Shown here: one piece after another, positions 1-47,943 of the stretch | Numbering within the stretch: position 1 is the first letter of the stretch | Layout: every line of letters begins with the position of its first letter | DNA from: Bacteroidota bacterium | GTDB lineage: Bacteria; Bacteroidota; Bacteroidia; Palsa-948 | Direction: 5' to 3' | NCBI GenBank assembly: GCA_016213435.1 | Contig: JACRAL010000179.1 | Span: 1-47,943 of the forward strand | DNA: 47,943 nucleotides | Position numbers and translations under genes: made by a program | Notes under the pieces: generated by a model | Told to the model about the DNA's origin: nothing | The model's database searches: none | Seen by the model: only the letters and a program-made list of their open reading frames with translations

Positions 1-1
1 G

Positions 2-187
2 GGCTTTTCATACAGGACGGATAATTCGATCATAGCGTTGCTGGGAGTGAAATATAACATCTACTACTTCGGATATGCTTATGACTATACGCTGAGCAAA
101 ATATCGAATTACACCACCGGCTCGCACGAGATCATGATCGGCGTGAACATAGGGGAAAAAGAGAACAAGGGAAAGAGTTTGTTGTAA
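2..187 (+). CDS. PorP/SprF-family type IX secretion membrane protein, C-terminal end only
   Basis: This is the last 61 codons of a gene that begins left of the window, read in the frame starting at base 2 and stopping at TAA 185-187. The visible peptide contains YYFGYAYDYTLSKISNY followed by TTGSHEIMIGVNIG, which is the usual C-terminal beta-strand pattern of PorP/SprF outer-membrane proteins (family knowledge). In Bacteroidota these proteins accompany type IX secretion and large CHU_C adhesins and anchor them at the outer membrane. A strong terminator follows directly, so this is the end of its transcription unit. The upstream partner cannot be seen. Confidence 0.75.
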   Translation, partial: GFSYRTDNSIIALLGVKYNIYYFGYAYDYTLSKISNYTTGSHEIMIGVNIGEKENKGKSLL

Positions 188-211
188 TAAAAACCATAAT
201 CGAAAATTAAT

Positions 212-234
212 AGGCCGCAAGTCGGCCTTTTTTT
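212..234 (+). terminator. Rho-independent terminator after the PorP/SprF gene
   Basis: There is a perfect 6-bp inverted repeat AGGCCG / CGGCCT (212-217 and 223-228) with a 5-nt loop, followed by a run of T through 234. It lies 25 bp after the PorP/SprF stop codon and separates that gene from the OPT transporter. Confidence 0.85.
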
Positions 235-295
235 ATTTCTTTTTTCTACTTTAGGGCAATTATTTAATGAAGAAATAAATCATAAATTTTATATT

Positions 296-2335
296 ATGTC
301 AGAACATGAACAAGCGACAAAGAGCTTACCGGAAAATGCATACCGGGAGCTAAAGGATGGAGAAGAGTACAAGCCTGTGATGCCGGCGAGCCGGTTATTC
401 CCGGAAGTAACAGCCTGGTCGGTATGCATTGGTTTGCTGATGGCTGTGATTTTTTCCGCAGCGGCTGCCTATTCGGGATTAAAGATCGGGCAGGTTTTTG
501 AAGCGGCAATACCCATTTCAATTATTGCAGTTGGGGCTTCTGCCGCTGCACGAAGAAACAATGCATTGGGGCAGAATGTCATCATCCAGTCCATCGGGGC
601 CAGTTCAGGTGTAATTGTTGCCGGCGCTATATTCACGATTCCTGCACTGTATATTTTACAATATAAATATCCTGAAATAAAACCCAACTTCTGGCAGATC
701 TTTTTTAGTTCTCTGTTGGGCGGTTGCCTGGGAATTTTATTTTTGATTCCTCTCAGAAAATATTTTGTAAAAGACATGCACGGCAAGCTTCCGTTCCCCG
801 AAGCAACGGCTACCACAGAGATTTTAATGACCGGTGAAAAAGGAGGTAAACAAGCACAACTTCTTATCGTAAGCGGAATCATTGGCGGGCTTTATGACTT
901 TATGTTCTCCTCTTTCCGATTCTGGGAGGAAATGTTCACTTCGCGAATACTGCCATATGGTGAAGCGATTGCCGTAAAAGCTAAGATTGTATTTAAACTT
1001 AATATAAGCGCCCTGATTTTTAGTTTTGGGTACCTTATCGGCTTGCGGTATGCAACAATTATTACCGTTGGTTCTTTGTTATCATGGTTTGTATTTATTC
1101 CTTTAATTAATGAAATCGGACATATTGTAGCTATGGCAAGCCAGGGAGGCGTTAATCCTTTTGAAGCGATGAGCGCAGAGCAAATTTTCAGAGCATATGT
1201 AAGACCCATTGGAATCGGGGCAATTGCCATGGCCGGTATTATTGGAATTTTAAGATCTGCAAAAGTTATCGGAGGATCATTTAAACTTGCATTCAGCGGC
1301 CTTTCGGGTGGAAAAGGTAAAGAAGAAAATGTAGAAAGGACCCAGAAGGATATTAAAATGAGTTATGTTCTTTTACTTATTTTAGCTTCCATTGCAGCGA
1401 TTTTTGTTTTCCTGCTGATTGGCGTGAATATCACACCGGTTCAGGCTGGAGTTGCTTTGCTTGCTGTTATTGTCATTTCATTTTTATTTACCACGGTTGC
1501 AGCGAATGCAATCGCTATTGTAGGCAGTAATCCCGTTTCGGGAATGACCCTGATGACCCTGATTTTATCATCGTTTATTTTATCTGCCGCCGGTCTTTCG
1601 GGATGGCAGGGAATGGTCAGCGCGCTTATTATAGGAGGTATTGTTTGCACTGCATTATCCATGGCAGGCGGTTTTGTAACCGATTTAAAAGTGGGCTACT
1701 GGCTGGGAACGTCACCATACAAGCAACAACGGTTTAAATTTCTGGGCACTTTACTCTCTGCTGCAACTGTTGGTTTAGTGATCTATGTATTGGGCAAAGC
1801 ATATGGTTTTGTGAATACTGAGGCTACACCTAATCCTCTGGTTGCTCCCCAGGCAAATGCCATGGCTGCCGTAATAGAACCCCTGATGTTATCAGGCGCA
1901 AACGTATACTGGATTCTTTACCTTGTCGGCGCAGTAATTTCTGTATTATTATATTTTATCGGTATTCCGCAATTAGCATTTGCATTAGGAATGTTCATCC
2001 CGCAGGATTTAAACACGCCTCTCGTTGTCGGCGGTTTATTATCCTATTATATCCAGAAAAGTACTAAAGATGAAAAATTATCCAATGCACGACTGCAAAG
2101 AGGAACCCTTATTTCGTCGGGATTCATTGCAGGAGCGGCCTTGTTCGGTGTAATCGGCGCATTGCTTTTATTCTTTGGCGTTGATATTAACATGCATTGT
2201 TTCCAGGAATTAAAAGAAAATGTCTGGGTATGGAAAGAAGGTAATATCTGGCCTCAGTTGTTTGCATTCATATCCTTTGTGGTTCTTTTGATTTATTTTG
2301 TATGGGATACTATGAGGGCGAAGGTGGAGAAATGA
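296..2335 (+). CDS. OPT-family oligopeptide/metal-chelate transporter
   Basis: This 679-residue polytopic membrane protein has the length and N-terminal pattern of bacterial OPT-superfamily transporters. After a charged cytoplasmic lead of about 40 residues, the first membrane helix runs into the conserved AAYSGLKIGQVFEAAIP segment. Many hydrophobic helices follow, with PFPEATATTEIL near residue 165 and NPVSGMTLMTL near residue 420 as family landmarks. OPT proteins are proton-coupled symporters for small peptides or peptide-like metal chelates in the inner membrane; the substrate here cannot be read from sequence. The gene stands alone after a terminator, and the C-terminus MRAKVEK lies right before a tandem heptamer tract. 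Confidence 0.9.
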   Translation: MSEHEQATKSLPENAYRELKDGEEYKPVMPASRLFPEVTAWSVCIGLLMAVIFSAAAAYSGLKIGQVFEAAIPISIIAVGASAAARRNNALGQNVIIQSIGASSGVIVAGAIFTIPALYILQYKYPEIKPNFWQIFFSSLLGGCLGILFLIPLRKYFVKDMHGKLPFPEATATTEILMTGEKGGKQAQLLIVSGIIGGLYDFMFSSFRFWEEMFTSRILPYGEAIAVKAKIVFKLNISALIFSFGYLIGLRYATIITVGSLLSWFVFIPLINEIGHIVAMASQGGVNPFEAMSAEQIFRAYVRPIGIGAIAMAGIIGILRSAKVIGGSFKLAFSGLSGGKGKEENVERTQKDIKMSYVLLLILASIAAIFVFLLIGVNITPVQAGVALLAVIVISFLFTTVAANAIAIVGSNPVSGMTLMTLILSSFILSAAGLSGWQGMVSALIIGGIVCTALSMAGGFVTDLKVGYWLGTSPYKQQRFKFLGTLLSAATVGLVIYVLGKAYGFVNTEATPNPLVAPQANAMAAVIEPLMLSGANVYWILYLVGAVISVLLYFIGIPQLAFALGMFIPQDLNTPLVVGGLLSYYIQKSTKDEKLSNARLQRGTLISSGFIAGAALFGVIGALLLFFGVDINMHCFQELKENVWVWKEGNIWPQLFAFISFVVLLIYFVWDTMRAKVEK

Positions 2336-2370
2336 GGAAGTAGGAAGTAGGAAGTAGGAGGTAGGAGGTA
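2336..2370 (+). repeat. Tandem heptamer tract (GGAAGTA/GGAGGTA, five units)
   Basis: Five consecutive 7-nt units start at the first base after the OPT stop codon: three GGAAGTA then two GGAGGTA, fading into GAAAATA. The same words appear on the other strand near 20030-20140, where they form the end of the trmH-like gene. Confidence 0.85.
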
Positions 2371-2484
2371 GAAAATAGCAGATATGTGCTAATGTGCCGA
2401 TTGATCAATGTATTAATTGACTAATTTGGAAAAAACTTAAAACTATTTTAAGGAATATTTGATTTAAAATTAAATAGTAAAACC

Positions 2485-3711
2485 ATGAAAAATTTACTGG
2501 AACGCTTTTTAAAGTATGTGAAAATAGATACACAGTCTGACGATAATTCAAATACATATCCGAGCACGGAAAAACAATTCGATCTTGCACGGATGCTGGT
2601 AGGAGAACTTACACAGATAGGTTTAAAAGATGTCTCGGTGGATGAACATTGCTATGTAATGGCAACTTTGCCGGCAAATACTGAAAAAAAAATCCCAACC
2701 ATCGGATTAATTGCGCATATGGATACTGCGCCGGATATGAGCGGAGCAAATGTGAATCCACAAATCATTAAAAATTATGATGGAAAGGATATCATGCTCA
2801 ATGCTGAAATGAATCTTGTGTTATCGCCTTCTGAATTTCCTGAATTGTTACATTATAAGGGCCAGACAATTATTACAACAGACGGCACAACCTTGCTTGG
2901 CGCAGACGACAAAGCCGGCATCACAGCCATCATGGAAGCGCTGCAATACTTGATAGCTCACCCTGAAATCGAACATGGAATTATACGAATTGGATTCACT
3001 CCTGATGAGGAGATCGGCCGCGGCGTAGATAAATTTGATGTTGCAAAATTCAATGCAGACTTCGCGTATACACTTGATGGCGGAAGGGTGGGAGAGATCG
3101 AATTTGAAAATTTTAATGCCGCTATGGCAAAAATAACCGTCCAGGGAAGGAATATTCATCCCGGCTATGCCAAGGATAAAATGATAAATTCCATGCTGGC
3201 CGCCATAGAGTTCAATGAGCTGTTGCCGGTGAATGAAAGGCCTGAATACACTGCAAATTATGAAGGATTTTATCACCTTACTAAATTTGAAGGCTCTGTC
3301 GAGAAATCGTTAATTCAATATATCATCCGCGATCACGACCGAAAGAAATTTGAAAAGAAAAAAGAATATATTCAGAACGCTGTGGAATTCATGAATAAAA
3401 AATACCGTGAGCAAACTTTTAAGCTTGAATTAAAAGATCAGTATTACAACATGAGGGAAATGGTGGAACCGCAATATCACATTGTGCAAACGGCTATTGA
3501 CGCTATGAAGGAAACCGGAGTTGAGCCCATCGTGGTACCTATACGCGGAGGCACTGATGGATCAAGGCTTTCGTATATGGTTCTGCCCTGTCCGAATTTG
3601 TTCGCAGGCGGCCATAATTTTCACGGGAAAATGGAATATATTCCTCTTGAATCCATTCAGAAATCTGTTGAAGTGATTGTGAAAATAGTTGAATTATATG
3701 CGAAAAAATAA
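2485..3711 (+). CDS. pepT: Peptidase T (tripeptide aminopeptidase)
   Basis: This 408-residue M20-family metallopeptidase is full length for PepT. It removes N-terminal residues from tripeptides in the cytosol. Visible family motifs are [10 protein letters not shown] with the first zinc ligands (about residue 78), ADDKAG with the bridging aspartate, DEEIGRG with the catalytic and zinc-binding acidic residues, the dimerisation segment with NIHPGYAK, and C-terminal [11 protein letters not shown] with the last zinc histidine. The only in-frame ATG before the conserved core is at 2485. It follows the OPT transporter on the same strand, which would fit peptide uptake and breakdown, but the 149-bp gap means co-transcription is only possible. 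Confidence 0.95.
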
Positions 3712-3723
3712 TTTCCGGAAATT

Positions 3724-4530
3724 ATGAAATACTTATTTTGTTTCGCATTTTTAGTTAATACTTTTTTATTATCGGCCCAGTGCCTGAAGATATGCACATG
3801 GAACCTTGAGAACCTCGGAAAATCAAAGACGGATGGTATTCTTGAATACATTGCAAAAACGCTGAAAGATTTTGATGTGGTTGCAGTCCAGGAAGTATCT
3901 ACTTCGCCCGCCGGCGCTCAAGCTGTTGCGAAGATTATAGATGCGCTTAACAGGAAAGGTTCGAAATGGGATTATAAAGTAAGCGATCCCACTATAGGGA
4001 AGGGAACTGAACGTTATGCTTTTCTCTGGAAAACATCCAGGGGAAAATTGTTGAAGAGCTGGCTCGAAGCCTCGCTTGCCGAAACCATAGACAGGGAGCC
4101 GTTTCTGGGAGTTTTTGTTTCAGGAAAAGACACCTTTCTGCTGGGTTCGTTTCATGCCGTACCCAAAGGTAAAAATCCAGATCTTGAAACCTGCCAGTTT
4201 TATAAAATTGATGAGAAATATGAAAAATACCATTTCCTGATCATGGGCGATTTTAATTCTCCGGCAAAAAGCATGGGCTTCGGATCATTACTGAAAAGAA
4301 ATGTTCTGAATACATTTTCGAGCCAGAAAACCACTCTCAAGCAAAAGCCTTCTGCAGCCGGGGAACATCTTGCCAATGAATACGACAATATTTTTTATGA
4401 AGTGGACGAGATTATTTTAAATGATAAAGGCGTAATAGATTTTTCCAAAGAATTTACAGACCTTATGAATGCACGCAAAGTTTCCGATCACCTTCCCGTG
4501 TGGGGTTGCTACAGCGTGAAGAAAAAATGA
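3724..4530 (+). CDS. Secreted endonuclease/exonuclease/phosphatase-fold protein
   Basis: This 268-residue protein has an N-terminal signal peptide (hydrophobic residues 3-17, likely cleavage near SAQ). The DNase I-like catalytic pattern follows: TWNLENLG, VAVQEVS with the metal-binding glutamate, GSFHAVP, MGDFNSP and the terminal SDHLPV. These positions match the nuclease/phosphodiesterase superfamily, so the active site looks intact. The signal peptide indicates an exported enzyme, perhaps degrading extracellular DNA; another phosphoester substrate is equally possible. It starts 12 bp after pepT and its stop codon overlaps the aroA start (ATGA), so these three genes could be one transcript. 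Confidence 0.85.
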   Translation: MKYLFCFAFLVNTFLLSAQCLKICTWNLENLGKSKTDGILEYIAKTLKDFDVVAVQEVSTSPAGAQAVAKIIDALNRKGSKWDYKVSDPTIGKGTERYAFLWKTSRGKLLKSWLEASLAETIDREPFLGVFVSGKDTFLLGSFHAVPKGKNPDLETCQFYKIDEKYEKYHFLIMGDFNSPAKSMGFGSLLKRNVLNTFSSQKTTLKQKPSAAGEHLANEYDNIFYEVDEIILNDKGVIDFSKEFTDLMNARKVSDHLPVWGCYSVKKK

Positions 4531-5762
4531 ATTACCGATTAAATAAAAACAGCAATATACTTAAAGGCTTCATAACCCTGCCTGCCTCGAAAAGTATCAG
4601 CAACCGGATATTAATTATAAGGGCATTGTGTGATTCCTGTTTTCCCATAAAAAATCTTTCGGAAAGCGAGGATACGCAGGTTTTAAAAGCCATATTAAAT
4701 TCCGGCAGTAATATTCTTGATGCGGGACACGCCGGCGCTGCCATGCGTTTTCTCACTGCTTTTGCTTCGACTGTCGTGGGGCAATGGATCATCACGGGTT
4801 CCGAGAGGATGAAGCAGCGGCCCATCGGAGAATTGGTAGAAGCATTGCGCAACATGGGAGCTTTGATTGAGTACACAGAAAAAGAAGGATTCCCTCCATT
4901 AAAGATTACCGGAACAAAACTCAGGGGAACTGAGATTGAAATTGATGGAAGCATCAGCAGCCAGTTCATAAGCGCCCTGTTGATGATCGCTCCTGCCATT
5001 ACCGGTGGCCTCACGTTAAAAATAAAAGGCAGGATTGTATCCATGCCCTATATTGAAATGACACTGAAGCTGATGGAATTTTTTGGCGTGAAATTAAGAT
5101 GGCAGGATGATACAATAAATATTAGAGAGCAAAATTATACCTGCAGGGAGTTTACTGTTGAATCCGACTGGTCTGCCGCATCCTACTGGTACGAAATGGC
5201 TGCATTATCCGGTGAGGTTGATATTACTTTATTGGGATTGAAAAAAAACAGTTATCAGGGCGATAGTATTCTTCCGGATATTTTTTATGAACTTGGCGTA
5301 AAGACTGTTTCGGTTAAAAACGGAGTGCGGTTATCCAGAAAAGAAATAACGGCTAAATCGTTTGAGATGGATTGTTCCGGGTACCCGGACCTTATACAGA
5401 CATTAGCCGTAACCTGTGCGCTATTAAAAATTCCTTTTCATATCAAAGGAGCGAAAACATTAAGGATTAAAGAGACCGACAGGATTCATGCCTTAAAAAA
5501 TGAACTTGCAAAAATAGGAGTATCGCTGAAAGTGAAAAATTCTGATGAACTTATTTGGGATGGAAAAGCAAAGAAAGTTCAGCCGGGTATTAAAATAGAA
5601 ACATATTCGGATCACCGCATGGCCATGGCTTTTGCTCCTGCTGCCATAAAACATCCGGGTTTAATGATCTGTGATACCGGAGTAGTAGGTAAATCGTATC
5701 CGCATTTTTGGGAGCACCTTAAATCAGTTGGTTTTTATTTGAATAATAACCTGCAAAATTAA
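4527..5762 (+). CDS. aroA: 3-phosphoshikimate 1-carboxyvinyltransferase (EPSP synthase)
   Basis: This 411-residue enzyme of the shikimate pathway joins phosphoenolpyruvate to shikimate-3-phosphate. Typical motifs are LPASKSISNRILI near the N-terminus (phosphate-binding KS..NR), GAAMRFLTAFAS, SSQFISALLMIAP, KETDRIHALKNEL and YSDHRMAMAFAP. I place the start at ATG 4527, which overlaps the previous stop as ATGA. An in-frame ATG at 4500 would add nine residues with no family support. The protein is slightly shorter than the ~430-residue norm, as is common in Bacteroidota. Confidence 0.95.
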   Translation: MNYRLNKNSNILKGFITLPASKSISNRILIIRALCDSCFPIKNLSESEDTQVLKAILNSGSNILDAGHAGAAMRFLTAFASTVVGQWIITGSERMKQRPIGELVEALRNMGALIEYTEKEGFPPLKITGTKLRGTEIEIDGSISSQFISALLMIAPAITGGLTLKIKGRIVSMPYIEMTLKLMEFFGVKLRWQDDTINIREQNYTCREFTVESDWSAASYWYEMAALSGEVDITLLGLKKNSYQGDSILPDIFYELGVKTVSVKNGVRLSRKEITAKSFEMDCSGYPDLIQTLAVTCALLKIPFHIKGAKTLRIKETDRIHALKNELAKIGVSLKVKNSDELIWDGKAKKVQPGIKIETYSDHRMAMAFAPAAIKHPGLMICDTGVVGKSYPHFWEHLKSVGFYLNNNLQN

Positions 5763-5810
5763 ATCAAAAATTGCCGGTTAATCTGCAAAATTTTATTTAA
5801 ATTTGCAGGT
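5749..5810 (+). promoter_or_regulatory. Inverted repeat and promoter-like box before the AAA/DUF4143 gene
   Basis: ACCTGCAAAATT at 5749-5760 faces AATTTGCAGGT at 5800-5810, an 11-bp inverted repeat with one bulged base. A third half-copy, CTGCAAAATT, is near 5783. The right arm contains TAAATTTG (5798-5805), which fits the TAnnTTTG box of Bacteroidota promoters. The arrangement could be an operator or a weak hairpin terminator for aroA. An alternative TTG start at 5803 would sit inside this box, which argues against it. Confidence 0.35.
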
Positions 5811-5823
5811 AAAAAATAATTTT

Positions 5824-6960
5824 ATGCTATTAAAAAGAACCGTCGAAAAGGAAATTTTGAGAAAACTCAAAACTCAAAATAAAGTAATAATTATTTATGG
5901 CGCAAGACAGGTCGGAAAAACAACTCTTGTTGAGCAGATAATCCGTCTCCGGAAATTTAAAAAGGTCCTGAAAATAAATGCCGATCAGCAGAAACATATT
6001 GATATTTTTTCAAAAAGAGACTTTTCTGCAATGGAGAAAATAGTTCATGGGAATGATCTTGTTTTTATTGATGAAGCGCAGCGAATACCCGAGATAGGAA
6101 TCAATCTTAAAATTTTAACGGATAATCTGCCGAAATTAAAGATTATTGCCACAGGCTCTTCGTCATTCGATCTGGCAAACAAACTGGCAGAACCATTGAC
6201 CGGGCGGAAATGGACATTTACATTGTTTCCTTTTTCGATTAGTGAATTATCAGGTTTCTTAAATAAATTCGAAATAATACAAAAGCTGGAAGATTTATTA
6301 ATTTTCGGATTGTATCCTGAAGTAATCCTGACCAAGAGCGTTTCACAAAAAATTTCGTTACTTGAAGAATTAAACGGTTCGTATTTGTACAAAGATATTT
6401 TCTATCTGGCTAATATTAAACAAACAACCAAGCTGCGCGACCTGCTTAAATTATTGGCTTTTCAGATAGGACAGGAGGTTTCTGTTCATGAATTAAGCAA
6501 TTCCTTGGGCATTAGCCGTGAAACGGTTGATCGCTATATTGATTTGCTTGAGAAATCATTTGTTTTGTTCAGGCAACCTTCTTTTAGCCGGAATCCGAGA
6601 AATGAGATTACCAAAATGAATAAAATTTATTTTTGGGACATCGGGATCAGAAATGCGGTAATTGATAATTTTAAGGGACTTTCTGACAGATCGGATACCG
6701 GTCAGCTTTGGGAAAATTTTCTAATTGCGGAGCGTTATAAATTTTTGCATAATAAAGGAATAAATCATTACGGATATTTTTGGCGAACGTATTCAGGCGT
6801 TGAGATAGATTATGTCGAACAAATCAAAGGAAAACTGTATGTATATGAATTTAAATTTTCAAAAACAAAAGCCAAAATACCGCAATCATGGAAAGAAAAA
6901 TATCCGGACAGCAAATTCAAATTGATAAATAAGGACAATTTTATGGATATTCTGTTTTAG
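5824..6960 (+). CDS. AAA-family ATPase with DUF4143 C-terminal domain
   Basis: This 378-residue protein is of the AAA_14 plus DUF4143 type. The N-terminal P-loop is GARQVGKTTL (about residues 26-35) and the Walker B segment is LVFIDEAQRI. After it, a sensor-like IIATGSSSFDL leads into a winged-helix-like stretch (SVHELSNSLGISRETVDRYI). The C-terminal part, GYFWRTYSGVEIDYVE, resembles the PD-(D/E)XK-like core seen in DUF4143 proteins. These are common single-gene cassettes in Bacteroidota whose role is not established. ATG 5824 is preferred over TTG 5803. It stands alone, convergent with relA. Confidence 0.85.
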   Translation: MLLKRTVEKEILRKLKTQNKVIIIYGARQVGKTTLVEQIIRLRKFKKVLKINADQQKHIDIFSKRDFSAMEKIVHGNDLVFIDEAQRIPEIGINLKILTDNLPKLKIIATGSSSFDLANKLAEPLTGRKWTFTLFPFSISELSGFLNKFEIIQKLEDLLIFGLYPEVILTKSVSQKISLLEELNGSYLYKDIFYLANIKQTTKLRDLLKLLAFQIGQEVSVHELSNSLGISRETVDRYIDLLEKSFVLFRQPSFSRNPRNEITKMNKIYFWDIGIRNAVIDNFKGLSDRSDTGQLWENFLIAERYKFLHNKGINHYGYFWRTYSGVEIDYVEQIKGKLYVYEFKFSKTKAKIPQSWKEKYPDSKFKLINKDNFMDILF

Positions 6961-6968
6961 TCATAATT

Positions 6969-9146
6969 TTAAGGATCAACTTTCTGCACGCTTCTCACAT
7001 CTTTTATTTTTTTCAACCTTATAATAACCCTTCCCAGGTGGTCTTTCCCGTTTACCTGAAGAGCTATTGTGAAGGTAACCATACCGCCTGCCTGATTTTC
7101 TATCTGTGAACTCCGTAAATTCAGCTTGAGATCATCTTTAATAATTGAATTTATTTTGTAAGCCGTATTCAGGTTACCCTTTGCCGTGATTTTAATAAAT
7201 GCCGTCAGCGGAGAATTTTCGCTTAGTTCTCTCCACCGTGCTTCAATGACCCTGTAAGGATAATTTTTGATCAGCGTCTTTGCATTTTTGCAATTGGTCT
7301 TGTGAATTTTTATGCCTTGCGAAACTGTGACAAAAGCGAATATTTTATCGCCGGGGATAGGGTTGCAGCATTTGGAATATTGGTATGCGTAGGCGATGGA
7401 CTGGTTATCTATGGTAAGAAAATCTCCTTTAGAATCTTCGAAATTAGCCTGTGAAAAATGGGTTTCTTCAGTTACAACAGGAATTTTTCCGGTTTCGTTT
7501 TTTTCTGCAGACAGGAGTGCTTTTTTAATTTTTGTTGCATCGAATTTTCCTTCACCCATCATCTGGTAAAGGTCAAGTATGGTTTCGCATTTATAAAAAG
7601 TAACAAGTTTATGAATATTTATGTCTGTAAATTCAATATCAAGGTATTCAAATTTATGTTTGATGATTTCTTTTCCTTCGTCGGCATACTTGTATTCTTC
7701 AGCCTTTAATGCCTGTTTGATTTTTGATATGGCTTTGGTGCTTTTCACGAAGTCTAACCAGGAATGATTGGGTTTTTGGTTTTTGGATGTCAGGATTTTT
7801 ATCGTGTCGCCATTTTTTAAAACGTGCCGGAACGAAACCATTTTTTCGTTCACTACTGCGCCGGTGCAGGCGTATCCGATATCAGAATGAATCTCAAAAG
7901 CAAAGTCCAGAACGGTGTGTCCGGCTTTAAATTTTTTGAGATCTCCCTTGGGCGTGAACACAAAAATTTCATCTGTATAAAGCGCTTTTTTTTCCTTACC
8001 GGATGAAGACTTCAAGCCGGTTGGTTTTTGCAGCGCGTCTCTTATTTTTGCAAAAAGATCTGTCTGTTTTTCAGAGGAATCTTTGTCTTTATATTTCCAG
8101 TGCGAAGCGAAACCTTTTTCTGCTATTTCGTCCATACGGAGGGTTCGTATCTGCACTTCCACCCATTTCCCTTCCGGCCCGATTACAGTCGCGTGCAGCG
8201 ATTCATAACCACTCGATTTCGGAACCGTAATCCAGTCGCGCATACGTTTCGGATTGGGCGCATACTCTTCGGTTACTAAGGAATAAACTTTCCAGCATTC
8301 CGCTTTTTCGTTTTCGCAGGCTGTATTGATGATTACACGTATTGCAAACAGGTCGTACACTTTTTCGAATTCCACTTCCTGCGCCTGCATTTTTTTCCAG
8401 ATCGAAGGGATTGATTTTACCCTGCCGAAAATTTCGGAATCCACACAATGTTCTTTGAGTTTTTCTTCGATGGGTTTTATGAAATTCGAAATATATTTTT
8501 CTAAACTATCTCTGGTTATTGCAAGTTTCGTTTTAATTTCAGCATATTTTTCAGGATAAAAAAACTTCATGCACAAATCGTCAAGTTCGGTTTTGATATT
8601 GTATAAACCGATCCTGTGAGCAATAGAAGTATATAGAACGGAGGTTTCGGTAGCTATGCGGGTTCTATGAGATTCTTCTATTGAAGATGTATTTCGCATC
8701 TGGTATAAACGTTCTGCTAACCGGATAAGTATAACCCGGAGATCATCAGAAATAGTGAGAAGCAGTTTGATGAAATTATCCGCCTGATGGGTATATTTTG
8801 TAGTATCTAATTTGTCAATTTTGCTGAGCCCGTTTACAATTTCAGCAACATATGTATTATAGTTTTTCCTGATCTCGTCAGGAGTTACAGAAATCTCTTT
8901 GCATATTGAGAAGAGTAAAAAACTTACAGATGAATCCGTGTCAAGATTTATTTCATGAATAATAATTTTTGATATCTCAACAGATGCCGTGAGGAGGGAT
9001 TCACATTTTTGATTGCCGCTAACAGCATTGAATTGTGTTATAATTTTTTTCAGGTGTTCCTGTTGCACGGGAATGGTAATATCAGCCTCATTGAGGAATT
9101 TGTTAAACAGTATTTCTATATCCGTTGATAAGGGTCTAAGCAACAT
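6969..9146 (-). CDS. RelA/SpoT-family (p)ppGpp synthetase with degenerate hydrolase site
   Basis: This 725-residue protein has the full long-RSH domain order: N-terminal hydrolase-like region (about 20-190), synthetase (about 240-355), TGS (about 391-452), helical and Cys/His zinc region (CC at 593-594, H615, C619), and ACT (about 645-725). The synthetase keeps GYESLH, EVQIRT and HWKYK, and its R-x-R-D at 301-304 is close to the RXKD type. The hydrolase site is not kept: the usual HD and ED are replaced in LLFSICKE (77-84), and the usual DRLHNMR reads ERLYQMR (145-151). I infer a ppGpp producer that cannot hydrolyse it, comparable to RelA. A second, bifunctional Rel would then be expected elsewhere in the genome. 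Confidence 0.9.
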   Translation of the reverse strand: MLLRPLSTDIEILFNKFLNEADITIPVQQEHLKKIITQFNAVSGNQKCESLLTASVEISKIIIHEINLDTDSSVSFLLFSICKEISVTPDEIRKNYNTYVAEIVNGLSKIDKLDTTKYTHQADNFIKLLLTISDDLRVILIRLAERLYQMRNTSSIEESHRTRIATETSVLYTSIAHRIGLYNIKTELDDLCMKFFYPEKYAEIKTKLAITRDSLEKYISNFIKPIEEKLKEHCVDSEIFGRVKSIPSIWKKMQAQEVEFEKVYDLFAIRVIINTACENEKAECWKVYSLVTEEYAPNPKRMRDWITVPKSSGYESLHATVIGPEGKWVEVQIRTLRMDEIAEKGFASHWKYKDKDSSEKQTDLFAKIRDALQKPTGLKSSSGKEKKALYTDEIFVFTPKGDLKKFKAGHTVLDFAFEIHSDIGYACTGAVVNEKMVSFRHVLKNGDTIKILTSKNQKPNHSWLDFVKSTKAISKIKQALKAEEYKYADEGKEIIKHKFEYLDIEFTDINIHKLVTFYKCETILDLYQMMGEGKFDATKIKKALLSAEKNETGKIPVVTEETHFSQANFEDSKGDFLTIDNQSIAYAYQYSKCCNPIPGDKIFAFVTVSQGIKIHKTNCKNAKTLIKNYPYRVIEARWRELSENSPLTAFIKITAKGNLNTAYKINSIIKDDLKLNLRSSQIENQAGGMVTFTIALQVNGKDHLGRVIIRLKKIKDVRSVQKVDP

Positions 9147-9402
9147 TCAGTTTTATGGGTTAAAATTGTTGGTTGCAAAAATATTCAAATATTTTAAAGT
9201 AAGCACAGTTTTTATAATATACAATTCAAATACATAAACAAATTTGCGCGAAAAGTTGCTTTTCCCTTTCTGCACGGATAGAGATAATCCGGGCTTTTTG
9301 TATTTATTTGAATATTTTGGAAGGTTATTTCATAAATAATATTTGATTATTAAATAAAAATTTTCAATTTTGTTTTTGGTATAATTAATCATTAAACTAT
9401 AA
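9147..9402. other. AT-rich gap upstream of relA with one isolated hairpin
   Basis: The gap has no plausible gene. On the minus strand, TATTTTTG close to relA fits the TAnnTTTG box and may be its promoter. A short hairpin CGGAT / ATCCG (9275-9279, 9287-9291) followed by CTTTTTG resembles a weak plus-strand terminator, but no plus-strand gene ends here. Otherwise it is low-complexity AT. Confidence 0.5.
9275..9299 (+). terminator. Isolated terminator-like hairpin
   Basis: A 5-bp stem CGGAT/ATCCG with a 7-nt loop is followed after three bases by five T residues. It would end a plus-strand transcript, but none is visible upstream, so it may terminate an unrecognised short RNA or be chance. Confidence 0.3.
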
Positions 9403-9609
9403 ATGTCAAAGCAACTTATCAATCAATATTACACCAACCTTGAAAGGGTGCTTCAGTCGCTTCGTTCCTTCGCATACGGCTGTGCTTTTTCAGCGTGGTG
9501 AAGAAGTTATGCTCGTACTTATGTAAAATATTCCTGTGCAACAAACAAAGCTAATTTGTATGATATATACACACGGTTTTATCGCTGGGCAAGTGATAGA
9601 ATAGATTAA
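9403..9609 (+). pseudogene. Decayed remnant of a large restriction-modification/helicase-type gene
   Basis: Two short reading segments survive. Segment 1 (9403-9501) starts MSKQLINQYYTNLERVLQ, which looks like the N-terminus of long type ISP / Eco57I-like restriction-modification proteins, and then breaks off into unrelated residues and a stop. Segment 2 (9511-9609), in a different part of the gene, ends with NLYDIYTRFYRWASDRID, another recurring phrase of that protein class. The hundreds of codons expected between them are missing. The match is from memory of the family, not a search. The remnant's last base overlaps the thiH start codon. Confidence 0.5.
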
Positions 9610-10724
9610 TGATGAATACATTTAATAATATAATAAAAACATACGACTGGAAAGAAGTTCAGCAAAGCATCCTTTCAAAAACTGCAAAACATGTTGAACA
9701 GGCTCTTGCAAACCCAAAGCATAACCTCGAAGATTTCAAAGCGCTGATCTCTCCTGCCGCTGCCCCGTATATTGAGAAAATGGCGCAGATCAGCCAAATG
9801 ATTACACAGAAACGGTTCGGAAAAATCATTCAGTTATACAACCCCCTCTATCTTTCAAACGAATGTTCCAATTGCTGTAAATATTGCGGATTCAATGCTG
9901 CAAACCGGATCAAACGGATCACCCTGAATAATGAACAAATCCTTAAAGAAGCGGCAGTCCTAAAATCCTGGGGATTCGATCATGTGCTGCTTGTAACAGG
10001 AGAATCATCTGCAAAAGCCGGATTTGATTATTTAAAAAATGCATTAAAATTAGTGAAGCCGATGTTCTCGCACATATCCATGGAAGTTCAACCGCTTAAA
10101 AAAAATGAATATGAAGAACTTGTATCGCTGGGACTGAATACGGTTTACATTTACCAGGAAACCTATTGTAAAGAAAGCTACAATGAGTATCATCCCAGCG
10201 GTGTAAAAGCAGATTACAACTGGAGGCTTGAAACACCAGACAGGCTGGGAAGCGCGGGTATTTTTAAAACAGGCCTGGGCATTCTTATCGGGCTCGAAGA
10301 CTGGCGCGCCGATAGTTTCTTTACGGCCCTGCATCTCGATTATCTTGAAAAGACCTACTGGCAGACCCGGTATTCCGTTTCATTTCCGCGGCTTCGTCCG
10401 GCCAAAGGAATCATAGAACCCAAGGTGCAAATGTCCGATAAAGAATTAGTTCAATTAATCTGTGCGTACCGGATATTCAATGAAGAAGTTGAGTTATCCA
10501 TATCTACACGCGAAAATCCAAAATTCCGCGATAACATCATTAAATTAGGTATAACTGCTATGAGCGCAGGATCCCGTACAAACCCAGGGGGCTATTCGAC
10601 AACTGATGATTCACTCGAACAATTCGTTATTGCAGATGAGCGCGCAACTGGTGAAATTGTCGAAATCATAAAAAAACAAGGTTATGAACCGGTGTGGAAA
10701 GACTGGGACCGCACTTTGCAATAA
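9609..10724 (+). CDS. thiH: ThiH, tyrosine lyase of thiazole synthesis (radical SAM)
   Basis: This 371-residue radical SAM enzyme cleaves tyrosine to dehydroglycine and p-cresol for the thiazole ring of thiamine. The 4Fe-4S CxxxCxxC motif is formed by C86, C90 and C93 (CSNCCKYCGF). Other landmarks are LLVTGESS, the QETY segment, FPRLRP and LSISTREN, which fit ThiH better than HydG because it lacks the long HydG C-terminal extension. The start is ATG 9609 or the adjacent ATG 9612. No other thiamine gene is nearby, although thiH usually sits with thiC/thiG/thiE, and it lies directly behind a gene remnant, suggesting local rearrangement. Confidence 0.9.
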   Translation: MMNTFNNIIKTYDWKEVQQSILSKTAKHVEQALANPKHNLEDFKALISPAAAPYIEKMAQISQMITQKRFGKIIQLYNPLYLSNECSNCCKYCGFNAANRIKRITLNNEQILKEAAVLKSWGFDHVLLVTGESSAKAGFDYLKNALKLVKPMFSHISMEVQPLKKNEYEELVSLGLNTVYIYQETYCKESYNEYHPSGVKADYNWRLETPDRLGSAGIFKTGLGILIGLEDWRADSFFTALHLDYLEKTYWQTRYSVSFPRLRPAKGIIEPKVQMSDKELVQLICAYRIFNEEVELSISTRENPKFRDNIIKLGITAMSAGSRTNPGGYSTTDDSLEQFVIADERATGEIVEIIKKQGYEPVWKDWDRTLQ

Positions 10725-10774
10725 ACAAATTATTGAGTTGTTCATTTAAACTTGAAAATTTTAGAAAGAATTTA

Positions 10775-10805
10775 TTTGGTTATATTTTTATATGTGTTAC
10801 TTTTA
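10775..10805 (+). promoter_or_regulatory. Probable promoter of the deoxynucleoside kinase gene
   Basis: TTTG (10775-10778), a 19-bp spacer, then TACTTTTA (10798-10805): one mismatch from the Bacteroidota TTTG-N19-TAnnTTTG consensus, 26 bp before the start codon. Confidence 0.5.
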
Positions 10806-10830
10806 GTTCCCGGATAAAATAAATTTTCTG

Positions 10831-11502
10831 ATGATAATGCACCCAGATATTCCGGCAGATAGTTTTAACAGAATAAAATTCCTGGTTATTGAAGGCAATA
10901 TCGGCGCAGGCAAGACTTCGCTTGTAAAAAAGATTGCTGAACAGTTCAATGCCAAAACCATTTTTGAGCAGTTTGCAGAAAACCCTTTTCTCCCTAAATT
11001 CTACGAAAACCCTGATAAATACTCATTTCCTCTCGAATTGTCTTTCCTGGCCGACCGGTATCATCAATTAAAGAGAGAAATCGAAAATCCCGATCTTTTC
11101 AAGACATTTACCATTGCCGATTATTATTTCATGAAGTCGCTGATCTTTTCCAAATCTACTCTTCAGGATGATGAATATGCTTTATACAGGCAGATTTTTG
11201 ATATTATATACAGCACTCTTCCCAGGCCGGATTTATATGTGTATTTGCATGTCACGGTTGACAATCTGCTGTATAACATAAAAACAAGAGGCAGGAATTA
11301 TGAACAAAACATTAAAGCAGAATACCTTGAGAGCATTCAAAACGGTTATTTTAATTTCTTCAGGCAGCAGCAAGACTTAAAAATTCTGATAATAGACACA
11401 AATAATATAGATTTTGTGAACAACCGGGAAGATTACAACCAAATCCTGAAAACCATATTCAGTAAGCAATACGAGATAGGTATCAACAGAGTAATATTCT
11501 AA
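10831..11502 (+). CDS. Deoxynucleoside kinase
   Basis: This 223-residue cytosolic kinase has the P-loop GNIGAGKT (22-29), the substrate-side Glu in IFEQF, LADRYHQ, and the lid segment TRGRNYEQNI. These match the dNK/dGK family that phosphorylates deoxyadenosine, deoxyguanosine or deoxycytidine for nucleotide salvage. The exact base preference cannot be assigned. Start ATG 10831 is used; ATG 10837 is an alternative that shortens it by two residues. It is a single gene with its own promoter-like sequence. Confidence 0.85.
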   Translation: MIMHPDIPADSFNRIKFLVIEGNIGAGKTSLVKKIAEQFNAKTIFEQFAENPFLPKFYENPDKYSFPLELSFLADRYHQLKREIENPDLFKTFTIADYYFMKSLIFSKSTLQDDEYALYRQIFDIIYSTLPRPDLYVYLHVTVDNLLYNIKTRGRNYEQNIKAEYLESIQNGYFNFFRQQQDLKILIIDTNNIDFVNNREDYNQILKTIFSKQYEIGINRVIF

Positions 11503-11548
11503 AATTCAAAAATATATAATTAAAAAATATATTGAATACAATAAAATA

Positions 11549-11578
11549 TTTGTTTTTTTGAAAACATTATTAATTTTG
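11549..11578 (+). promoter_or_regulatory. Promoter of the OmpA/TPR lipoprotein gene
   Basis: TTTG (11549-11552), an 18-bp spacer and TAATTTTG (11571-11578) match the Bacteroidota housekeeping promoter form. A short AT-rich leader follows before ATG 11626. Confidence 0.65.
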
Positions 11579-11625
11579 TAAGTCAAAATTTTTATAAATA
11601 AAATTATAACAAATAATTAATTGCT

Positions 11626-13437
11626 ATGAAAAAGTCCAGATTAGTTTATGTTGCTTCCTTATTTATCGTGGCCTTGATAATTTCAAGCTGCGGCGGCTTG
11701 AAAAAAATGTTAAAAGAAGAAGGGAATATCAAATATACAGTAGACCCTCCGGTATTGGAAATGCATGGCGACTCTGTGAAAGTTACCATCACCGGGACCA
11801 TTCCCCAGAAATTTTTCCATAAGAAAGTGGTTGTAGAAGGCACACCGGCGCTTGTGTGGGAAGGCGGAGAAAAATCCATGAAAAAAGAAATTTACCAGGG
11901 TGAAAAAGTCCAGGGAAATAACAAAATAATCAAGTACGAATCGGGCGGCACATTTAATTTTACCGATAAAATCGCTTACGAAGAAGGCATGAGGGTATCA
12001 AAACTTGAAGTCAGGCTGCAGGGTTATAAAGGCAAAGACGCCAGCAAACCCGATAAAAAAGTTGTTGATTTCACAAAGAAAGAAGTTGCAAAAGGAGTAA
12101 TTGCAACTCCGGGTCTGGTACAGATGGATTCAAAAGTTATTTCTGCAAAAGATAATTTTGTAAGAACCTCCAGCGAATCGAAAGATGCCACCATTTTATT
12201 CGATATGACCAAATCCAACCTGAAGCCTACAGAATTAAAGAAAGACGAAGTAAAAGCTCTGCAGGATTTCATTACCCAGGCACAGCAAGACAAGAGACGC
12301 GAATATAAAGGGATGCAGGTTGACGGGCAAGCTTCACCTGACGGTCCTGTTCAGCTTAACGACAAGCTATCGAAAGACAGGGCAAAAACCACCGAAGATT
12401 TTGTTAATAAAGAATTCAAGGAACAGGAGAAAAAAGAAAAAGAGGTATTCATAAAGAAAAATCCCAAAGACAAAGACTTAATTAAAAAATTCCAGCCTAA
12501 GCAATTCGATTTCAAAACCATGTTTAAATCTGCCGGAAAAGGCCAGGACTGGGACGGTTTCAAAGCAGCAGTCCAGGGTTCAAACATCCAGGATAAAGAT
12601 CTTATCGTAAGAGTTCTCTCCATGTATTCTGATCCGGATCAGCGTAACAAAGAAATCAAAAATTTAAAACAGATCTTCACCATCCTGAAAGATAAAGTTC
12701 TTCCCCAGTTGAGAAAATCAGCCATCAATGTTAAAGTTGATATAGTAGGATATTCTGATGAAGAATTATTGCAACTCGCTGAATCAACTCCAGACAGCCT
12801 GAAGATTGAAGAGATTTTAAAAGCTGCAACGGTTACCAAAGACCTGAACCGGCAATTAAAAATTTACCAGGCTGCTGCAAGGAAATATGGCGACGACTGG
12901 AGAACGCACAACAATGTCGGATACACACAATTCATGTTAAACAATACTGCAGATGCAAAGAAAGCATTCGAAGATGCAAAAGCAAAAAAAGCCGAGACTA
13001 TGGTGTTTAACAATCTGGGCGCATGTTATCTGAAAGAAAAAGACTTTGCAAAAGCAAAAGAACTGCTCACCTCGGCAGGCGGAGCCGGAAATGAAGTAAA
13101 CTACAACTTAGGTATTATCAATATAAAAAAAGCAGAATACAAAGATGCAGTTTCAAACTTCGGTTCATACAACACAATGAATTCCGCATTAGCAAAATTA
13201 TTGAACGCCAATGTTGACGATGCCATTAAAGCCCTTGACAATGCAGAAAATAAAGACGATGCCATGGTATATTACTTGAAAGCCGTTTGCGGAGCAAGGA
13301 AGCAAAACGCAGAAATCCTCTTTAACAATCTGCGTTCAGCAGTTGGCAAAGATGCCTCTTTAAGCGCCAAAGCAAAAACAGATATGGAGTTTTTAAAATG
13401 GTTTGAGGATGATACATTCAAAAATATAGTTAAATAA
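11626..13437 (+). CDS. Outer-membrane-type lipoprotein with OmpA-like and TPR regions
   Basis: This 603-residue protein has a lipobox (ALIISSC, Cys at about residue 22), so it is probably lipid-anchored in the periplasm or outer membrane. Residues ~30-180 are beta-rich. Residues ~185-260 resemble an OmpA-like peptidoglycan-binding domain (ILFDMTKSNLKP, then DGQASPDGP and LSKDRAKTTEDFV), with a Lys-rich insertion after it. From about 405 onward there are TPR-like helical repeats (DDWRTHNNVGYTQFML, MVFNNLGACYLKEKDFAKA). Such proteins are abundant Bacteroidota envelope proteins; I infer a structural or scaffolding role. It is a single gene between a good promoter and a terminator. Confidence 0.8.
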   Translation: MKKSRLVYVASLFIVALIISSCGGLKKMLKEEGNIKYTVDPPVLEMHGDSVKVTITGTIPQKFFHKKVVVEGTPALVWEGGEKSMKKEIYQGEKVQGNNKIIKYESGGTFNFTDKIAYEEGMRVSKLEVRLQGYKGKDASKPDKKVVDFTKKEVAKGVIATPGLVQMDSKVISAKDNFVRTSSESKDATILFDMTKSNLKPTELKKDEVKALQDFITQAQQDKRREYKGMQVDGQASPDGPVQLNDKLSKDRAKTTEDFVNKEFKEQEKKEKEVFIKKNPKDKDLIKKFQPKQFDFKTMFKSAGKGQDWDGFKAAVQGSNIQDKDLIVRVLSMYSDPDQRNKEIKNLKQIFTILKDKVLPQLRKSAINVKVDIVGYSDEELLQLAESTPDSLKIEEILKAATVTKDLNRQLKIYQAAARKYGDDWRTHNNVGYTQFMLNNTADAKKAFEDAKAKKAETMVFNNLGACYLKEKDFAKAKELLTSAGGAGNEVNYNLGIINIKKAEYKDAVSNFGSYNTMNSALAKLLNANVDDAIKALDNAENKDDAMVYYLKAVCGARKQNAEILFNNLRSAVGKDASLSAKAKTDMEFLKWFEDDTFKNIVK

Positions 13438-13460
13438 TTTAATTGGTATGCAGTAACAAA

Positions 13461-13487
13461 AAGCGGTTCTCAGGAACCGCTTTTTTT
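13461..13487. terminator. Strong rho-independent terminator between convergent genes
   Basis: A perfect 9-bp stem AAGCGGTTC / GAACCGCTT (13461-13469, 13474-13482) with a TCAG loop is followed by T residues to 13487 and preceded by A residues, so it can stop transcription from both sides. Confidence 0.9.
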
Positions 13488-13504
13488 ATTTTCAGGATGC
13501 GGGT

Positions 13505-15124
13505 TTATTCTGCAACATCCCAATCAGCAAAGTATTCAATTACTACATTTGTTTTAGGATCGGTAGTATAAAACTCATGGGAATTATAGGTCCATTCTAA
13601 AAATTCAGAGCCGCCGCCGCTTTCGGTTGTAATGTAAAACCTGTTCACTAGAGCTCCGAAAGAATCGGCCTGGTCGCGGGGCAACTCATCGTCTCCTCCG
13701 CTGGGATCAACGGGTATCCATCCATAGCCCGGCAAATACACTTCCACCCATCGGTGAAACACATCATCCATCGAAGCTTTGTCTCCCCGCTCCACAACGG
13801 AACCGACATACCTGGCAGGCAACCCTGCCGCCCTGCACATAGCAATATAAACAAACGAATATTCCGAACATGATCCTGTGCCTCTTTTCAATACAGTGGG
13901 AGCCGTGTTCCAACCGCCAGTCATCTCGTACTGCATAGTTGCAATCACATAATTAAAAATTTTGCGCGCTATCCAATACGGATTTTTTTCATCACCCAAC
14001 GCTTCAGAAAGAGCAGACTGAATCACCGGATTATCATATTGGAACTTTTCGTTGTTTTCGAGATATTTTGATTTTATTCCGGCAGGGATTTTTTCAAGCC
14101 CTTCCACCTTATCGGGATAAATAAAGTACCGGACATCATACGTAGTAACAACTGATGTCATCTGAATTTCGTTGCTGCCGCCCGCATTAATATCTTTAAC
14201 GCTGTAATGCGCAAATTTCTGTCCCCATTTATCAGTTACAACATCAGAATACTTCGGAGAATATTTTATCTCTCCTTTGATTTCCTGGTTATCCCTGTCT
14301 ATTGGCATGGCAAAATACACATCCAAGGTATTCACTTTGCCGGGGCCGAAATTTGTTGCCAGATGCGTATAGGTAATCTTTGCTTTACGGGCATTATCGC
14401 GTTTGAACTTTTCACCGTCATTCACTTTTAACTTGTACAATTTCTTGTTCTGGTAATCTGCAGCCCATAAAAATTTCCCATCATAACACAGGGCTTCACA
14501 AAAAGGGCCCGGGGCATTTGCAATGAGTATCACATTTCCATATTCCGTATCCATCATATAAATTTCGTCTCTTCTCCTGTCGGATATCCACAAATATTTA
14601 CCGTCAAAAGCCAGTCCTCTCGGATCCTTTGCAGGCGCTTTAAACGATTTAATGGTTGTTCCGTCCTTAGGATCAAACTGTATGATCTCGGCAGAATGAC
14701 TATCCGTGCACCAAAGATATTTCCCATCCCACACAAGGCCTCTGGGCGTGGATGAAGGAGCCTGTACCGTGTTTAAAATTTTCCCGGATTTAGGATCCAT
14801 CTTATATATCTTGCCATTATAATTTTCCGCCAAAGGAATACCGCCTTTCACATCGGCATTCCATAAATTTGTACCATCCCAGGCTAAGCCGGTGGGCCAG
14901 TAAGCAGGGCTTGGAATTTCACGGATCACTTTCCCGCTGGCAGTATCTATACAATATAATTTATCGGTTTTGCGGTCGGCAAGCCAGAGATACTTTCCAT
15001 CGAATGTGAGACCTGTGGGATGCGCGCCCGGCGTGTTAAACGATTTCACAACCTCTCCCGTATAGGCAAATGTCAATACCGGGAAACATGTAAAGACAAT
15101 GATTTGTTTTAAGATGGTTTTCAT
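13505..15124 (-). CDS. Secreted beta-propeller plus transglutaminase-like protein
   Basis: This 539-residue protein has a signal peptide (MKTILKQIIVFTCFPVLTFA). Residues ~25-260 hold about six propeller-like repeats of the form FDGKYLWxADxxxxKxYxID. Residues ~265-390 form a beta-rich linker. The C-terminal half is a transglutaminase-like protease domain: GTGSCSEYSF with the catalytic Cys, VFHRWVEVYLPGYGW with the His, and PVDPSGGD with the Asp, so the triad looks complete. It is probably a periplasmic or surface enzyme acting on peptides or cross-links. I chose the ATG at 15124 because it starts a clean signal peptide; an upstream ATG at 15175 adds 17 residues that spoil it. Confidence 0.8.
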   Translation of the reverse strand: MKTILKQIIVFTCFPVLTFAYTGEVVKSFNTPGAHPTGLTFDGKYLWLADRKTDKLYCIDTASGKVIREIPSPAYWPTGLAWDGTNLWNADVKGGIPLAENYNGKIYKMDPKSGKILNTVQAPSSTPRGLVWDGKYLWCTDSHSAEIIQFDPKDGTTIKSFKAPAKDPRGLAFDGKYLWISDRRRDEIYMMDTEYGNVILIANAPGPFCEALCYDGKFLWAADYQNKKLYKLKVNDGEKFKRDNARKAKITYTHLATNFGPGKVNTLDVYFAMPIDRDNQEIKGEIKYSPKYSDVVTDKWGQKFAHYSVKDINAGGSNEIQMTSVVTTYDVRYFIYPDKVEGLEKIPAGIKSKYLENNEKFQYDNPVIQSALSEALGDEKNPYWIARKIFNYVIATMQYEMTGGWNTAPTVLKRGTGSCSEYSFVYIAMCRAAGLPARYVGSVVERGDKASMDDVFHRWVEVYLPGYGWIPVDPSGGDDELPRDQADSFGALVNRFYITTESGGGSEFLEWTYNSHEFYTTDPKTNVVIEYFADWDVAE

Positions 15125-15290
15125 TTGTAAAGTTTTAATATTTGGATGTTTTAGGATTGAAAAAAAATGGTACACTGATATGACTGATTATACTGATTAA
15201 TTTTAGAACATTACTTAGTGATATGGAAAAATTAAATGTAAATATATGCCTAAAATTTTAAACTGAGATGAACGGAGACCATTGATTTCA

Positions 15291-16658
15291 TCAAGCGTAG
15301 TCAAAGGCTACCTTAACGGAGGGTTCAGAAATTATTTTTTTGGCATCGTTTAAATGTTTATGCCCATTGAGTAATTGAATTGTCGGTTGTTCAACTAATA
15401 ATTTCTCAGCTATAATTTTTACAATCTTTGAATTTACTGCATTGCCTAATGCCTTAAATGCTGTATTGTCGTTGTCGGGTAAGGTAATTCCTTCGAGAGA
15501 TTGAAGTTTTAATCCTTCGTCTTTAGTGATATATCTTTTTTGCCAACCAATTATTGGTATTTGAGTATTAGTGCAAACAAGAGAAGGGAAAAAGTCAACT
15601 TTTTTAATTCTTATTCCCGATGCTCTGAATTGTAAAATGTAATTTTCAATTCTCCGTTCTAAACTACCAACATTCCATTCAAGTTTTTGCCAACTTTGTG
15701 ATGGAAGTTTTGCTATTTCATTCATCACTTCTTGAATGTGTTTTTTGTTTTCGTTGTAAAATTTTCTATTCTGTTCTATATATCGTTTTTTCCAGTCAGG
15801 AAATCTCCTGTTTACTCTTGCATAACTTGGTAATAAAGCAAACTGTTCTTTCTTTTGAAGTCCTTTCAAACTCACACCAAAATTTCCTTTGTATTTTCCA
15901 AGTTCCTTTGCTGTCATTCGAAATGGATGTGTCGTATCATAAGGGTATGTTGCCCCGAATTCCATACTCCAAATTGGAAAACCGGGCAATTTTATTTTTT
16001 GTGGAATACTGTCAATAAACTGTTGCCATAGTTTTAAGCACTCAATATTTTTTTGCGGTAACTTTTTTGCTGTCACTGGATTTTCTTCAATGAACTGGAA
16101 AATATCGTACCCATTTGTTTTGAGTTGATTTATTTCATCAAAACTAAAATGAGAAAGTCTATTTCGAGAACCTACAATAAAAACTCTTTCCCTGTGTTGC
16201 GGAATTCCAAAATCCTGTGGTGAATATATTTCATGGTCAACATCATATTTTATCCTTTTTAATTCCTTCTCCATATACTTCCATGTTTCCTCATTGTCAT
16301 GTTTTTTAATAAAAGGAACGTTTTCAAGAATAAAATATTTGGGCTTTCTATACTCAAGAATTTTTACAATTTCATCAAACAAATTACCTCTTTCTTCATC
16401 CTCTCTTCCTAACTGTTTACCTGCTTTACTGAAAGGTTGACAAGGAAATCCAGCACATAGTATATCGTGATCAGGAATAACTCCAATATTTTCTTTTACA
16501 ATTTTCCTTATGTCGCCATGAGGTTTTATTTTCCACGAATTTTCGTATGCTTTTAGTATAGTCGTATCAATCTCGCTCGCAAAAACGCAAGTATGACCTA
16601 ACTCATGTAATGCTTTATGAAAACCACCGATGCCTGAGAATAAGTCAATAAATCTCAT
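15291..16658 (-). CDS. DNA (cytosine-5) methyltransferase
   Basis: This 455-residue enzyme has the ordered C5-methyltransferase motifs: I DLFSGIGGF (5-13), IV GFPCQPFSKAG with catalytic Cys73, VI LENV (Glu112), VIII QHRERVF (154-160) and X GNAV near 410. The long region between about 165 and 340 should contain the target-recognition domain. It methylates cytosine at position 5 in an unknown recognition sequence. It is the last gene of a tight minus-strand operon, starting 2 bp after the endonuclease-like gene, and would protect host DNA from that protein. Confidence 0.92.
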   Translation of the reverse strand: MRFIDLFSGIGGFHKALHELGHTCVFASEIDTTILKAYENSWKIKPHGDIRKIVKENIGVIPDHDILCAGFPCQPFSKAGKQLGREDEERGNLFDEIVKILEYRKPKYFILENVPFIKKHDNEETWKYMEKELKRIKYDVDHEIYSPQDFGIPQHRERVFIVGSRNRLSHFSFDEINQLKTNGYDIFQFIEENPVTAKKLPQKNIECLKLWQQFIDSIPQKIKLPGFPIWSMEFGATYPYDTTHPFRMTAKELGKYKGNFGVSLKGLQKKEQFALLPSYARVNRRFPDWKKRYIEQNRKFYNENKKHIQEVMNEIAKLPSQSWQKLEWNVGSLERRIENYILQFRASGIRIKKVDFFPSLVCTNTQIPIIGWQKRYITKDEGLKLQSLEGITLPDNDNTAFKALGNAVNSKIVKIIAEKLLVEQPTIQLLNGHKHLNDAKKIISEPSVKVAFDYA

Positions 16659-16660
16659 TG

Positions 16661-17509
16661 TTAATTATTTATTTCTGCTATTCTGTTTTTACACCAATTA
16701 AGTAAAATAGGTCTTAAATCAATATCTTTAAATTCATATTGAAATGTTTGCTTGTATATTCTTGGTCTATCAATTATTAATCCTGCATCAGTAGAGATTT
16801 CGTGCAATTTTTCTTTATCAGAAATAACAACGGGAACAGAAAATCCTTTTATCGGTGATGCAGCAAAATGTATATATTTTTCCCACGCTCTCATATTCAA
16901 ATCCTTGATTTTTCCTTTCCAATTACTACCAGCAGCACACTGAATAAATAAAATAATCTGGCTTGCTCTATTATCTTCCCAATCTTTCCATGCTATTATA
17001 TCTAAATCCCTATCTTTTCTATAAGCAGGAGGCAAGTAATTAAATTTTTCTTTTAAAAAATTGTCAGCAATAGTTTGAATATTTTGTTCGGTTGGAAAAC
17101 CATAAATCAAGGAATTCCCCTTTATGTAATTTTTGATTGCTTCATTAGAAATTCGTTCAAAATACTTGCCCGCTTTTGCTGCTGATGTGGAAGAAGTATT
17201 AGGATTACCTTCCAAGGCATATATTAAGCAAGCTAAGTATTCGGGATACTGTTCCCAATCAATTAGGGAATTTATACTTAGGGGTTGAACTTCTATGGGG
17301 GGATTACTTCCATATAATTCCACCCTGCAAGCAAGAACATTCCAAACGCTGTCAATAAAACCGTCTTCTGGATCGCTGCCTTCGGATGCTTGTATATAAG
17401 AAGCTATTTGGGATTTTGAAATGCTATCCTTTAGATATGTTACATATAATTCAATCCAGTCCGCCACAACTTCAGATGAGGTTGCATCTGGGATATTGTA
17501 TCTAAGCAT
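16661..17509 (-). CDS. Probable PD-(D/E)XK restriction endonuclease partner of the methyltransferase
   Basis: I do not recognise this 282-residue protein as a named family. It has a plausible PD-(D/E)XK-type core: GKYFERISNEAIKNY with Glu118, then DLDIIAW with D168/D170, then ILFIQCAAGSNWKGK with Gln190 about 20 residues later and lysines at 198 and 200. The order (acidic helix, D strand, Q-x-x strand with a nearby lysine) is that of many restriction enzymes, though the usual lysine directly after the Q is an Ala. Its place between the ParB-like gene (3-bp gap) and the methyltransferase (2-bp gap) makes a restriction role likely; this is inference. Confidence 0.55.
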   Translation of the reverse strand: MLRYNIPDATSSEVVADWIELYVTYLKDSISKSQIASYIQASEGSDPEDGFIDSVWNVLACRVELYGSNPPIEVQPLSINSLIDWEQYPEYLACLIYALEGNPNTSSTSAAKAGKYFERISNEAIKNYIKGNSLIYGFPTEQNIQTIADNFLKEKFNYLPPAYRKDRDLDIIAWKDWEDNRASQIILFIQCAAGSNWKGKIKDLNMRAWEKYIHFAASPIKGFSVPVVISDKEKLHEISTDAGLIIDRPRIYKQTFQYEFKDIDLRPILLNWCKNRIAEINN

Positions 17510-17512
17510 AAG

Positions 17513-18667
17513 TTAATTTTCAATGATTTTATCAATAGTTTGAATGGTTTCCTTACATTTGTCAATTTCTGATTGAACACTTTCAGATTTTTTATGGCGA
17601 TGTATGAATTGTAATGATTTTTCAAGATTATCATTTGCTCTTTTCAAATAAGTTGTAAGCAAATTTTCTTCTCCGCCACTTCTATCATAAGCATCTAGTA
17701 ATTTTCCATTTGCTTTTAAATGCTCTAAAGCAATTGGACTTTTAATGATATGGGTCAGGTAATTTGTAATATCCCTACTTTCTTTTAATACTCTTGGTGT
17801 CCGAGTCCCTTCACCATAAAGCCAAGAAAAAAGTAACTTTAGATTTTCTGTTTTTTCTTTGGGAACGGGTTGATCGAAATTTACCTCAGACAAATTAGAC
17901 GGAATTCCTAAAAAATCTTTTATTGCACCTTGTCCGCTTGCAAGCAATAAATATGAAAACTCATTTCTTGCAAGAGAAGTATCTATACCAAATTCATTCT
18001 CCACTTGCTCAACTAATTTGTAACATAAATAAAATTTTCTTGCTGAGTTACTTCTATCTGCAACAATTTGTTGAATTTCCTTTAATGTTTTTCCTTCTTG
18101 AACCATATACGCTACATATCGTGCTTTTGCGTAAGGGTCCCATTTTTTTATTCCTGTAATATGCCTTACTCCTAAATATGGTAATACTTCTTTCCTATTT
18201 GGATACACAATTACAGGTAATTCGGAAATGTCTTTTATTACTTCCGATGAAATTTCAGGAAAAGTTTTAATTTTAAACTTTGTTTGTAATTCAAGGGACA
18301 AGAGGACTTTGATAGTAGCAAGTCGTCTGTTACCTTCCACTACCGTAAATTGAGTTTTAGGTTTACTAATAAAATCAATATACTCTTTGTTTTTTTTCAA
18401 CTTGTCCGCCCTTAAATTTTTAAATTTTTCCGGCAATCCCATTGGAATGGCTACTAATGGTTCTTCATCAAAATAACCATTCTCCCCTATTGAAAGAGCT
18501 AATTCATCAATATCAAAAAATTTATAGAGACAATAAATAATGTCCAGTTCATCTTTTTCTTGAGTTTCTGCTGGTAATCTGGGATTTAATGGGTCAAGAT
18601 GTAAGTTGTCTGGAACAATATTTAGTTGCGGTCTTTTTCTATCTAACCCTGCAATATTTTTAGACAT
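17513..18667 (-). CDS. ParB/Srx-fold protein of a restriction-like operon
   Basis: This 384-residue protein has an N-terminal ParB/sulfiredoxin-type domain: DPLNPRLP (25-32), ELALSIGENGYFDEEPLVA (55-73) and VVEGNRRLATIK (109-120), where the GNRR stretch is the nucleotide/phosphate-binding signature. The remaining ~250 residues are mostly helical and end in a charged coiled-coil-like tail. It is not a chromosome-partition ParB, since there is no ParA and no clear HTH/parS module. It is the first gene of the three-gene operon with the endonuclease-like and methyltransferase genes, so I infer a regulatory or DNA-engaging defence role. Confidence 0.7.
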   Translation of the reverse strand: MSKNIAGLDRKRPQLNIVPDNLHLDPLNPRLPAETQEKDELDIIYCLYKFFDIDELALSIGENGYFDEEPLVAIPMGLPEKFKNLRADKLKKNKEYIDFISKPKTQFTVVEGNRRLATIKVLLSLELQTKFKIKTFPEISSEVIKDISELPVIVYPNRKEVLPYLGVRHITGIKKWDPYAKARYVAYMVQEGKTLKEIQQIVADRSNSARKFYLCYKLVEQVENEFGIDTSLARNEFSYLLLASGQGAIKDFLGIPSNLSEVNFDQPVPKEKTENLKLLFSWLYGEGTRTPRVLKESRDITNYLTHIIKSPIALEHLKANGKLLDAYDRSGGEENLLTTYLKRANDNLEKSLQFIHRHKKSESVQSEIDKCKETIQTIDKIIEN

Positions 18668-18701
18668 AATTTTGTTAAGTTACAATTTAGATTTCAATCT
18701 G

Positions 18702-18735
18702 CAAATATAGTGTTTTGATTTTTGATTTATACAAA
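18702..18735 (-). promoter_or_regulatory. Possible promoter of the ParB-like operon
   Basis: Read on the minus strand: TTTG (18732-18735), a 22-bp spacer, and TATATTTG (18702-18709), 34 bp before the ParB-like start codon. The -7 box fits; the spacer is longer than the usual 19-21. Confidence 0.4.
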
Positions 18736-18775
18736 AATATGTGGGTTGAAAATTTGGCTCTTTTGCACCCCAACT

Positions 18776-18798
18776 GGTGCTCGATTGCATCGAGTGCC
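18776..18798 (+). ncRNA. GC-rich hairpin in the defence-island gap (possible small RNA element)
   Basis: Bases 18776-18785 pair with 18789-18798 in ten consecutive pairs around a TGC triloop. Two of them are G-U wobbles if read as plus-strand RNA and mismatches on the other strand, which favours a plus-strand transcript. It lies in a GC-rich stretch (about 18766-18852) that stands out from AT-rich surroundings. There is no match to a tRNA or any RNA family I can recognise. Confidence 0.25.
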
Positions 18799-18859
18799 CA
18801 CGCCAACCGCCCAGGCTAATCGGAGTCTCATGGCACCGCTTCCTGAGTTTGTCCTAATG

Positions 18860-18931
18860 CAAATATACACTTTTATAGAATATTAATCCATAAAAAGATT
18901 TTTAAACAGGATCAATTTTTTTTAAAAAATA
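18860..18931 (-). repeat. ~70-bp direct repeat, copy A
   Basis: It starts CAAATATACACTTTTATAGA and ends around CAGGATCAATTTTTTTT. It is closely similar to copy B at 19631-19703, with a few substitutions and short gaps. Both copies contain CAAATATA, which on the minus strand reads TATATTTG, a promoter-like box. Copy A lies between the toxin gene and the ParB-like operon. Confidence 0.8.
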
Positions 18932-18971
18932 AAAACAGGTAAGCAAATGCATCTCTCGTTAAGCGTAGTTA

Positions 18972-19316
18972 TTAAATCTTTATTGAAAGAACTTTTGCCA
19001 GGCCAATTTTGATTTCATCAATTAATGATTCATTTAACTGTCCTATTCGCCTGATAAATCTTTTCTCAGAAACCGAACGAACCTGAAAACAGTCTGCCCC
19101 TGATTTTTTTGAAAGCCCATTGGTTGATGCAGGTTCAATGCTAACCATCCATGGAGCAATTTCATATCTGTCTTTCCAATCTGTTAATGGAACTATTATT
19201 TTTAAAGGCAACTTCCCGAGTGCGCTGTCATTAACTATAACCGCAGGTCTTTTCTTTTGAATCTCTGCTCCAACTGTAGGATCAAGATTGATTAACCAAA
19301 TTTCACCTTGCTTCAT
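18972..19316 (-). CDS. PemK/MazF-type toxin (endoribonuclease)
   Basis: This 114-residue protein begins MKQGEIWLINLDPTVGAEI and continues KKRPAVIVND, the standard MazF/PemK N-terminus with its catalytic-loop Arg. IIVPLTDW and the C-terminal VRSVSEKRFIRRIG strand also match. MazF toxins cut mRNA at short sequences. I start it at ATG 19316; an ATG six codons upstream would extend it into the antitoxin region without family support. It overlaps the end of the preceding antitoxin gene by 14 bp, the usual TA arrangement, and lies between the two direct repeats. Confidence 0.9.
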   Translation of the reverse strand: MKQGEIWLINLDPTVGAEIQKKRPAVIVNDSALGKLPLKIIVPLTDWKDRYEIAPWMVSIEPASTNGLSKKSGADCFQVRSVSEKRFIRRIGQLNESLIDEIKIGLAKVLSIKI

Positions 19317-19515
19317 AAAAACTTTCAAAATCAAGATTAGTGAATATAGTTAATTCCTTATCATTTTTATAGTCTGGATATAATACATTCGCTGCATACT
19401 TCAATTCATTGTTTTCTTCCTTCTCCCGTATGGTGTGAAGCGCTTTTTCAATTAAAAAAATACGTTTCTGAAAAGGGAGCCTTTCTATTTCTTTTAATAT
19501 TTCTATTGTTCTCAT
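19303..19515 (-). CDS. Cognate antitoxin of the PemK/MazF-type toxin
   Basis: This 70-residue acidic and helical protein starts MRTIEILKEIERLPFQKRIFLIEKAL, so the N-terminal part probably dimerises and the C-terminal acidic part (NDKELTIFTNLDFESFYEAR) would cap the toxin. It is not a MazE AbrB-fold protein; similar short helical partners accompany PemK toxins in Bacteroidota. It is assigned by position (first gene, overlapping the toxin start) and size rather than by a family motif. Confidence 0.75.
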   Translation of the reverse strand: MRTIEILKEIERLPFQKRIFLIEKALHTIREKEENNELKYAANVLYPDYKNDKELTIFTNLDFESFYEAR

Positions 19516-20110
19516 AGTTATTTAATTTATAATGCAAGATTTAAAAAATAAATTCCATCGTTTCCAGTCCAACAATGCCGCATAACGTATTTATAGCGTA
19601 GCGTTTTAAAATTCTAATATTTTACTTTCACAAATATACCCTTTTACAGAATAATATCCATAAAAAGGGATTTTTTTAACAGGATCAATTTTTAAAAAAA
19701 ATACTGTTTAAAACAGATTGAAGCACGGATAAAATTTTTATTATAAAAAAAATATCATGGTTATAGTTGTTGGTCTAAGCAGCCTGTTTAGTTATTTGTC
19801 CTGGTTTTTGGTTTTTTGCGACTATTGACTATGACTTTTGACCAAACCGGCAGCCCTGACTATAAACTATTGACATCAAACTCTAATTAAACTGGCTGTA
19901 ATGACCATAAACCATTAACTTGAACATCATTTAAAATAGCACAGCAAAACGTTATAATTAGAAAAATACGCTTCGATTGCATTTTGAAACGTTTCGATTA
20001 CCTTCTGTTACGTTGCATATTTCATATTTCCTACTACCTCCTGCCGCTTCCCACTGCTTTCTGCCTACTTCACAATACCCCGCTACTGCTCACTGACTAC
20101 CGATTACCGC
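19516..20110. other. 595-bp gap with repeat copy B and word-repeat tracts
   Basis: No gene is seen. It holds direct-repeat copy B (19631-19703), then a stretch of drifting words such as GACTATTGACTATGAC and ACTATAAACTATTGAC (about 19805-19920), and then a minus-strand GTAGGAA/GCGGTAG-type tract that runs into the trmH-like gene. Confidence 0.75.
19631..19703 (-). repeat. ~70-bp direct repeat, copy B (upstream of the antitoxin)
   Basis: It starts CAAATATACCCTTTTACAGA and ends near CAGGATCAATTTTTAAAA. Its minus-strand TATATTTG (19631-19638) lies 116 bp before the antitoxin start and could serve as its promoter box. Together with copy A it encloses the toxin-antitoxin pair. Confidence 0.8.
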
Positions 20111-20140
20111 TTACTTCCTACTTCCTACTACCGCTTCCCA
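20018..20140 (-). repeat. Short-word repeat tract at the 3' end of the trmH-like gene
   Basis: Read on the minus strand this is a patchwork of GGAAGTA, GCGGTAG, GTAATCGG, GGCAGGAGGTAG and similar words. The upstream end forms the last codons of the trmH-like gene. The words match the tandem heptamers after the OPT gene at 2336. Confidence 0.7.
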
Positions 20141-20659
20141 TTTATTAAATAATTCCCACAAGATAATACCGGCGCTCACGGCAACATTAAACGAATGCTT
20201 GGTGCCAAACTGGGGAATCTCGATACAATAATCGCTGAGATTTACAATATTCTGCCCCACCCCATTGATCTCATGCCCGAAAACAATGGCATATTTCAAA
20301 TTTTTATAAACGGTAAAATCCTTTAACGAAATGCTGTTTTCCGCTTGTTCTATTGAAATAATTGTATAACCTTTACTTTTGAGTTTAGTTATGATTTCTT
20401 CGGTTGTTTCATAATATTTCCATGCAACGCTTTCGGTGGCGCCCAGGGCGGTTTTAGTTATTTCTTTATTCGGGGGACTGCCAGTAATCCCGCATAAACA
20501 TATCTCTTCGATTACAAAGGCATCGGAAGTTCTGAAAACAGAACCGATATTATTTAAGCTCCTTACATTATCTAATACTACAACAAACGGGATTTTTCTC
20601 TTCTTTTTAAAATCACCGACAGTCAATCGCCCCAATTCTTCATTCCTGAGTTTTCTCAT
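20111..20659 (-). CDS. SpoU/TrmH-family RNA 2'-O-methyltransferase
   Basis: This 182-residue SPOUT-fold methyltransferase shows motif 1 LDNVRSLNNIGSVFRTSDAF, motif 2 IVFGHEINGV and motif 3 IEIPQFGTKHSFNVAVSAG, with the catalytic Arg and the knot-forming segments in place. It uses S-adenosylmethionine to methylate a ribose in tRNA or rRNA; the target nucleotide is unknown. I start at ATG 20659 because MRKLRNEELGRL is the recurring N-terminus in Bacteroidota. An ATG at 20677 adds six hydrophobic residues. The last eight codons (AVVGSRK and the stop) are written in the GGAAGTA word repeat, so the C-terminus has been reshaped by it. Confidence 0.9.
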   Translation of the reverse strand: MRKLRNEELGRLTVGDFKKKRKIPFVVVLDNVRSLNNIGSVFRTSDAFVIEEICLCGITGSPPNKEITKTALGATESVAWKYYETTEEIITKLKSKGYTIISIEQAENSISLKDFTVYKNLKYAIVFGHEINGVGQNIVNLSDYCIEIPQFGTKHSFNVAVSAGIILWELFNKWEAVVGSRK

Positions 20660-20736
20660 GTATAATAAAAATAACAATTTTTAATTTCGTAAATTAGTAA
20701 AAATATATTTATTTAGTAAAAAAAAATAAACAGGAT

Positions 20737-21927
20737 ATGAATATTCATGAATACCAGGCAAAGGCACTGATCAAGGAATACGGGGTCTATGTACCCGAAG
20801 GAATCACGGCAGACACGCCTGAAGCAGCGCATCAGGCGGCAGTTATCATTAAAAAAAATACCGGAGTAGAGAACTGGGCGGTAAAAGCGCAGATACATGC
20901 CGGCGGAAGAGGCAAAGGAGGCGGCGTTAAAATTGCAAAAAGCATTGAAGATGTTTCAAAGTTTGCAAAAGAAATTCTGGGAATGAACCTTGTTACGCAT
21001 CAGACAGGGCCGCAGGGTAAAAAAGTTCACAAAGTGCTTATTGAGCAGAGTATTTATTTCCCGGGACCCAGCCCTGTAAAAGAATATTATATGAGCATCC
21101 TGCTTAACAGGCAAACCGGAAGAAATATTATAATGTATTCCACCGAAGGAGGAATGGATATAGAAGCCGTGGCCGAAAAAACCCCGCACCTGATCTTTAC
21201 CGAAGAAATCAATCCGTCTGTGGGTATCCGGTCTTTTCAGGCACGCAGAATCGCTTTTAACCTCGGCCTCGAAGGCAAAGCATTCAAGCAGATGACGCAC
21301 TTTGTGGAAGCGCTGTGCAAAGCCTACGAAGAAAGCAATGCTACTCTTGTAGAAATAAATCCCGTATTCAAAACATCCAACGATGCGATCATTGCAGCGG
21401 ATGCAAAAGTTGTGCTTGACGATAATGCCCTGTATATGCATCCCAATTATGCCAATTTAAGGGATATCCATGAAGAAGATCCCACTGAGGTTGAAGCAAG
21501 CCAACAGAATCTAAACTTTATCAAGCTCGACGGGAATGTAGGCTGCATGGTCAACGGGGCAGGCCTTGCCATGGCGACTATGGACATTATTAAATTATCT
21601 GGCGGCGAACCTGCAAACTTTCTTGATGTGGGCGGTTCGGCAAATGCCGAAACGGTTGAAGCAGGCTTCAATATCATTCTCAAAGATCCGAAGGTGAAAG
21701 CGATATTGGTTAATATTTTCGGCGGAATCGTCCGCTGCGACAGGGTGGCCTCGGGTGTTGTTGAAGCTTACAAAAATGTAGGCGAGATAAAAGTGCCCGT
21801 GATCGTTCGCCTCCAGGGCACCAATGCAGAAGAAGGGAAATCCATCATTGATAAATCCGGATTAAAAGTTTATTCAGCCATCACGCTTCAGGAGGCTGCC
21901 GACCTGGTAAAAAGGGTTGTTGAATAA
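20737..21927 (+). CDS. sucC: Succinyl-CoA synthetase, beta subunit
   Basis: This 396-residue ATP-grasp enzyme subunit of the TCA cycle forms or uses succinyl-CoA with ADP or GDP. It has [29 protein letters not shown] (nucleotide-binding loop), LVEINPVF and the C-terminal [10 protein letters not shown]. The alpha subunit gene sucD, often next to sucC, is absent here, but separate positions are common in Bacteroidota. The gene is divergent from the trmH-like gene with a 77-bp gap. Confidence 0.95.
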
Positions 21928-22033
21928 AATTTTTCTTCAAATACTTCGTTTGCTTTTAGGTAAACGTCAAAAACCATCTGCTCCAGATAGCATATGCAGA
22001 AGGGTAATAAAGCTGATCTGAAATTTGTAAAAT

Positions 22034-22064
22034 TTTGCGAATCGCTTTAAAAAGTTTACTTTTG
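22034..22064 (+). promoter_or_regulatory. Promoter of the polysaccharide locus
   Basis: TTTG (22034-22037), exactly 19 bp, then TACTTTTG (22057-22064): a perfect Bacteroidota promoter, 32 bp before the wecE-like start. It probably drives the whole aminotransferase-acyltransferase-ACP-reductase run. Confidence 0.75.
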
Positions 22065-22096
22065 AAGCCTTTATTATTACGCATAGATAATTTCAG

Positions 22097-23224
22097 ATGA
22101 TTCCATTTAATAAACCTTTGGTCATAGGGAAAGAACAGGAATACCTCATGCAGGCGCTTGGCGGGCAGAAGTTTTCAGGCGACGGAGAATTTACTAAGCG
22201 ATGCAATGAGTGGATCGAAAAAAATACCGGGACAAAAAAAGCATTGCTTACCACATCGTGCACGCATGCCTTAGAAATGGCTGCAATCCTTTCAGGTATC
22301 CAGGAAGGCGACGAAGTAATCGCGCCCTCGTTCACCTTTGTTTCAACAGCCAACGCTTTTGTACTTCGGGGAGCAAAAATCATTTTTACAGACATCCGTC
22401 CCGATACGTTGAATATTAACGAAGAACTTATTGAAACAGCTATCACGAAAAAAACCAAAGCGATTGTTCCTGTACATTATGCCGGCGTTTCCTGTGAAAT
22501 GGATAAAATTCTGGAACTGGCTTCAAAGTATAATTTATTTGTTATCGAAGATGCGGCGCAGGGCATCATGTCGCACTACAAAGGCAAACCGCTCGGCACA
22601 ATAGGTCGCTTTGGTTGTTTTAGTTTTCACGAAACAAAAAATTATCACTGCGGAGAAGGCGGCGCCCTCCTTGTGAATGATGAGAAATATGCTGAGCGGG
22701 CAGAGATCATCAGGGAAAAAGGGACCAACCGGGCAAAATTCTTCAGGGGACAGGTTAATAAATATACATGGGTTGACCTTGGCTCAAGTTATCTGCCGGG
22801 CGAACTGAATGCTGCATTTTTATTTGCGCAATTAGAACGGGCAGAAAGCATCCACGAACGCAGGCTTGCAATCTGGCAAAAATATTTTCAGTTTTTATCT
22901 GTTCTGCAAAGTGAAGGATTATTTGAACTTCCCTTTATTCCCGTACATTGTTCGCACAATGCCCATATGTTTTATATCAAATTAAAAAATATTGAAGAAA
23001 GGCAGAAACTCATAACTCATTTAAAGCAATGCGGGATTCATACCGTATTTCACTACATACCCCTGCATTCATCGGAAGCCGGTTTAAAGTTCGGGCGTTT
23101 TCACGGAGAAGATAAATACACTACGAAAGAAAGCGAACGATTGTTGAGGTTACCGTTTTTTTATGATTTGACAGATACGGAAATTGAGTATGTTTGCGAT
23201 ACCATTAAAAAATTCTTTCATTGA
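22097..23224 (+). CDS. wecE: dTDP-4-amino-4,6-dideoxygalactose transaminase (WecE/RffA type)
   Basis: This 375-residue PLP aminotransferase of the DegT/DnrJ/EryC1/StrS family tracks E. coli WecE/RffA along its length: PSFTFVSTANAFVLRGAKI, VPVHYAGVSCEMD, DAAQGIMSHYKGKPLGTIG, SFHETKNY with the PLP lysine K181, and IREKGTNRAKFFRGQV. WecE converts dTDP-4-keto-6-deoxyglucose to dTDP-4-amino-4,6-dideoxygalactose (Fuc4N). It opens the polysaccharide locus right after a strong promoter. The dTDP-sugar precursor genes (rmlA/rmlB) are not in the window. The 3' end overlaps the next gene's TTG start. Confidence 0.92.
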   Translation: MIPFNKPLVIGKEQEYLMQALGGQKFSGDGEFTKRCNEWIEKNTGTKKALLTTSCTHALEMAAILSGIQEGDEVIAPSFTFVSTANAFVLRGAKIIFTDIRPDTLNINEELIETAITKKTKAIVPVHYAGVSCEMDKILELASKYNLFVIEDAAQGIMSHYKGKPLGTIGRFGCFSFHETKNYHCGEGGALLVNDEKYAERAEIIREKGTNRAKFFRGQVNKYTWVDLGSSYLPGELNAAFLFAQLERAESIHERRLAIWQKYFQFLSVLQSEGLFELPFIPVHCSHNAHMFYIKLKNIEERQKLITHLKQCGIHTVFHYIPLHSSEAGLKFGRFHGEDKYTTKESERLLRLPFFYDLTDTEIEYVCDTIKKFFH

Positions 23225-23865
23225 AATTTATCAGAAAAATATATCGGATCATTGAATTGTTATTGCATGCAGCGATAATATATTTATTCTTAAAACCCAG
23301 ATATTTAATTTTTGGCATTGAAACCGTTTCCCACTATTTACGGCTTTGCAAATCACTGCGCCTTACAAAACGTATTCTTATAGCTTTTGGCGCAAAAATC
23401 GGTAAACGGGATATCAGAATCGGGCCATATATTTATATGCATAATGCATTTTTTAAAAATGATTTTTCAAATCTGTGTATTGGCGAAGATGTTTATATCG
23501 GGCCTCATACGGTTCTTGATCTATATGGAGAAATTACAATCAAAAATCATGTGGCAATCGGGATGAACTCTCACATTTTTACTCATGCCAGTTTTGTCGG
23601 GACCTATAGTATGCTGATGAGAATCAAGGTTGCCAATGTGGTATTCGAAGAATATAGCGGAACAAATCCGTGTGTCACGGTTTTAGCGGGGGTAACGGTT
23701 GGAAGAAATTCATATATTACACCTCACAGCGTAGCTGTTGAAAACATCCCTCCTTATAAAATTGTAAGAGGAAATCCGGCACAAATTATAGCTAATCTTC
23801 CTGAAGAAAAAATGAAATCTTTTGAAACGAAATATTTAGAAAAAATAGGTTGGATAAAATCCTGA
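23221..23865 (+). CDS. Left-handed beta-helix (hexapeptide) acyltransferase
   Basis: This 214-residue protein has an amphipathic N-terminal part followed by hexapeptide repeats (KIGKRDIRIGPYIYM, LCIGEDVYIGPHTV, TIKNHVAIGMNSHIF, VTVLAGVTVGRNSYI) and the typical end IVRGNPAQII. Such enzymes transfer acetyl or other acyl groups to sugars or amino sugars. The start is TTG at 23221, overlapping the previous stop as TTGA; no ATG exists near the conserved N-terminus. Sitting between a Fuc4N transaminase and an acyl carrier protein, it may N-acylate the 4-amino group from acyl-ACP (inference). Confidence 0.8.
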   Translation: MKFIRKIYRIIELLLHAAIIYLFLKPRYLIFGIETVSHYLRLCKSLRLTKRILIAFGAKIGKRDIRIGPYIYMHNAFFKNDFSNLCIGEDVYIGPHTVLDLYGEITIKNHVAIGMNSHIFTHASFVGTYSMLMRIKVANVVFEEYSGTNPCVTVLAGVTVGRNSYITPHSVAVENIPPYKIVRGNPAQIIANLPEEKMKSFETKYLEKIGWIKS

Positions 23866-23868
23866 GAA

Positions 23869-24108
23869 ATGACACAAACAGAAAAATTAAAAAAAGCATT
23901 TGCTGAAGCATTGATTATTGATGAGGCGCTTGTTACAGACACGTTAAAATATCAGAGTATCCCTCAATGGGACTCCATAACACATATGGTTTTAGTCAGC
24001 AGTATTGAAGAAGCCTTTGAACTTTCTTTAGACACAGAAGAAATTATTGATTTAAGCAGTGTTGCCAAAGCAAAAGAAATATTATCAAAAAAAGGTATTA
24101 CTTTTTAA
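23869..24108 (+). CDS. Acyl carrier protein of the polysaccharide locus
   Basis: This 79-residue acidic four-helix protein carries the phosphopantetheine attachment serine S36 within WDSITHM. It differs from the fatty-acid AcpP (no DSLD), so it is a dedicated carrier. It lies 3 bp after the acyltransferase and 9 bp before the reductase, indicating joint expression. It would carry the acyl chain handled by the neighbouring reductase, ligase and LuxE/LuxC-like proteins. Confidence 0.85.
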   Translation: MTQTEKLKKAFAEALIIDEALVTDTLKYQSIPQWDSITHMVLVSSIEEAFELSLDTEEIIDLSSVAKAKEILSKKGITF

Positions 24109-24117
24109 ATTTTTATT

Positions 24118-24861
24118 ATGCTCCTTATAGATAAAACGGCTCTTATTACCGGCTCTGCAAAAGGCATTGGCAAAGCTACTGCAGAACTTTTCAGCAAACA
24201 TGGCGCTAAACTTATCCTGGTGGATCGCGACATGGAAAAACTCGAAAAAATACATGAAGAGTTTATCAAAAAAAATTATCCTGAACCAAAAATATTTCAT
24301 GCAGATGTAAAAAATTTTGAACAGATAAAATCAATTTTTAACGAACTGAATAACTCTAAAATTTTTATTGATATACTTGTAAATAATGCCGGAATAATGG
24401 CCGATTCAATGCTGCAAATGGTTCAGCAGCCACAGGTACAATCCGTGTACGAAGTCAATGTTTTTGGCACTATATATTTCTCGCAGTTTGCCATTAAGTC
24501 TATGATGAGGAAAAGAAAAGGGTCAATTATCAACATAAGTTCTATCATGGGAACAAAAGGCTATATCGGCCAGACAGTATACGGTTCCAGTAAAAGCGCA
24601 ATCATCGGATTCACTCAATCTCTCAGCAAGGAAATAGCTCCTTTGAATATCAGGGTAAATGCGGTAGCTCCTGGTTTTATAGAAACTGATCTTACTCTTA
24701 ACACTCCTCCTGCCGTTCTTGAAAAAACATTATCCTCCATCGGAATGAAACGTCCGGGTAAACCGATTGACGTGGCCAATACCATATTATTTCTGGCCTC
24801 CGACCTTTCGGAATATATTACCGGGCAGGTTATCGGAGTGGATGGAGGGATGATTATTTAA
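24118..24861 (+). CDS. FabG-like short-chain dehydrogenase/reductase
   Basis: This 247-residue Rossmann-fold reductase has the cofactor motif TGSAKGIGKA (11-20), VNNAGIM (88-94), a catalytic Ser near 142 (ISSIMG), Y155 and K159 (YGSSK), and the C-terminal GQVIGVDGGMII. The pattern is that of 3-oxoacyl-ACP reductase (NADPH-dependent) or a close relative. Next to a dedicated ACP, reduction of a 3-oxoacyl-ACP to a 3-hydroxyacyl-ACP is the simplest role. It is followed by a short AAATGT/AAATGG word tract and the DUF559 element. Confidence 0.85.
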   Translation: MLLIDKTALITGSAKGIGKATAELFSKHGAKLILVDRDMEKLEKIHEEFIKKNYPEPKIFHADVKNFEQIKSIFNELNNSKIFIDILVNNAGIMADSMLQMVQQPQVQSVYEVNVFGTIYFSQFAIKSMMRKRKGSIINISSIMGTKGYIGQTVYGSSKSAIIGFTQSLSKEIAPLNIRVNAVAPGFIETDLTLNTPPAVLEKTLSSIGMKRPGKPIDVANTILFLASDLSEYITGQVIGVDGGMII

Positions 24862-24862
24862 A

Positions 24863-24893
24863 ATGTAAAATGGAAAATGTGAAATGTAGGATA
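24863..24893 (+). repeat. Short AAATGTAAAATGG word tract after the reductase gene
   Basis: A drifting repeat of AAATGTA / AAATGGA / AAATGTGA units directly follows the stop codon, in the same style as the other intergenic word tracts of this window. Confidence 0.5.
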
Positions 24894-24909
24894 CAAAAAA
24901 ATCAATTCG

Positions 24910-24933
24910 TTTGCCCCTAACCCTGAAGGGAGC
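24910..24933 (+). repeat. Left inverted repeat flanking the DUF559 gene
   Basis: The 24-nt segment begins TTTGCCCCTAACCCTGAAGG. Its inverse complement recurs at 25356-25379 with 20 of 24 matching positions. Confidence 0.75.
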
Positions 24934-24974
24934 GACTTGATTTTTTAATATATTTCCTGATTATAGAAAAAAAT

Positions 24975-25331
24975 ATGTTTTATTCTGCTAAACCTGCAAT
25001 ATTCAGAAATGCAGAATCTCTAAGGAATAATATGACTAAAGCAGAATTGCTTTTGTGGGAAAGACTGAAACAAAATAAACTTAATGGATATAGATTCAAA
25101 GCGCAGCATCCTGTGAGTCAATTTATAGTTGATTTTTATTGCCACAAAGCAAAATTAGTAATTGAACTTGATGGACCAATACATGAATTGCCAGAAAAAA
25201 AAGAATATGATGCTGGCAGATCATACGAATTAAAACAGTTAGGTATAACAGAAGTCAGATTTATAAATGAACACGTTTTTAACGATATTGAAAACGTGTT
25301 ATCTAAAATAGCTAAATATTTGCCAAAGTAA
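24975..25331 (+). CDS. DUF559 protein with Vsr-like PD-(D/E)XK nuclease fold
   Basis: This 118-residue protein is of the DUF559 family, related to the very-short-patch-repair endonuclease fold. The conserved pattern is FRNAESLRNNMTKAELLLWE, then GYRFKAQHPVSQFIVDFYC and AKLVIELDGPIHE, giving the catalytic acidic set E24, D53 and E64/D66, all present. Its C-terminus IENVLSKIAKYL is typical. The biochemical role of the family is unclear; many copies occur in Bacteroidota genomes between unrelated genes. Confidence 0.85.
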   Translation: MFYSAKPAIFRNAESLRNNMTKAELLLWERLKQNKLNGYRFKAQHPVSQFIVDFYCHKAKLVIELDGPIHELPEKKEYDAGRSYELKQLGITEVRFINEHVFNDIENVLSKIAKYLPK

Positions 25332-25355
25332 TACAGATACGAATTGATTTTCAAC

Positions 25356-25379
25356 ACTCCCTTTAGGGCTTGGGGCAAA
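25356..25379 (-). repeat. Right inverted repeat flanking the DUF559 gene
   Basis: Read on the minus strand it begins TTTGCCCCAAGCCCTAAAGG, an inverse of 24910-24933 with four differences (TAA/AAG, G/A and the last base). Confidence 0.75.
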
Positions 25380-25464
25380 TGTTGAAAATCAATAAAGTTT
25401 ATTACCTATACGTTTTTTACAGAACCAAATATTTTGAATGATATAAAATTTCATTGAATGTAGG

Positions 25465-26850
25465 ATGCGAAAAATAACCGACTTAATAGTACAGAACAAA
25501 AACCTGGTGTATTATGATATCAACCGGGATAAAACGTTGAAGATCGAAGAGTTTAAGTTTCATGAAGTTTTTTTTTCGTCTCAGGAAAAAAGGCTTGTTT
25601 TTCATTACCCTGATAATTCGTTAGATTCTGTTGAGACATTCTGGGCGCTGATGAAAAGCCCTCATGCAATCGCAATGCTCAGCCCGCAATTAAACCCGGA
25701 ATTTAAAATACAATTAGAGGAATTATACAAACCATATTATATATGGGATCCCGTAAGGAGCGACATTCCCGGGTACAGTAAAAAAACGCTGGATTCAAAA
25801 TATATTTTCGAGATCAATAAAGCTGAAAACCGCTCCATTCATCCGGAACTGAAAATATTGCTCAGTACATCCGGAACCACCGGTTCTCCGAAATTTGTAA
25901 AACTGTCTGAATCAAATCTTGTGGAAAATGCGCTTTCTATATGCGATTACCTGCCCATTGTTTCTGAAGATTGCACTCCTTTGAACCTGCCTATGTATTA
26001 CTCATATGGACTATCGCTTCTTACCACTAATTCCATCAATGGCGGAAAAATAATTTGTTCGGTAAAAGATATTCTTAATCGTGAATTCTGGAACGAATTC
26101 GAAAAACTGAAATTTACTTCATTAGCAGGAGTTCCTTATCTTTACGAGGTTTTGAACCGGATCGGTTTTACAAAAAAACAATATCCTTCGTTGCGTTACC
26201 TTACTCAGGCAGGAGGTAAACTCAATACTAGCCTGGTAGAAATCTTTGAAAAATATGGTTCCGAAAATAATGTTAAATTTTATGTGATGTATGGAGCCAC
26301 AGAAGCCACAGCACGCATGTCGTATATGCCGGCTGACCATTTAAAACAGAAATTAGGATCCATAGGCATGGCCATTAAAAACGGAAAGTTTATCATAGAC
26401 ACTGAAACCGGCGAGCTCATTTACAGCGGGCCCAATGTGTTCGGCGGATATGCAGTAGCCCCGGATGACCTGGTTGTGTTTGAAAAAATCGGCCAACTGC
26501 ACACCGGCGATATTGCACAAATGGACAGCGACGGTTTTTATTACATCACCGGCAGGCTGAAGCGTTTTGTAAAACTGTTCGGCCAGCGGGTAAACTTAGA
26601 CGAAGTTGAAACACGACTGAAAACGGCATTCGGAGGAAAAACTTTTGTATGCGTAGGCATTAATGACAAATATATTGCAGTTACCGTGAATGAAAAAGCG
26701 GTTTCAAAAGAAGAAGTTGAAACGTATATTCATCAGAATCTCGACATTCATCCGAATTTTATCATGTTTCATTACCTTGAAAAAATACCCCTGACGCAAA
26801 ACGGGAAAGTGGATTATACTGTAATCATAGCAATGTATGCAACTGAGTGA
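25465..26850 (+). CDS. AMP-forming acyl-CoA/acyl-ACP ligase
   Basis: This 461-residue adenylating enzyme of the ANL superfamily has core motif LSTSGTTGSPKF (133-144), YGATEATARM (A5), LHTGDIAQMD plus FYYITGRLKRFVKLFGQRV (A7-A8), and PLTQNGKVDY with the catalytic A10 lysine. It would activate a carboxylic acid as an acyl-adenylate and load it on CoA or on the ACP encoded upstream. It is shorter than acyl-CoA synthetases (about 550), closer to adenylation domains. Its end overlaps the luxE-like start by 14 bp. Confidence 0.88.
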   Translation: MRKITDLIVQNKNLVYYDINRDKTLKIEEFKFHEVFFSSQEKRLVFHYPDNSLDSVETFWALMKSPHAIAMLSPQLNPEFKIQLEELYKPYYIWDPVRSDIPGYSKKTLDSKYIFEINKAENRSIHPELKILLSTSGTTGSPKFVKLSESNLVENALSICDYLPIVSEDCTPLNLPMYYSYGLSLLTTNSINGGKIICSVKDILNREFWNEFEKLKFTSLAGVPYLYEVLNRIGFTKKQYPSLRYLTQAGGKLNTSLVEIFEKYGSENNVKFYVMYGATEATARMSYMPADHLKQKLGSIGMAIKNGKFIIDTETGELIYSGPNVFGGYAVAPDDLVVFEKIGQLHTGDIAQMDSDGFYYITGRLKRFVKLFGQRVNLDEVETRLKTAFGGKTFVCVGINDKYIAVTVNEKAVSKEEVETYIHQNLDIHPNFIMFHYLEKIPLTQNGKVDYTVIIAMYATE

Positions 26851-27907
26851 ATACATAAATATCGAACAATATTCTTTACCCGGGAAATTAAAAAATCAAT
26901 ATTTTCTTGATTTGATGGTTCAACTGCACCATCATCATTACGCGCATTCAGCCGAATACAAGAAGATATCCGATGTAATATTTCCTTCATCAGAAAAAAT
27001 TCAATCCATCGAAAACATTCCGTTTGTTCCTGTGAGCCTGTTCAAAAACCATTCATTGAAAAGCATTGCCGACGATAAAGTGTACAAGGTTCTTACATCA
27101 AGCGGAACCACAGGCAGCACGCCTTCGCTCATATATCTCGATGCCGGGGCCTCCCGGCTGCAGACGCTTGCCTTATCAAAAATCATAACGCATATTCTAA
27201 GCAAAGAACGGTTACCGATGCTTATCGTAGATTCAAAATCCGTGATCAGCGACCGGCAATCGTTTTCGGCAAGAGGCGCCGGAATATTAGGTTTATCCGT
27301 ATTTGGTAAAAATCATTTTTACCTGCTCGACGATACATTTGAAATAGATTACAAGGGGCTTGCTGATTTTTTATCAAAATACAATGGTCAGCGAATGCTG
27401 ATTTTCGGATTCACATTCATGGTATGGCAATACCTGTTCTTATCGGATATGAGAGAAAAGATTGATCTGTCGAAATCTGTCCTGATACACAGCGGAGGCT
27501 GGAAAAAATTACAGGAAATTGCAGTTGACAATACTGTTTTTAAAAAATCGCTGAATGAAAAATCCGGCATAAAAGAGATTTACAATTTCTATGGCATGAT
27601 TGAACAGATAGGGTCTGTGTTCCTGGAAAACAGCGACGGGTATTTACACTGCCCTAATTTTTCGGATATCATCATCCGCAATCCCAAAAATTTTTCTGTT
27701 CAGAAAAACGGCGAAGCCGGGCTGATACAGGCGTTGAGCGTTCTTCCCCAAAGTTATCCCGGTCATTCCATCTTAACCGAAGACATCGGCGTGTGCATGG
27801 GCGAAGATGATGCATCGAACGGCTGGAAGGGTAAATATTTCAAAATCTTAGGCAGGGCAAAAAAAGCCGAACTCAGGGGATGCAGCGATACATTTGTAAA
27901 AAAATAA
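26837..27907 (+). CDS. LuxE-like acyl-protein synthetase
   Basis: This 356-residue protein matches the acyl-protein synthetase family (LuxE): IPFVPVSLFKNHSL near the N-terminus, the adenylate-binding SSGTTGSTPS (88-97), MLIFGFTFMVWQYL, LIHSGGWKKL and YGMIEQIGSVF. In luminous bacteria LuxE activates a fatty acid with ATP and passes the acyl group to its own cysteine and then to LuxC, which reduces it to an aldehyde. The gene overlaps the ligase gene and is 10 bp from the luxC-like gene. No luciferase (luxAB) is present, so it serves another purpose. Confidence 0.85.
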   Translation: MQLSEYINIEQYSLPGKLKNQYFLDLMVQLHHHHYAHSAEYKKISDVIFPSSEKIQSIENIPFVPVSLFKNHSLKSIADDKVYKVLTSSGTTGSTPSLIYLDAGASRLQTLALSKIITHILSKERLPMLIVDSKSVISDRQSFSARGAGILGLSVFGKNHFYLLDDTFEIDYKGLADFLSKYNGQRMLIFGFTFMVWQYLFLSDMREKIDLSKSVLIHSGGWKKLQEIAVDNTVFKKSLNEKSGIKEIYNFYGMIEQIGSVFLENSDGYLHCPNFSDIIIRNPKNFSVQKNGEAGLIQALSVLPQSYPGHSILTEDIGVCMGEDDASNGWKGKYFKILGRAKKAELRGCSDTFVKK

Positions 27908-27917
27908 TTCTGAAATT

Positions 27918-29147
27918 ATGACGGTTCAGCAAATATCACCCGAAAATAATACGGTTCCCGTAGAAGCGCTGCAACTATTCTCTGATGCGAAATTTCCGCT
28001 CCGGCCCTTTGATGATTTAACCATTGATTTTTTTAATACGCTCTCAAAACAAATCCTGTCCGATAAAGAAATCAACAGGGTACCGGCCATAGCGGCATTA
28101 GGATTCTGGCTTCGAAAAGCGAATTTTCGGAATATTTACAAACAGAACCGGCATCTTTTTGAAAGCGCTGATTACAGGATTTCTCCGTTAGGCATTGTGT
28201 TTCATGTGTGTCCGTCGAATGTGGATACCATGTTTCTCTACAGCCTTTCCATATCATTAGCCGCAGGCAATAAAAATATCGTGAGGATTTCTGAAAGGTT
28301 GAATCATCCGCACATCAGTTATATTATTACTTTGCTCAATAAGACCATAGCACAGAAAGAATACCTGCTATTTCAAAATTATATTTGTATTTTGAAATAC
28401 GGCCATGATGATGATATCAACCGGTATTTCTCGGAAAGAGCAGATGCCAGGATTTTGTGGGGCGGCGATGCCACGATACATTATTTTAAAAATATCCCGG
28501 TTCAACCCAGGATAAAAGACATTGCTTTTGCCGACAGGATTTCAATTTCGCTGATCAAAAGCGACGAATTTAACAGGATGGCCGAAGCGGAGAAAAAAGA
28601 ACTTGTGCGAAAATTTTTTAATGATTCATACACCTTTGATCAAAAAGGCTGCTCATCGCCGCAGGTTATTTTTATATATGGAAATTCCGGCGACAACGCG
28701 ATTTTTGAAAAAGAATTTTATTCTTTGCTCAATGCGTTTTCATCCCTGAATTATGACAATGACATTTCCTCTTTATCCTCGCTTAAATTCAATCAAATGG
28801 CCGATGATGCAATAGATGGAACAGTATCCGGTTTTATCAATCAAACAAACGATACGGTTTTTGCTGATTCTGAAAACCTGAAAAACCTGAAGCATAGTTG
28901 CGGCGGCGGATATTTTTACACCAAGCAAATTACACAACTTAATGAATTAATACCCTTCATCAATAAAAAAACGCAAACCTTAAGTTACTTCGGTCTCGGT
29001 AAAAATGAAATAAACGAAATAATAACCAGCGCTGCAGGTATAGGAATAGACCGGATTGTTCCGATAGGGAAAGCGCTTGAGTTTAATTATATCTGGGACG
29101 GTTTTAACCTGTTAGATGAACTTTCAGGGAAAATTTATTTCCAGTAA
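27918..29147 (+). CDS. LuxC-like acyl-CoA/acyl-protein reductase
   Basis: This 409-residue aldehyde-dehydrogenase-fold reductase belongs to the LuxC family. Visible features are PLGIVFHVCPSNVDTMF (90-106), AGNKNIVRIS, WGGDAT, and QKGCSSPQVIF with the acyl-accepting cysteine C245. LuxC takes the acyl group from LuxE or acyl-CoA and reduces it with NADPH to a fatty aldehyde. Its neighbours make this a LuxE-LuxC pair inside a polysaccharide locus. The product might be an aldehyde for reductive coupling or an alcohol after further reduction. Confidence 0.88.
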   Translation: MTVQQISPENNTVPVEALQLFSDAKFPLRPFDDLTIDFFNTLSKQILSDKEINRVPAIAALGFWLRKANFRNIYKQNRHLFESADYRISPLGIVFHVCPSNVDTMFLYSLSISLAAGNKNIVRISERLNHPHISYIITLLNKTIAQKEYLLFQNYICILKYGHDDDINRYFSERADARILWGGDATIHYFKNIPVQPRIKDIAFADRISISLIKSDEFNRMAEAEKKELVRKFFNDSYTFDQKGCSSPQVIFIYGNSGDNAIFEKEFYSLLNAFSSLNYDNDISSLSSLKFNQMADDAIDGTVSGFINQTNDTVFADSENLKNLKHSCGGGYFYTKQITQLNELIPFINKKTQTLSYFGLGKNEINEIITSAAGIGIDRIVPIGKALEFNYIWDGFNLLDELSGKIYFQ

Positions 29148-29237
29148 AATTTACCGGTTTTCTTGATATTTCCCTTCTATCCTTTAATCAGACTTAAATA
29201 AATTCCAGGTTTAGTAAAAATAAAAAGTAAAATTTTC

Positions 29238-29245
29238 TACTTTTG
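29238..29245 (+). promoter_or_regulatory. Promoter-like -7 box of the mntA-hepT pair
   Basis: TACTTTTG fits TAnnTTTG and lies 21 bp before the start codon. No TTTG is found at the expected distance upstream. Confidence 0.4.
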
Positions 29246-29265
29246 TATATCATATTGACAACACG

Positions 29266-29565
29266 ATGGATTTAATAGATAAAAATATTACTATAATTCA
29301 AAACCTTTGTAAACGATATAAAGTGTTACGCTTGTTTGCTTTTGGTTCGGTTTTAACTGATAAATTCAGGCAAGACAGCGATGTGGATTTATTAGTAGAA
29401 TTCGATACTATTGATTTAAAAGATTATGCGGACAATTATTTTGATTTTAAATTTTCTTTACGGGATTTATTAAAAAAAGAAATTGACTTATTGGAAAATA
29501 AGGGATTAAAAAATCCATTTTTGAAGCAATCTATTGATTCAACAAAAAAAATGATTTATGGATAA
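29266..29565 (+). CDS. mntA: MntA-type nucleotidyltransferase antitoxin
   Basis: This 99-residue minimal nucleotidyltransferase has FGSVLTDKFRQDSDVDLLVE, with GS at 27-28 and the metal-binding D39/D41. MntA adds AMP residues to the HepT toxin and so disables it. It overlaps hepT by 8 bp, the standard arrangement. It interrupts the polysaccharide locus between luxC-like and tylF-like genes and has its own promoter box, so it looks like an inserted addiction module. Confidence 0.9.
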   Translation: MDLIDKNITIIQNLCKRYKVLRLFAFGSVLTDKFRQDSDVDLLVEFDTIDLKDYADNYFDFKFSLRDLLKKEIDLLENKGLKNPFLKQSIDSTKKMIYG

Positions 29566-29893
29566 TGAAATAAAGACATGGCTCTATGACATGTTGCAAT
29601 CAACAATAGAAATCGAAAGTTACTTTGAAAATAAGGAAAAAAGATATGATGACTTTATAAAAGATCGTAAACTAAAAAGAGCCGTCGAGAGAAATATTGA
29701 AATAATAGGAGAAGCCATTAATAGAATATTAAAAAAGGATTCAAATTTTAACATTACGAATGCCCGTAAAATTGTAGATACCAGAAACAGAATTATTCAT
29801 GGATACGATACTGTAACGGATGACTTTCTCTGGAGTATCATAATAAATCACATCCCTCAGTTAAGAGTTGAATTGGAAGAATTTTTCAAATAG
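29558..29893 (+). CDS. hepT: HepT-type toxin (HEPN RNase)
   Basis: This 111-residue all-helical HEPN protein has the catalytic pattern R76-N-x3-H81 with Y83 (DTRNRIIHGYD), matching the RX4HXY motif whose tyrosine is AMPylated by MntA. Active HepT cleaves RNA; the paired nucleotidyltransferase upstream neutralises it. The catalytic residues are intact, so the module may be functional. Confidence 0.9.
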   Translation: MDNEIKTWLYDMLQSTIEIESYFENKEKRYDDFIKDRKLKRAVERNIEIIGEAINRILKKDSNFNITNARKIVDTRNRIIHGYDTVTDDFLWSIIINHIPQLRVELEEFFK

Positions 29894-29928
29894 CTCAAAA
29901 CCTACCATAAATTATAAAATTTTATTTC

Positions 29929-30732
29929 ATGAATATTTTAAAAAAAATCATATTGAACTACCTTAAATCAAGAGATCTCGAGATATACAAGAAAACTCTG
30001 AAATTAAAAGAAATTGAAACTTTTGAAAAAGAAGCAGAAAAATATTTCCAGATAGTAAAATCAAACACCATGCTTAGCAATGCCCGCCTGCTCTCGCTCT
30101 GGGAGCAGGTGCTGTATTGCGAAAAGAACAACATTCCCGGCGCATTTGTTGAGTGTGGCACATGGAAGGGCGGTGCTATGGGGCTTATGGCGCTGGCCAA
30201 TATAAAATTCAGTAACCGGAAACGCCACCTGCATTTATTTGATGCATTCACAGAAATATGCGAACCGGATCCGGCTGTTGACGGAGAGCGCGCCATTAAC
30301 GAAGTAAGACCTTTTGTAAAAGACAAAGAATTAAAAGGCGAGTTACTGCCTGTCAAGGGGGTTTACGATTGGAAAGGCGGGCCGGGTACGCTGGAAGAAA
30401 ACCGCGATTTGCTTGAGAATAAAATAAAATACGATAAAAATTACCTGCACTACCACAAAGGATGGTTCCAGGAAACCCTGCCGCTTGTTTCAGACAAAAT
30501 AGGAGATATTGCCATCCTGCGGCTCGACGGCGATTTCTATGCCTCTACAAAAATATGCCTTGAATATCTTTACAGTAGCGTGGTTCACGGAGGCCTTGTG
30601 ATTATTGACGATTACGGCACCTACGAAGGCTGCAAGAAAGCAGTTGACGACTTTATTGAACAGAAAAAAATAAAAGCATTACTAGCCCATATTGACAGCG
30701 ATGCCTGCTTCTTTGTGAAAACAGAAAAGTAA
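29929..30732 (+). CDS. TylF/MycF-type sugar O-methyltransferase
   Basis: This 267-residue S-adenosylmethionine-dependent methyltransferase is of the macrocin O-methyltransferase family. It has GAFVECGTWKGGAMGLMAL (SAM site), HLHLFDAFTEI, LRLDGDFYASTKICLEYL and GGLVIIDDYGTYEGCKKAV with the metal-binding aspartates. TylF-family enzymes methylate hydroxyls of deoxysugars in antibiotics and surface glycans. In this locus a sugar of the polysaccharide is the likely substrate. It converges with the next methyltransferase with a 7-bp gap. Confidence 0.88.
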   Translation: MNILKKIILNYLKSRDLEIYKKTLKLKEIETFEKEAEKYFQIVKSNTMLSNARLLSLWEQVLYCEKNNIPGAFVECGTWKGGAMGLMALANIKFSNRKRHLHLFDAFTEICEPDPAVDGERAINEVRPFVKDKELKGELLPVKGVYDWKGGPGTLEENRDLLENKIKYDKNYLHYHKGWFQETLPLVSDKIGDIAILRLDGDFYASTKICLEYLYSSVVHGGLVIIDDYGTYEGCKKAVDDFIEQKKIKALLAHIDSDACFFVKTEK

Positions 30733-30739
30733 CCAGTGA

Positions 30740-31537
30740 TTATTTTGAAAGCACTCCAACAACACGCCTTGTCCAGTATTTGTTAATTACCGGGATATAG
30801 CGCATGAATTTAAGGCCTAATATCATTATGTAATCCAGTACAATAATTTTAAATTCCAGGTTACTGATCATCTCCTTAAATTCATTAATAGTAATGCGAT
30901 TCAACTCCTCGAAGTGCTCAATGTATGATAAATTACCAACCGTAGGATGTTCAGGTTTCAATTTTTTAATTACATTTATCAGGGTCTTATCTGAAAATAA
31001 AATATGGCACCATGGGATGTAAATGCAATCATACAGGTGCGCAGCGCCAAAACTGGTCCATGGAGGAAATTCAAGACAAATTTTACCGCCCGGCTTTATT
31101 ACCCGTTTGCATTCTGCCAGCGCTTTGATCAAAATCGGTCTGCCGATATGCTCTACCACATCATTCAATAAAACTATATCGAACGTATCGGATTCAAAAG
31201 GCATAGAATCAAGGCTGCCCTGATAAAATTCTGTATTCTGAATTTTTTTATGCTTAGAAAATTCTTTTGCCAGACTTAAACGGTTTTCATCAATATCAAT
31301 TCCGATAATCAGTTTGCAACCTTTCTCTGCATAAAAAACGGTTTTCCCTCCCGGTCCGCAACCTGCATCCAGAACGGTTTTATCTTTCATATCAATAAAA
31401 GGCGCGTATAAATCATAGCTGGCCTGAGCCCAGCCATACTGCGCCTCTGTATATGCCTGCGGAGATTCCCTGCCGGCAACTTTAACTTTTGGGAAACAGT
31501 TATTCAATAATAAACAAATATGCTCGCTTAATCTCAT
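30740..31537 (-). CDS. Class I SAM-dependent methyltransferase
   Basis: This 265-residue methyltransferase has motif I VLDAGCGPGGKT, acidic motif II GIDIDENRL, DIVLLNDVVEHI and RVIKPGGKICLEFPPW. The C-terminal region is longer than a minimal core and ends in a basic hydrophobic segment. The substrate is unknown; given the neighbourhood it probably modifies a glycan or glycolipid. It is on the minus strand, convergent with the TylF-like gene and divergent from the FISUMP gene. Confidence 0.8.
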   Translation of the reverse strand: MRLSEHICLLLNNCFPKVKVAGRESPQAYTEAQYGWAQASYDLYAPFIDMKDKTVLDAGCGPGGKTVFYAEKGCKLIIGIDIDENRLSLAKEFSKHKKIQNTEFYQGSLDSMPFESDTFDIVLLNDVVEHIGRPILIKALAECKRVIKPGGKICLEFPPWTSFGAAHLYDCIYIPWCHILFSDKTLINVIKKLKPEHPTVGNLSYIEHFEELNRITINEFKEMISNLEFKIIVLDYIMILGLKFMRYIPVINKYWTRRVVGVLSK

Positions 31538-31606
31538 TACCTGATTTTAAATAATTCAGTTATATAAATAAGGCCACAAATATAGAGAAATAAAATAAAA
31601 ATTGAT

Positions 31607-31614
31607 TATATTTG
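31607..31614 (+). promoter_or_regulatory. Promoter-like -7 box of the FISUMP gene
   Basis: TATATTTG fits TAnnTTTG, 45 bp before the start codon. No clear TTTG partner at the standard distance. Confidence 0.35.
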
Positions 31615-31658
31615 TGATTAACTACAGCGCTCTGAAACATTAAAAAAAAATTGATGTC

Positions 31659-32615
31659 ATGAAACACATAAAATTATTATTAATAACCGGTTTTATACTA
31701 ACAGGAACATACTATATTGGAAACGGCCAGGGTTTTATTTGCGGGGATATTATCACGGATTCCAGAGACGGGCAGGTATATCCTACAGTTCAGATCGGGG
31801 CTCAATGCTGGATGAAACAGAATTTGAATATCGGCTTGTTTGTATTCGGAACCAGTTCGGGTTACCCGAATTCCAATGTAAGCAATAACGGGATCATAGA
31901 AAAATACTGTTATAATAATATGATGAACAACTGCAAAACTTATGGAGGTTTATATGATTGGGACGAAGCTATGAATTACACGACTGCCCAGGGAACGCAG
32001 GGAATTTGTCCGGCAGGGTGGCACATCCCTACTGAATCCGAGTGGTATGAATTGGAGCATTTTATAGACCCTACCATCAATCCAAATTCTTATGGTTGGC
32101 GCGGTACAAACTGCGGCACAAAATTAAAACAGGGAGGATCGTCCGGCTTTGACGCGCTGTTTGGAGGACTACGGAATTATGACGGTGTTTTTAATTATAT
32201 GGGATCTTTCGGCTGGTTCTGGACATCAACTGAATCTTTCGGGGATTATGTTTTTAAACGCAGCGTTGGTTCCAGTTATGCATCCATCTGGAGAGACGAA
32301 AGCATTCATAGTTATGGGTTCAGCATTCGTTGTATCACTTATGATGGAGTGATAAGTCAAATTCCTCAAATACCCGAAAATCTCATACAGACGCATGTTT
32401 ATCCAAATCCGGCAAGTAATAACCTGACTCTTGAAATACCGAACGAAAATACAACATTCCATTTTGAAATATTTAATATTGCAGGCGAAGCGGTTTATAA
32501 ATCGGATGTTAATAAAACAGTAGTTATTGATATTTCGGATTTCCCAAATGGCGCATATTGGATAAAATTATATAATGATAAATCAATCCGAATTGTGCCT
32601 TTCCACAAAGAGTAA
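31659..32615 (+). CDS. Secreted FISUMP-domain protein with T9SS sorting domain
   Basis: This 318-residue protein has a signal peptide (hydrophobic residues 5-20). A Fibrobacter-succinogenes-major-paralogous (FISUMP) domain follows, with YPTVQIGAQCWMKQNLN, YGGLYDWDEAMNY, GICPAGWHIPTESEW, FWTSTES and YGFSIRCI. The C-terminal ~75 residues, starting VYPNPASNNLTLEI and ending LYNDKSIRIVPFHKE, form a type-A T9SS sorting domain. It should be exported by type IX secretion and attached to the cell surface or released. FISUMP function is unknown. It lies inside the polysaccharide locus. Confidence 0.88.
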   Translation: MKHIKLLLITGFILTGTYYIGNGQGFICGDIITDSRDGQVYPTVQIGAQCWMKQNLNIGLFVFGTSSGYPNSNVSNNGIIEKYCYNNMMNNCKTYGGLYDWDEAMNYTTAQGTQGICPAGWHIPTESEWYELEHFIDPTINPNSYGWRGTNCGTKLKQGGSSGFDALFGGLRNYDGVFNYMGSFGWFWTSTESFGDYVFKRSVGSSYASIWRDESIHSYGFSIRCITYDGVISQIPQIPENLIQTHVYPNPASNNLTLEIPNENTTFHFEIFNIAGEAVYKSDVNKTVVIDISDFPNGAYWIKLYNDKSIRIVPFHKE

Positions 32616-32649
32616 TCTGTAAATTCTACTCTTAATTGCAAAATAGAAT

Positions 32650-32657
32650 TACTTTTG
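32650..32657 (+). promoter_or_regulatory. Promoter-like -7 box before the flippase gene
   Basis: TACTTTTG fits TAnnTTTG, 27 bp before the start; no clear TTTG at the usual spacing. Confidence 0.35.
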
Positions 32658-32683
32658 CAGCGTTATCTGTATTGATTTAAAAG

Positions 32684-34117
32684 ATGACGTTAAAGCAACA
32701 AACAATAAGCGGGATCAAATGGACAAGCATTTCTGCGATTGTCCTTGCAGCTATATTATTCCTGCAGCAGGTTTTGCTGGCGCATTTTTTTCTTACCAAA
32801 GACGAGTTCGGCGCCATGGCGATCCTGCTTGTAATAATAGGATTTGCCAATATTTTCATTGATATGGGCGTGAGCAACGCTATTATTTACAAACAGGATA
32901 TTACAAACTCACAACTGTCGGGCCTTTACTGGCTTAATATATTTTCCGGTTTTATTTTCTTCATTATAATATCTTCCATAAGCCCGCTCATTGTAATGTT
33001 TTACAGCAAAGTTCAGATTCACGCTCATTATATTATCATCATCAGCCTGTCGTTTGTAATCACTTCCGTATCGCGGCAATTCAGAATTTTACTGCAAAAA
33101 AACCTGTTGTTTAAAAATATTTCAATTATAGAAATCACAGCGGCAGCTATAAGTTTTGCATTTTGCATGTATCTTGCCTATATCGGGAAAGGCATATATT
33201 CTCTTATTTTCAGTACGGTTTTAAACAGCCTGATCCAGGCAATCATGCTTTTTATTATCGGTATAAAAATTCACAAACCAAAATTCACCTACCATCACAA
33301 AGAGTTAAAAGAATTTTTTGGTTTCGGACGGTTCCAGATGGGAGGAAATATCATTAATTATTTTTTTACACAAATTGATACCTTGCTGATCGGAAAATTC
33401 CTTGGTGGAGATGTTCTGGGATTATATACAATCGCAAAAACCCTGGTGATGGCGCCCATACAGCTCATCAACCCGATCATCACAAAGGTTACCTTCCCGG
33501 TAATGTCGAAAATGCAGGACAATGCCCTGGCATTGAAAAATATTTACCTTAAAACTTTAAATTATTTGTCGTCCATAAATTTCCCGATCTATACCATGCT
33601 GCTTATCCTGGCACAACCTGTAATTATTATTGTTTATGGTCCCAAATGGGTAGATGCAACCTATATATTGCAGGTCTTATCGGTTACTTTTCTTATCCGT
33701 TCCACAGGCAACCCGGTAGGCGCCTTATTATATGCCAAAGGCCGTGCAGATTTGGTTTTTTACTGGGTTCTCTCGCTGATTTTCGTGATCCCTGTTGGAA
33801 TTTTTATCGGCTCGCTATGGGGTATCAACGAAGTGTGTTATGCACTCCTTATTTTACAAATAGTGCTGCATTATCCCAGCTATCATTTCCTGATAAAAAA
33901 GATCATACCGGTTAGCTTTCTTGATTATAACCTGAATCTGGCAAAACCCTTACTATTTTCTGTAATTGCAGGGTGTTTATCATTTTTTTGGGTTTTCATA
34001 GTTACGGATAATTATCTCAAAATTGCTTTCGTGCTTGCAACAGGCGGGTTCATTTACGCGTGCATGAATTACTTCTTCAATAAGAATATTATAAAAGCGC
34101 TTAAGGAATTTAAATAA
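32684..34117 (+). CDS. Wzx-type polysaccharide/lipid flippase (MOP superfamily)
   Basis: This 477-residue polytopic protein has about 12-14 predicted membrane helices and the N-terminal pattern of polysaccharide exporters (GIKWTSISAIVLAAILFLQQV, LAHFFLTKDEFGAMAIL, DMGVSNAIIYKQ), plus FFTQIDTLLIGKFLGGDVLG and the LPS-family ITKVTFPVMSKMQ. It would flip lipid-linked sugar units across the inner membrane. No polymerase (Wzy) is recognisable in the window, so the locus is incomplete here or extends elsewhere. Confidence 0.88.
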   Translation: MTLKQQTISGIKWTSISAIVLAAILFLQQVLLAHFFLTKDEFGAMAILLVIIGFANIFIDMGVSNAIIYKQDITNSQLSGLYWLNIFSGFIFFIIISSISPLIVMFYSKVQIHAHYIIIISLSFVITSVSRQFRILLQKNLLFKNISIIEITAAAISFAFCMYLAYIGKGIYSLIFSTVLNSLIQAIMLFIIGIKIHKPKFTYHHKELKEFFGFGRFQMGGNIINYFFTQIDTLLIGKFLGGDVLGLYTIAKTLVMAPIQLINPIITKVTFPVMSKMQDNALALKNIYLKTLNYLSSINFPIYTMLLILAQPVIIIVYGPKWVDATYILQVLSVTFLIRSTGNPVGALLYAKGRADLVFYWVLSLIFVIPVGIFIGSLWGINEVCYALLILQIVLHYPSYHFLIKKIIPVSFLDYNLNLAKPLLFSVIAGCLSFFWVFIVTDNYLKIAFVLATGGFIYACMNYFFNKNIIKALKEFK

Positions 34118-34122
34118 TAAGA

Positions 34123-35004
34123 TTATTTGTAGGCTTTTTTACTGTAGATCGTAATATTCTTCTCAGCTAATTTTCCCATCTCATAGTATAGTTCGCGCGC
34201 TTTGGCAAAAAAATAAGGCACACCATTTATGTTTATATCTTTGGCAATATGTTCCGGTATGTGCTTTTTGAAAAATACAGGTACGCTCCTGTGTTTTATT
34301 CTCGGATGTGCTGCAAAAGTTTCAACAATAATAATTTCTTTTGATGGAAACTGAACCCTGGCATTGAAAATATCCGGCAATAATGTTTCAACCGGAAATT
34401 TATATTCTTTGCTGTCTTCGATGCAATGAACAAATGTGCAGTAATGAGAGTTTACTCCAATGCCTATCACCAGGGCATCCCGTTCCATCAATTTGTAATA
34501 TGGGCTTAATTTTCCGCAGGGATATTTATCTTTATGCTGATTCTCTATATAAGCTACAGCATTTTTCCCGATAGCAACCACCGGATAGGTAGGATGCCAG
34601 CTTCTGACAGCATCTTTTTCTCTCCGGGCCAGTTCAGGAAGTAATCCAAAAACAGAGTGCGATGTTTGAACATTGAAAACAGAATTTTTATTTTTCAAAT
34701 AGTCTTCTGCCCTTCCGGAAAAATGAGTTGAAGGGAAAAGAATAGTGGCATCCTCGCCAACAATCTCGCGAATGACAGGAATAATTCTGGCAACCGAAAA
34801 TTCAGTTTTTAACAAAGTTATGGAACTATGTATAAAAACATCCCTGCCTTTTTTTAATCCAAGCCGGTTGATTAAAATATCTTTAAATTCAGTTTCAGAA
34901 ATCGCCGGAATTCTTTTTCGTACCATGGAATAATAGTAAAGCCTCATTTTTTCGAGCAGGGAATGAGGTATAAACATTTTTAAAAAGAAATAGATTTTCT
35001 TCAT
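34123..35004 (-). CDS. AAC(3)-fold N-acyltransferase of the polysaccharide locus
   Basis: This 293-residue protein belongs to the family used for aminoglycoside 3-N-acetyltransferases: VFIHSSITLLKT, ATILFPSTHFSG, SHSVFGLLPELARR, RSWHPTYPVVAIGKNA and HCIEDSKEYKFP. The same fold acetylates amino sugars, and here it overlaps a deacetylase gene by 4 bp and lies next to sugar-modifying genes. I therefore read it as a glycan N-acyltransferase, not a drug-resistance gene. The order within the minus-strand pair is deacetylase then acyltransferase. Confidence 0.75.
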   Translation of the reverse strand: MKKIYFFLKMFIPHSLLEKMRLYYYSMVRKRIPAISETEFKDILINRLGLKKGRDVFIHSSITLLKTEFSVARIIPVIREIVGEDATILFPSTHFSGRAEDYLKNKNSVFNVQTSHSVFGLLPELARREKDAVRSWHPTYPVVAIGKNAVAYIENQHKDKYPCGKLSPYYKLMERDALVIGIGVNSHYCTFVHCIEDSKEYKFPVETLLPDIFNARVQFPSKEIIIVETFAAHPRIKHRSVPVFFKKHIPEHIAKDININGVPYFFAKARELYYEMGKLAEKNITIYSKKAYK

Positions 35005-36083
35005 GGCTGTTTATCTTCAAAAAAATGTTTATACATGGCCTGATAGGTTGTGAAAGTAATTTTGTCTTTGTAATACAGTCTCGCTTTTTCAATAAATTCC
35101 TTCATGATGAGAAATCCGTAACGGCCCATATTTTTGGGATGCGACAAGGTGCTTAAAACGATTTCCTCCCTGCCGCCAGGCAAGGCCTCCCGGTTTTGGT
35201 ATTTTCCGATATTGTATTTCAGAATATCCATAAGGTTGTCTGAAGAGAGCGTGTACACATCAAATCCTAACAAACGGTTGGAAAAAACAAATCGCAATTT
35301 ATCAACCGGGCTCATTTTCCCTTCATGGATGGCGCTTCCGGCAGAGTACCTGCGACTCTTAAACTGTTTTTTTCTGATAACATGATTGAGATTTGTGATG
35401 AGCCCTGCAGGTTTTCCCGCAATAGTGATTTCCATCATACCCTGATCTGTAATTTTATCTACCGGGCCGTCGGGAGAAAAATACCAATGCGACAGATCCG
35501 GCATTGATGAATAATCTACGCTGACGAAACGGGTCTTATAATAGAAACCGGGATTAATACTGCTTTCGATCCGGATTCCGTATTTATATAATGCATTCAG
35601 TATAGCCCGCGTTTCGGGAGCTAAGTTAAAACCGCCGGCACGATATGCAATACACTTATAATTATTATCCGAAGGTTTGCAAATAGTGTTCAGGAAATCA
35701 ATCCCTTTACTCACAATATCATCAATCCGCCCGACAGCATGATTATCTTTATAATCAGCTAATGAAAATTTACCGGAATGTACAAAAACACCGTTCTCAT
35801 AATCCGTTTCAAGCCAGTGAGGATGCAAGTGAAGCTGCACATCATGCTTTTCATGAAGCGCCCGTTCCAGTTGATGAATATATGGAATATAATAATCCTC
35901 ATGCCCCAACTCTTTCATTCGGATTGCTGAAAGAACATCCGTGAAAATATTGACAGGAACATTTAATTGCTTTGCCAGATCAAGCAGAGTATCCGTAGGT
36001 TTAAAAATGGCATCTTCAAAAGTTTTGCTGATACCGCCCAATGGCAATTCATGATCAAAAGCAAGCAACAGATTTATCTTCAT
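35001..36083 (-). CDS. Polysaccharide deacetylase-like (NodB-fold) protein
   Basis: This 360-residue protein has the NodB-type metal site: the N-terminal AFDHELPLGG with an acidic/His pair, VQLHLHPHWLE giving the H-x-H-x-H ligands, and YRAGGFNLAPETRAIL with the Arg. The C-terminal part is longer than a minimal deacetylase. It would remove N- or O-acetyl groups from a glycan or its precursor. Its stop overlaps the start of the AAC(3)-like gene, so deacylation then re-acylation of an amino sugar is an attractive inference. Confidence 0.78.
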   Translation of the reverse strand: MKINLLLAFDHELPLGGISKTFEDAIFKPTDTLLDLAKQLNVPVNIFTDVLSAIRMKELGHEDYYIPYIHQLERALHEKHDVQLHLHPHWLETDYENGVFVHSGKFSLADYKDNHAVGRIDDIVSKGIDFLNTICKPSDNNYKCIAYRAGGFNLAPETRAILNALYKYGIRIESSINPGFYYKTRFVSVDYSSMPDLSHWYFSPDGPVDKITDQGMMEITIAGKPAGLITNLNHVIRKKQFKSRRYSAGSAIHEGKMSPVDKLRFVFSNRLLGFDVYTLSSDNLMDILKYNIGKYQNREALPGGREEIVLSTLSHPKNMGRYGFLIMKEFIEKARLYYKDKITFTTYQAMYKHFFEDKQP

Positions 36084-36161
36084 ATTTCTAATACTGCATC
36101 AGGGCAAAATTACAATTTTATCACGTTCTTAGCATAATTTAGCATAATAAAATAATAATTT

Positions 36162-36169
36162 TAATTTTG
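36162..36169 (+). promoter_or_regulatory. Promoter-like -7 box of the glycosyltransferase gene
   Basis: TAATTTTG fits TAnnTTTG, 29 bp before the start codon, in a very AT-rich gap between divergent genes. Confidence 0.4.
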
Positions 36170-36197
36170 CATATCTCTCTCAGATGCCTTAAAGGGA

Positions 36198-37361
36198 ATG
36201 AATAAAATAAAAATCATACATAATTTAGAAAAATGGCTTCCGCAGACCATGCCCTGGCTGTATGAACAGTTGAATAATATGCCGGGCGAAGAAGTGGAGA
36301 ACATTATTGTTTGCGAAAAAAAAGTATTCATGGAACAATTTCAGTTGCCAAATATCTATTCATTAGATAATGAAAATTGCATTCAGAGTTTTTACCGGAG
36401 AGTCATACGGAGAGCCGGGATTAAAACAGCAACCACGCTGCTCGAAAAAATTATTGAAAAAGAAAAACCTCAGATACTCCACTCACATTTCGGATATTTT
36501 GGCTGGTTCAACTACAGGCTGGCTCAAAAATACCGGTTGAAACACGTGGTTACATTTTATGGCGTGGATGTGAACAAACTGCCGCAAAAAAAAATCTGGA
36601 AAAAAAGGTATCTTGAAATGTTTCAGCATATAGACCTTTGCCTGTGCGAAGGCCCGTATATGGCCGAATGTATAAAAAAATTAGGTTGCCCTCCTGAGAA
36701 ACTCAAAATTCAGCGAATTGGTATCAATACAGAAAAAATAAAATTCGTTCCCAGAATAATCAAAAAAGATGAGCCACTACATTTTTTTGTAGCATCGGTA
36801 TTCCGGGAAAAAAAGGGAATTCCTTTTGCCATTGAAGCATTCCGTCTTTTGCAAAAACACACGGATAATTTCAGGGTGACCATGATCGGTGACGCAGGTA
36901 AGACAAGGCCGGAAGAACAGAAAGAAAAGAAACGCATTCTCGAAGCGATCGGAAAATTTAATATGGAGAGTAAGATCACACAGCTTGGATTTGTCAGTCA
37001 TTCGGATATGATAAAAGAGGCTTATAATTCCCAGATTTTTGTCTCACCGAGCATTGTTTCGTCAGACGGAGACACGGAAGGCGGAGCGCCGGTGGGAATT
37101 ATCGAAATGGCTGCAAGCGGAATGCCTGTTATCAGCACCACACACTGCGATATCCCATTCGTTCTCGGAGAACCAAATAAAAAACTGTTAGTCGAAGAAC
37201 GAAATCCGGAACAATTAGTTCAGGCGATATTAAAATTCCTCGATTATTCCGAACAGGAAAAAAATCACCTTATAAACGCCAACAGGGAGCATATTAAAAA
37301 AAACATGGATGTCAGATCATGCGCTGCAGAGTTGCTGAAAAAGTATAAAGAACTTTTGTAA
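36198..37361 (+). CDS. Family-4 glycosyltransferase
   Basis: This 387-residue GT-B fold enzyme has HSHFGYFGWFNYRLA, VTFYGVDVNKLP, KLKIQRIGIN (nucleotide-sugar side) and the EX7E segment EGGAPVGIIEMAASGMPVIS near residue 300. It resembles WcaL/AmsK-type exopolysaccharide transferases. It transfers a sugar from a nucleotide donor to a lipid-linked acceptor on the cytoplasmic face. It is the only recognised glycosyltransferase of the locus and marks its right end. Confidence 0.9.
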   Translation: MNKIKIIHNLEKWLPQTMPWLYEQLNNMPGEEVENIIVCEKKVFMEQFQLPNIYSLDNENCIQSFYRRVIRRAGIKTATTLLEKIIEKEKPQILHSHFGYFGWFNYRLAQKYRLKHVVTFYGVDVNKLPQKKIWKKRYLEMFQHIDLCLCEGPYMAECIKKLGCPPEKLKIQRIGINTEKIKFVPRIIKKDEPLHFFVASVFREKKGIPFAIEAFRLLQKHTDNFRVTMIGDAGKTRPEEQKEKKRILEAIGKFNMESKITQLGFVSHSDMIKEAYNSQIFVSPSIVSSDGDTEGGAPVGIIEMAASGMPVISTTHCDIPFVLGEPNKKLLVEERNPEQLVQAILKFLDYSEQEKNHLINANREHIKKNMDVRSCAAELLKKYKELL

Positions 37362-37427
37362 TTCAACTTTATCATTTTATCTTATTCGATATTTATTCGC
37401 TTTCTCAAAATTTATAAATTAATCAAG

Positions 37428-37961
37428 TTATATCTTTTCCTCCATACAATTGCATTTCCTGAGTATGATCTTAGCTCTGGGGCTTTTGATCCTTCCGAAT
37501 AATTTTGTCTTTATTATTTTATAAAGTTCTTTGACATCGCCGAATGCAATATCGTTTTCAACAGGCCTGCTGCGTAAACAGTGAAGATAGCCCGATTTCT
37601 GTTTTTTTCCTTTCCGGTTAATGACCCAGTCGTGTTTTGAGTAAAACAAATATTCTTTATTCAATTCAAAAACGTATTTATTTTTTTCAGCAAGTATCAT
37701 TACTTTACTCCAGCGGCGGCCTTTATAAATCTCAACAACATCAATATCAACAAGAGTGTACGGCACAGGCTTGCCCGCACTGATATTACTGCTGCCATAA
37801 TCATTCATCCCCTTCACTTTCCCGATAAAAATAAAATCTGAGGTATCGTAAAGAGGTTTGATGGTATCATAAATTGCCGGGCTTGCAAAACCGGGGTAAA
37901 ACAATAAGCCTATTATGCCTGTCAGTATAAATTTCGTAAACAAAAAATTTTGTAAATACAC
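37428..37961 (-). CDS. Exported protein with NTR/OB-fold-like domain
   Basis: This 177-residue protein has a signal peptide (residues 6-26, ending FASPA). The pattern YDTSDFIFIGKVKGM, then VDIDVVEIYKGRRWSKVMIL and ELNKEYLFYSK resembles the NTR/TIMP-like OB-fold of small secreted proteins, which often follow the form 'source of X-gkV, yKG, v.v.. G..YL.y'. The function is unknown. Five cysteines are present, including the leaderless C-terminal CNC pair. It is a single gene on the minus strand. Confidence 0.5.
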   Translation of the reverse strand: MYLQNFLFTKFILTGIIGLLFYPGFASPAIYDTIKPLYDTSDFIFIGKVKGMNDYGSSNISAGKPVPYTLVDIDVVEIYKGRRWSKVMILAEKNKYVFELNKEYLFYSKHDWVINRKGKKQKSGYLHCLRSRPVENDIAFGDVKELYKIIKTKLFGRIKSPRAKIILRKCNCMEEKI

Positions 37962-38098
37962 TTTAATAAATCGTTACATATTTAATGGCTAAAATTAATT
38001 AAAATCCCATTTTTACAATATATTTCTCAACCGAATATAAAGTAGGCAATCCTTCAAATACTATACCATGCATAGATAAAAATTGTACGTTTTGTAAT

Positions 38099-38152
38099 CA
38101 GTAATCGGCAGTTTCTAACTGATTACCGATTACTGTTTACTGATTACCCTTT
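38099..38152. repeat. GATTACC/GTAATCAG word repeat with nested hairpin
   Basis: It has a 10-bp perfect inverted repeat with an inner 5-bp stem, then two more TACTGATTACC words. The composition resembles the tract near 20030-20140. Confidence 0.65.
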
Positions 38153-38238
38153 GAAAAATGTAAAATTTTAAAATTTAAAAAGTCCTTCCGGTTTAAAAAT
38201 TTTTAACCAAAGATTACATTAAATTGATATATTTTATA

Positions 38239-38246
38239 TAAGTTTG
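38239..38246 (+). promoter_or_regulatory. Promoter-like -7 box of the giant adhesin gene
   Basis: TAAGTTTG fits TAnnTTTG, 28 bp before ATG 38274. There is no upstream TTTG at the normal distance. Confidence 0.4.
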
Positions 38247-38273
38247 TATGAGTATTATGATAATTTTTAAGCT

Positions 38274-41200
38274 ATGAAAAAGATATCTTTAATTCATTTA
38301 TTAGTATTAACAGGATTTATCCTGTCTTTTATAAATACCAATTCTCAGATCACTTTTCAAAGGACATACGGATACAGCATGATGGACATGTTTTCCAGTG
38401 TGCAGCAGACAAATGATAACGGATTTATTTTATCCGGGACTTCCATGGAAACTATGGGGCTTAATTTCAGCGGATCCGTTGTGAAAACGGATGCCAACGG
38501 GAACCTTTCATGGGGTAAAAACTTAAGCGGAGTATTCATTGATAATCCATGGCCAATTCCTGATTATACTGATGGCTGCAGTTATATGATCAATTATATC
38601 AGGCAAACTTCAGACAACGGGTATATTTTAACAGGCCAGATATCGCCTTCACTGACCAGTGTAAATGTAAATTACACAGATGCCGTGCTTGTGAAATTAA
38701 CATCTGCCGGGGTAGTATCGTGGACCTATCATTACGGAGGGTCGGATTATGATATCGGAAATTTTGTGATGCAGACTTCCGACGGAGGGTACTTAGTTGC
38801 AGGAAGCACCTATAGTTTCGGCACAAAAGACTCTCTGAATATTTTTATCCTGAAAACTAACAGTACCGGAGCATTGACATGGGAAAAAACAATCCAGGTA
38901 AACACGGTGGATGATGATGTGGCGGTTACAGCCGAGGAGGTTTCTGACGGATTTATCATCGGCGGTTATTCTGAACAGGTCAATGGCAGTGATACGCTTG
39001 CCGATATGGTTTTATTAAAAGCCAACAAGACAACGGGAGCTGTATCCTGGTTATATACCTACGGAGCCAATGCAGATGATGAAAGAATATACGACATTAC
39101 ATTATCTACTGTAAATTCCAATGAGTTATTAGTAACCGGTTATACAACCCAGTCCGGCGCCAGCAACGCACTGCTCATGAAGGTAAATGTATCAAACGGC
39201 AGTGTGATCTCTTCCACAAGTTATTTTTCCAATTGGCTGAGCGCGGCAGACGAAGGCCACAGTATCCAGAATACCAGCGACGGGGGTATAGCCGTTATTG
39301 GTTTTTCTGTCAATATCATTGGCGGGATGTACAGCCTTTTATTAAAAACCGATAATACAGGGAATACCGTATCACTGGCAAAAGCTTATAACAACGGGTT
39401 TATGGGTATGCAGTTTTTCAGCGCCGGCCAGCAAACTAATGACGGAGGATATGTTATCGGAAATATGGGACCCGGCGCGTTAGCCTGGGATTTCGGACTG
39501 ATAAAAACGGATGCTGCCGGTGTTAGTGGATGTAATGAAGATAATGTTACACCCACCCAGGAAGCCTGTACCTTTTCCTCAGAGGTTCCTTCTCCTGCAT
39601 ATACAACCTATACAGGCGCTACCAGCGCAAGCATCACCGGCGTTATCGGTAATATTACAATAACAGATGGCACCTTATGCTGCACTCCTCTGCCGGATAA
39701 TGCCGGGGCAATTACAGGACTTACAACAGTTTGCCAGGGACAAAACGGAGTTCCCTATACTGTTTCTGCTATTACCAATGCAACCGGCTATAACTGGACT
39801 TTGCCTTCAGGGGCCTCAATTTCAAGCGGGGCAAACACAAATTCGATAACCGTAAATTTTTCCGCTGGCGCTACATCAGGTAATATCACTGTCAATGGGA
39901 CAAACGACTGCGGAAACGGAATTGCTTATTCTATATTTATAACAGTAAATGCCATACCCGCTGCAGCAGGTACCATTACCGGAACTTCTCCGGTTTGCCA
40001 GGGGCAGTCTGGAGTAACATATACTGTCCCCGTTATATCCGGAGCAACCTATCAATGGAGTGTGCCCACGGGCGCCTCTATTACCAGCGGAAGCGGAACA
40101 AATACAATAACGGTTAATTTTTCTGCAAGCGCATCCTCAGGAAATATTTCTGTCTATGGTACAAATTCCTGTGGAAATGGAAATTCATCATCTTATCCGG
40201 TAACTGTTTCAACCCTGCCTGGCGCTGCAGGCGCTATAAGCGGAACAGCAACCATTTGCCAGGGAGAATCAAATATCGCATATTCTGTTCCATCTATTAC
40301 AGGGGCCACCGGGTACACGTGGACATTACCAACAGGAGCGAGTATTGCAAGCGGAACAAATACAAACTCTATCGCAGTAAACTTTTCAGGAACTGCAATA
40401 TCAGGCAATGTTACTGTCTATGGAACCAATACCTGCGGAAACGGAACAGCCGCTACATTCCCGGTGACAGTGAATACACTTCCGCAGACAACCGGCCCGA
40501 TTACGGGCACCGCACAGGTTTGTCAGACTGACATGGGTATAGTGTATTCTGTTCCCGCGATGACAGGCGCAACCGGCTATACCTGGGCTGTTCCTTCCGG
40601 AGCAGTTATTGTGAGCGGCACAAATACAAACACAATAACAGTAAATTTTTCCGATACAGCCATATCCGGTAACATCACGGTTTCCGGAACAAACACCTGC
40701 GGCAACGGGAATTCATTATCTTATCCTGTAACGGTTTCAGCATTACCGGTTGCTGCAGGTGCAATAAACGGAACAGATACAGTGTGCCAGGGACAGACAG
40801 GCGTTACATACACTGTTGCTGCTATAACCAACGCAACTAATTACCAGTGGAGTTTGCCGTCAGGCGCAACCATTGTCAGCGGCAGCGGAACAAATACCAT
40901 AACCGTGAACTATTCTTCGAGCGCATCCTCCGGTAATATTTCTGTTTATGGATCAAATTACTGCGGAACCGGAGATTCTTCCATATATCCTGTAACAGTT
41001 ACCATATTACCTGATTCTGCAGGAGGTATTCACGGCGTAACAACAGTATGCCAGGGCGATTCAAATGTTATTTATTTTATTTCAGAAATTCCCGGCGCTA
41101 CAGGTTATAACTGGACACTGCCTTCCGGGGCAACGATTTCGAGCGGTTCGAATACAGACTCCATTACTGTTAATTATTCAGGAACTTCAACATCAGGTAC

Positions 41201-42998
41201 GATTATGGTTACAGGAATAAACAGTTGCGGAAGCGGAACTTCTTCTTCTTTACCGATAACGGTTAATTCTGTTCCACCCACTCCCGGAGCAATCACCGGC
41301 GACAACCAGGTGTGTCAGACTGAAACAGGGATTGTATATACAGTTCCTGTAATTACCGGAGCAACAGGATATGTGTGGTCTGTCCCTTCAGGGATTACCA
41401 TTACCGGCGGAACAAATACAAATACGATAACAGTAGCTATATCCGACACGGCTATATCCGGCAATATTACTGTGTATGCAACAAATTCCTGCGGAATTGG
41501 AAATACATCCTCGTATCCTGTTACTGTATCCTCCTTGCCTGCTAATGCAGGCATCATATTCGGCACTTCTGTTCTTTGTCAGGGTACATCCGGCGTAACT
41601 TATTCTGTGGCGCCCATAACCGGAGCAACAAATTATGTGTGGACATTGCCTGCCGGCGCAGTGATTGCTACGGGTTCAAATACCTATTCAATTACAGTAA
41701 ATTTCTCTGACACCGCTTCATCGGGAATTGTTTCGGTTTACGGCATGAACTATTGCGGCAATGGCGATTCATCCGCTTTTGCTGTTACAGTAGATTCAAT
41801 ACCTGTATTTGCTTTAGCTAAAACGGATATTTCATGTAACGGTGAGAATGACGGCGCGGCATGGATACAATTACTCAGCGGTTTACAGCCGCCTGTAACC
41901 TATATCTGGACGCCAACCGGCTCGGTAAATGATACCATTTCCAACCTTACACCCGGTCTTTATACCGTTATGATAACCAACGGAGCCAACTGTCAGAAAG
42001 CGGGAACCGTAAATATTATTGAACCTCTTCTACTGATGGTTGCTATTACCGGAGACAGCACCCTTTGCTATAATTCAAACGATGGTTCTGCCCTTGCTGT
42101 TGTTTCAGGAGGAACCACCCCTTATACATATGCATGGAGCGATAATAATTCAACCACTACTCCCGATGTAACCGGACTTTCATCGAATGTTGATTATGTT
42201 GTAGTGGTTATTGACCATAATAATTGTATTGCCGGCGACACCATCATGATTTATTCACCTACGCAGATTTCAACAGGCATTACGTCAACAACGCCTACGA
42301 ATTGTTATGCCGGCAGCGACGGAGCAGCTACAATCTGGTCGTCGGGAGGGACAGGCGCGCATACGTATCAATGGAGCGGAACATCAGGAAATACAGGCTC
42401 TACAGCGACAGGACTATCGGCGGGTAACTATCATGTAACTGTTACCGACGCTAATAATTGCAGTGAAATTATTTATGTTACAATAACTCAGCCATCTCAA
42501 ATAGTTGTTGCATACACCACTGATTCTACAAGCTGTCCCGATGCAAATGACGGTTCAATCAGGTTAAGCGTTACCGGAGGGATAAGACCATACGCATATT
42601 CATGGGACGGCACATCTTCGTCTGATTCAGTAAAAACAGGTTTGGTTAAAGGTTCATATATCATTACTGTTACAGACAATCATAATTGTATAGAAACAGA
42701 AACAATTACTATTTATGCGGAACCGGATATCTGCCTTGAAATTCCTTCAGCCTTTACGCCAAATACTGACGGCAACAACGATACATGGGACATAAAAGGA
42801 ATTGAATACTATCCCAATTGCATAATAGAAATTTATAACAGATGGGGTAATTTAATTTTCGAATCAAAAAAAGGTTACAATACTCCCTGGGATGGAAAAT
42901 ACAACAACAAGGAAGTGGCAACCGGTCCGTATATTTATATAGTGAACCTGAATAACGGGACAGAACCTCATGTCGGCACAGTTACAGTCATCAGATAA
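38274..42998 (+). CDS. Giant T9SS adhesin with PKD-like and SprB-like repeats and CHU_C end
   Basis: This 1574-residue secreted protein starts with a signal peptide (to about residue 25). Residues ~30-430 form propeller-like repeats (NDNGFILSGTS, SDGGYLVAGSTY, NDGGYVIGNMG). Eight PKD-like repeats run from 476 to about 1178; seven are exactly 88 residues and the first is 87, each with a VCQG/VCQT Cys and a later TNxCG Cys. Four SprB-like repeats follow (about 1180-1465: ISCNGENDGAA, LCYNSNDGSA, NCYAGSDGAA, SCPDANDGSI). It ends with a CHU_C domain from IPSAFTPNTDGNNDTWDI (1490-1574), the signal for type IX secretion and surface anchoring. I infer an adhesin or motility-type surface protein. A PorP/SprF partner is not adjacent. 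Confidence 0.9.
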   Translation: MKKISLIHLLVLTGFILSFINTNSQITFQRTYGYSMMDMFSSVQQTNDNGFILSGTSMETMGLNFSGSVVKTDANGNLSWGKNLSGVFIDNPWPIPDYTDGCSYMINYIRQTSDNGYILTGQISPSLTSVNVNYTDAVLVKLTSAGVVSWTYHYGGSDYDIGNFVMQTSDGGYLVAGSTYSFGTKDSLNIFILKTNSTGALTWEKTIQVNTVDDDVAVTAEEVSDGFIIGGYSEQVNGSDTLADMVLLKANKTTGAVSWLYTYGANADDERIYDITLSTVNSNELLVTGYTTQSGASNALLMKVNVSNGSVISSTSYFSNWLSAADEGHSIQNTSDGGIAVIGFSVNIIGGMYSLLLKTDNTGNTVSLAKAYNNGFMGMQFFSAGQQTNDGGYVIGNMGPGALAWDFGLIKTDAAGVSGCNEDNVTPTQEACTFSSEVPSPAYTTYTGATSASITGVIGNITITDGTLCCTPLPDNAGAITGLTTVCQGQNGVPYTVSAITNATGYNWTLPSGASISSGANTNSITVNFSAGATSGNITVNGTNDCGNGIAYSIFITVNAIPAAAGTITGTSPVCQGQSGVTYTVPVISGATYQWSVPTGASITSGSGTNTITVNFSASASSGNISVYGTNSCGNGNSSSYPVTVSTLPGAAGAISGTATICQGESNIAYSVPSITGATGYTWTLPTGASIASGTNTNSIAVNFSGTAISGNVTVYGTNTCGNGTAATFPVTVNTLPQTTGPITGTAQVCQTDMGIVYSVPAMTGATGYTWAVPSGAVIVSGTNTNTITVNFSDTAISGNITVSGTNTCGNGNSLSYPVTVSALPVAAGAINGTDTVCQGQTGVTYTVAAITNATNYQWSLPSGATIVSGSGTNTITVNYSSSASSGNISVYGSNYCGTGDSSIYPVTVTILPDSAGGIHGVTTVCQGDSNVIYFISEIPGATGYNWTLPSGATISSGSNTDSITVNYSGTSTSGTIMVTGINSCGSGTSSSLPITVNSVPPTPGAITGDNQVCQTETGIVYTVPVITGATGYVWSVPSGITITGGTNTNTITVAISDTAISGNITVYATNSCGIGNTSSYPVTVSSLPANAGIIFGTSVLCQGTSGVTYSVAPITGATNYVWTLPAGAVIATGSNTYSITVNFSDTASSGIVSVYGMNYCGNGDSSAFAVTVDSIPVFALAKTDISCNGENDGAAWIQLLSGLQPPVTYIWTPTGSVNDTISNLTPGLYTVMITNGANCQKAGTVNIIEPLLLMVAITGDSTLCYNSNDGSALAVVSGGTTPYTYAWSDNNSTTTPDVTGLSSNVDYVVVVIDHNNCIAGDTIMIYSPTQISTGITSTTPTNCYAGSDGAATIWSSGGTGAHTYQWSGTSGNTGSTATGLSAGNYHVTVTDANNCSEIIYVTITQPSQIVVAYTTDSTSCPDANDGSIRLSVTGGIRPYAYSWDGTSSSDSVKTGLVKGSYIITVTDNHNCIETETITIYAEPDICLEIPSAFTPNTDGNNDTWDIKGIEYYPNCIIEIYNRWGNLIFESKKGYNTPWDGKYNNKEVATGPYIYIVNLNNGTEPHVGTVTVIR
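39699..41807 (+). repeat. Tandem 264-bp repeats encoding the PKD-like domains
   Basis: Unit starts are at 39699, 39960, 40224, 40488, 40752, 41016, 41280 and 41541/41544. Units 2-8 are 264 bp. Units 2/5/8, 3/6 and 4/7 resemble each other more than their neighbours, giving a 792-bp higher-order period. Confidence 0.8.
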
Positions 42999-43020
42999 AA
43001 ATTGAATTTGATTGTTTATC

Positions 43021-43050
43021 TTGCGGGGTTAAAATAATTTTCTAACTTTG
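43021..43050 (+). promoter_or_regulatory. Promoter of the SiaC-like gene
   Basis: TTG (43021-43023), a 19-bp spacer and TAACTTTG (43043-43050) fit the Bacteroidota promoter, 20 bp before the start codon. Confidence 0.65.
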
Positions 43051-43070
43051 CGAAAAAGCATTACTGATTT

Positions 43071-43445
43071 ATGGAACCGCTGTACCGGGAAAAAACACAG
43101 GACTCGCCTGATGTAATTCTGGATAAAGAAAAAAATAAATTCTATATCGGCGGGAGATCATTGTCAGAGAACCCTGTAGAATTTTTCAGACCCATTGTGA
43201 AGTGGTTTGAAAAATATGCCGAAGACCCTAACGAAACCACACAGCTTGAATTTAAACTTGAATACTTCAATTCATCGTCTGCAAGGATCATTGCAAACAT
43301 CCTGGGAAAATTTGAGAATTTAAAAAAGACTGGAAAAGATGTGGAAATTCTGTGGAACTATAAAATCAATGATAAAGATATGCTGGAAGCAGGGCAGCGT
43401 TTTGGAGAAGCGTTTGTATTGCCTTTTAAATTTATACCCTACTGA
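43071..43445 (+). CDS. SiaC-family (DUF1987) regulatory phosphoprotein
   Basis: This 124-residue protein is of the DUF1987/SiaC family, an STAS-like fold. It has PDVILDKEKNKFYIGGRSL, ENPVEFFRPI, FKLEYFNSSSARII with candidate phosphorylation serines at 68-70, and AGQRFGEAFVLPFKFI. In Pseudomonas SiaC is controlled by the SiaA phosphatase and SiaB kinase and stimulates a diguanylate cyclase that controls aggregation. Those partners are not in the window, so the partner here is unknown. It has its own promoter. Confidence 0.85.
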   Translation: MEPLYREKTQDSPDVILDKEKNKFYIGGRSLSENPVEFFRPIVKWFEKYAEDPNETTQLEFKLEYFNSSSARIIANILGKFENLKKTGKDVEILWNYKINDKDMLEAGQRFGEAFVLPFKFIPY

Positions 43446-43451
43446 TCTCCT

Positions 43452-43610
43452 GAGTAAATCCCAAATTCCAAATTCCAAGTTCCAAATCCCAAGGGAGAAA
43501 AAATATTTTCAGGTTTAAATATCTTTGATCTTGGGGCTTGGGCATTAAATTGGAACTCAGTCAAAATCGAGATCTTTGATCTTGGGGCTTGAATCTTGGG
43601 GCTTGAGACT
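43452..43610 (+). repeat. CCAAATT / CTTGGGGCTTG word-repeat tract
   Basis: CCAAATTCCAAATTCCAAG-like words at 43458-43490 are followed by two exact copies of a 20-nt unit ATCTTTGATCTTGGGGCTTG (43521-43540 and 43572-43591) and a third shorter copy AATCTTGGGGCTTG at 43592-43605. It fills most of the gap between SiaC and the rluA-type gene. Confidence 0.85.
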
Positions 43611-43645
43611 TTCATAAATAAATCTATGGCATTCAAAGAATAATC

Positions 43646-44545
43646 CTATTCCAATAATTTTACAAAAAAATCCGGAATCCCGGTATCAAACTCCATTTTT
43701 TCATGATTAGCAGGATGCTTAAATACCAGCGATCGTGCATGCAGCATCAGGCGGCCGCAGGGATCGGTCTTTGCTCCGTATTTCCTGTCGCCTGCAACGG
43801 GATGACCGATGTCCTGAAAATGCACGCGTATCTGATTTTTTCTGCCGGTATCAAGATGAACTTCAACTAAGGAATACATATCATTGCTCTGCAAAACCGA
43901 ATAATGAGTGATTGATTTTTTTCCGTTATCCGGCGCTTGGCTCGAATACATCCGGTACATTTTATTTTCTTTGAGCCAGGATACCATCTGCCCTTTTTCC
44001 TTTGCAGGCCTGCCTTCCACAACCGCCACATAAACTCTTTCATCAATGTAATCTTTCCATGCATTTCTTAACACCTCCTGTATCTTTTCGCTTTTTGCAA
44101 ACATCATGATGCCCGAAGTGTACTGGTCGAGCCTGTGTACAACGTAAGGTCTTGAATATCGTTCCTCCTGTTGCAGATATTCCACAAGCCGGTGGAACAC
44201 CGTATTTTGTTTTTCGTTTTGCGTGGATACGGATAAAATACCGGATTTTTTATTTACAATAATAATATCTTCGTCTTCATACAGAATATCTATACCTTTG
44301 GGGTTACCTTGCCTACCGGCAGGCAGGTACACTTTTTTTTGGTTGCACAGGCTAACTTTTTGCCCGGGTTTTAATTTGAAATCATACTGGGAAACCGCTT
44401 TTCCGTCAACCAATACCTGCTTGTGAGTAAGCGCCGACTTAATTTTAGTACGGCTCTTTTGCGGAAACTTTGCAATTAAAAAGGAAAAGAGTTCTTCCTG
44501 TTTTTCTGCAATAAGGCAAAGGTCGTTTGGTTTATGATCTGTCAT
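43646..44545 (-). CDS. RluA-family rRNA/tRNA pseudouridine synthase with in-frame repeat insertion
   Basis: This 299-residue enzyme converts uridine to pseudouridine in RNA. An S4 RNA-binding domain occupies about 28-68 (SRTKIKSALTHKQVLVDGKAV), and the catalytic domain starts at DILYEDEDIIIVNK with PYVVHRLDQYTSGIM, whose D140 is the catalytic aspartate; TGRKNQIRVHF and HPVAGDRKYGA complete the family motifs. Between the two domains, residues 74-80 (LPAGRQG) are encoded by a palindromic 22-nt repeat that also occurs outside the gene at 44696-44717. The site is a linker, so the enzyme is probably still active. Confidence 0.9.
   Translation of the reverse strand: MTDHKPNDLCLIAEKQEELFSFLIAKFPQKSRTKIKSALTHKQVLVDGKAVSQYDFKLKPGQKVSLCNQKKVYLPAGRQGNPKGIDILYEDEDIIIVNKKSGILSVSTQNEKQNTVFHRLVEYLQQEERYSRPYVVHRLDQYTSGIMMFAKSEKIQEVLRNAWKDYIDERVYVAVVEGRPAKEKGQMVSWLKENKMYRMYSSQAPDNGKKSITHYSVLQSNDMYSLVEVHLDTGRKNQIRVHFQDIGHPVAGDRKYGAKTDPCGRLMLHARSLVFKHPANHEKMEFDTGIPDFFVKLLE
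44307..44328 (+). repeat. 22-nt palindromic repeat inside the rluA-type gene
   Basis: It begins CCTTGCCTACCGGCAGGCAG with a central near-palindrome TACCGGCA. It is identical, in inverse orientation, to 44696-44717. In the gene's frame it encodes LPAGRQG. Confidence 0.9.
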
Positions 44546-44695
44546 ATATCAATATAAAAAGTCAATCCTTTAGGACTTGTAAAATATTAAAGTTTACAAT
44601 TGCTTTAATTATGAATGTCGAACTAAGCGGAGCGATCTCACGAACATAGTGAGTAATATCTAACCGCAGAATGTCGAATTTTTATGCACTTCAGC

Positions 44696-44717
44696 ACCTG
44701 CCTGCCGGTAGGCAAGG
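44696..44717 (-). repeat. 22-nt palindromic repeat, intergenic copy
   Basis: On the plus strand it begins ACCTGCCTGCCGGTAGGCAA; its inverse complement equals 44307-44328 at all 22 positions. Confidence 0.9.
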
Positions 44718-45005
44718 TTCGTTATTCGATGTTCGTTATTCAATATTTTTTAATTTAAAACATAAAAGTTATCTCTTAACAATTCCTTAATGCGAAAAAA
44801 TAACGGTATAAAGATACACAATCCTTTTTTTCTATACCTTTTGTTAATATCTATTTGCTTTGTTTCTTGGATTCCGGTGAGGGATGAAGTAAATTGCATT
44901 ATTAAAAACCAGGAAATAATGCTTACCGTACATTATAATATATACGCCCCGCTTATAACAGACCTCCGCAACTATTCTCTTGCGAAGCAAAATCCCTGCA
45001 TTTAC

Positions 45006-45029
45006 AGAGAGAGAGAGAGAGAGAGAGAG
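45006..45029 (+). repeat. (AG)12 dinucleotide microsatellite
   Basis: Twelve uninterrupted AG units lie 122 bp before the start of the large secreted protein gene. A change of one unit would shift any promoter spacing or small reading frame across it. Confidence 0.95.
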
Positions 45030-45150
45030 TAAATCCATCAACTTATTTTTCACTGTGTATTTTTCCCGGAAATCGTTTCCCGGCTCATTGCCTTTTGGAA
45101 ACGGACCGGTTGCTTTGCTTTTATGTTTAACCATTTAAAACCTTAAAATT

Positions 45151-47943
45151 ATGAAAAAATCAGTTTTATTTTTATTTACCCTTGTTGTATCATTACAGTA
45201 TTTGATTGCACAAGGCACAACCCAAAATATCGGAGAAGTACCGGGTATATCAGGCGGCTTTGAAGATATGAGCGCAACGCCCGTATCAGACAATACAACT
45301 TTCACATCGGGCAAAACTTACTGGACGCGTTGGGATTTGGATGCCTATATATATAATTCCACAGGCGGACGCTCCGGGCCTAAATACATGACCCTTGGCG
45401 AAAGTTCTTCCACTTCGCGCCTGCGTTCTTCAACAACAGGCAGCGCTCAGCAAATCGCTTCAAACACCCAGTATGTTTTCCAGTTTTATTATAAAAACAC
45501 GGGAAACACAAACAACCTGCAGGGTTACCTCCAGCCCGACGGCAGTACAACCCTCGGCACAGGAACAAATATTACTGCAGGCAACACAAGCGGCGCCTGG
45601 ACAAAAGCTACAGGAACCGTAACTTCCAAAACTGCAACGCCGGGCGACTACGGGCATTTTGTTTTCAGGTTCAGCGGCGCTTCTGCGAACAATATCAGTA
45701 TTGACGATGTGTGCATATATCAAGGCTCGCAGGCAGATGAAACGGCGCCCGATGCGCCCACAGATGCAGTGGTTGATATGGAAACTCCTTTCTCATTATT
45801 TGTTCAGTGGTCTGCACCTGCAGGAGGCGTTGACGGTGGAGGTTATATGGTGGTGAGGGGAACTGCCGACCCTTCAACTGCCCCCAACGCGAACGGGATT
45901 TATGCAACAGGCAATGCCATTGGTTCGGGCACGGTTGTTTATATTGGAGCTACCACAGGTTTTACCGATAACGGTTTAAGCGCTAATACCGCTTACTATT
46001 ACCGTGTTTATGCCGTTGACAAAGCGTTTAATTATTCAGGGGCGGTCGCAGCCAACGGCGCTACCAAAGCGCTTACCACAGACGATTACAGGTTCAACAC
46101 TGGCAGCGGCGAGTGGACGGTTTCTTCAAACTGGTTAAAATACAATGGCAGCAGTTGGGTTACGGCTGTTTCTTATCCCGGCGCTTCAACCGACAATGTG
46201 TATATTACAGGCGGCAGAACCGTTTACTTGGATGGTAATCCTTCGTGCAACAACCTTGTTATTTCCGGCGGCGCTTTATTGTTCGACAACAACACCACGC
46301 GCAGCCTCACGGTTTACGGCGATTTGGAAAACAGCGGCGCCTTGCGGCCAGTTGCTGCCGAAAATACTTACGGGCAAAGCACTATTAAAACCCATACGCT
46401 TACCATTAAAGGCAATCTCGTAAATTACGGCACAGTAAAAACCGCTACAGACAGGGACGGAACTGATACATATTATAAATGTATGCGCATACACCTGAAA
46501 ATGGAAGGCGGCGGCAATGCAAGCCTTACCAATAAAGGCACATTCGATTTACGGTATAACTTAACCGTGAATAAAACCAATGCTTCCGATTTGGTTACGC
46601 TCGGTTCGGATATTACAATGGCCGATTTTACGCTCACTGATAATCCGCCGGAACCTCAGCTTGTTCTTACTTCCGGAAAAATTATCACAACCGGCTCAAG
46701 CCTGCTTAACCTTGCCCATTCCGCCTCTGTTACGGGCGGTTCATCGGCCAGTTTTGTAAGCGGCCCGGTGAAGAAAACAGGCGACGATGCCTTCACTTTT
46801 CCAGTAGGAAAGGGAAGCAACTACCAGCCTTTAAGCATTACAGCGCCGCAAAATACTAACGATGCATTTACAGCAGAGTATTTTAACACAGGGCAAAATC
46901 TTGGAAGCAACACGGACGGCACAATAACAAACCTGAGCGATTGTGAATACTGGAATCTGAACAAAGTTGCAGGTTCTTCTTCGGTTGCTGTAACATTAGG
47001 GTGGAATGCAAATTCCTGTAATAGGGCAGAACCCGAATACATGAAAATTGCATCATGGCATAATAACGAATGGTCTGATATTAGTTCATCCGCATATTCA
47101 GGTGATACGACTTCTGGATATATTACAAGCAACACAGTTGACAGTTCATATCAATCATTTACCATGGCTAATGATATGATTGCGCCTGCATGTTCAGGAG
47201 CAATCAATATACCGGGATTAGATTCGACTGTTACATATTTATTAACCGATACCATGATGTGGTTTAAATTTATTTCTATCGGGAAAAATTATACAATTTC
47301 TATTTCAAGAGCATTTACCCAAGTTATTCCATCGGTAAATTCAATTTCATTATATAAAGGTAATTGTAGTAATTTGACATTGGTTAAATACAAGTATTTT
47401 CCAACATATAATGATTCAGTATCAATTACAGATACAAGCCTTAGTATTGGCGATACCTGTTTTATCAGAATAACCAGAAATACAAATGCCACATTAGCTC
47501 AAAAGTATTTTTCTATCACTTTAGACGTAAACGATTTTCCGGTTTATAATCCATGTCACTTAGTGTTTTGTAATAATCTCATTTCAACAGCACAAGGCGA
47601 TTTTGAAACAGATTACTCCTCTTCTTACCCCCAAACTCCCCAAACGCCCCCCTTGCCCTTTGTTACAGAATTATATAATTATTTAAATAACCTGACAGGA
47701 TCGAGTGATGTAAATGGTCAAATAGCAATAATGTCATCTGTAAATGGTAATTACGTTGCAACTCCGGCATATGGCAATGGTATGCTTGTTTGTGATGACT
47801 TTTTTGGTGCTTTAGCTCTTAATAATCAAGTTGTCTGGCAAGTTACAGTTCCGGTTAGTGCCGGTGTTTATGGTTTTCGGTTTTATGCAAAAAATATTCA
47901 CGATAATAACGATAATCCACCCAAATTACAATTTTCTATTGTA
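45151..47943 (+). CDS. Large secreted FN3-containing surface protein, N-terminal part (cut by window end)
   Basis: The frame from ATG 45151 is open for 931 codons to the last base of the window. A signal peptide (MKKSVLFLFTLVVSLQYLIA) is followed by a beta-rich, carbohydrate-binding-like domain (about 25-190, ending in the typical FSGASANNISIDDVCIYQ). A fibronectin-III domain spans about 197-290 (PDAPTDAVVD, YYYRVYAVDKAFNYSGA). After that, residues ~295-550 have repeated 'GGxLxxxNN, LTIKGNLVNYGTV' beta-helix-like turns, and the rest is a Thr/Asn/Ser-rich surface segment that is more AT-rich than the first part. A T9SS sorting domain would be expected at the unseen C-terminus. I infer an adhesin or glycan-binding protein. 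Confidence 0.8.
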   Translation, partial: MKKSVLFLFTLVVSLQYLIAQGTTQNIGEVPGISGGFEDMSATPVSDNTTFTSGKTYWTRWDLDAYIYNSTGGRSGPKYMTLGESSSTSRLRSSTTGSAQQIASNTQYVFQFYYKNTGNTNNLQGYLQPDGSTTLGTGTNITAGNTSGAWTKATGTVTSKTATPGDYGHFVFRFSGASANNISIDDVCIYQGSQADETAPDAPTDAVVDMETPFSLFVQWSAPAGGVDGGGYMVVRGTADPSTAPNANGIYATGNAIGSGTVVYIGATTGFTDNGLSANTAYYYRVYAVDKAFNYSGAVAANGATKALTTDDYRFNTGSGEWTVSSNWLKYNGSSWVTAVSYPGASTDNVYITGGRTVYLDGNPSCNNLVISGGALLFDNNTTRSLTVYGDLENSGALRPVAAENTYGQSTIKTHTLTIKGNLVNYGTVKTATDRDGTDTYYKCMRIHLKMEGGGNASLTNKGTFDLRYNLTVNKTNASDLVTLGSDITMADFTLTDNPPEPQLVLTSGKIITTGSSLLNLAHSASVTGGSSASFVSGPVKKTGDDAFTFPVGKGSNYQPLSITAPQNTNDAFTAEYFNTGQNLGSNTDGTITNLSDCEYWNLNKVAGSSSVAVTLGWNANSCNRAEPEYMKIASWHNNEWSDISSSAYSGDTTSGYITSNTVDSSYQSFTMANDMIAPACSGAINIPGLDSTVTYLLTDTMMWFKFISIGKNYTISISRAFTQVIPSVNSISLYKGNCSNLTLVKYKYFPTYNDSVSITDTSLSIGDTCFIRITRNTNATLAQKYFSITLDVNDFPVYNPCHLVFCNNLISTAQGDFETDYSSSYPQTPQTPPLPFVTELYNYLNNLTGSSDVNGQIAIMSSVNGNYVATPAYGNGMLVCDDFFGALALNNQVVWQVTVPVSAGVYGFRFYAKNIHDNNDNPPKLQFSIV

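Follow-up and report, generated by a model that had tools for sequence, protein, structure and literature searches.

A ParB-like protein paired with a putative PD-(D/E)XK nuclease beside interchangeable DNA methyltransferases: a candidate restriction-modification cassette

A candidate restriction-modification cassette

Three adjacent genes of a Bacteroidota bacterium encode a ParB-like protein (gene 1), a putative nuclease of an unnamed family (gene 2), and a C5-cytosine DNA methyltransferase (gene 3). We propose, with a probability of roughly 0.7, that the trio is a restriction-modification system in which genes 1 and 2 form a two-subunit restriction enzyme and the methylase is an interchangeable protective component. 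The proposal builds on how the genes are arranged, on the folds predicted for their products, on conserved active-site residues, on a near-absolute pairing between genes 1 and 2, and on a methyltransferase that is nearly constant in presence while varying in class. A restriction-modification function of the cassette is itself very probable.

The cassette lies within a 47,943-nt stretch of DNA that was analyzed in full and is referred to here as the window. Gene 1 (positions 17513 to 18667, minus strand; 384 amino acids) is followed by gene 2 (16661 to 17509, minus strand; 282 amino acids) and gene 3 (15291 to 16658, minus strand; 455 amino acids). All three open reading frames are intact, and their coordinates agree with the original prediction of three minus-strand genes separated by gaps of 3 bp (17510 to 17512, between genes 1 and 2) and 2 bp (16659 to 16660, between genes 2 and 3). 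The GC content of the cassette is 32.5%, compared to 39.0% for the rest of the window, and the cassette was not found in the six genomes of the same genus that were searched, which is consistent with horizontal acquisition. No empty site was available for comparison, the flanking gene having no close relative among the sampled genomes.

Two features upstream of gene 1 were considered and rejected. The palindrome CTCGAT-N3-ATCGAG (18780 to 18794, 5' of gene 1) was a candidate operator or recognition site; the upstream regions of relatives hold no conserved palindrome, and the pattern does not occur above chance in the window. A structured RNA was likewise dismissed, with no match in Rfam and folding no better than that of shuffled sequences; a second copy of the candidate was not found in the genome.

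Genes 1 and 2 are inherited together beside different methyltransferases

To survey the arrangement, 84,980 species genomes were scanned with a gene 1 alignment (tblastn), yielding 447 relatives, of which the 80 best-scoring loci were kept. These span about 20 phyla and include some near-duplicates (L042 and L045, and an actinobacterial group around L052). Because gene 1 was its sole seed, the scan did not build the pairing in, although the gene 2 profile was derived from adjacent pairs in other genomes. In 79 of these best 80 loci a gene 2 homologue immediately follows gene 1 on its 3' side, with a spacing mostly between -17 and +17 bp, and at the sole exception (L027) the contig stops 745 nt past gene 1. 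For loci collected without reference to gene 2, an association this regular goes far beyond what chance would give. In the converse search, the gene 2 relatives within the window's own phylum also adjoin gene 1 where the contig permits; two of the loci on this side (L010 and L015) are weak fragments. The expectation that the genes of the trio would recur together is thus borne out across about 20 phyla.

Gene 3 was originally read as a complete methyltransferase from Cys73, Glu112, and QHRER, and this reading holds. Residues 1 to 420 match PF00145 (E value, 4.5e-65), with further matches to TIGR00675 in NCBIfam (8e-65) and to M.HhaI in the PDB (5.9e-42), and the motifs PCQ (72 to 74), ENV (112 to 114), QHRER (154 to 158), and GNAV (405 to 408) are present. 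Among relatives, the recurrent neighbors of the gene 1-gene 2 pair include methyltransferases of three unrelated classes: C5, D12 N6-adenine (PF02086), and N4/N6 (PF01555). In a census using profile HMMs made from the neighbor clusters and a limit of 3.5 kb, 74 of the best 80 loci have at least one methyltransferase (D12 only, 27; C5 only, 26; N4/N6 only, 18; two classes, 3), and 71 of the 80 therefore have exactly one class; the D12 assignment at L077 comes from a contig-end fragment scoring 29 bits. Six loci lack a methyltransferase within 3.5 kb, two being at contig ends (L027 and L049) and two having a C5 gene farther off (L016 and L087), while L032 and L090 have none nearby despite ample flanking sequence, which counts against the restriction-modification reading. 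Vsr endonuclease-type genes, the usual companions of 5mC methylation, occur in eight loci, several of them adjoining the C5 gene (PF03852 in the member tested). Similar ParB proteins are found next to different methyltransferase classes, an observation that bears on where target specificity resides and likewise weighs against that reading.

The divergence of the components was also compared. Pairwise identities of genes 1 and 2 are correlated (rho = 0.68 for 79 sequences; maximum of 500 permutations, 0.14), and those of gene 1 and the C5 methylase give 0.27, within the range of permutations (0.35). Mapped onto the gene 1 tree, methyltransferase class requires 10 or more changes, versus a mean of 35.9 after shuffling; a branch separates the genes linked to C5 from the rest, among which D12 and N4/N6 switch back and forth. 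Together, the identity correlations and the class changes on the tree indicate that genes 1 and 2 are a stable module, next to which the methylase has been exchanged, mostly between the two non-C5 classes. Judging from these sequence comparisons, it is highly likely that genes 1 and 2 act together.

This pattern also bears on an alternative in which gene 2 by itself would be a conventional type II restriction enzyme and the ParB-like protein would do no more than bind DNA in a regulatory or accessory role. The gene 2 model, which combines a winged-helix-like region with a full PD-(D/E)XK core, would suit such an enzyme. However, genes 1 and 2 are paired almost without exception and their products codiverge, whereas one would expect some lineages to have dropped or replaced a simple regulator, just as they have exchanged the methyltransferase. 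We consider this explanation quite improbable.

Gene 2 is predicted to be a PD-(D/E)XK nuclease

The original prediction recognized no family for the middle protein, and searches of Pfam, NCBIfam, PADLOC, and PDB sequences with gene 2 indeed return no meaningful match; its relatives likewise match nothing in Pfam, nor in the PDB when compared as a profile. A scan of viral contigs with gene 2 found no relative, and a viral fold library gave weak matches only, some of them to Mrr-like or restriction endonuclease folds. The fold was approached by structure prediction, the check originally suggested for a PD-(D/E)XK core. The AlphaFold2 model, built from 69 sequences, is confident (pLDDT, 93.7; pTM, 0.91) and has a core with the order alpha-beta-beta-beta-alpha-beta: a helix at residues 108 to 129 carrying E118, strands at 132 to 135, 171 to 175 (after D170), and 185 to 191 (carrying Q190), helices at 197 to 200 and 206 to 212, with K200 in the first, and a strand at 220 to 224. 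The top Foldseek matches in the PDB are the restriction enzymes MspJI (probability, 0.91), HindIII (0.84), and SdaI. As the E values are weak (best, 6.2e-3; none below 0.001) and the whole-chain TM score is 0.27, the assignment as PD-(D/E)XK rests on predicted topology and on residues.

A closer look at the gene 2 family shows which of the proposed active-site residues are shared. D170 is present in 80 of 81 sequences, Q190 in 74 (His in 5), and E118 in 67 (Gln in 14), the substitutions at the last two counting against the restriction-modification reading. Of the 81 sequences, 69 carry an active-site-type lysine at position 200, 10 carry it instead at position 192, which is the QxK position, and 1 has a lysine at both; no readable sequence lacks both, one row being gapped there. 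Migration of the catalytic lysine occurs in the PD-(D/E)XK superfamily. Thus, of the layout first put forward (E118, D168/D170, Q190, and K198/K200), E118, D170, Q190, and K200 are conserved, while D168 is mostly Gly in the family, the second conserved Asp being D166, and K198 is absent among the conserved columns. R62, R248, and R250 are near-invariant. Toward the N terminus, a region at approximately residues 12 to 81 matches MarR and cullin WHB domains over short alignments, which suggests a winged-helix-like element in the model. Taken together, the modeled core and the conserved residues make it very likely indeed that gene 2 encodes a nuclease.

Gene 1 resembles ParB proteins with altered hydrolysis residues

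The AlphaFold2 model of gene 1 (pLDDT, 93.7) comprises an N-terminal nucleotide-binding-type domain with N28-P-R30, EGNRR (111 to 115), and RHITG (168 to 172), a helix-turn-helix at approximately residues 195 to 226, and a helical C-terminal part. Structures of Noc, KorB, and ParB match it with a probability of 1.00 (Foldseek; best E value, 1.6e-4), and some of these were solved with CTP analogues or CDP. In profile comparison with the chromosomal ParB of the window's relatives, residues 9 to 227 align with 91% probability (E value, 8.9e-7), a span covering both the nucleotide domain and the helix-turn-helix. The sole informative library matches are those in PADLOC, to PDC-M38A (6.7e-16) and PD-Lambda-5_A (1.9e-15). 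The original prediction described a ParB/Srx domain with GNRR and no ParA partner. GNRR proves invariant and the lack of ParA stands; the description of the domain is refined by the helix-turn-helix. With this element in addition to the nucleotide-binding domain, gene 1 is closer to real ParB, Noc, and KorB proteins than to a bare ParB/Srx fold. No ParA-like gene is adjacent to gene 1 or among the recurrent neighbor families of its relatives, and on this ground a role as a partition protein is rejected.

EGNRR (111 to 115) is invariant among 87 sequences, and G112-N-R-R aligns with the GERR motif of ParB; the paired arginines of GxRR are reported to be essential for nucleotide binding (PMC10770331). 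In the ParB profile comparison, N28 aligns with the Gln of QPR and N113 with the Glu of GERR. We take these two ParB positions to be the ones assigned to CTP hydrolysis, an assignment also backed by the names of mutants (Q52A and E93A) among the PDB entries that were matched. As both hydrolysis residues are replaced in gene 1, its turnover of CTP may be slow or absent. Nucleotide binding without fast turnover is plausible by analogy with VirB, which binds CTP but hydrolyzes it weakly and retains one of the two hydrolysis residues (PMC10770331). Compared to the ParB, Noc, KorB, and VirB CTP-switch proteins, the cassette thus shares an N domain with a GxRR motif and a helix-turn-helix but has no ParA, carries GNRR for GERR and NPR for QPR, and offers a putative nuclease as the partner.

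ParB-superfamily nucleotide-binding domains are also coupled to nucleases in GmrSD and SspE, which act on modified DNA, and these raise the alternative that the effector is type IV-like and depends on modification. In that case a mark would trigger genes 1 and 2, and the methyltransferase would either place that activating mark or be an independent neighbor. In favor of this, GmrSD and SspE join such an NTPase domain (DUF262) to a nuclease, SspE being switched by GTP hydrolysis (PMC13251355 and PMC12373910), and 4 of 75 gene 1 homologues weakly match GmrSD_N. The coupling of GTP hydrolysis to nuclease licensing in SspE (PMC13251355) is, for the cassette, a precedent and not homology. Their DUF262 domain has a DGQQR motif and their nuclease is of the HNH type (HNH/DUF1524), whereas the cassette combines ParB proper with a predicted PD-(D/E)XK fold, which is not HNH, and a methylase alongside. 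The window's gene 1 has no match to PF03235 (DUF262) in Pfam, and its modeled structure matches ParB with a helix-turn-helix rather than DUF262. A type IV enzyme also needs no cognate methyltransferase, yet nearly all loci have one, and unrelated classes are swapped. We therefore regard the type IV-like alternative as improbable.

Comparison with characterized systems

The nearest tested system is PD-lambda-5, a prophage-encoded defense of E. coli that came out of an experimental selection for anti-phage activity (Vassallo et al. 2022, PMC9519451) and lends the proposal outside support. In both, a ParB-like protein is encoded alongside a DNA methyltransferase; the ParB domain of gene 1 aligns with PD-Lambda-5_A, and PD-Lambda-5_B recognizes the D12 methylase found in sister loci, with E values down to 5.8e-116. 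In contrast, the PD-Lambda-5_A profiles are mostly longer (430 to 500 positions) and only partly matched by the shorter gene 1, and the cassette has a separate PD-(D/E)XK protein unmatched in PADLOC, its methylase being C5 rather than D12. Three loci (L052, L055, and L111) carry a long PD-Lambda-5_A-type ParB-like protein and a D12 methylase beside the gene 1-gene 2 pair. PD-lambda-5 has ParB-like components in common with the cassette and D12 components in common with sister loci. Its description as a compact restriction-modification and abortive infection system (PMC9519451) lends some weight to the notion that genes 1 and 2 kill the cell upon methylation disturbance or phage interference instead of clearing phage DNA. 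The predicted effector, however, is a DNase-type fold with restriction enzyme relatives, and nothing found within the conserved trio indicates an RNase or other toxin, leaving an abortive infection module very improbable.

Other systems share single aspects of the arrangement. ParB-like and methylase genes also stand in one operon with HEPN partners, as in the MAE_28990 type (Anantharaman et al. 2013, PMC3710099); this likeness is at the level of gene arrangement, and those operons have a HEPN domain as effector in place of a PD-(D/E)XK protein. Type II restriction-modification systems with a C5 methylase likewise have adjacent methylase and PD-(D/E)XK genes, but the cassette adds a near-obligate ParB-type subunit, and the libraries used contain no description of its nuclease family. 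Finally, at L016 and L017 the C5 family is accompanied by a GHKL ATPase, a Z1 protein, and a DUF4420 protein, which with a methylase make up what we take to be an established kind of restriction system. Sharing the C5 family with these systems favors the restriction-modification reading, but their effectors are others, and the ParB-nuclease pair is additional there.

A proposed mechanism and its implications

The original prediction of a restriction-modification variant with a ParB-fold partner gains support from the predicted nuclease fold and the co-occurrence in about 20 phyla. From the features described above we infer cleavage, methylation protection, nucleotide dependence, complex formation, and phage defense. 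In the restriction-modification reading, gene 3 would methylate cytosine at a host site, marking host DNA, and genes 1 and 2 would jointly be the restriction enzyme. The helix-turn-helix of the ParB-like subunit would contact DNA, and its GxRR pocket would take up a nucleotide, by analogy CTP, the subunit as a whole serving as a sensor or clamp. Its partner, the winged-helix/PD-(D/E)XK subunit, would be a metal-dependent nuclease, recruited or licensed by the ParB subunit on unmethylated foreign DNA.

The steps of this scheme differ in how firmly they can be put. Nucleotide-dependent gating by gene 1 is, by analogy with its relatives, somewhat favored. A sliding CTP clamp, suggested by the same analogy, is doubtful. 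The fullest version is a speculative and rather unlikely one: a CTP-dependent ParB-type clamp would gate the restriction enzyme, with gene 1 loading at a target, closing on CTP, sliding along unmethylated DNA, and delivering or activating the PD-(D/E)XK subunit. Were it true, the cofactor of restriction would be CTP rather than ATP or GTP, and ParB clamps would gain a role in immunity.

Whereas operons of ParB-like and methylase genes are already known, with HEPN partners and in PD-lambda-5, the pairing of ParB with PD-(D/E)XK appears undescribed: no description was found in the open-access literature, and priority is to that extent not certain. One RefSeq plasmid record labels the pair "ParB/RepB/Spo0J family partition protein" and "hypothetical protein." The two genes would thus constitute a restriction module of wide distribution (79 examined loci, about 20 phyla) with a nuclease family unrecognized by the libraries used, and would link ParB-type nucleotide switches to DNA restriction. 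As the module would retain its two subunits while the methylase class swaps, the seat of target specificity is directly testable.

Upstream of gene 1, the ParB-like gene of the cassette, lies an intergenic stretch (18668-18971). Part of it is GC-rich, and at 18780-18794 the sequence CTCGAT-N3-ATCGAG forms a perfect palindrome. This stretch is not repeated elsewhere in the genome, and a search for conservation of the palindrome in relatives found none. Just upstream of the cassette, on the minus strand, are a MazF/PemK-type toxin gene (PF02452, 1.4e-26) and an overlapping 70-aa ORF, together spanning 18972-19515. The ORF (19303-19515) probably encodes the antitoxin to this toxin.

Several related loci carry additional genes. 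Eight actinobacterial loci (L052, L064, L068, L069, L071, L074, L079, and L080) have a fourth gene, encoding a ~500-aa ParB-like protein, upstream of the D12 methylase, such that one cluster holds two different ParB proteins. In L052, this protein resembles PD-Lambda-5_A, the PADLOC model for the ParB-like protein of the E. coli prophage defense system PD-lambda-5. The cassette at L041 has as its neighbor a restriction enzyme-methyltransferase gene of type ISP/IIG (5997-9428), an arrangement that suggests a small defense island. L141 (MT835579.1, 2574-11453), an unverified fecal phage contig, has two convergent ParB-nuclease pairs, together with a C5 methylase and Vsr.

Gene 2, the putative nuclease gene, is broken in some relatives. 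At L007 (1402-2316), a stop interrupts the gene 2 homologue while the flanking gene 1 and methylase genes are intact, and further gene 2 fragments are found at L010 and L015. This may reflect loss of the nuclease and retention of the methylase.

Follow-up and report, generated by a model that had tools for sequence, protein, structure and literature searches.

A LuxE/LuxC-containing cassette beside amino-sugar genes in a Bacteroidota genome as a candidate system for N-acylation of surface glycans

What would a bacterium do with a LuxE/LuxC pair that lies among genes for a polysaccharide? The question arises from a stretch of 47,943 nucleotides of a Bacteroidota genome (contig JACRAL010000179.1; hereafter the window), in which seven co-directional genes, encoding a transaminase, a hexapeptide acyltransferase, an acyl carrier protein (ACP), a short-chain reductase (SDR), an AMP-ligase, LuxE and LuxC, occupy positions 22097-29147 with intergenic gaps of -4, 3, 9, -14 and 10 bases, excluding the place of an inserted DUF559 ORF (Table 1). 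An earlier note, made from the letters alone, had listed this set with S36 of the ACP, Y155/K159 of the SDR and C245 of LuxC, and both the Pfam/NCBIfam matches and the residues bear it out. The transaminase passes the curated WecE cut-off, and RmlB, which could supply the WecE substrate, is encoded on another contig (477 bits, over cut-off). The hexapeptide acyltransferase is WcaF-like in NCBIfam, under the cut-off. Since the ACP scores 25.6 bits against an NCBIfam cut-off of 66 and has no Pfam match at E ≤ 0.001, we take it to be a divergent ACP. For LuxE and LuxC, the Pfam gathering scores together with the catalytic cysteines place both proteins in their families.

Table 1 Features of the cassette and its downstream neighbourhood (positions in the window)
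Feature	Position	Strand	Support and remarks
WecE-type dTDP-4-amino-4,6-dideoxyhexose transaminase	22097..23224	+	TIGR02379, 642.8 bits vs cut-off 434.85
Hexapeptide N-acyltransferase	23221..23865	+	PF00132, 29.3 bits vs 27; TTG start
Dedicated ACP, 79 aa	23869..24108	+	S36 (in DSI) phosphopantetheine serine; weak NCBIfam ACP matches
FabG-like SDR	24118..24861	+	PF13561; PRK12826.1-2 subfamily, 227.6 bits vs 222; Y155, K159
DUF559 endonuclease-like ORF	24975..25331	+	PF04480, 113.9 bits
AMP-forming acid ligase (AMP-binding)	25465..26850	+	PF00501
LuxE-like acyl-protein synthetase	26837..27907	+	PF04443, 167.3 bits; C349 acyl-accepting
LuxC-like acyl-thioester reductase	27918..29147	+	PF05893, 98.6 bits; C245
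MntA/HepT-like pair	29266-29893		After LuxC
TylF-type O-methyltransferase	29929..30732	+	PF05711, 152.3 bits; possible tailoring enzyme
Wzx-type flippase	32684..34117	+	PF13440, 254 bits
AAC(3)-family N-acyltransferase	34123..35004	-	PF02522, 103.7 bits; alternative acyl-transfer enzyme
CE4/NodB-fold deacetylase-like protein	35001..36083	-	AlphaFold model, mean pLDDT 80.2; paired with AAC(3)-like gene
GT4 glycosyltransferase	36198..37361	+	PF00534, 84.7 bits

Neither the DUF559 ORF nor the MntA/HepT-like pair appears in the earlier note. The DUF559 ORF, flanked by 113 and 133 bases, is matched by its profile in one of 86 loci, the window itself, and the genome holds three further related copies; we read it as an insertion that probably stands outside the pathway. 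Within about 8 kb downstream lie one Wzx and one GT4, together with an AAC(3)-like acyltransferase, a CE4-fold deacetylase-like protein and two methyltransferases, but no polymerase among the proteins identified, so that the label of a polysaccharide locus is supported but thin. The top Foldseek matches of the CE4/NodB-fold model are polysaccharide deacetylases (E 5.6e-8), and the protein stands at 49% to a copy adjoining the cassette of G057; an AAC(3)-family gene adjoins the cassette in locus L008 as well.

The names of the last two cassette genes bring light production to mind. Both proteins are homologous over most of their length to the bioluminescence fatty acid reductase LuxC-LuxE (PDB 7xc6), and both catalytic cysteines are aligned: C349 of LuxE, which lies close to the C-terminus and adds to the residues named earlier, with the Cys of KGCSL in 7xc6_E (residue 364 when numbered backwards from 366, where the alignment ends), and C245 of LuxC, invariant in a six-row alignment, with a Cys of 7xc6_A. 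Unlike the luminous proteins, however, they fall far under the NCBI equivalog cut-offs (LuxE 76.1 vs 550 bits, NF052244; LuxC 38.4 vs 750 bits, NF052251), and the genome as assembled (97% complete) has no match to the luciferase family PF00296, in agreement with the absence of luciferase in the earlier note. On the missing PF00296 match and the missed cut-offs we reject luminescence.

The earlier note had put the set forward as its best candidate for an undescribed system. On this point it was mistaken, as ACP-FabG-ligase-LuxE-LuxC is already in print for Aeromonas and enterobacterial flagellin-glycosylation islands and for Dickeya zeae. According to the excerpts available from these reports, Aeromonas group II polar flagellin glycosylation islands carry orf1-orf2-orf3-luxE-luxC, which, like the window, encode an ACP, a 3-oxoacyl-ACP reductase, an AMP-dependent synthetase, LuxE and LuxC in the same order (PMC7874193). 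There the cassette sits between pseudaminic-acid genes and flagellin glycosyltransferases, whereas the window has WecE and the hexapeptide acyltransferase, and no match in the window to the PseI, PseF or GNAT profiles, labels that denote family rather than proven function. The excerpts further describe the same gene families (Acp, LuxE, LuxC, CaiC, FabG) in a flagellar setting in Enterobacteriaceae (PMC4875605), and all seven functions of the window set in the gammaproteobacterium D. zeae, again flagellar and with a split transketolase and an additional FabG (PMC7575072). In the window, the five genes stand together in the order of the flagellin-island cassette, with the DUF559 ORF inserted between SDR and ligase. 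Judged by its genes, the window cassette is a further case of a described set, for which we propose a chemistry. None of the acyl terms is present in the Geobacillus flagellin-island paper, and a Kosakonia LuxE-LuxC stretch found no match in the E. coli genomes searched.

A related system with a known product is the O-antigen of Vibrio cholerae O1. In the excerpted literature its tetronate genes are VC0248-VC0252, among which RfbN has a LuxE domain (PMC4772473), deletion of wbeL removes the O-antigen (PMC3441752), and a 4-amino-6-deoxy sugar is N-acylated by a short hydroxyacid (PMC4772473), as we propose for the window. The product there is a 3-deoxy-L-glycero-tetronoyl amide, on perosamine as against Fuc4N for the window. 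Locus L134, our stand-in for the V. cholerae locus, encodes an ACP, a ligase, an Fe-ADH and a LuxE-LuxC fusion. Presumably the V. cholerae O1 tetronate genes likewise have the Fe-ADH between ligase and LuxE/LuxC, and the same fusion. The Fe-ADH profile made from L134 has no match in the window, where LuxE directly follows the ligase and where LuxE and LuxC are separate ORFs rather than fused. The L134 fusion is distant, scoring 281 bits with the LuxE profile against 476-549 for clade members and lying on a very long branch of a LuxE tree that was made by a quick method and also has a long branch for L013. The likeness of L134 to the V. cholerae genes, whose product is known, speaks for our preferred reading; against it we count the distance of the L134 fusion and the fact that most of the V. 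cholerae tetronate pathway has been proposed from homology.

The cassette of ACP, SDR, ligase, LuxE and LuxC is spread over seven named and two candidate phyla, its bearers ranging from Bacteroidota to Amycolatopsis, Lysinibacillus, Deinococcus and Shewanella. Its order is free of any intervening labelled gene in 44 of 80 relatives, these being the best 80 of 570 LuxE relatives and biased to close ones and to Amycolatopsis, which argues that the gene set is not a product of chance. Among 101 LuxE loci, profile matches place a ligase in 100, an ACP in 94 and an SDR in 83; the 18 loci with no SDR found within 9 kb include some truncated ones. Gene labels outside the Pfam-checked examples come from in-house profiles, each grown from one seed. 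Within Bacteroidota the system is sparse: LuxE is found at E ≤ 1e-20 in 6 of 395 genomes, our own included, three besides our own being of the window's LuxE clade, and LuxC in none of six congeners of the source genome.

Most of these loci also carry genes for amino sugars. Of the 77 untruncated loci (99 examined minus 22 truncated, the duplicates L017 and L087 having been dropped earlier), 56 have both a transaminase and an N-acyltransferase near the cassette, against none of 18 control stretches; with Amycolatopsis thinned, the count is 41/62. A glycan-type label is found near the cassette in 75/77 untruncated loci versus 2/18 controls, which, being contig starts of Bacteroidota and gammaproteobacterial genomes (20 fetched, two under 14 kb dropped) and not matched polysaccharide loci, show glycan linkage but allow no comparison among glycan loci. 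Of 33 loci fetched from one gammaproteobacterial order, 23 have a gene for a PseH-like GNAT immediately upstream of the ACP. The same ordered set is therefore linked to glycan genes, in few Bacteroidota and more widely in other phyla, and the earlier view of the seven genes as one glycan pathway gains support.

To see which genes evolve together, we correlated pairwise distances with those of LuxE, each gene on its own locus set and with 15 of 18 Amycolatopsis and rows L017 and L134 removed. LuxC (r 0.85, 81 loci) and the ligase (0.76, 82 loci) lead, followed by ACP (0.67, 76 loci), transaminase (0.65, 45), SDR (0.44, 64) and the hexapeptide transferase (0.18, only 15 loci). Before that thinning, 72 loci had given r 0.80-0.96 among the cassette genes, and the fall makes the SDR and the acyltransferase look exchangeable. 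For pairs under 60% LuxE identity, r is 0.57 for LuxC and 0.49 for the ligase, with ACP, SDR and transaminase at 0.25-0.38. Natural fusions join LuxE to LuxC in L134 (825 aa, also by Pfam) and L136 (773 aa), and ligase to LuxE in L135 (877 aa). Distances and fusions suggest that the ligase forms a unit with LuxE and LuxC. Over all pairs, ACP and transaminase follow LuxE only slightly less closely than the ligase does, which we count against this.

The gene content, the conserved cysteines, the recurring cassette, its linkage to amino-sugar genes and the co-variation are observed; from them we infer a pathway, in each of its chemical steps and in the identity of its acid. The cassette probably serves N-acylation of a surface glycan: a small acid would be reduced at one carboxyl and, through the other, pass by way of the ACP to the 4-amino group of Fuc4N. 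The acid, a small di- or hydroxy-acid, would be adenylated by LuxE at one carboxyl, and the acyl group would pass via the C-terminal cysteine of LuxE to LuxC for reduction to the aldehyde, which the SDR would turn into an alcohol before or after ACP loading. The AMP-ligase would load the other carboxyl onto the dedicated ACP. With the resulting hydroxyacyl-ACP the hexapeptide (or AAC(3)-like) acyltransferase would acylate the 4-amino group of dTDP-Fuc4N, the WecE product, and Wzx would then export the glycan unit. Two separate carboxylate-activating enzymes make sense here, because the acid would have two ends to treat. The acyl group is most likely a C3-C4 hydroxyacyl, the leading candidates being 2,4-dihydroxybutanoyl (3-deoxytetronoyl, from malate) and 4-hydroxybutanoyl (from succinate). 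The latter is reportedly a glycan constituent of Idiomarina abyssalis, going by the title of a paper cited in PMC8074265 and PMC8707391. FabG enzymes usually reduce 3-oxoacyl-ACP, not aldehydes; that the SDR is FabG-like and follows LuxE loosely (r 0.44) is counted against the proposed pathway.

Published masses offer a comparison. In the excerpts at hand, the cassette-bearing Aeromonas AH-3 has a pseudaminic derivative of 376.14 Da and a 102-Da moiety on its flagellin. We calculate 376.148 for pseudaminic acid (Pse) with one acetyl exchanged for dihydroxybutanoyl, a group that itself adds 102.032; both published masses fit such a group, in favour of our reading. This fit was made after the fact, which counts against our reading, and it is not unique: within 0.015 of 376.14 fall 16 of 2976 combinations, all of one formula, among them two hydroxypropanoyl groups or an O-methylglyceroyl group. 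Two other Aeromonas strains with single-sugar flagellins are reported in the same excerpts to carry 403 Da (AH-1) and Pse5Ac7Ac (A. caviae Sch3N); we count both against the proposed pathway, which does not account for the 403 Da.

Could the genes be accidental neighbours, LuxE/LuxC and the ACP/ligase block being unrelated to the glycan genes? The patchy distribution, with three clade genomes besides our own among 395 and none of the six congeners having LuxC, would fit, but the order, ligase and glycan-label counts contradict chance, and we consider this hardly credible. A second view, built on one of the two fates that the earlier note offered for the acyl group and near that of the flagellin papers, is that reduction of a fatty acid yields an aldehyde or alcohol with a fatty chain, which ends up in a lipid-bearing sugar. 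It draws on the family names of LuxE and LuxC and on the liposugar component proposed, in the excerpted texts, by the Aeromonas (PMC7874193) and enterobacterial (PMC4875605) authors. Against it stand the scores far under the luminous equivalogs and the AH-3 masses, which fit short hydroxyacyls and none of the fatty acyls tried (Pse plus fatty acyl, 400-512 Da, against the observed 376.14). We therefore set this part of the earlier note aside as improbable.

A stronger contender, though still an unlikely one in our judgement, resembles the viosamine island of Pseudomonas syringae: the ligase would load a beta-keto acid onto the ACP, the SDR would reduce it to 3-hydroxyacyl-ACP and the acyltransferase would pass it to the sugar, with LuxE/LuxC making another product or only supplying the acid. 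As far as the available excerpts go, a transaminase, an acyltransferase, an ACP, a FabG-like reductase and a methyltransferase give a 3-hydroxybutanoyl amide in P. syringae, and for the wfp genes of Flavobacterium psychrophilum, which encode two ketosynthases besides an ACP, a FabG-like reductase and an acyltransferase, the predicted product is 3,5-dihydroxyhexanoyl, so that both place a hydroxyacyl on a 4-amino sugar; the window SDR, moreover, is over a FabG subfamily cut-off. These systems have ketosynthases for the acyl chain, however, and the excerpts do not mention ligase-LuxE-LuxC, whereas the window has no ketosynthase profile match, including KAS III (VioS of the viosamine island mVio), and KAS III appears in 3 of 77 untruncated loci. 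Exchange of a single acetyl for 3-hydroxybutanoyl would, in addition, bring the AH-3 sugar to 360.15 Da, not 376.14. The co-variation of the ligase with LuxE and LuxC, and their pairwise fusions in some genomes, make a side branch for LuxE/LuxC unlikely.

More tentatively, the ligase-LuxE-LuxC trio may be a general, horizontally moving carboxylate-to-aldehyde module for glycan side chains, though we would sooner doubt than assert it. The minimal form, that of the window and the Aeromonas type, would reduce the aldehyde to the alcohol; in one LuxE clade the aldehyde would instead gain two carbons via a split transketolase, or via a NeuB-like PEP aldolase and an acetolactate-synthase-like TPP enzyme. 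Of the 27 rows in that clade, 18 have a transketolase pair or NeuB-like gene within 9 kb, versus 1 of 58 rows outside it, with at least six changes between the alternatives among the 17 rows having exactly one. The two stand in for one another, in many cases immediately before the ligase.

The module reading predicts a dihydroxybutanoyl group, made by the module, in both the 102-Da and the 376-Da moiety of Aeromonas flagellin. If the cassette makes short hydroxyacyl caps, this would explain which genes vary the N-acyl groups on surface amino sugars, which serve as antigens and phage receptors, would link the cholera O1 tetronate to flagellin glycosylation, and would turn the published 102-Da moiety into a direct test, for a cassette of at least seven phyla that owes its name to light production and has so far been interpreted as lipid chemistry.

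The cassette of an acyl carrier protein (ACP), a FabG-like reductase (SDR), an AMP-ligase, LuxE and LuxC is real, widely shared and already described. All seven genes claimed in the earlier note (these five, the transaminase and the hexapeptide acyltransferase) are present at their positions with the residues quoted, and its statement that luciferase is lacking agrees with zero PF00296 matches across the genome. Split transketolase, NeuB-like and TPP-enzyme profiles had no match in the window. RmlB is encoded on a different contig of the genome; a second LuxC-family protein lies on contig C196, and in the 18 kb examined around it the LuxE, ligase, ACP and SDR profiles were all unmatched. The G+C content of the seven genes is 0.32-0.42, against 0.37-0.46 in the measured surrounding stretches, and is lower in a DUF559 ORF (0.30) and in a MntA/HepT-like pair (0.28), which might be later insertions, with which their low values are compatible. 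Because the window LuxE falls in a starred, six-row Bacteroidota group of the LuxE tree, contamination is an unlikely source of the cassette.

Features near the cassette and in compared loci
Feature	Location	Strand	Remarks
Protein with GFPCQ motif and two more co-directional ORFs	window 15291-18667		motif presumably that of a cytosine methyltransferase
PemK/MazF-type toxin gene	window 18972-19515		PF02452; small ORF upstream
DUF559 ORF	window 24975-25331		between SDR and ligase; three other related copies in the genome (contigs C154, C167, C174)
MntA/HepT-like nucleotidyltransferase-HEPN pair	window 29266-29893		directly 3' of LuxC; both under NCBIfam cut-offs
AAC(3)-family acyltransferase and CE4 polysaccharide deacetylase-like protein	window 34123-36083	minus	deacetylase-like protein without Pfam match, fold-based
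1574-aa protein	window 38274-42998		PKD-like and SprB repeats, CHU_C type IX secretion signal
Second LuxC-family protein	L010, contig C196, 78460-78945
Acyltransferase/deacetylase-like pair	L008, 4614-6571		genome G057
LuxC of ~810 aa	L137, 8150-10582		adjoining a distant LuxE; gammaproteobacterial
LuxC of ~810 aa	L138, 2131-4548		adjoining a distant LuxE; gammaproteobacterial

Counting the genome itself, a matching LuxC occurred in 4 of 100 genomes in the relatives search (0 of 6 congeners), and LuxE at E<=1e-20 in 6 of the 395 phylum genomes searched. Of the other five LuxE, three show 48-66% identity and the remaining two 27%. The earlier note had proposed looking for the same ordered set of seven genes in Bacteroidota; the three closer relatives keep the order ACP-SDR-ligase-LuxE-LuxC. 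LuxC relatives occur in 13 of 72,556 plasmid records; four of these were examined, and on all three annotated ones ACP, SDR, ligase and LuxE are found within ~10 kb, the window's gene order occurring only in that of Deinococcus. In a scan of named genomes, 570 LuxE relatives came up; among the best 80 of these we found the ligase in 80, LuxC adjoining LuxE in 77, ACP in 74, SDR in 64, all five genes in 64, the exact order in 44, a transaminase in 54 and, in 44, a match to one of the initial four acyltransferase profiles. In an enlarged set of 101 loci, LuxC (101), ligase (100), ACP (94) and SDR (83) lay within 9 kb. Five-gene loci were found in Bacteroidota, Acidobacteriota, Actinomycetota, Bacillota, Pseudomonadota, Ignavibacteriota and Deinococcota, and in one melainabacterium and one GN15 candidate; in both Spirochaetota loci the SDR profile was unmatched. 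The Bacteroidota label changes four times on the LuxE tree, each change being forced by starred branches, and this favours repeated transfer of the cassette, as far as the tree can tell.

Ligase, LuxE and LuxC vary together, most clearly in distant pairs, in which LuxE correlates with LuxC at 0.57, with the ligase at 0.49, with ACP at 0.38, with SDR at 0.26 and with the transaminase at 0.25; members of the ligase-LuxE-LuxC trio are fused pairwise in some genomes. In alignments to the LuxE and LuxC chains of a bioluminescence fatty acid reductase, C349 of LuxE pairs with the Cys of KGCSL (7xc6_E) and C245 of LuxC with a Cys of 7xc6_A; in luminous bacteria these cysteines bear the acyl group. 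The presence of two ATP-using acid activators in so short a pathway is best explained by a substrate acid with two ends, of which one would be reduced and the other turned into an amide; in the window, an aldehyde, if made, would pass to the SDR. A split transketolase or NeuB-like gene lies within 9 kb in 18 of the 27 rows of one LuxE clade, compared with 1 of 58 elsewhere (locus L030); over 17 rows, one type gives way to the other at least six times. Enzymes of either type take an aldehyde as acceptor, in keeping with LuxC as a putative aldehyde maker.

Three loci (L023, L033 and L038, the last with two FabZ) carry the run KAS III-ACP-FabZ-TPP enzyme-NeuB-like-MBL-ligase followed by LuxE-LuxC, which suggests a longer chain-building pathway; in L033 the NeuB-like protein scored under the NeuB and PseI cut-offs and the TPP enzyme under those for acetolactate synthase. 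The large LuxC of L137, with an AMP-binding domain fused behind it (Pfam), and that of L138 are, judged from sequence, another reductase lineage.

The best-supported candidate for the cassette's product is a short hydroxyacyl cap. The V. cholerae O1 tetronate genes other than rfbN presumably encode an ACP, an Fe-ADH and an acyltransferase, with malate as precursor. PMC4772473 assigns a LuxE domain to RfbN, and the stand-in locus L134 encodes a LuxE-LuxC fusion of 825 aa together with ACP, ligase and Fe-ADH, whereas in the window LuxE and LuxC are separate and an SDR is present. Among the papers listed by a literature search with subscription journals mostly outside its coverage, no assignment of such a product to a LuxE/LuxC cassette was found outside V. 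cholerae O1; PMC5109656 contained none of the searched terms, and the literature drawn on comprised PMC7874193, PMC4875605, PMC7575072, PMC4772473, PMC3927599, PMC3441752, PMC8074265, PMC6519341, PMC4691044, PMC3958885 and PMC8707391.

The earlier suggestion of an undescribed system is not supported; PMC7874193 places the five genes downstream of pseH in Aeromonas AH-3. It further reports a flagellin glycan of a 376.14-Da pseudaminic derivative, hexoses, HexNAcs and an uncharacterised 102-Da moiety, and a glycosyltransferase mutant in which only the 376-Da sugar is left. By calculation, Pse5Ac7Ac (316.127) would weigh 376.148 with dihydroxybutanoyl in place of one acetyl, and a single dihydroxybutanoyl contributes 102.032. 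When 2976 combinations were tried, 16 fell within 0.015 of 376.14, all sharing a single formula and having acyl groups of at most five carbons, some with O-methyl or O-acetyl; C8-C16 chains were in none of the 16. Among the groups tried, +102 was given only by dihydroxybutanoyl and O-methylglyceroyl. This match, sought in published data after the mechanism had been proposed, is a fit and not proof, and the 403 Da described for the single-monosaccharide strain AH-1 is left unexplained by this reading.

For linkage to glycan genes, two duplicates were dropped (leaving 99 loci) and 22 incomplete loci excluded; 75 of the 77 complete loci carry a glycan-type label, absent from L038 and L044. An N-acyltransferase occurs in 67, a DegT transaminase in 61 and both in 56; with most Amycolatopsis removed (n=62), the counts are 52, 46 and 41, with 60 labelled, while of 18 control stretches none carries a transaminase and two carry an acyltransferase. 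The AAC(3)-family/CE4-like pair, near the cassette in the window, lies directly inside that of genome G057; it could possibly deacetylate and then reacylate.

Two arrangements recur: in the window, in Amycolatopsis and elsewhere, a transaminase stands with a hexapeptide transferase; in Bacillota and Gammaproteobacteria, a pseudaminic-type cluster includes a GNAT. In one gammaproteobacterial order LuxE occurs in 34 of 295 genomes, the GNAT standing immediately upstream of ACP in 23 of 33 loci examined; the window's Bacteroidota setting has no pseudaminic-type genes. Fuc4N-type and pseudaminic-type sugars are both acylated at the 4-amino group, and therefore the cassette would play the same role in both arrangements, that of providing the acyl donor.
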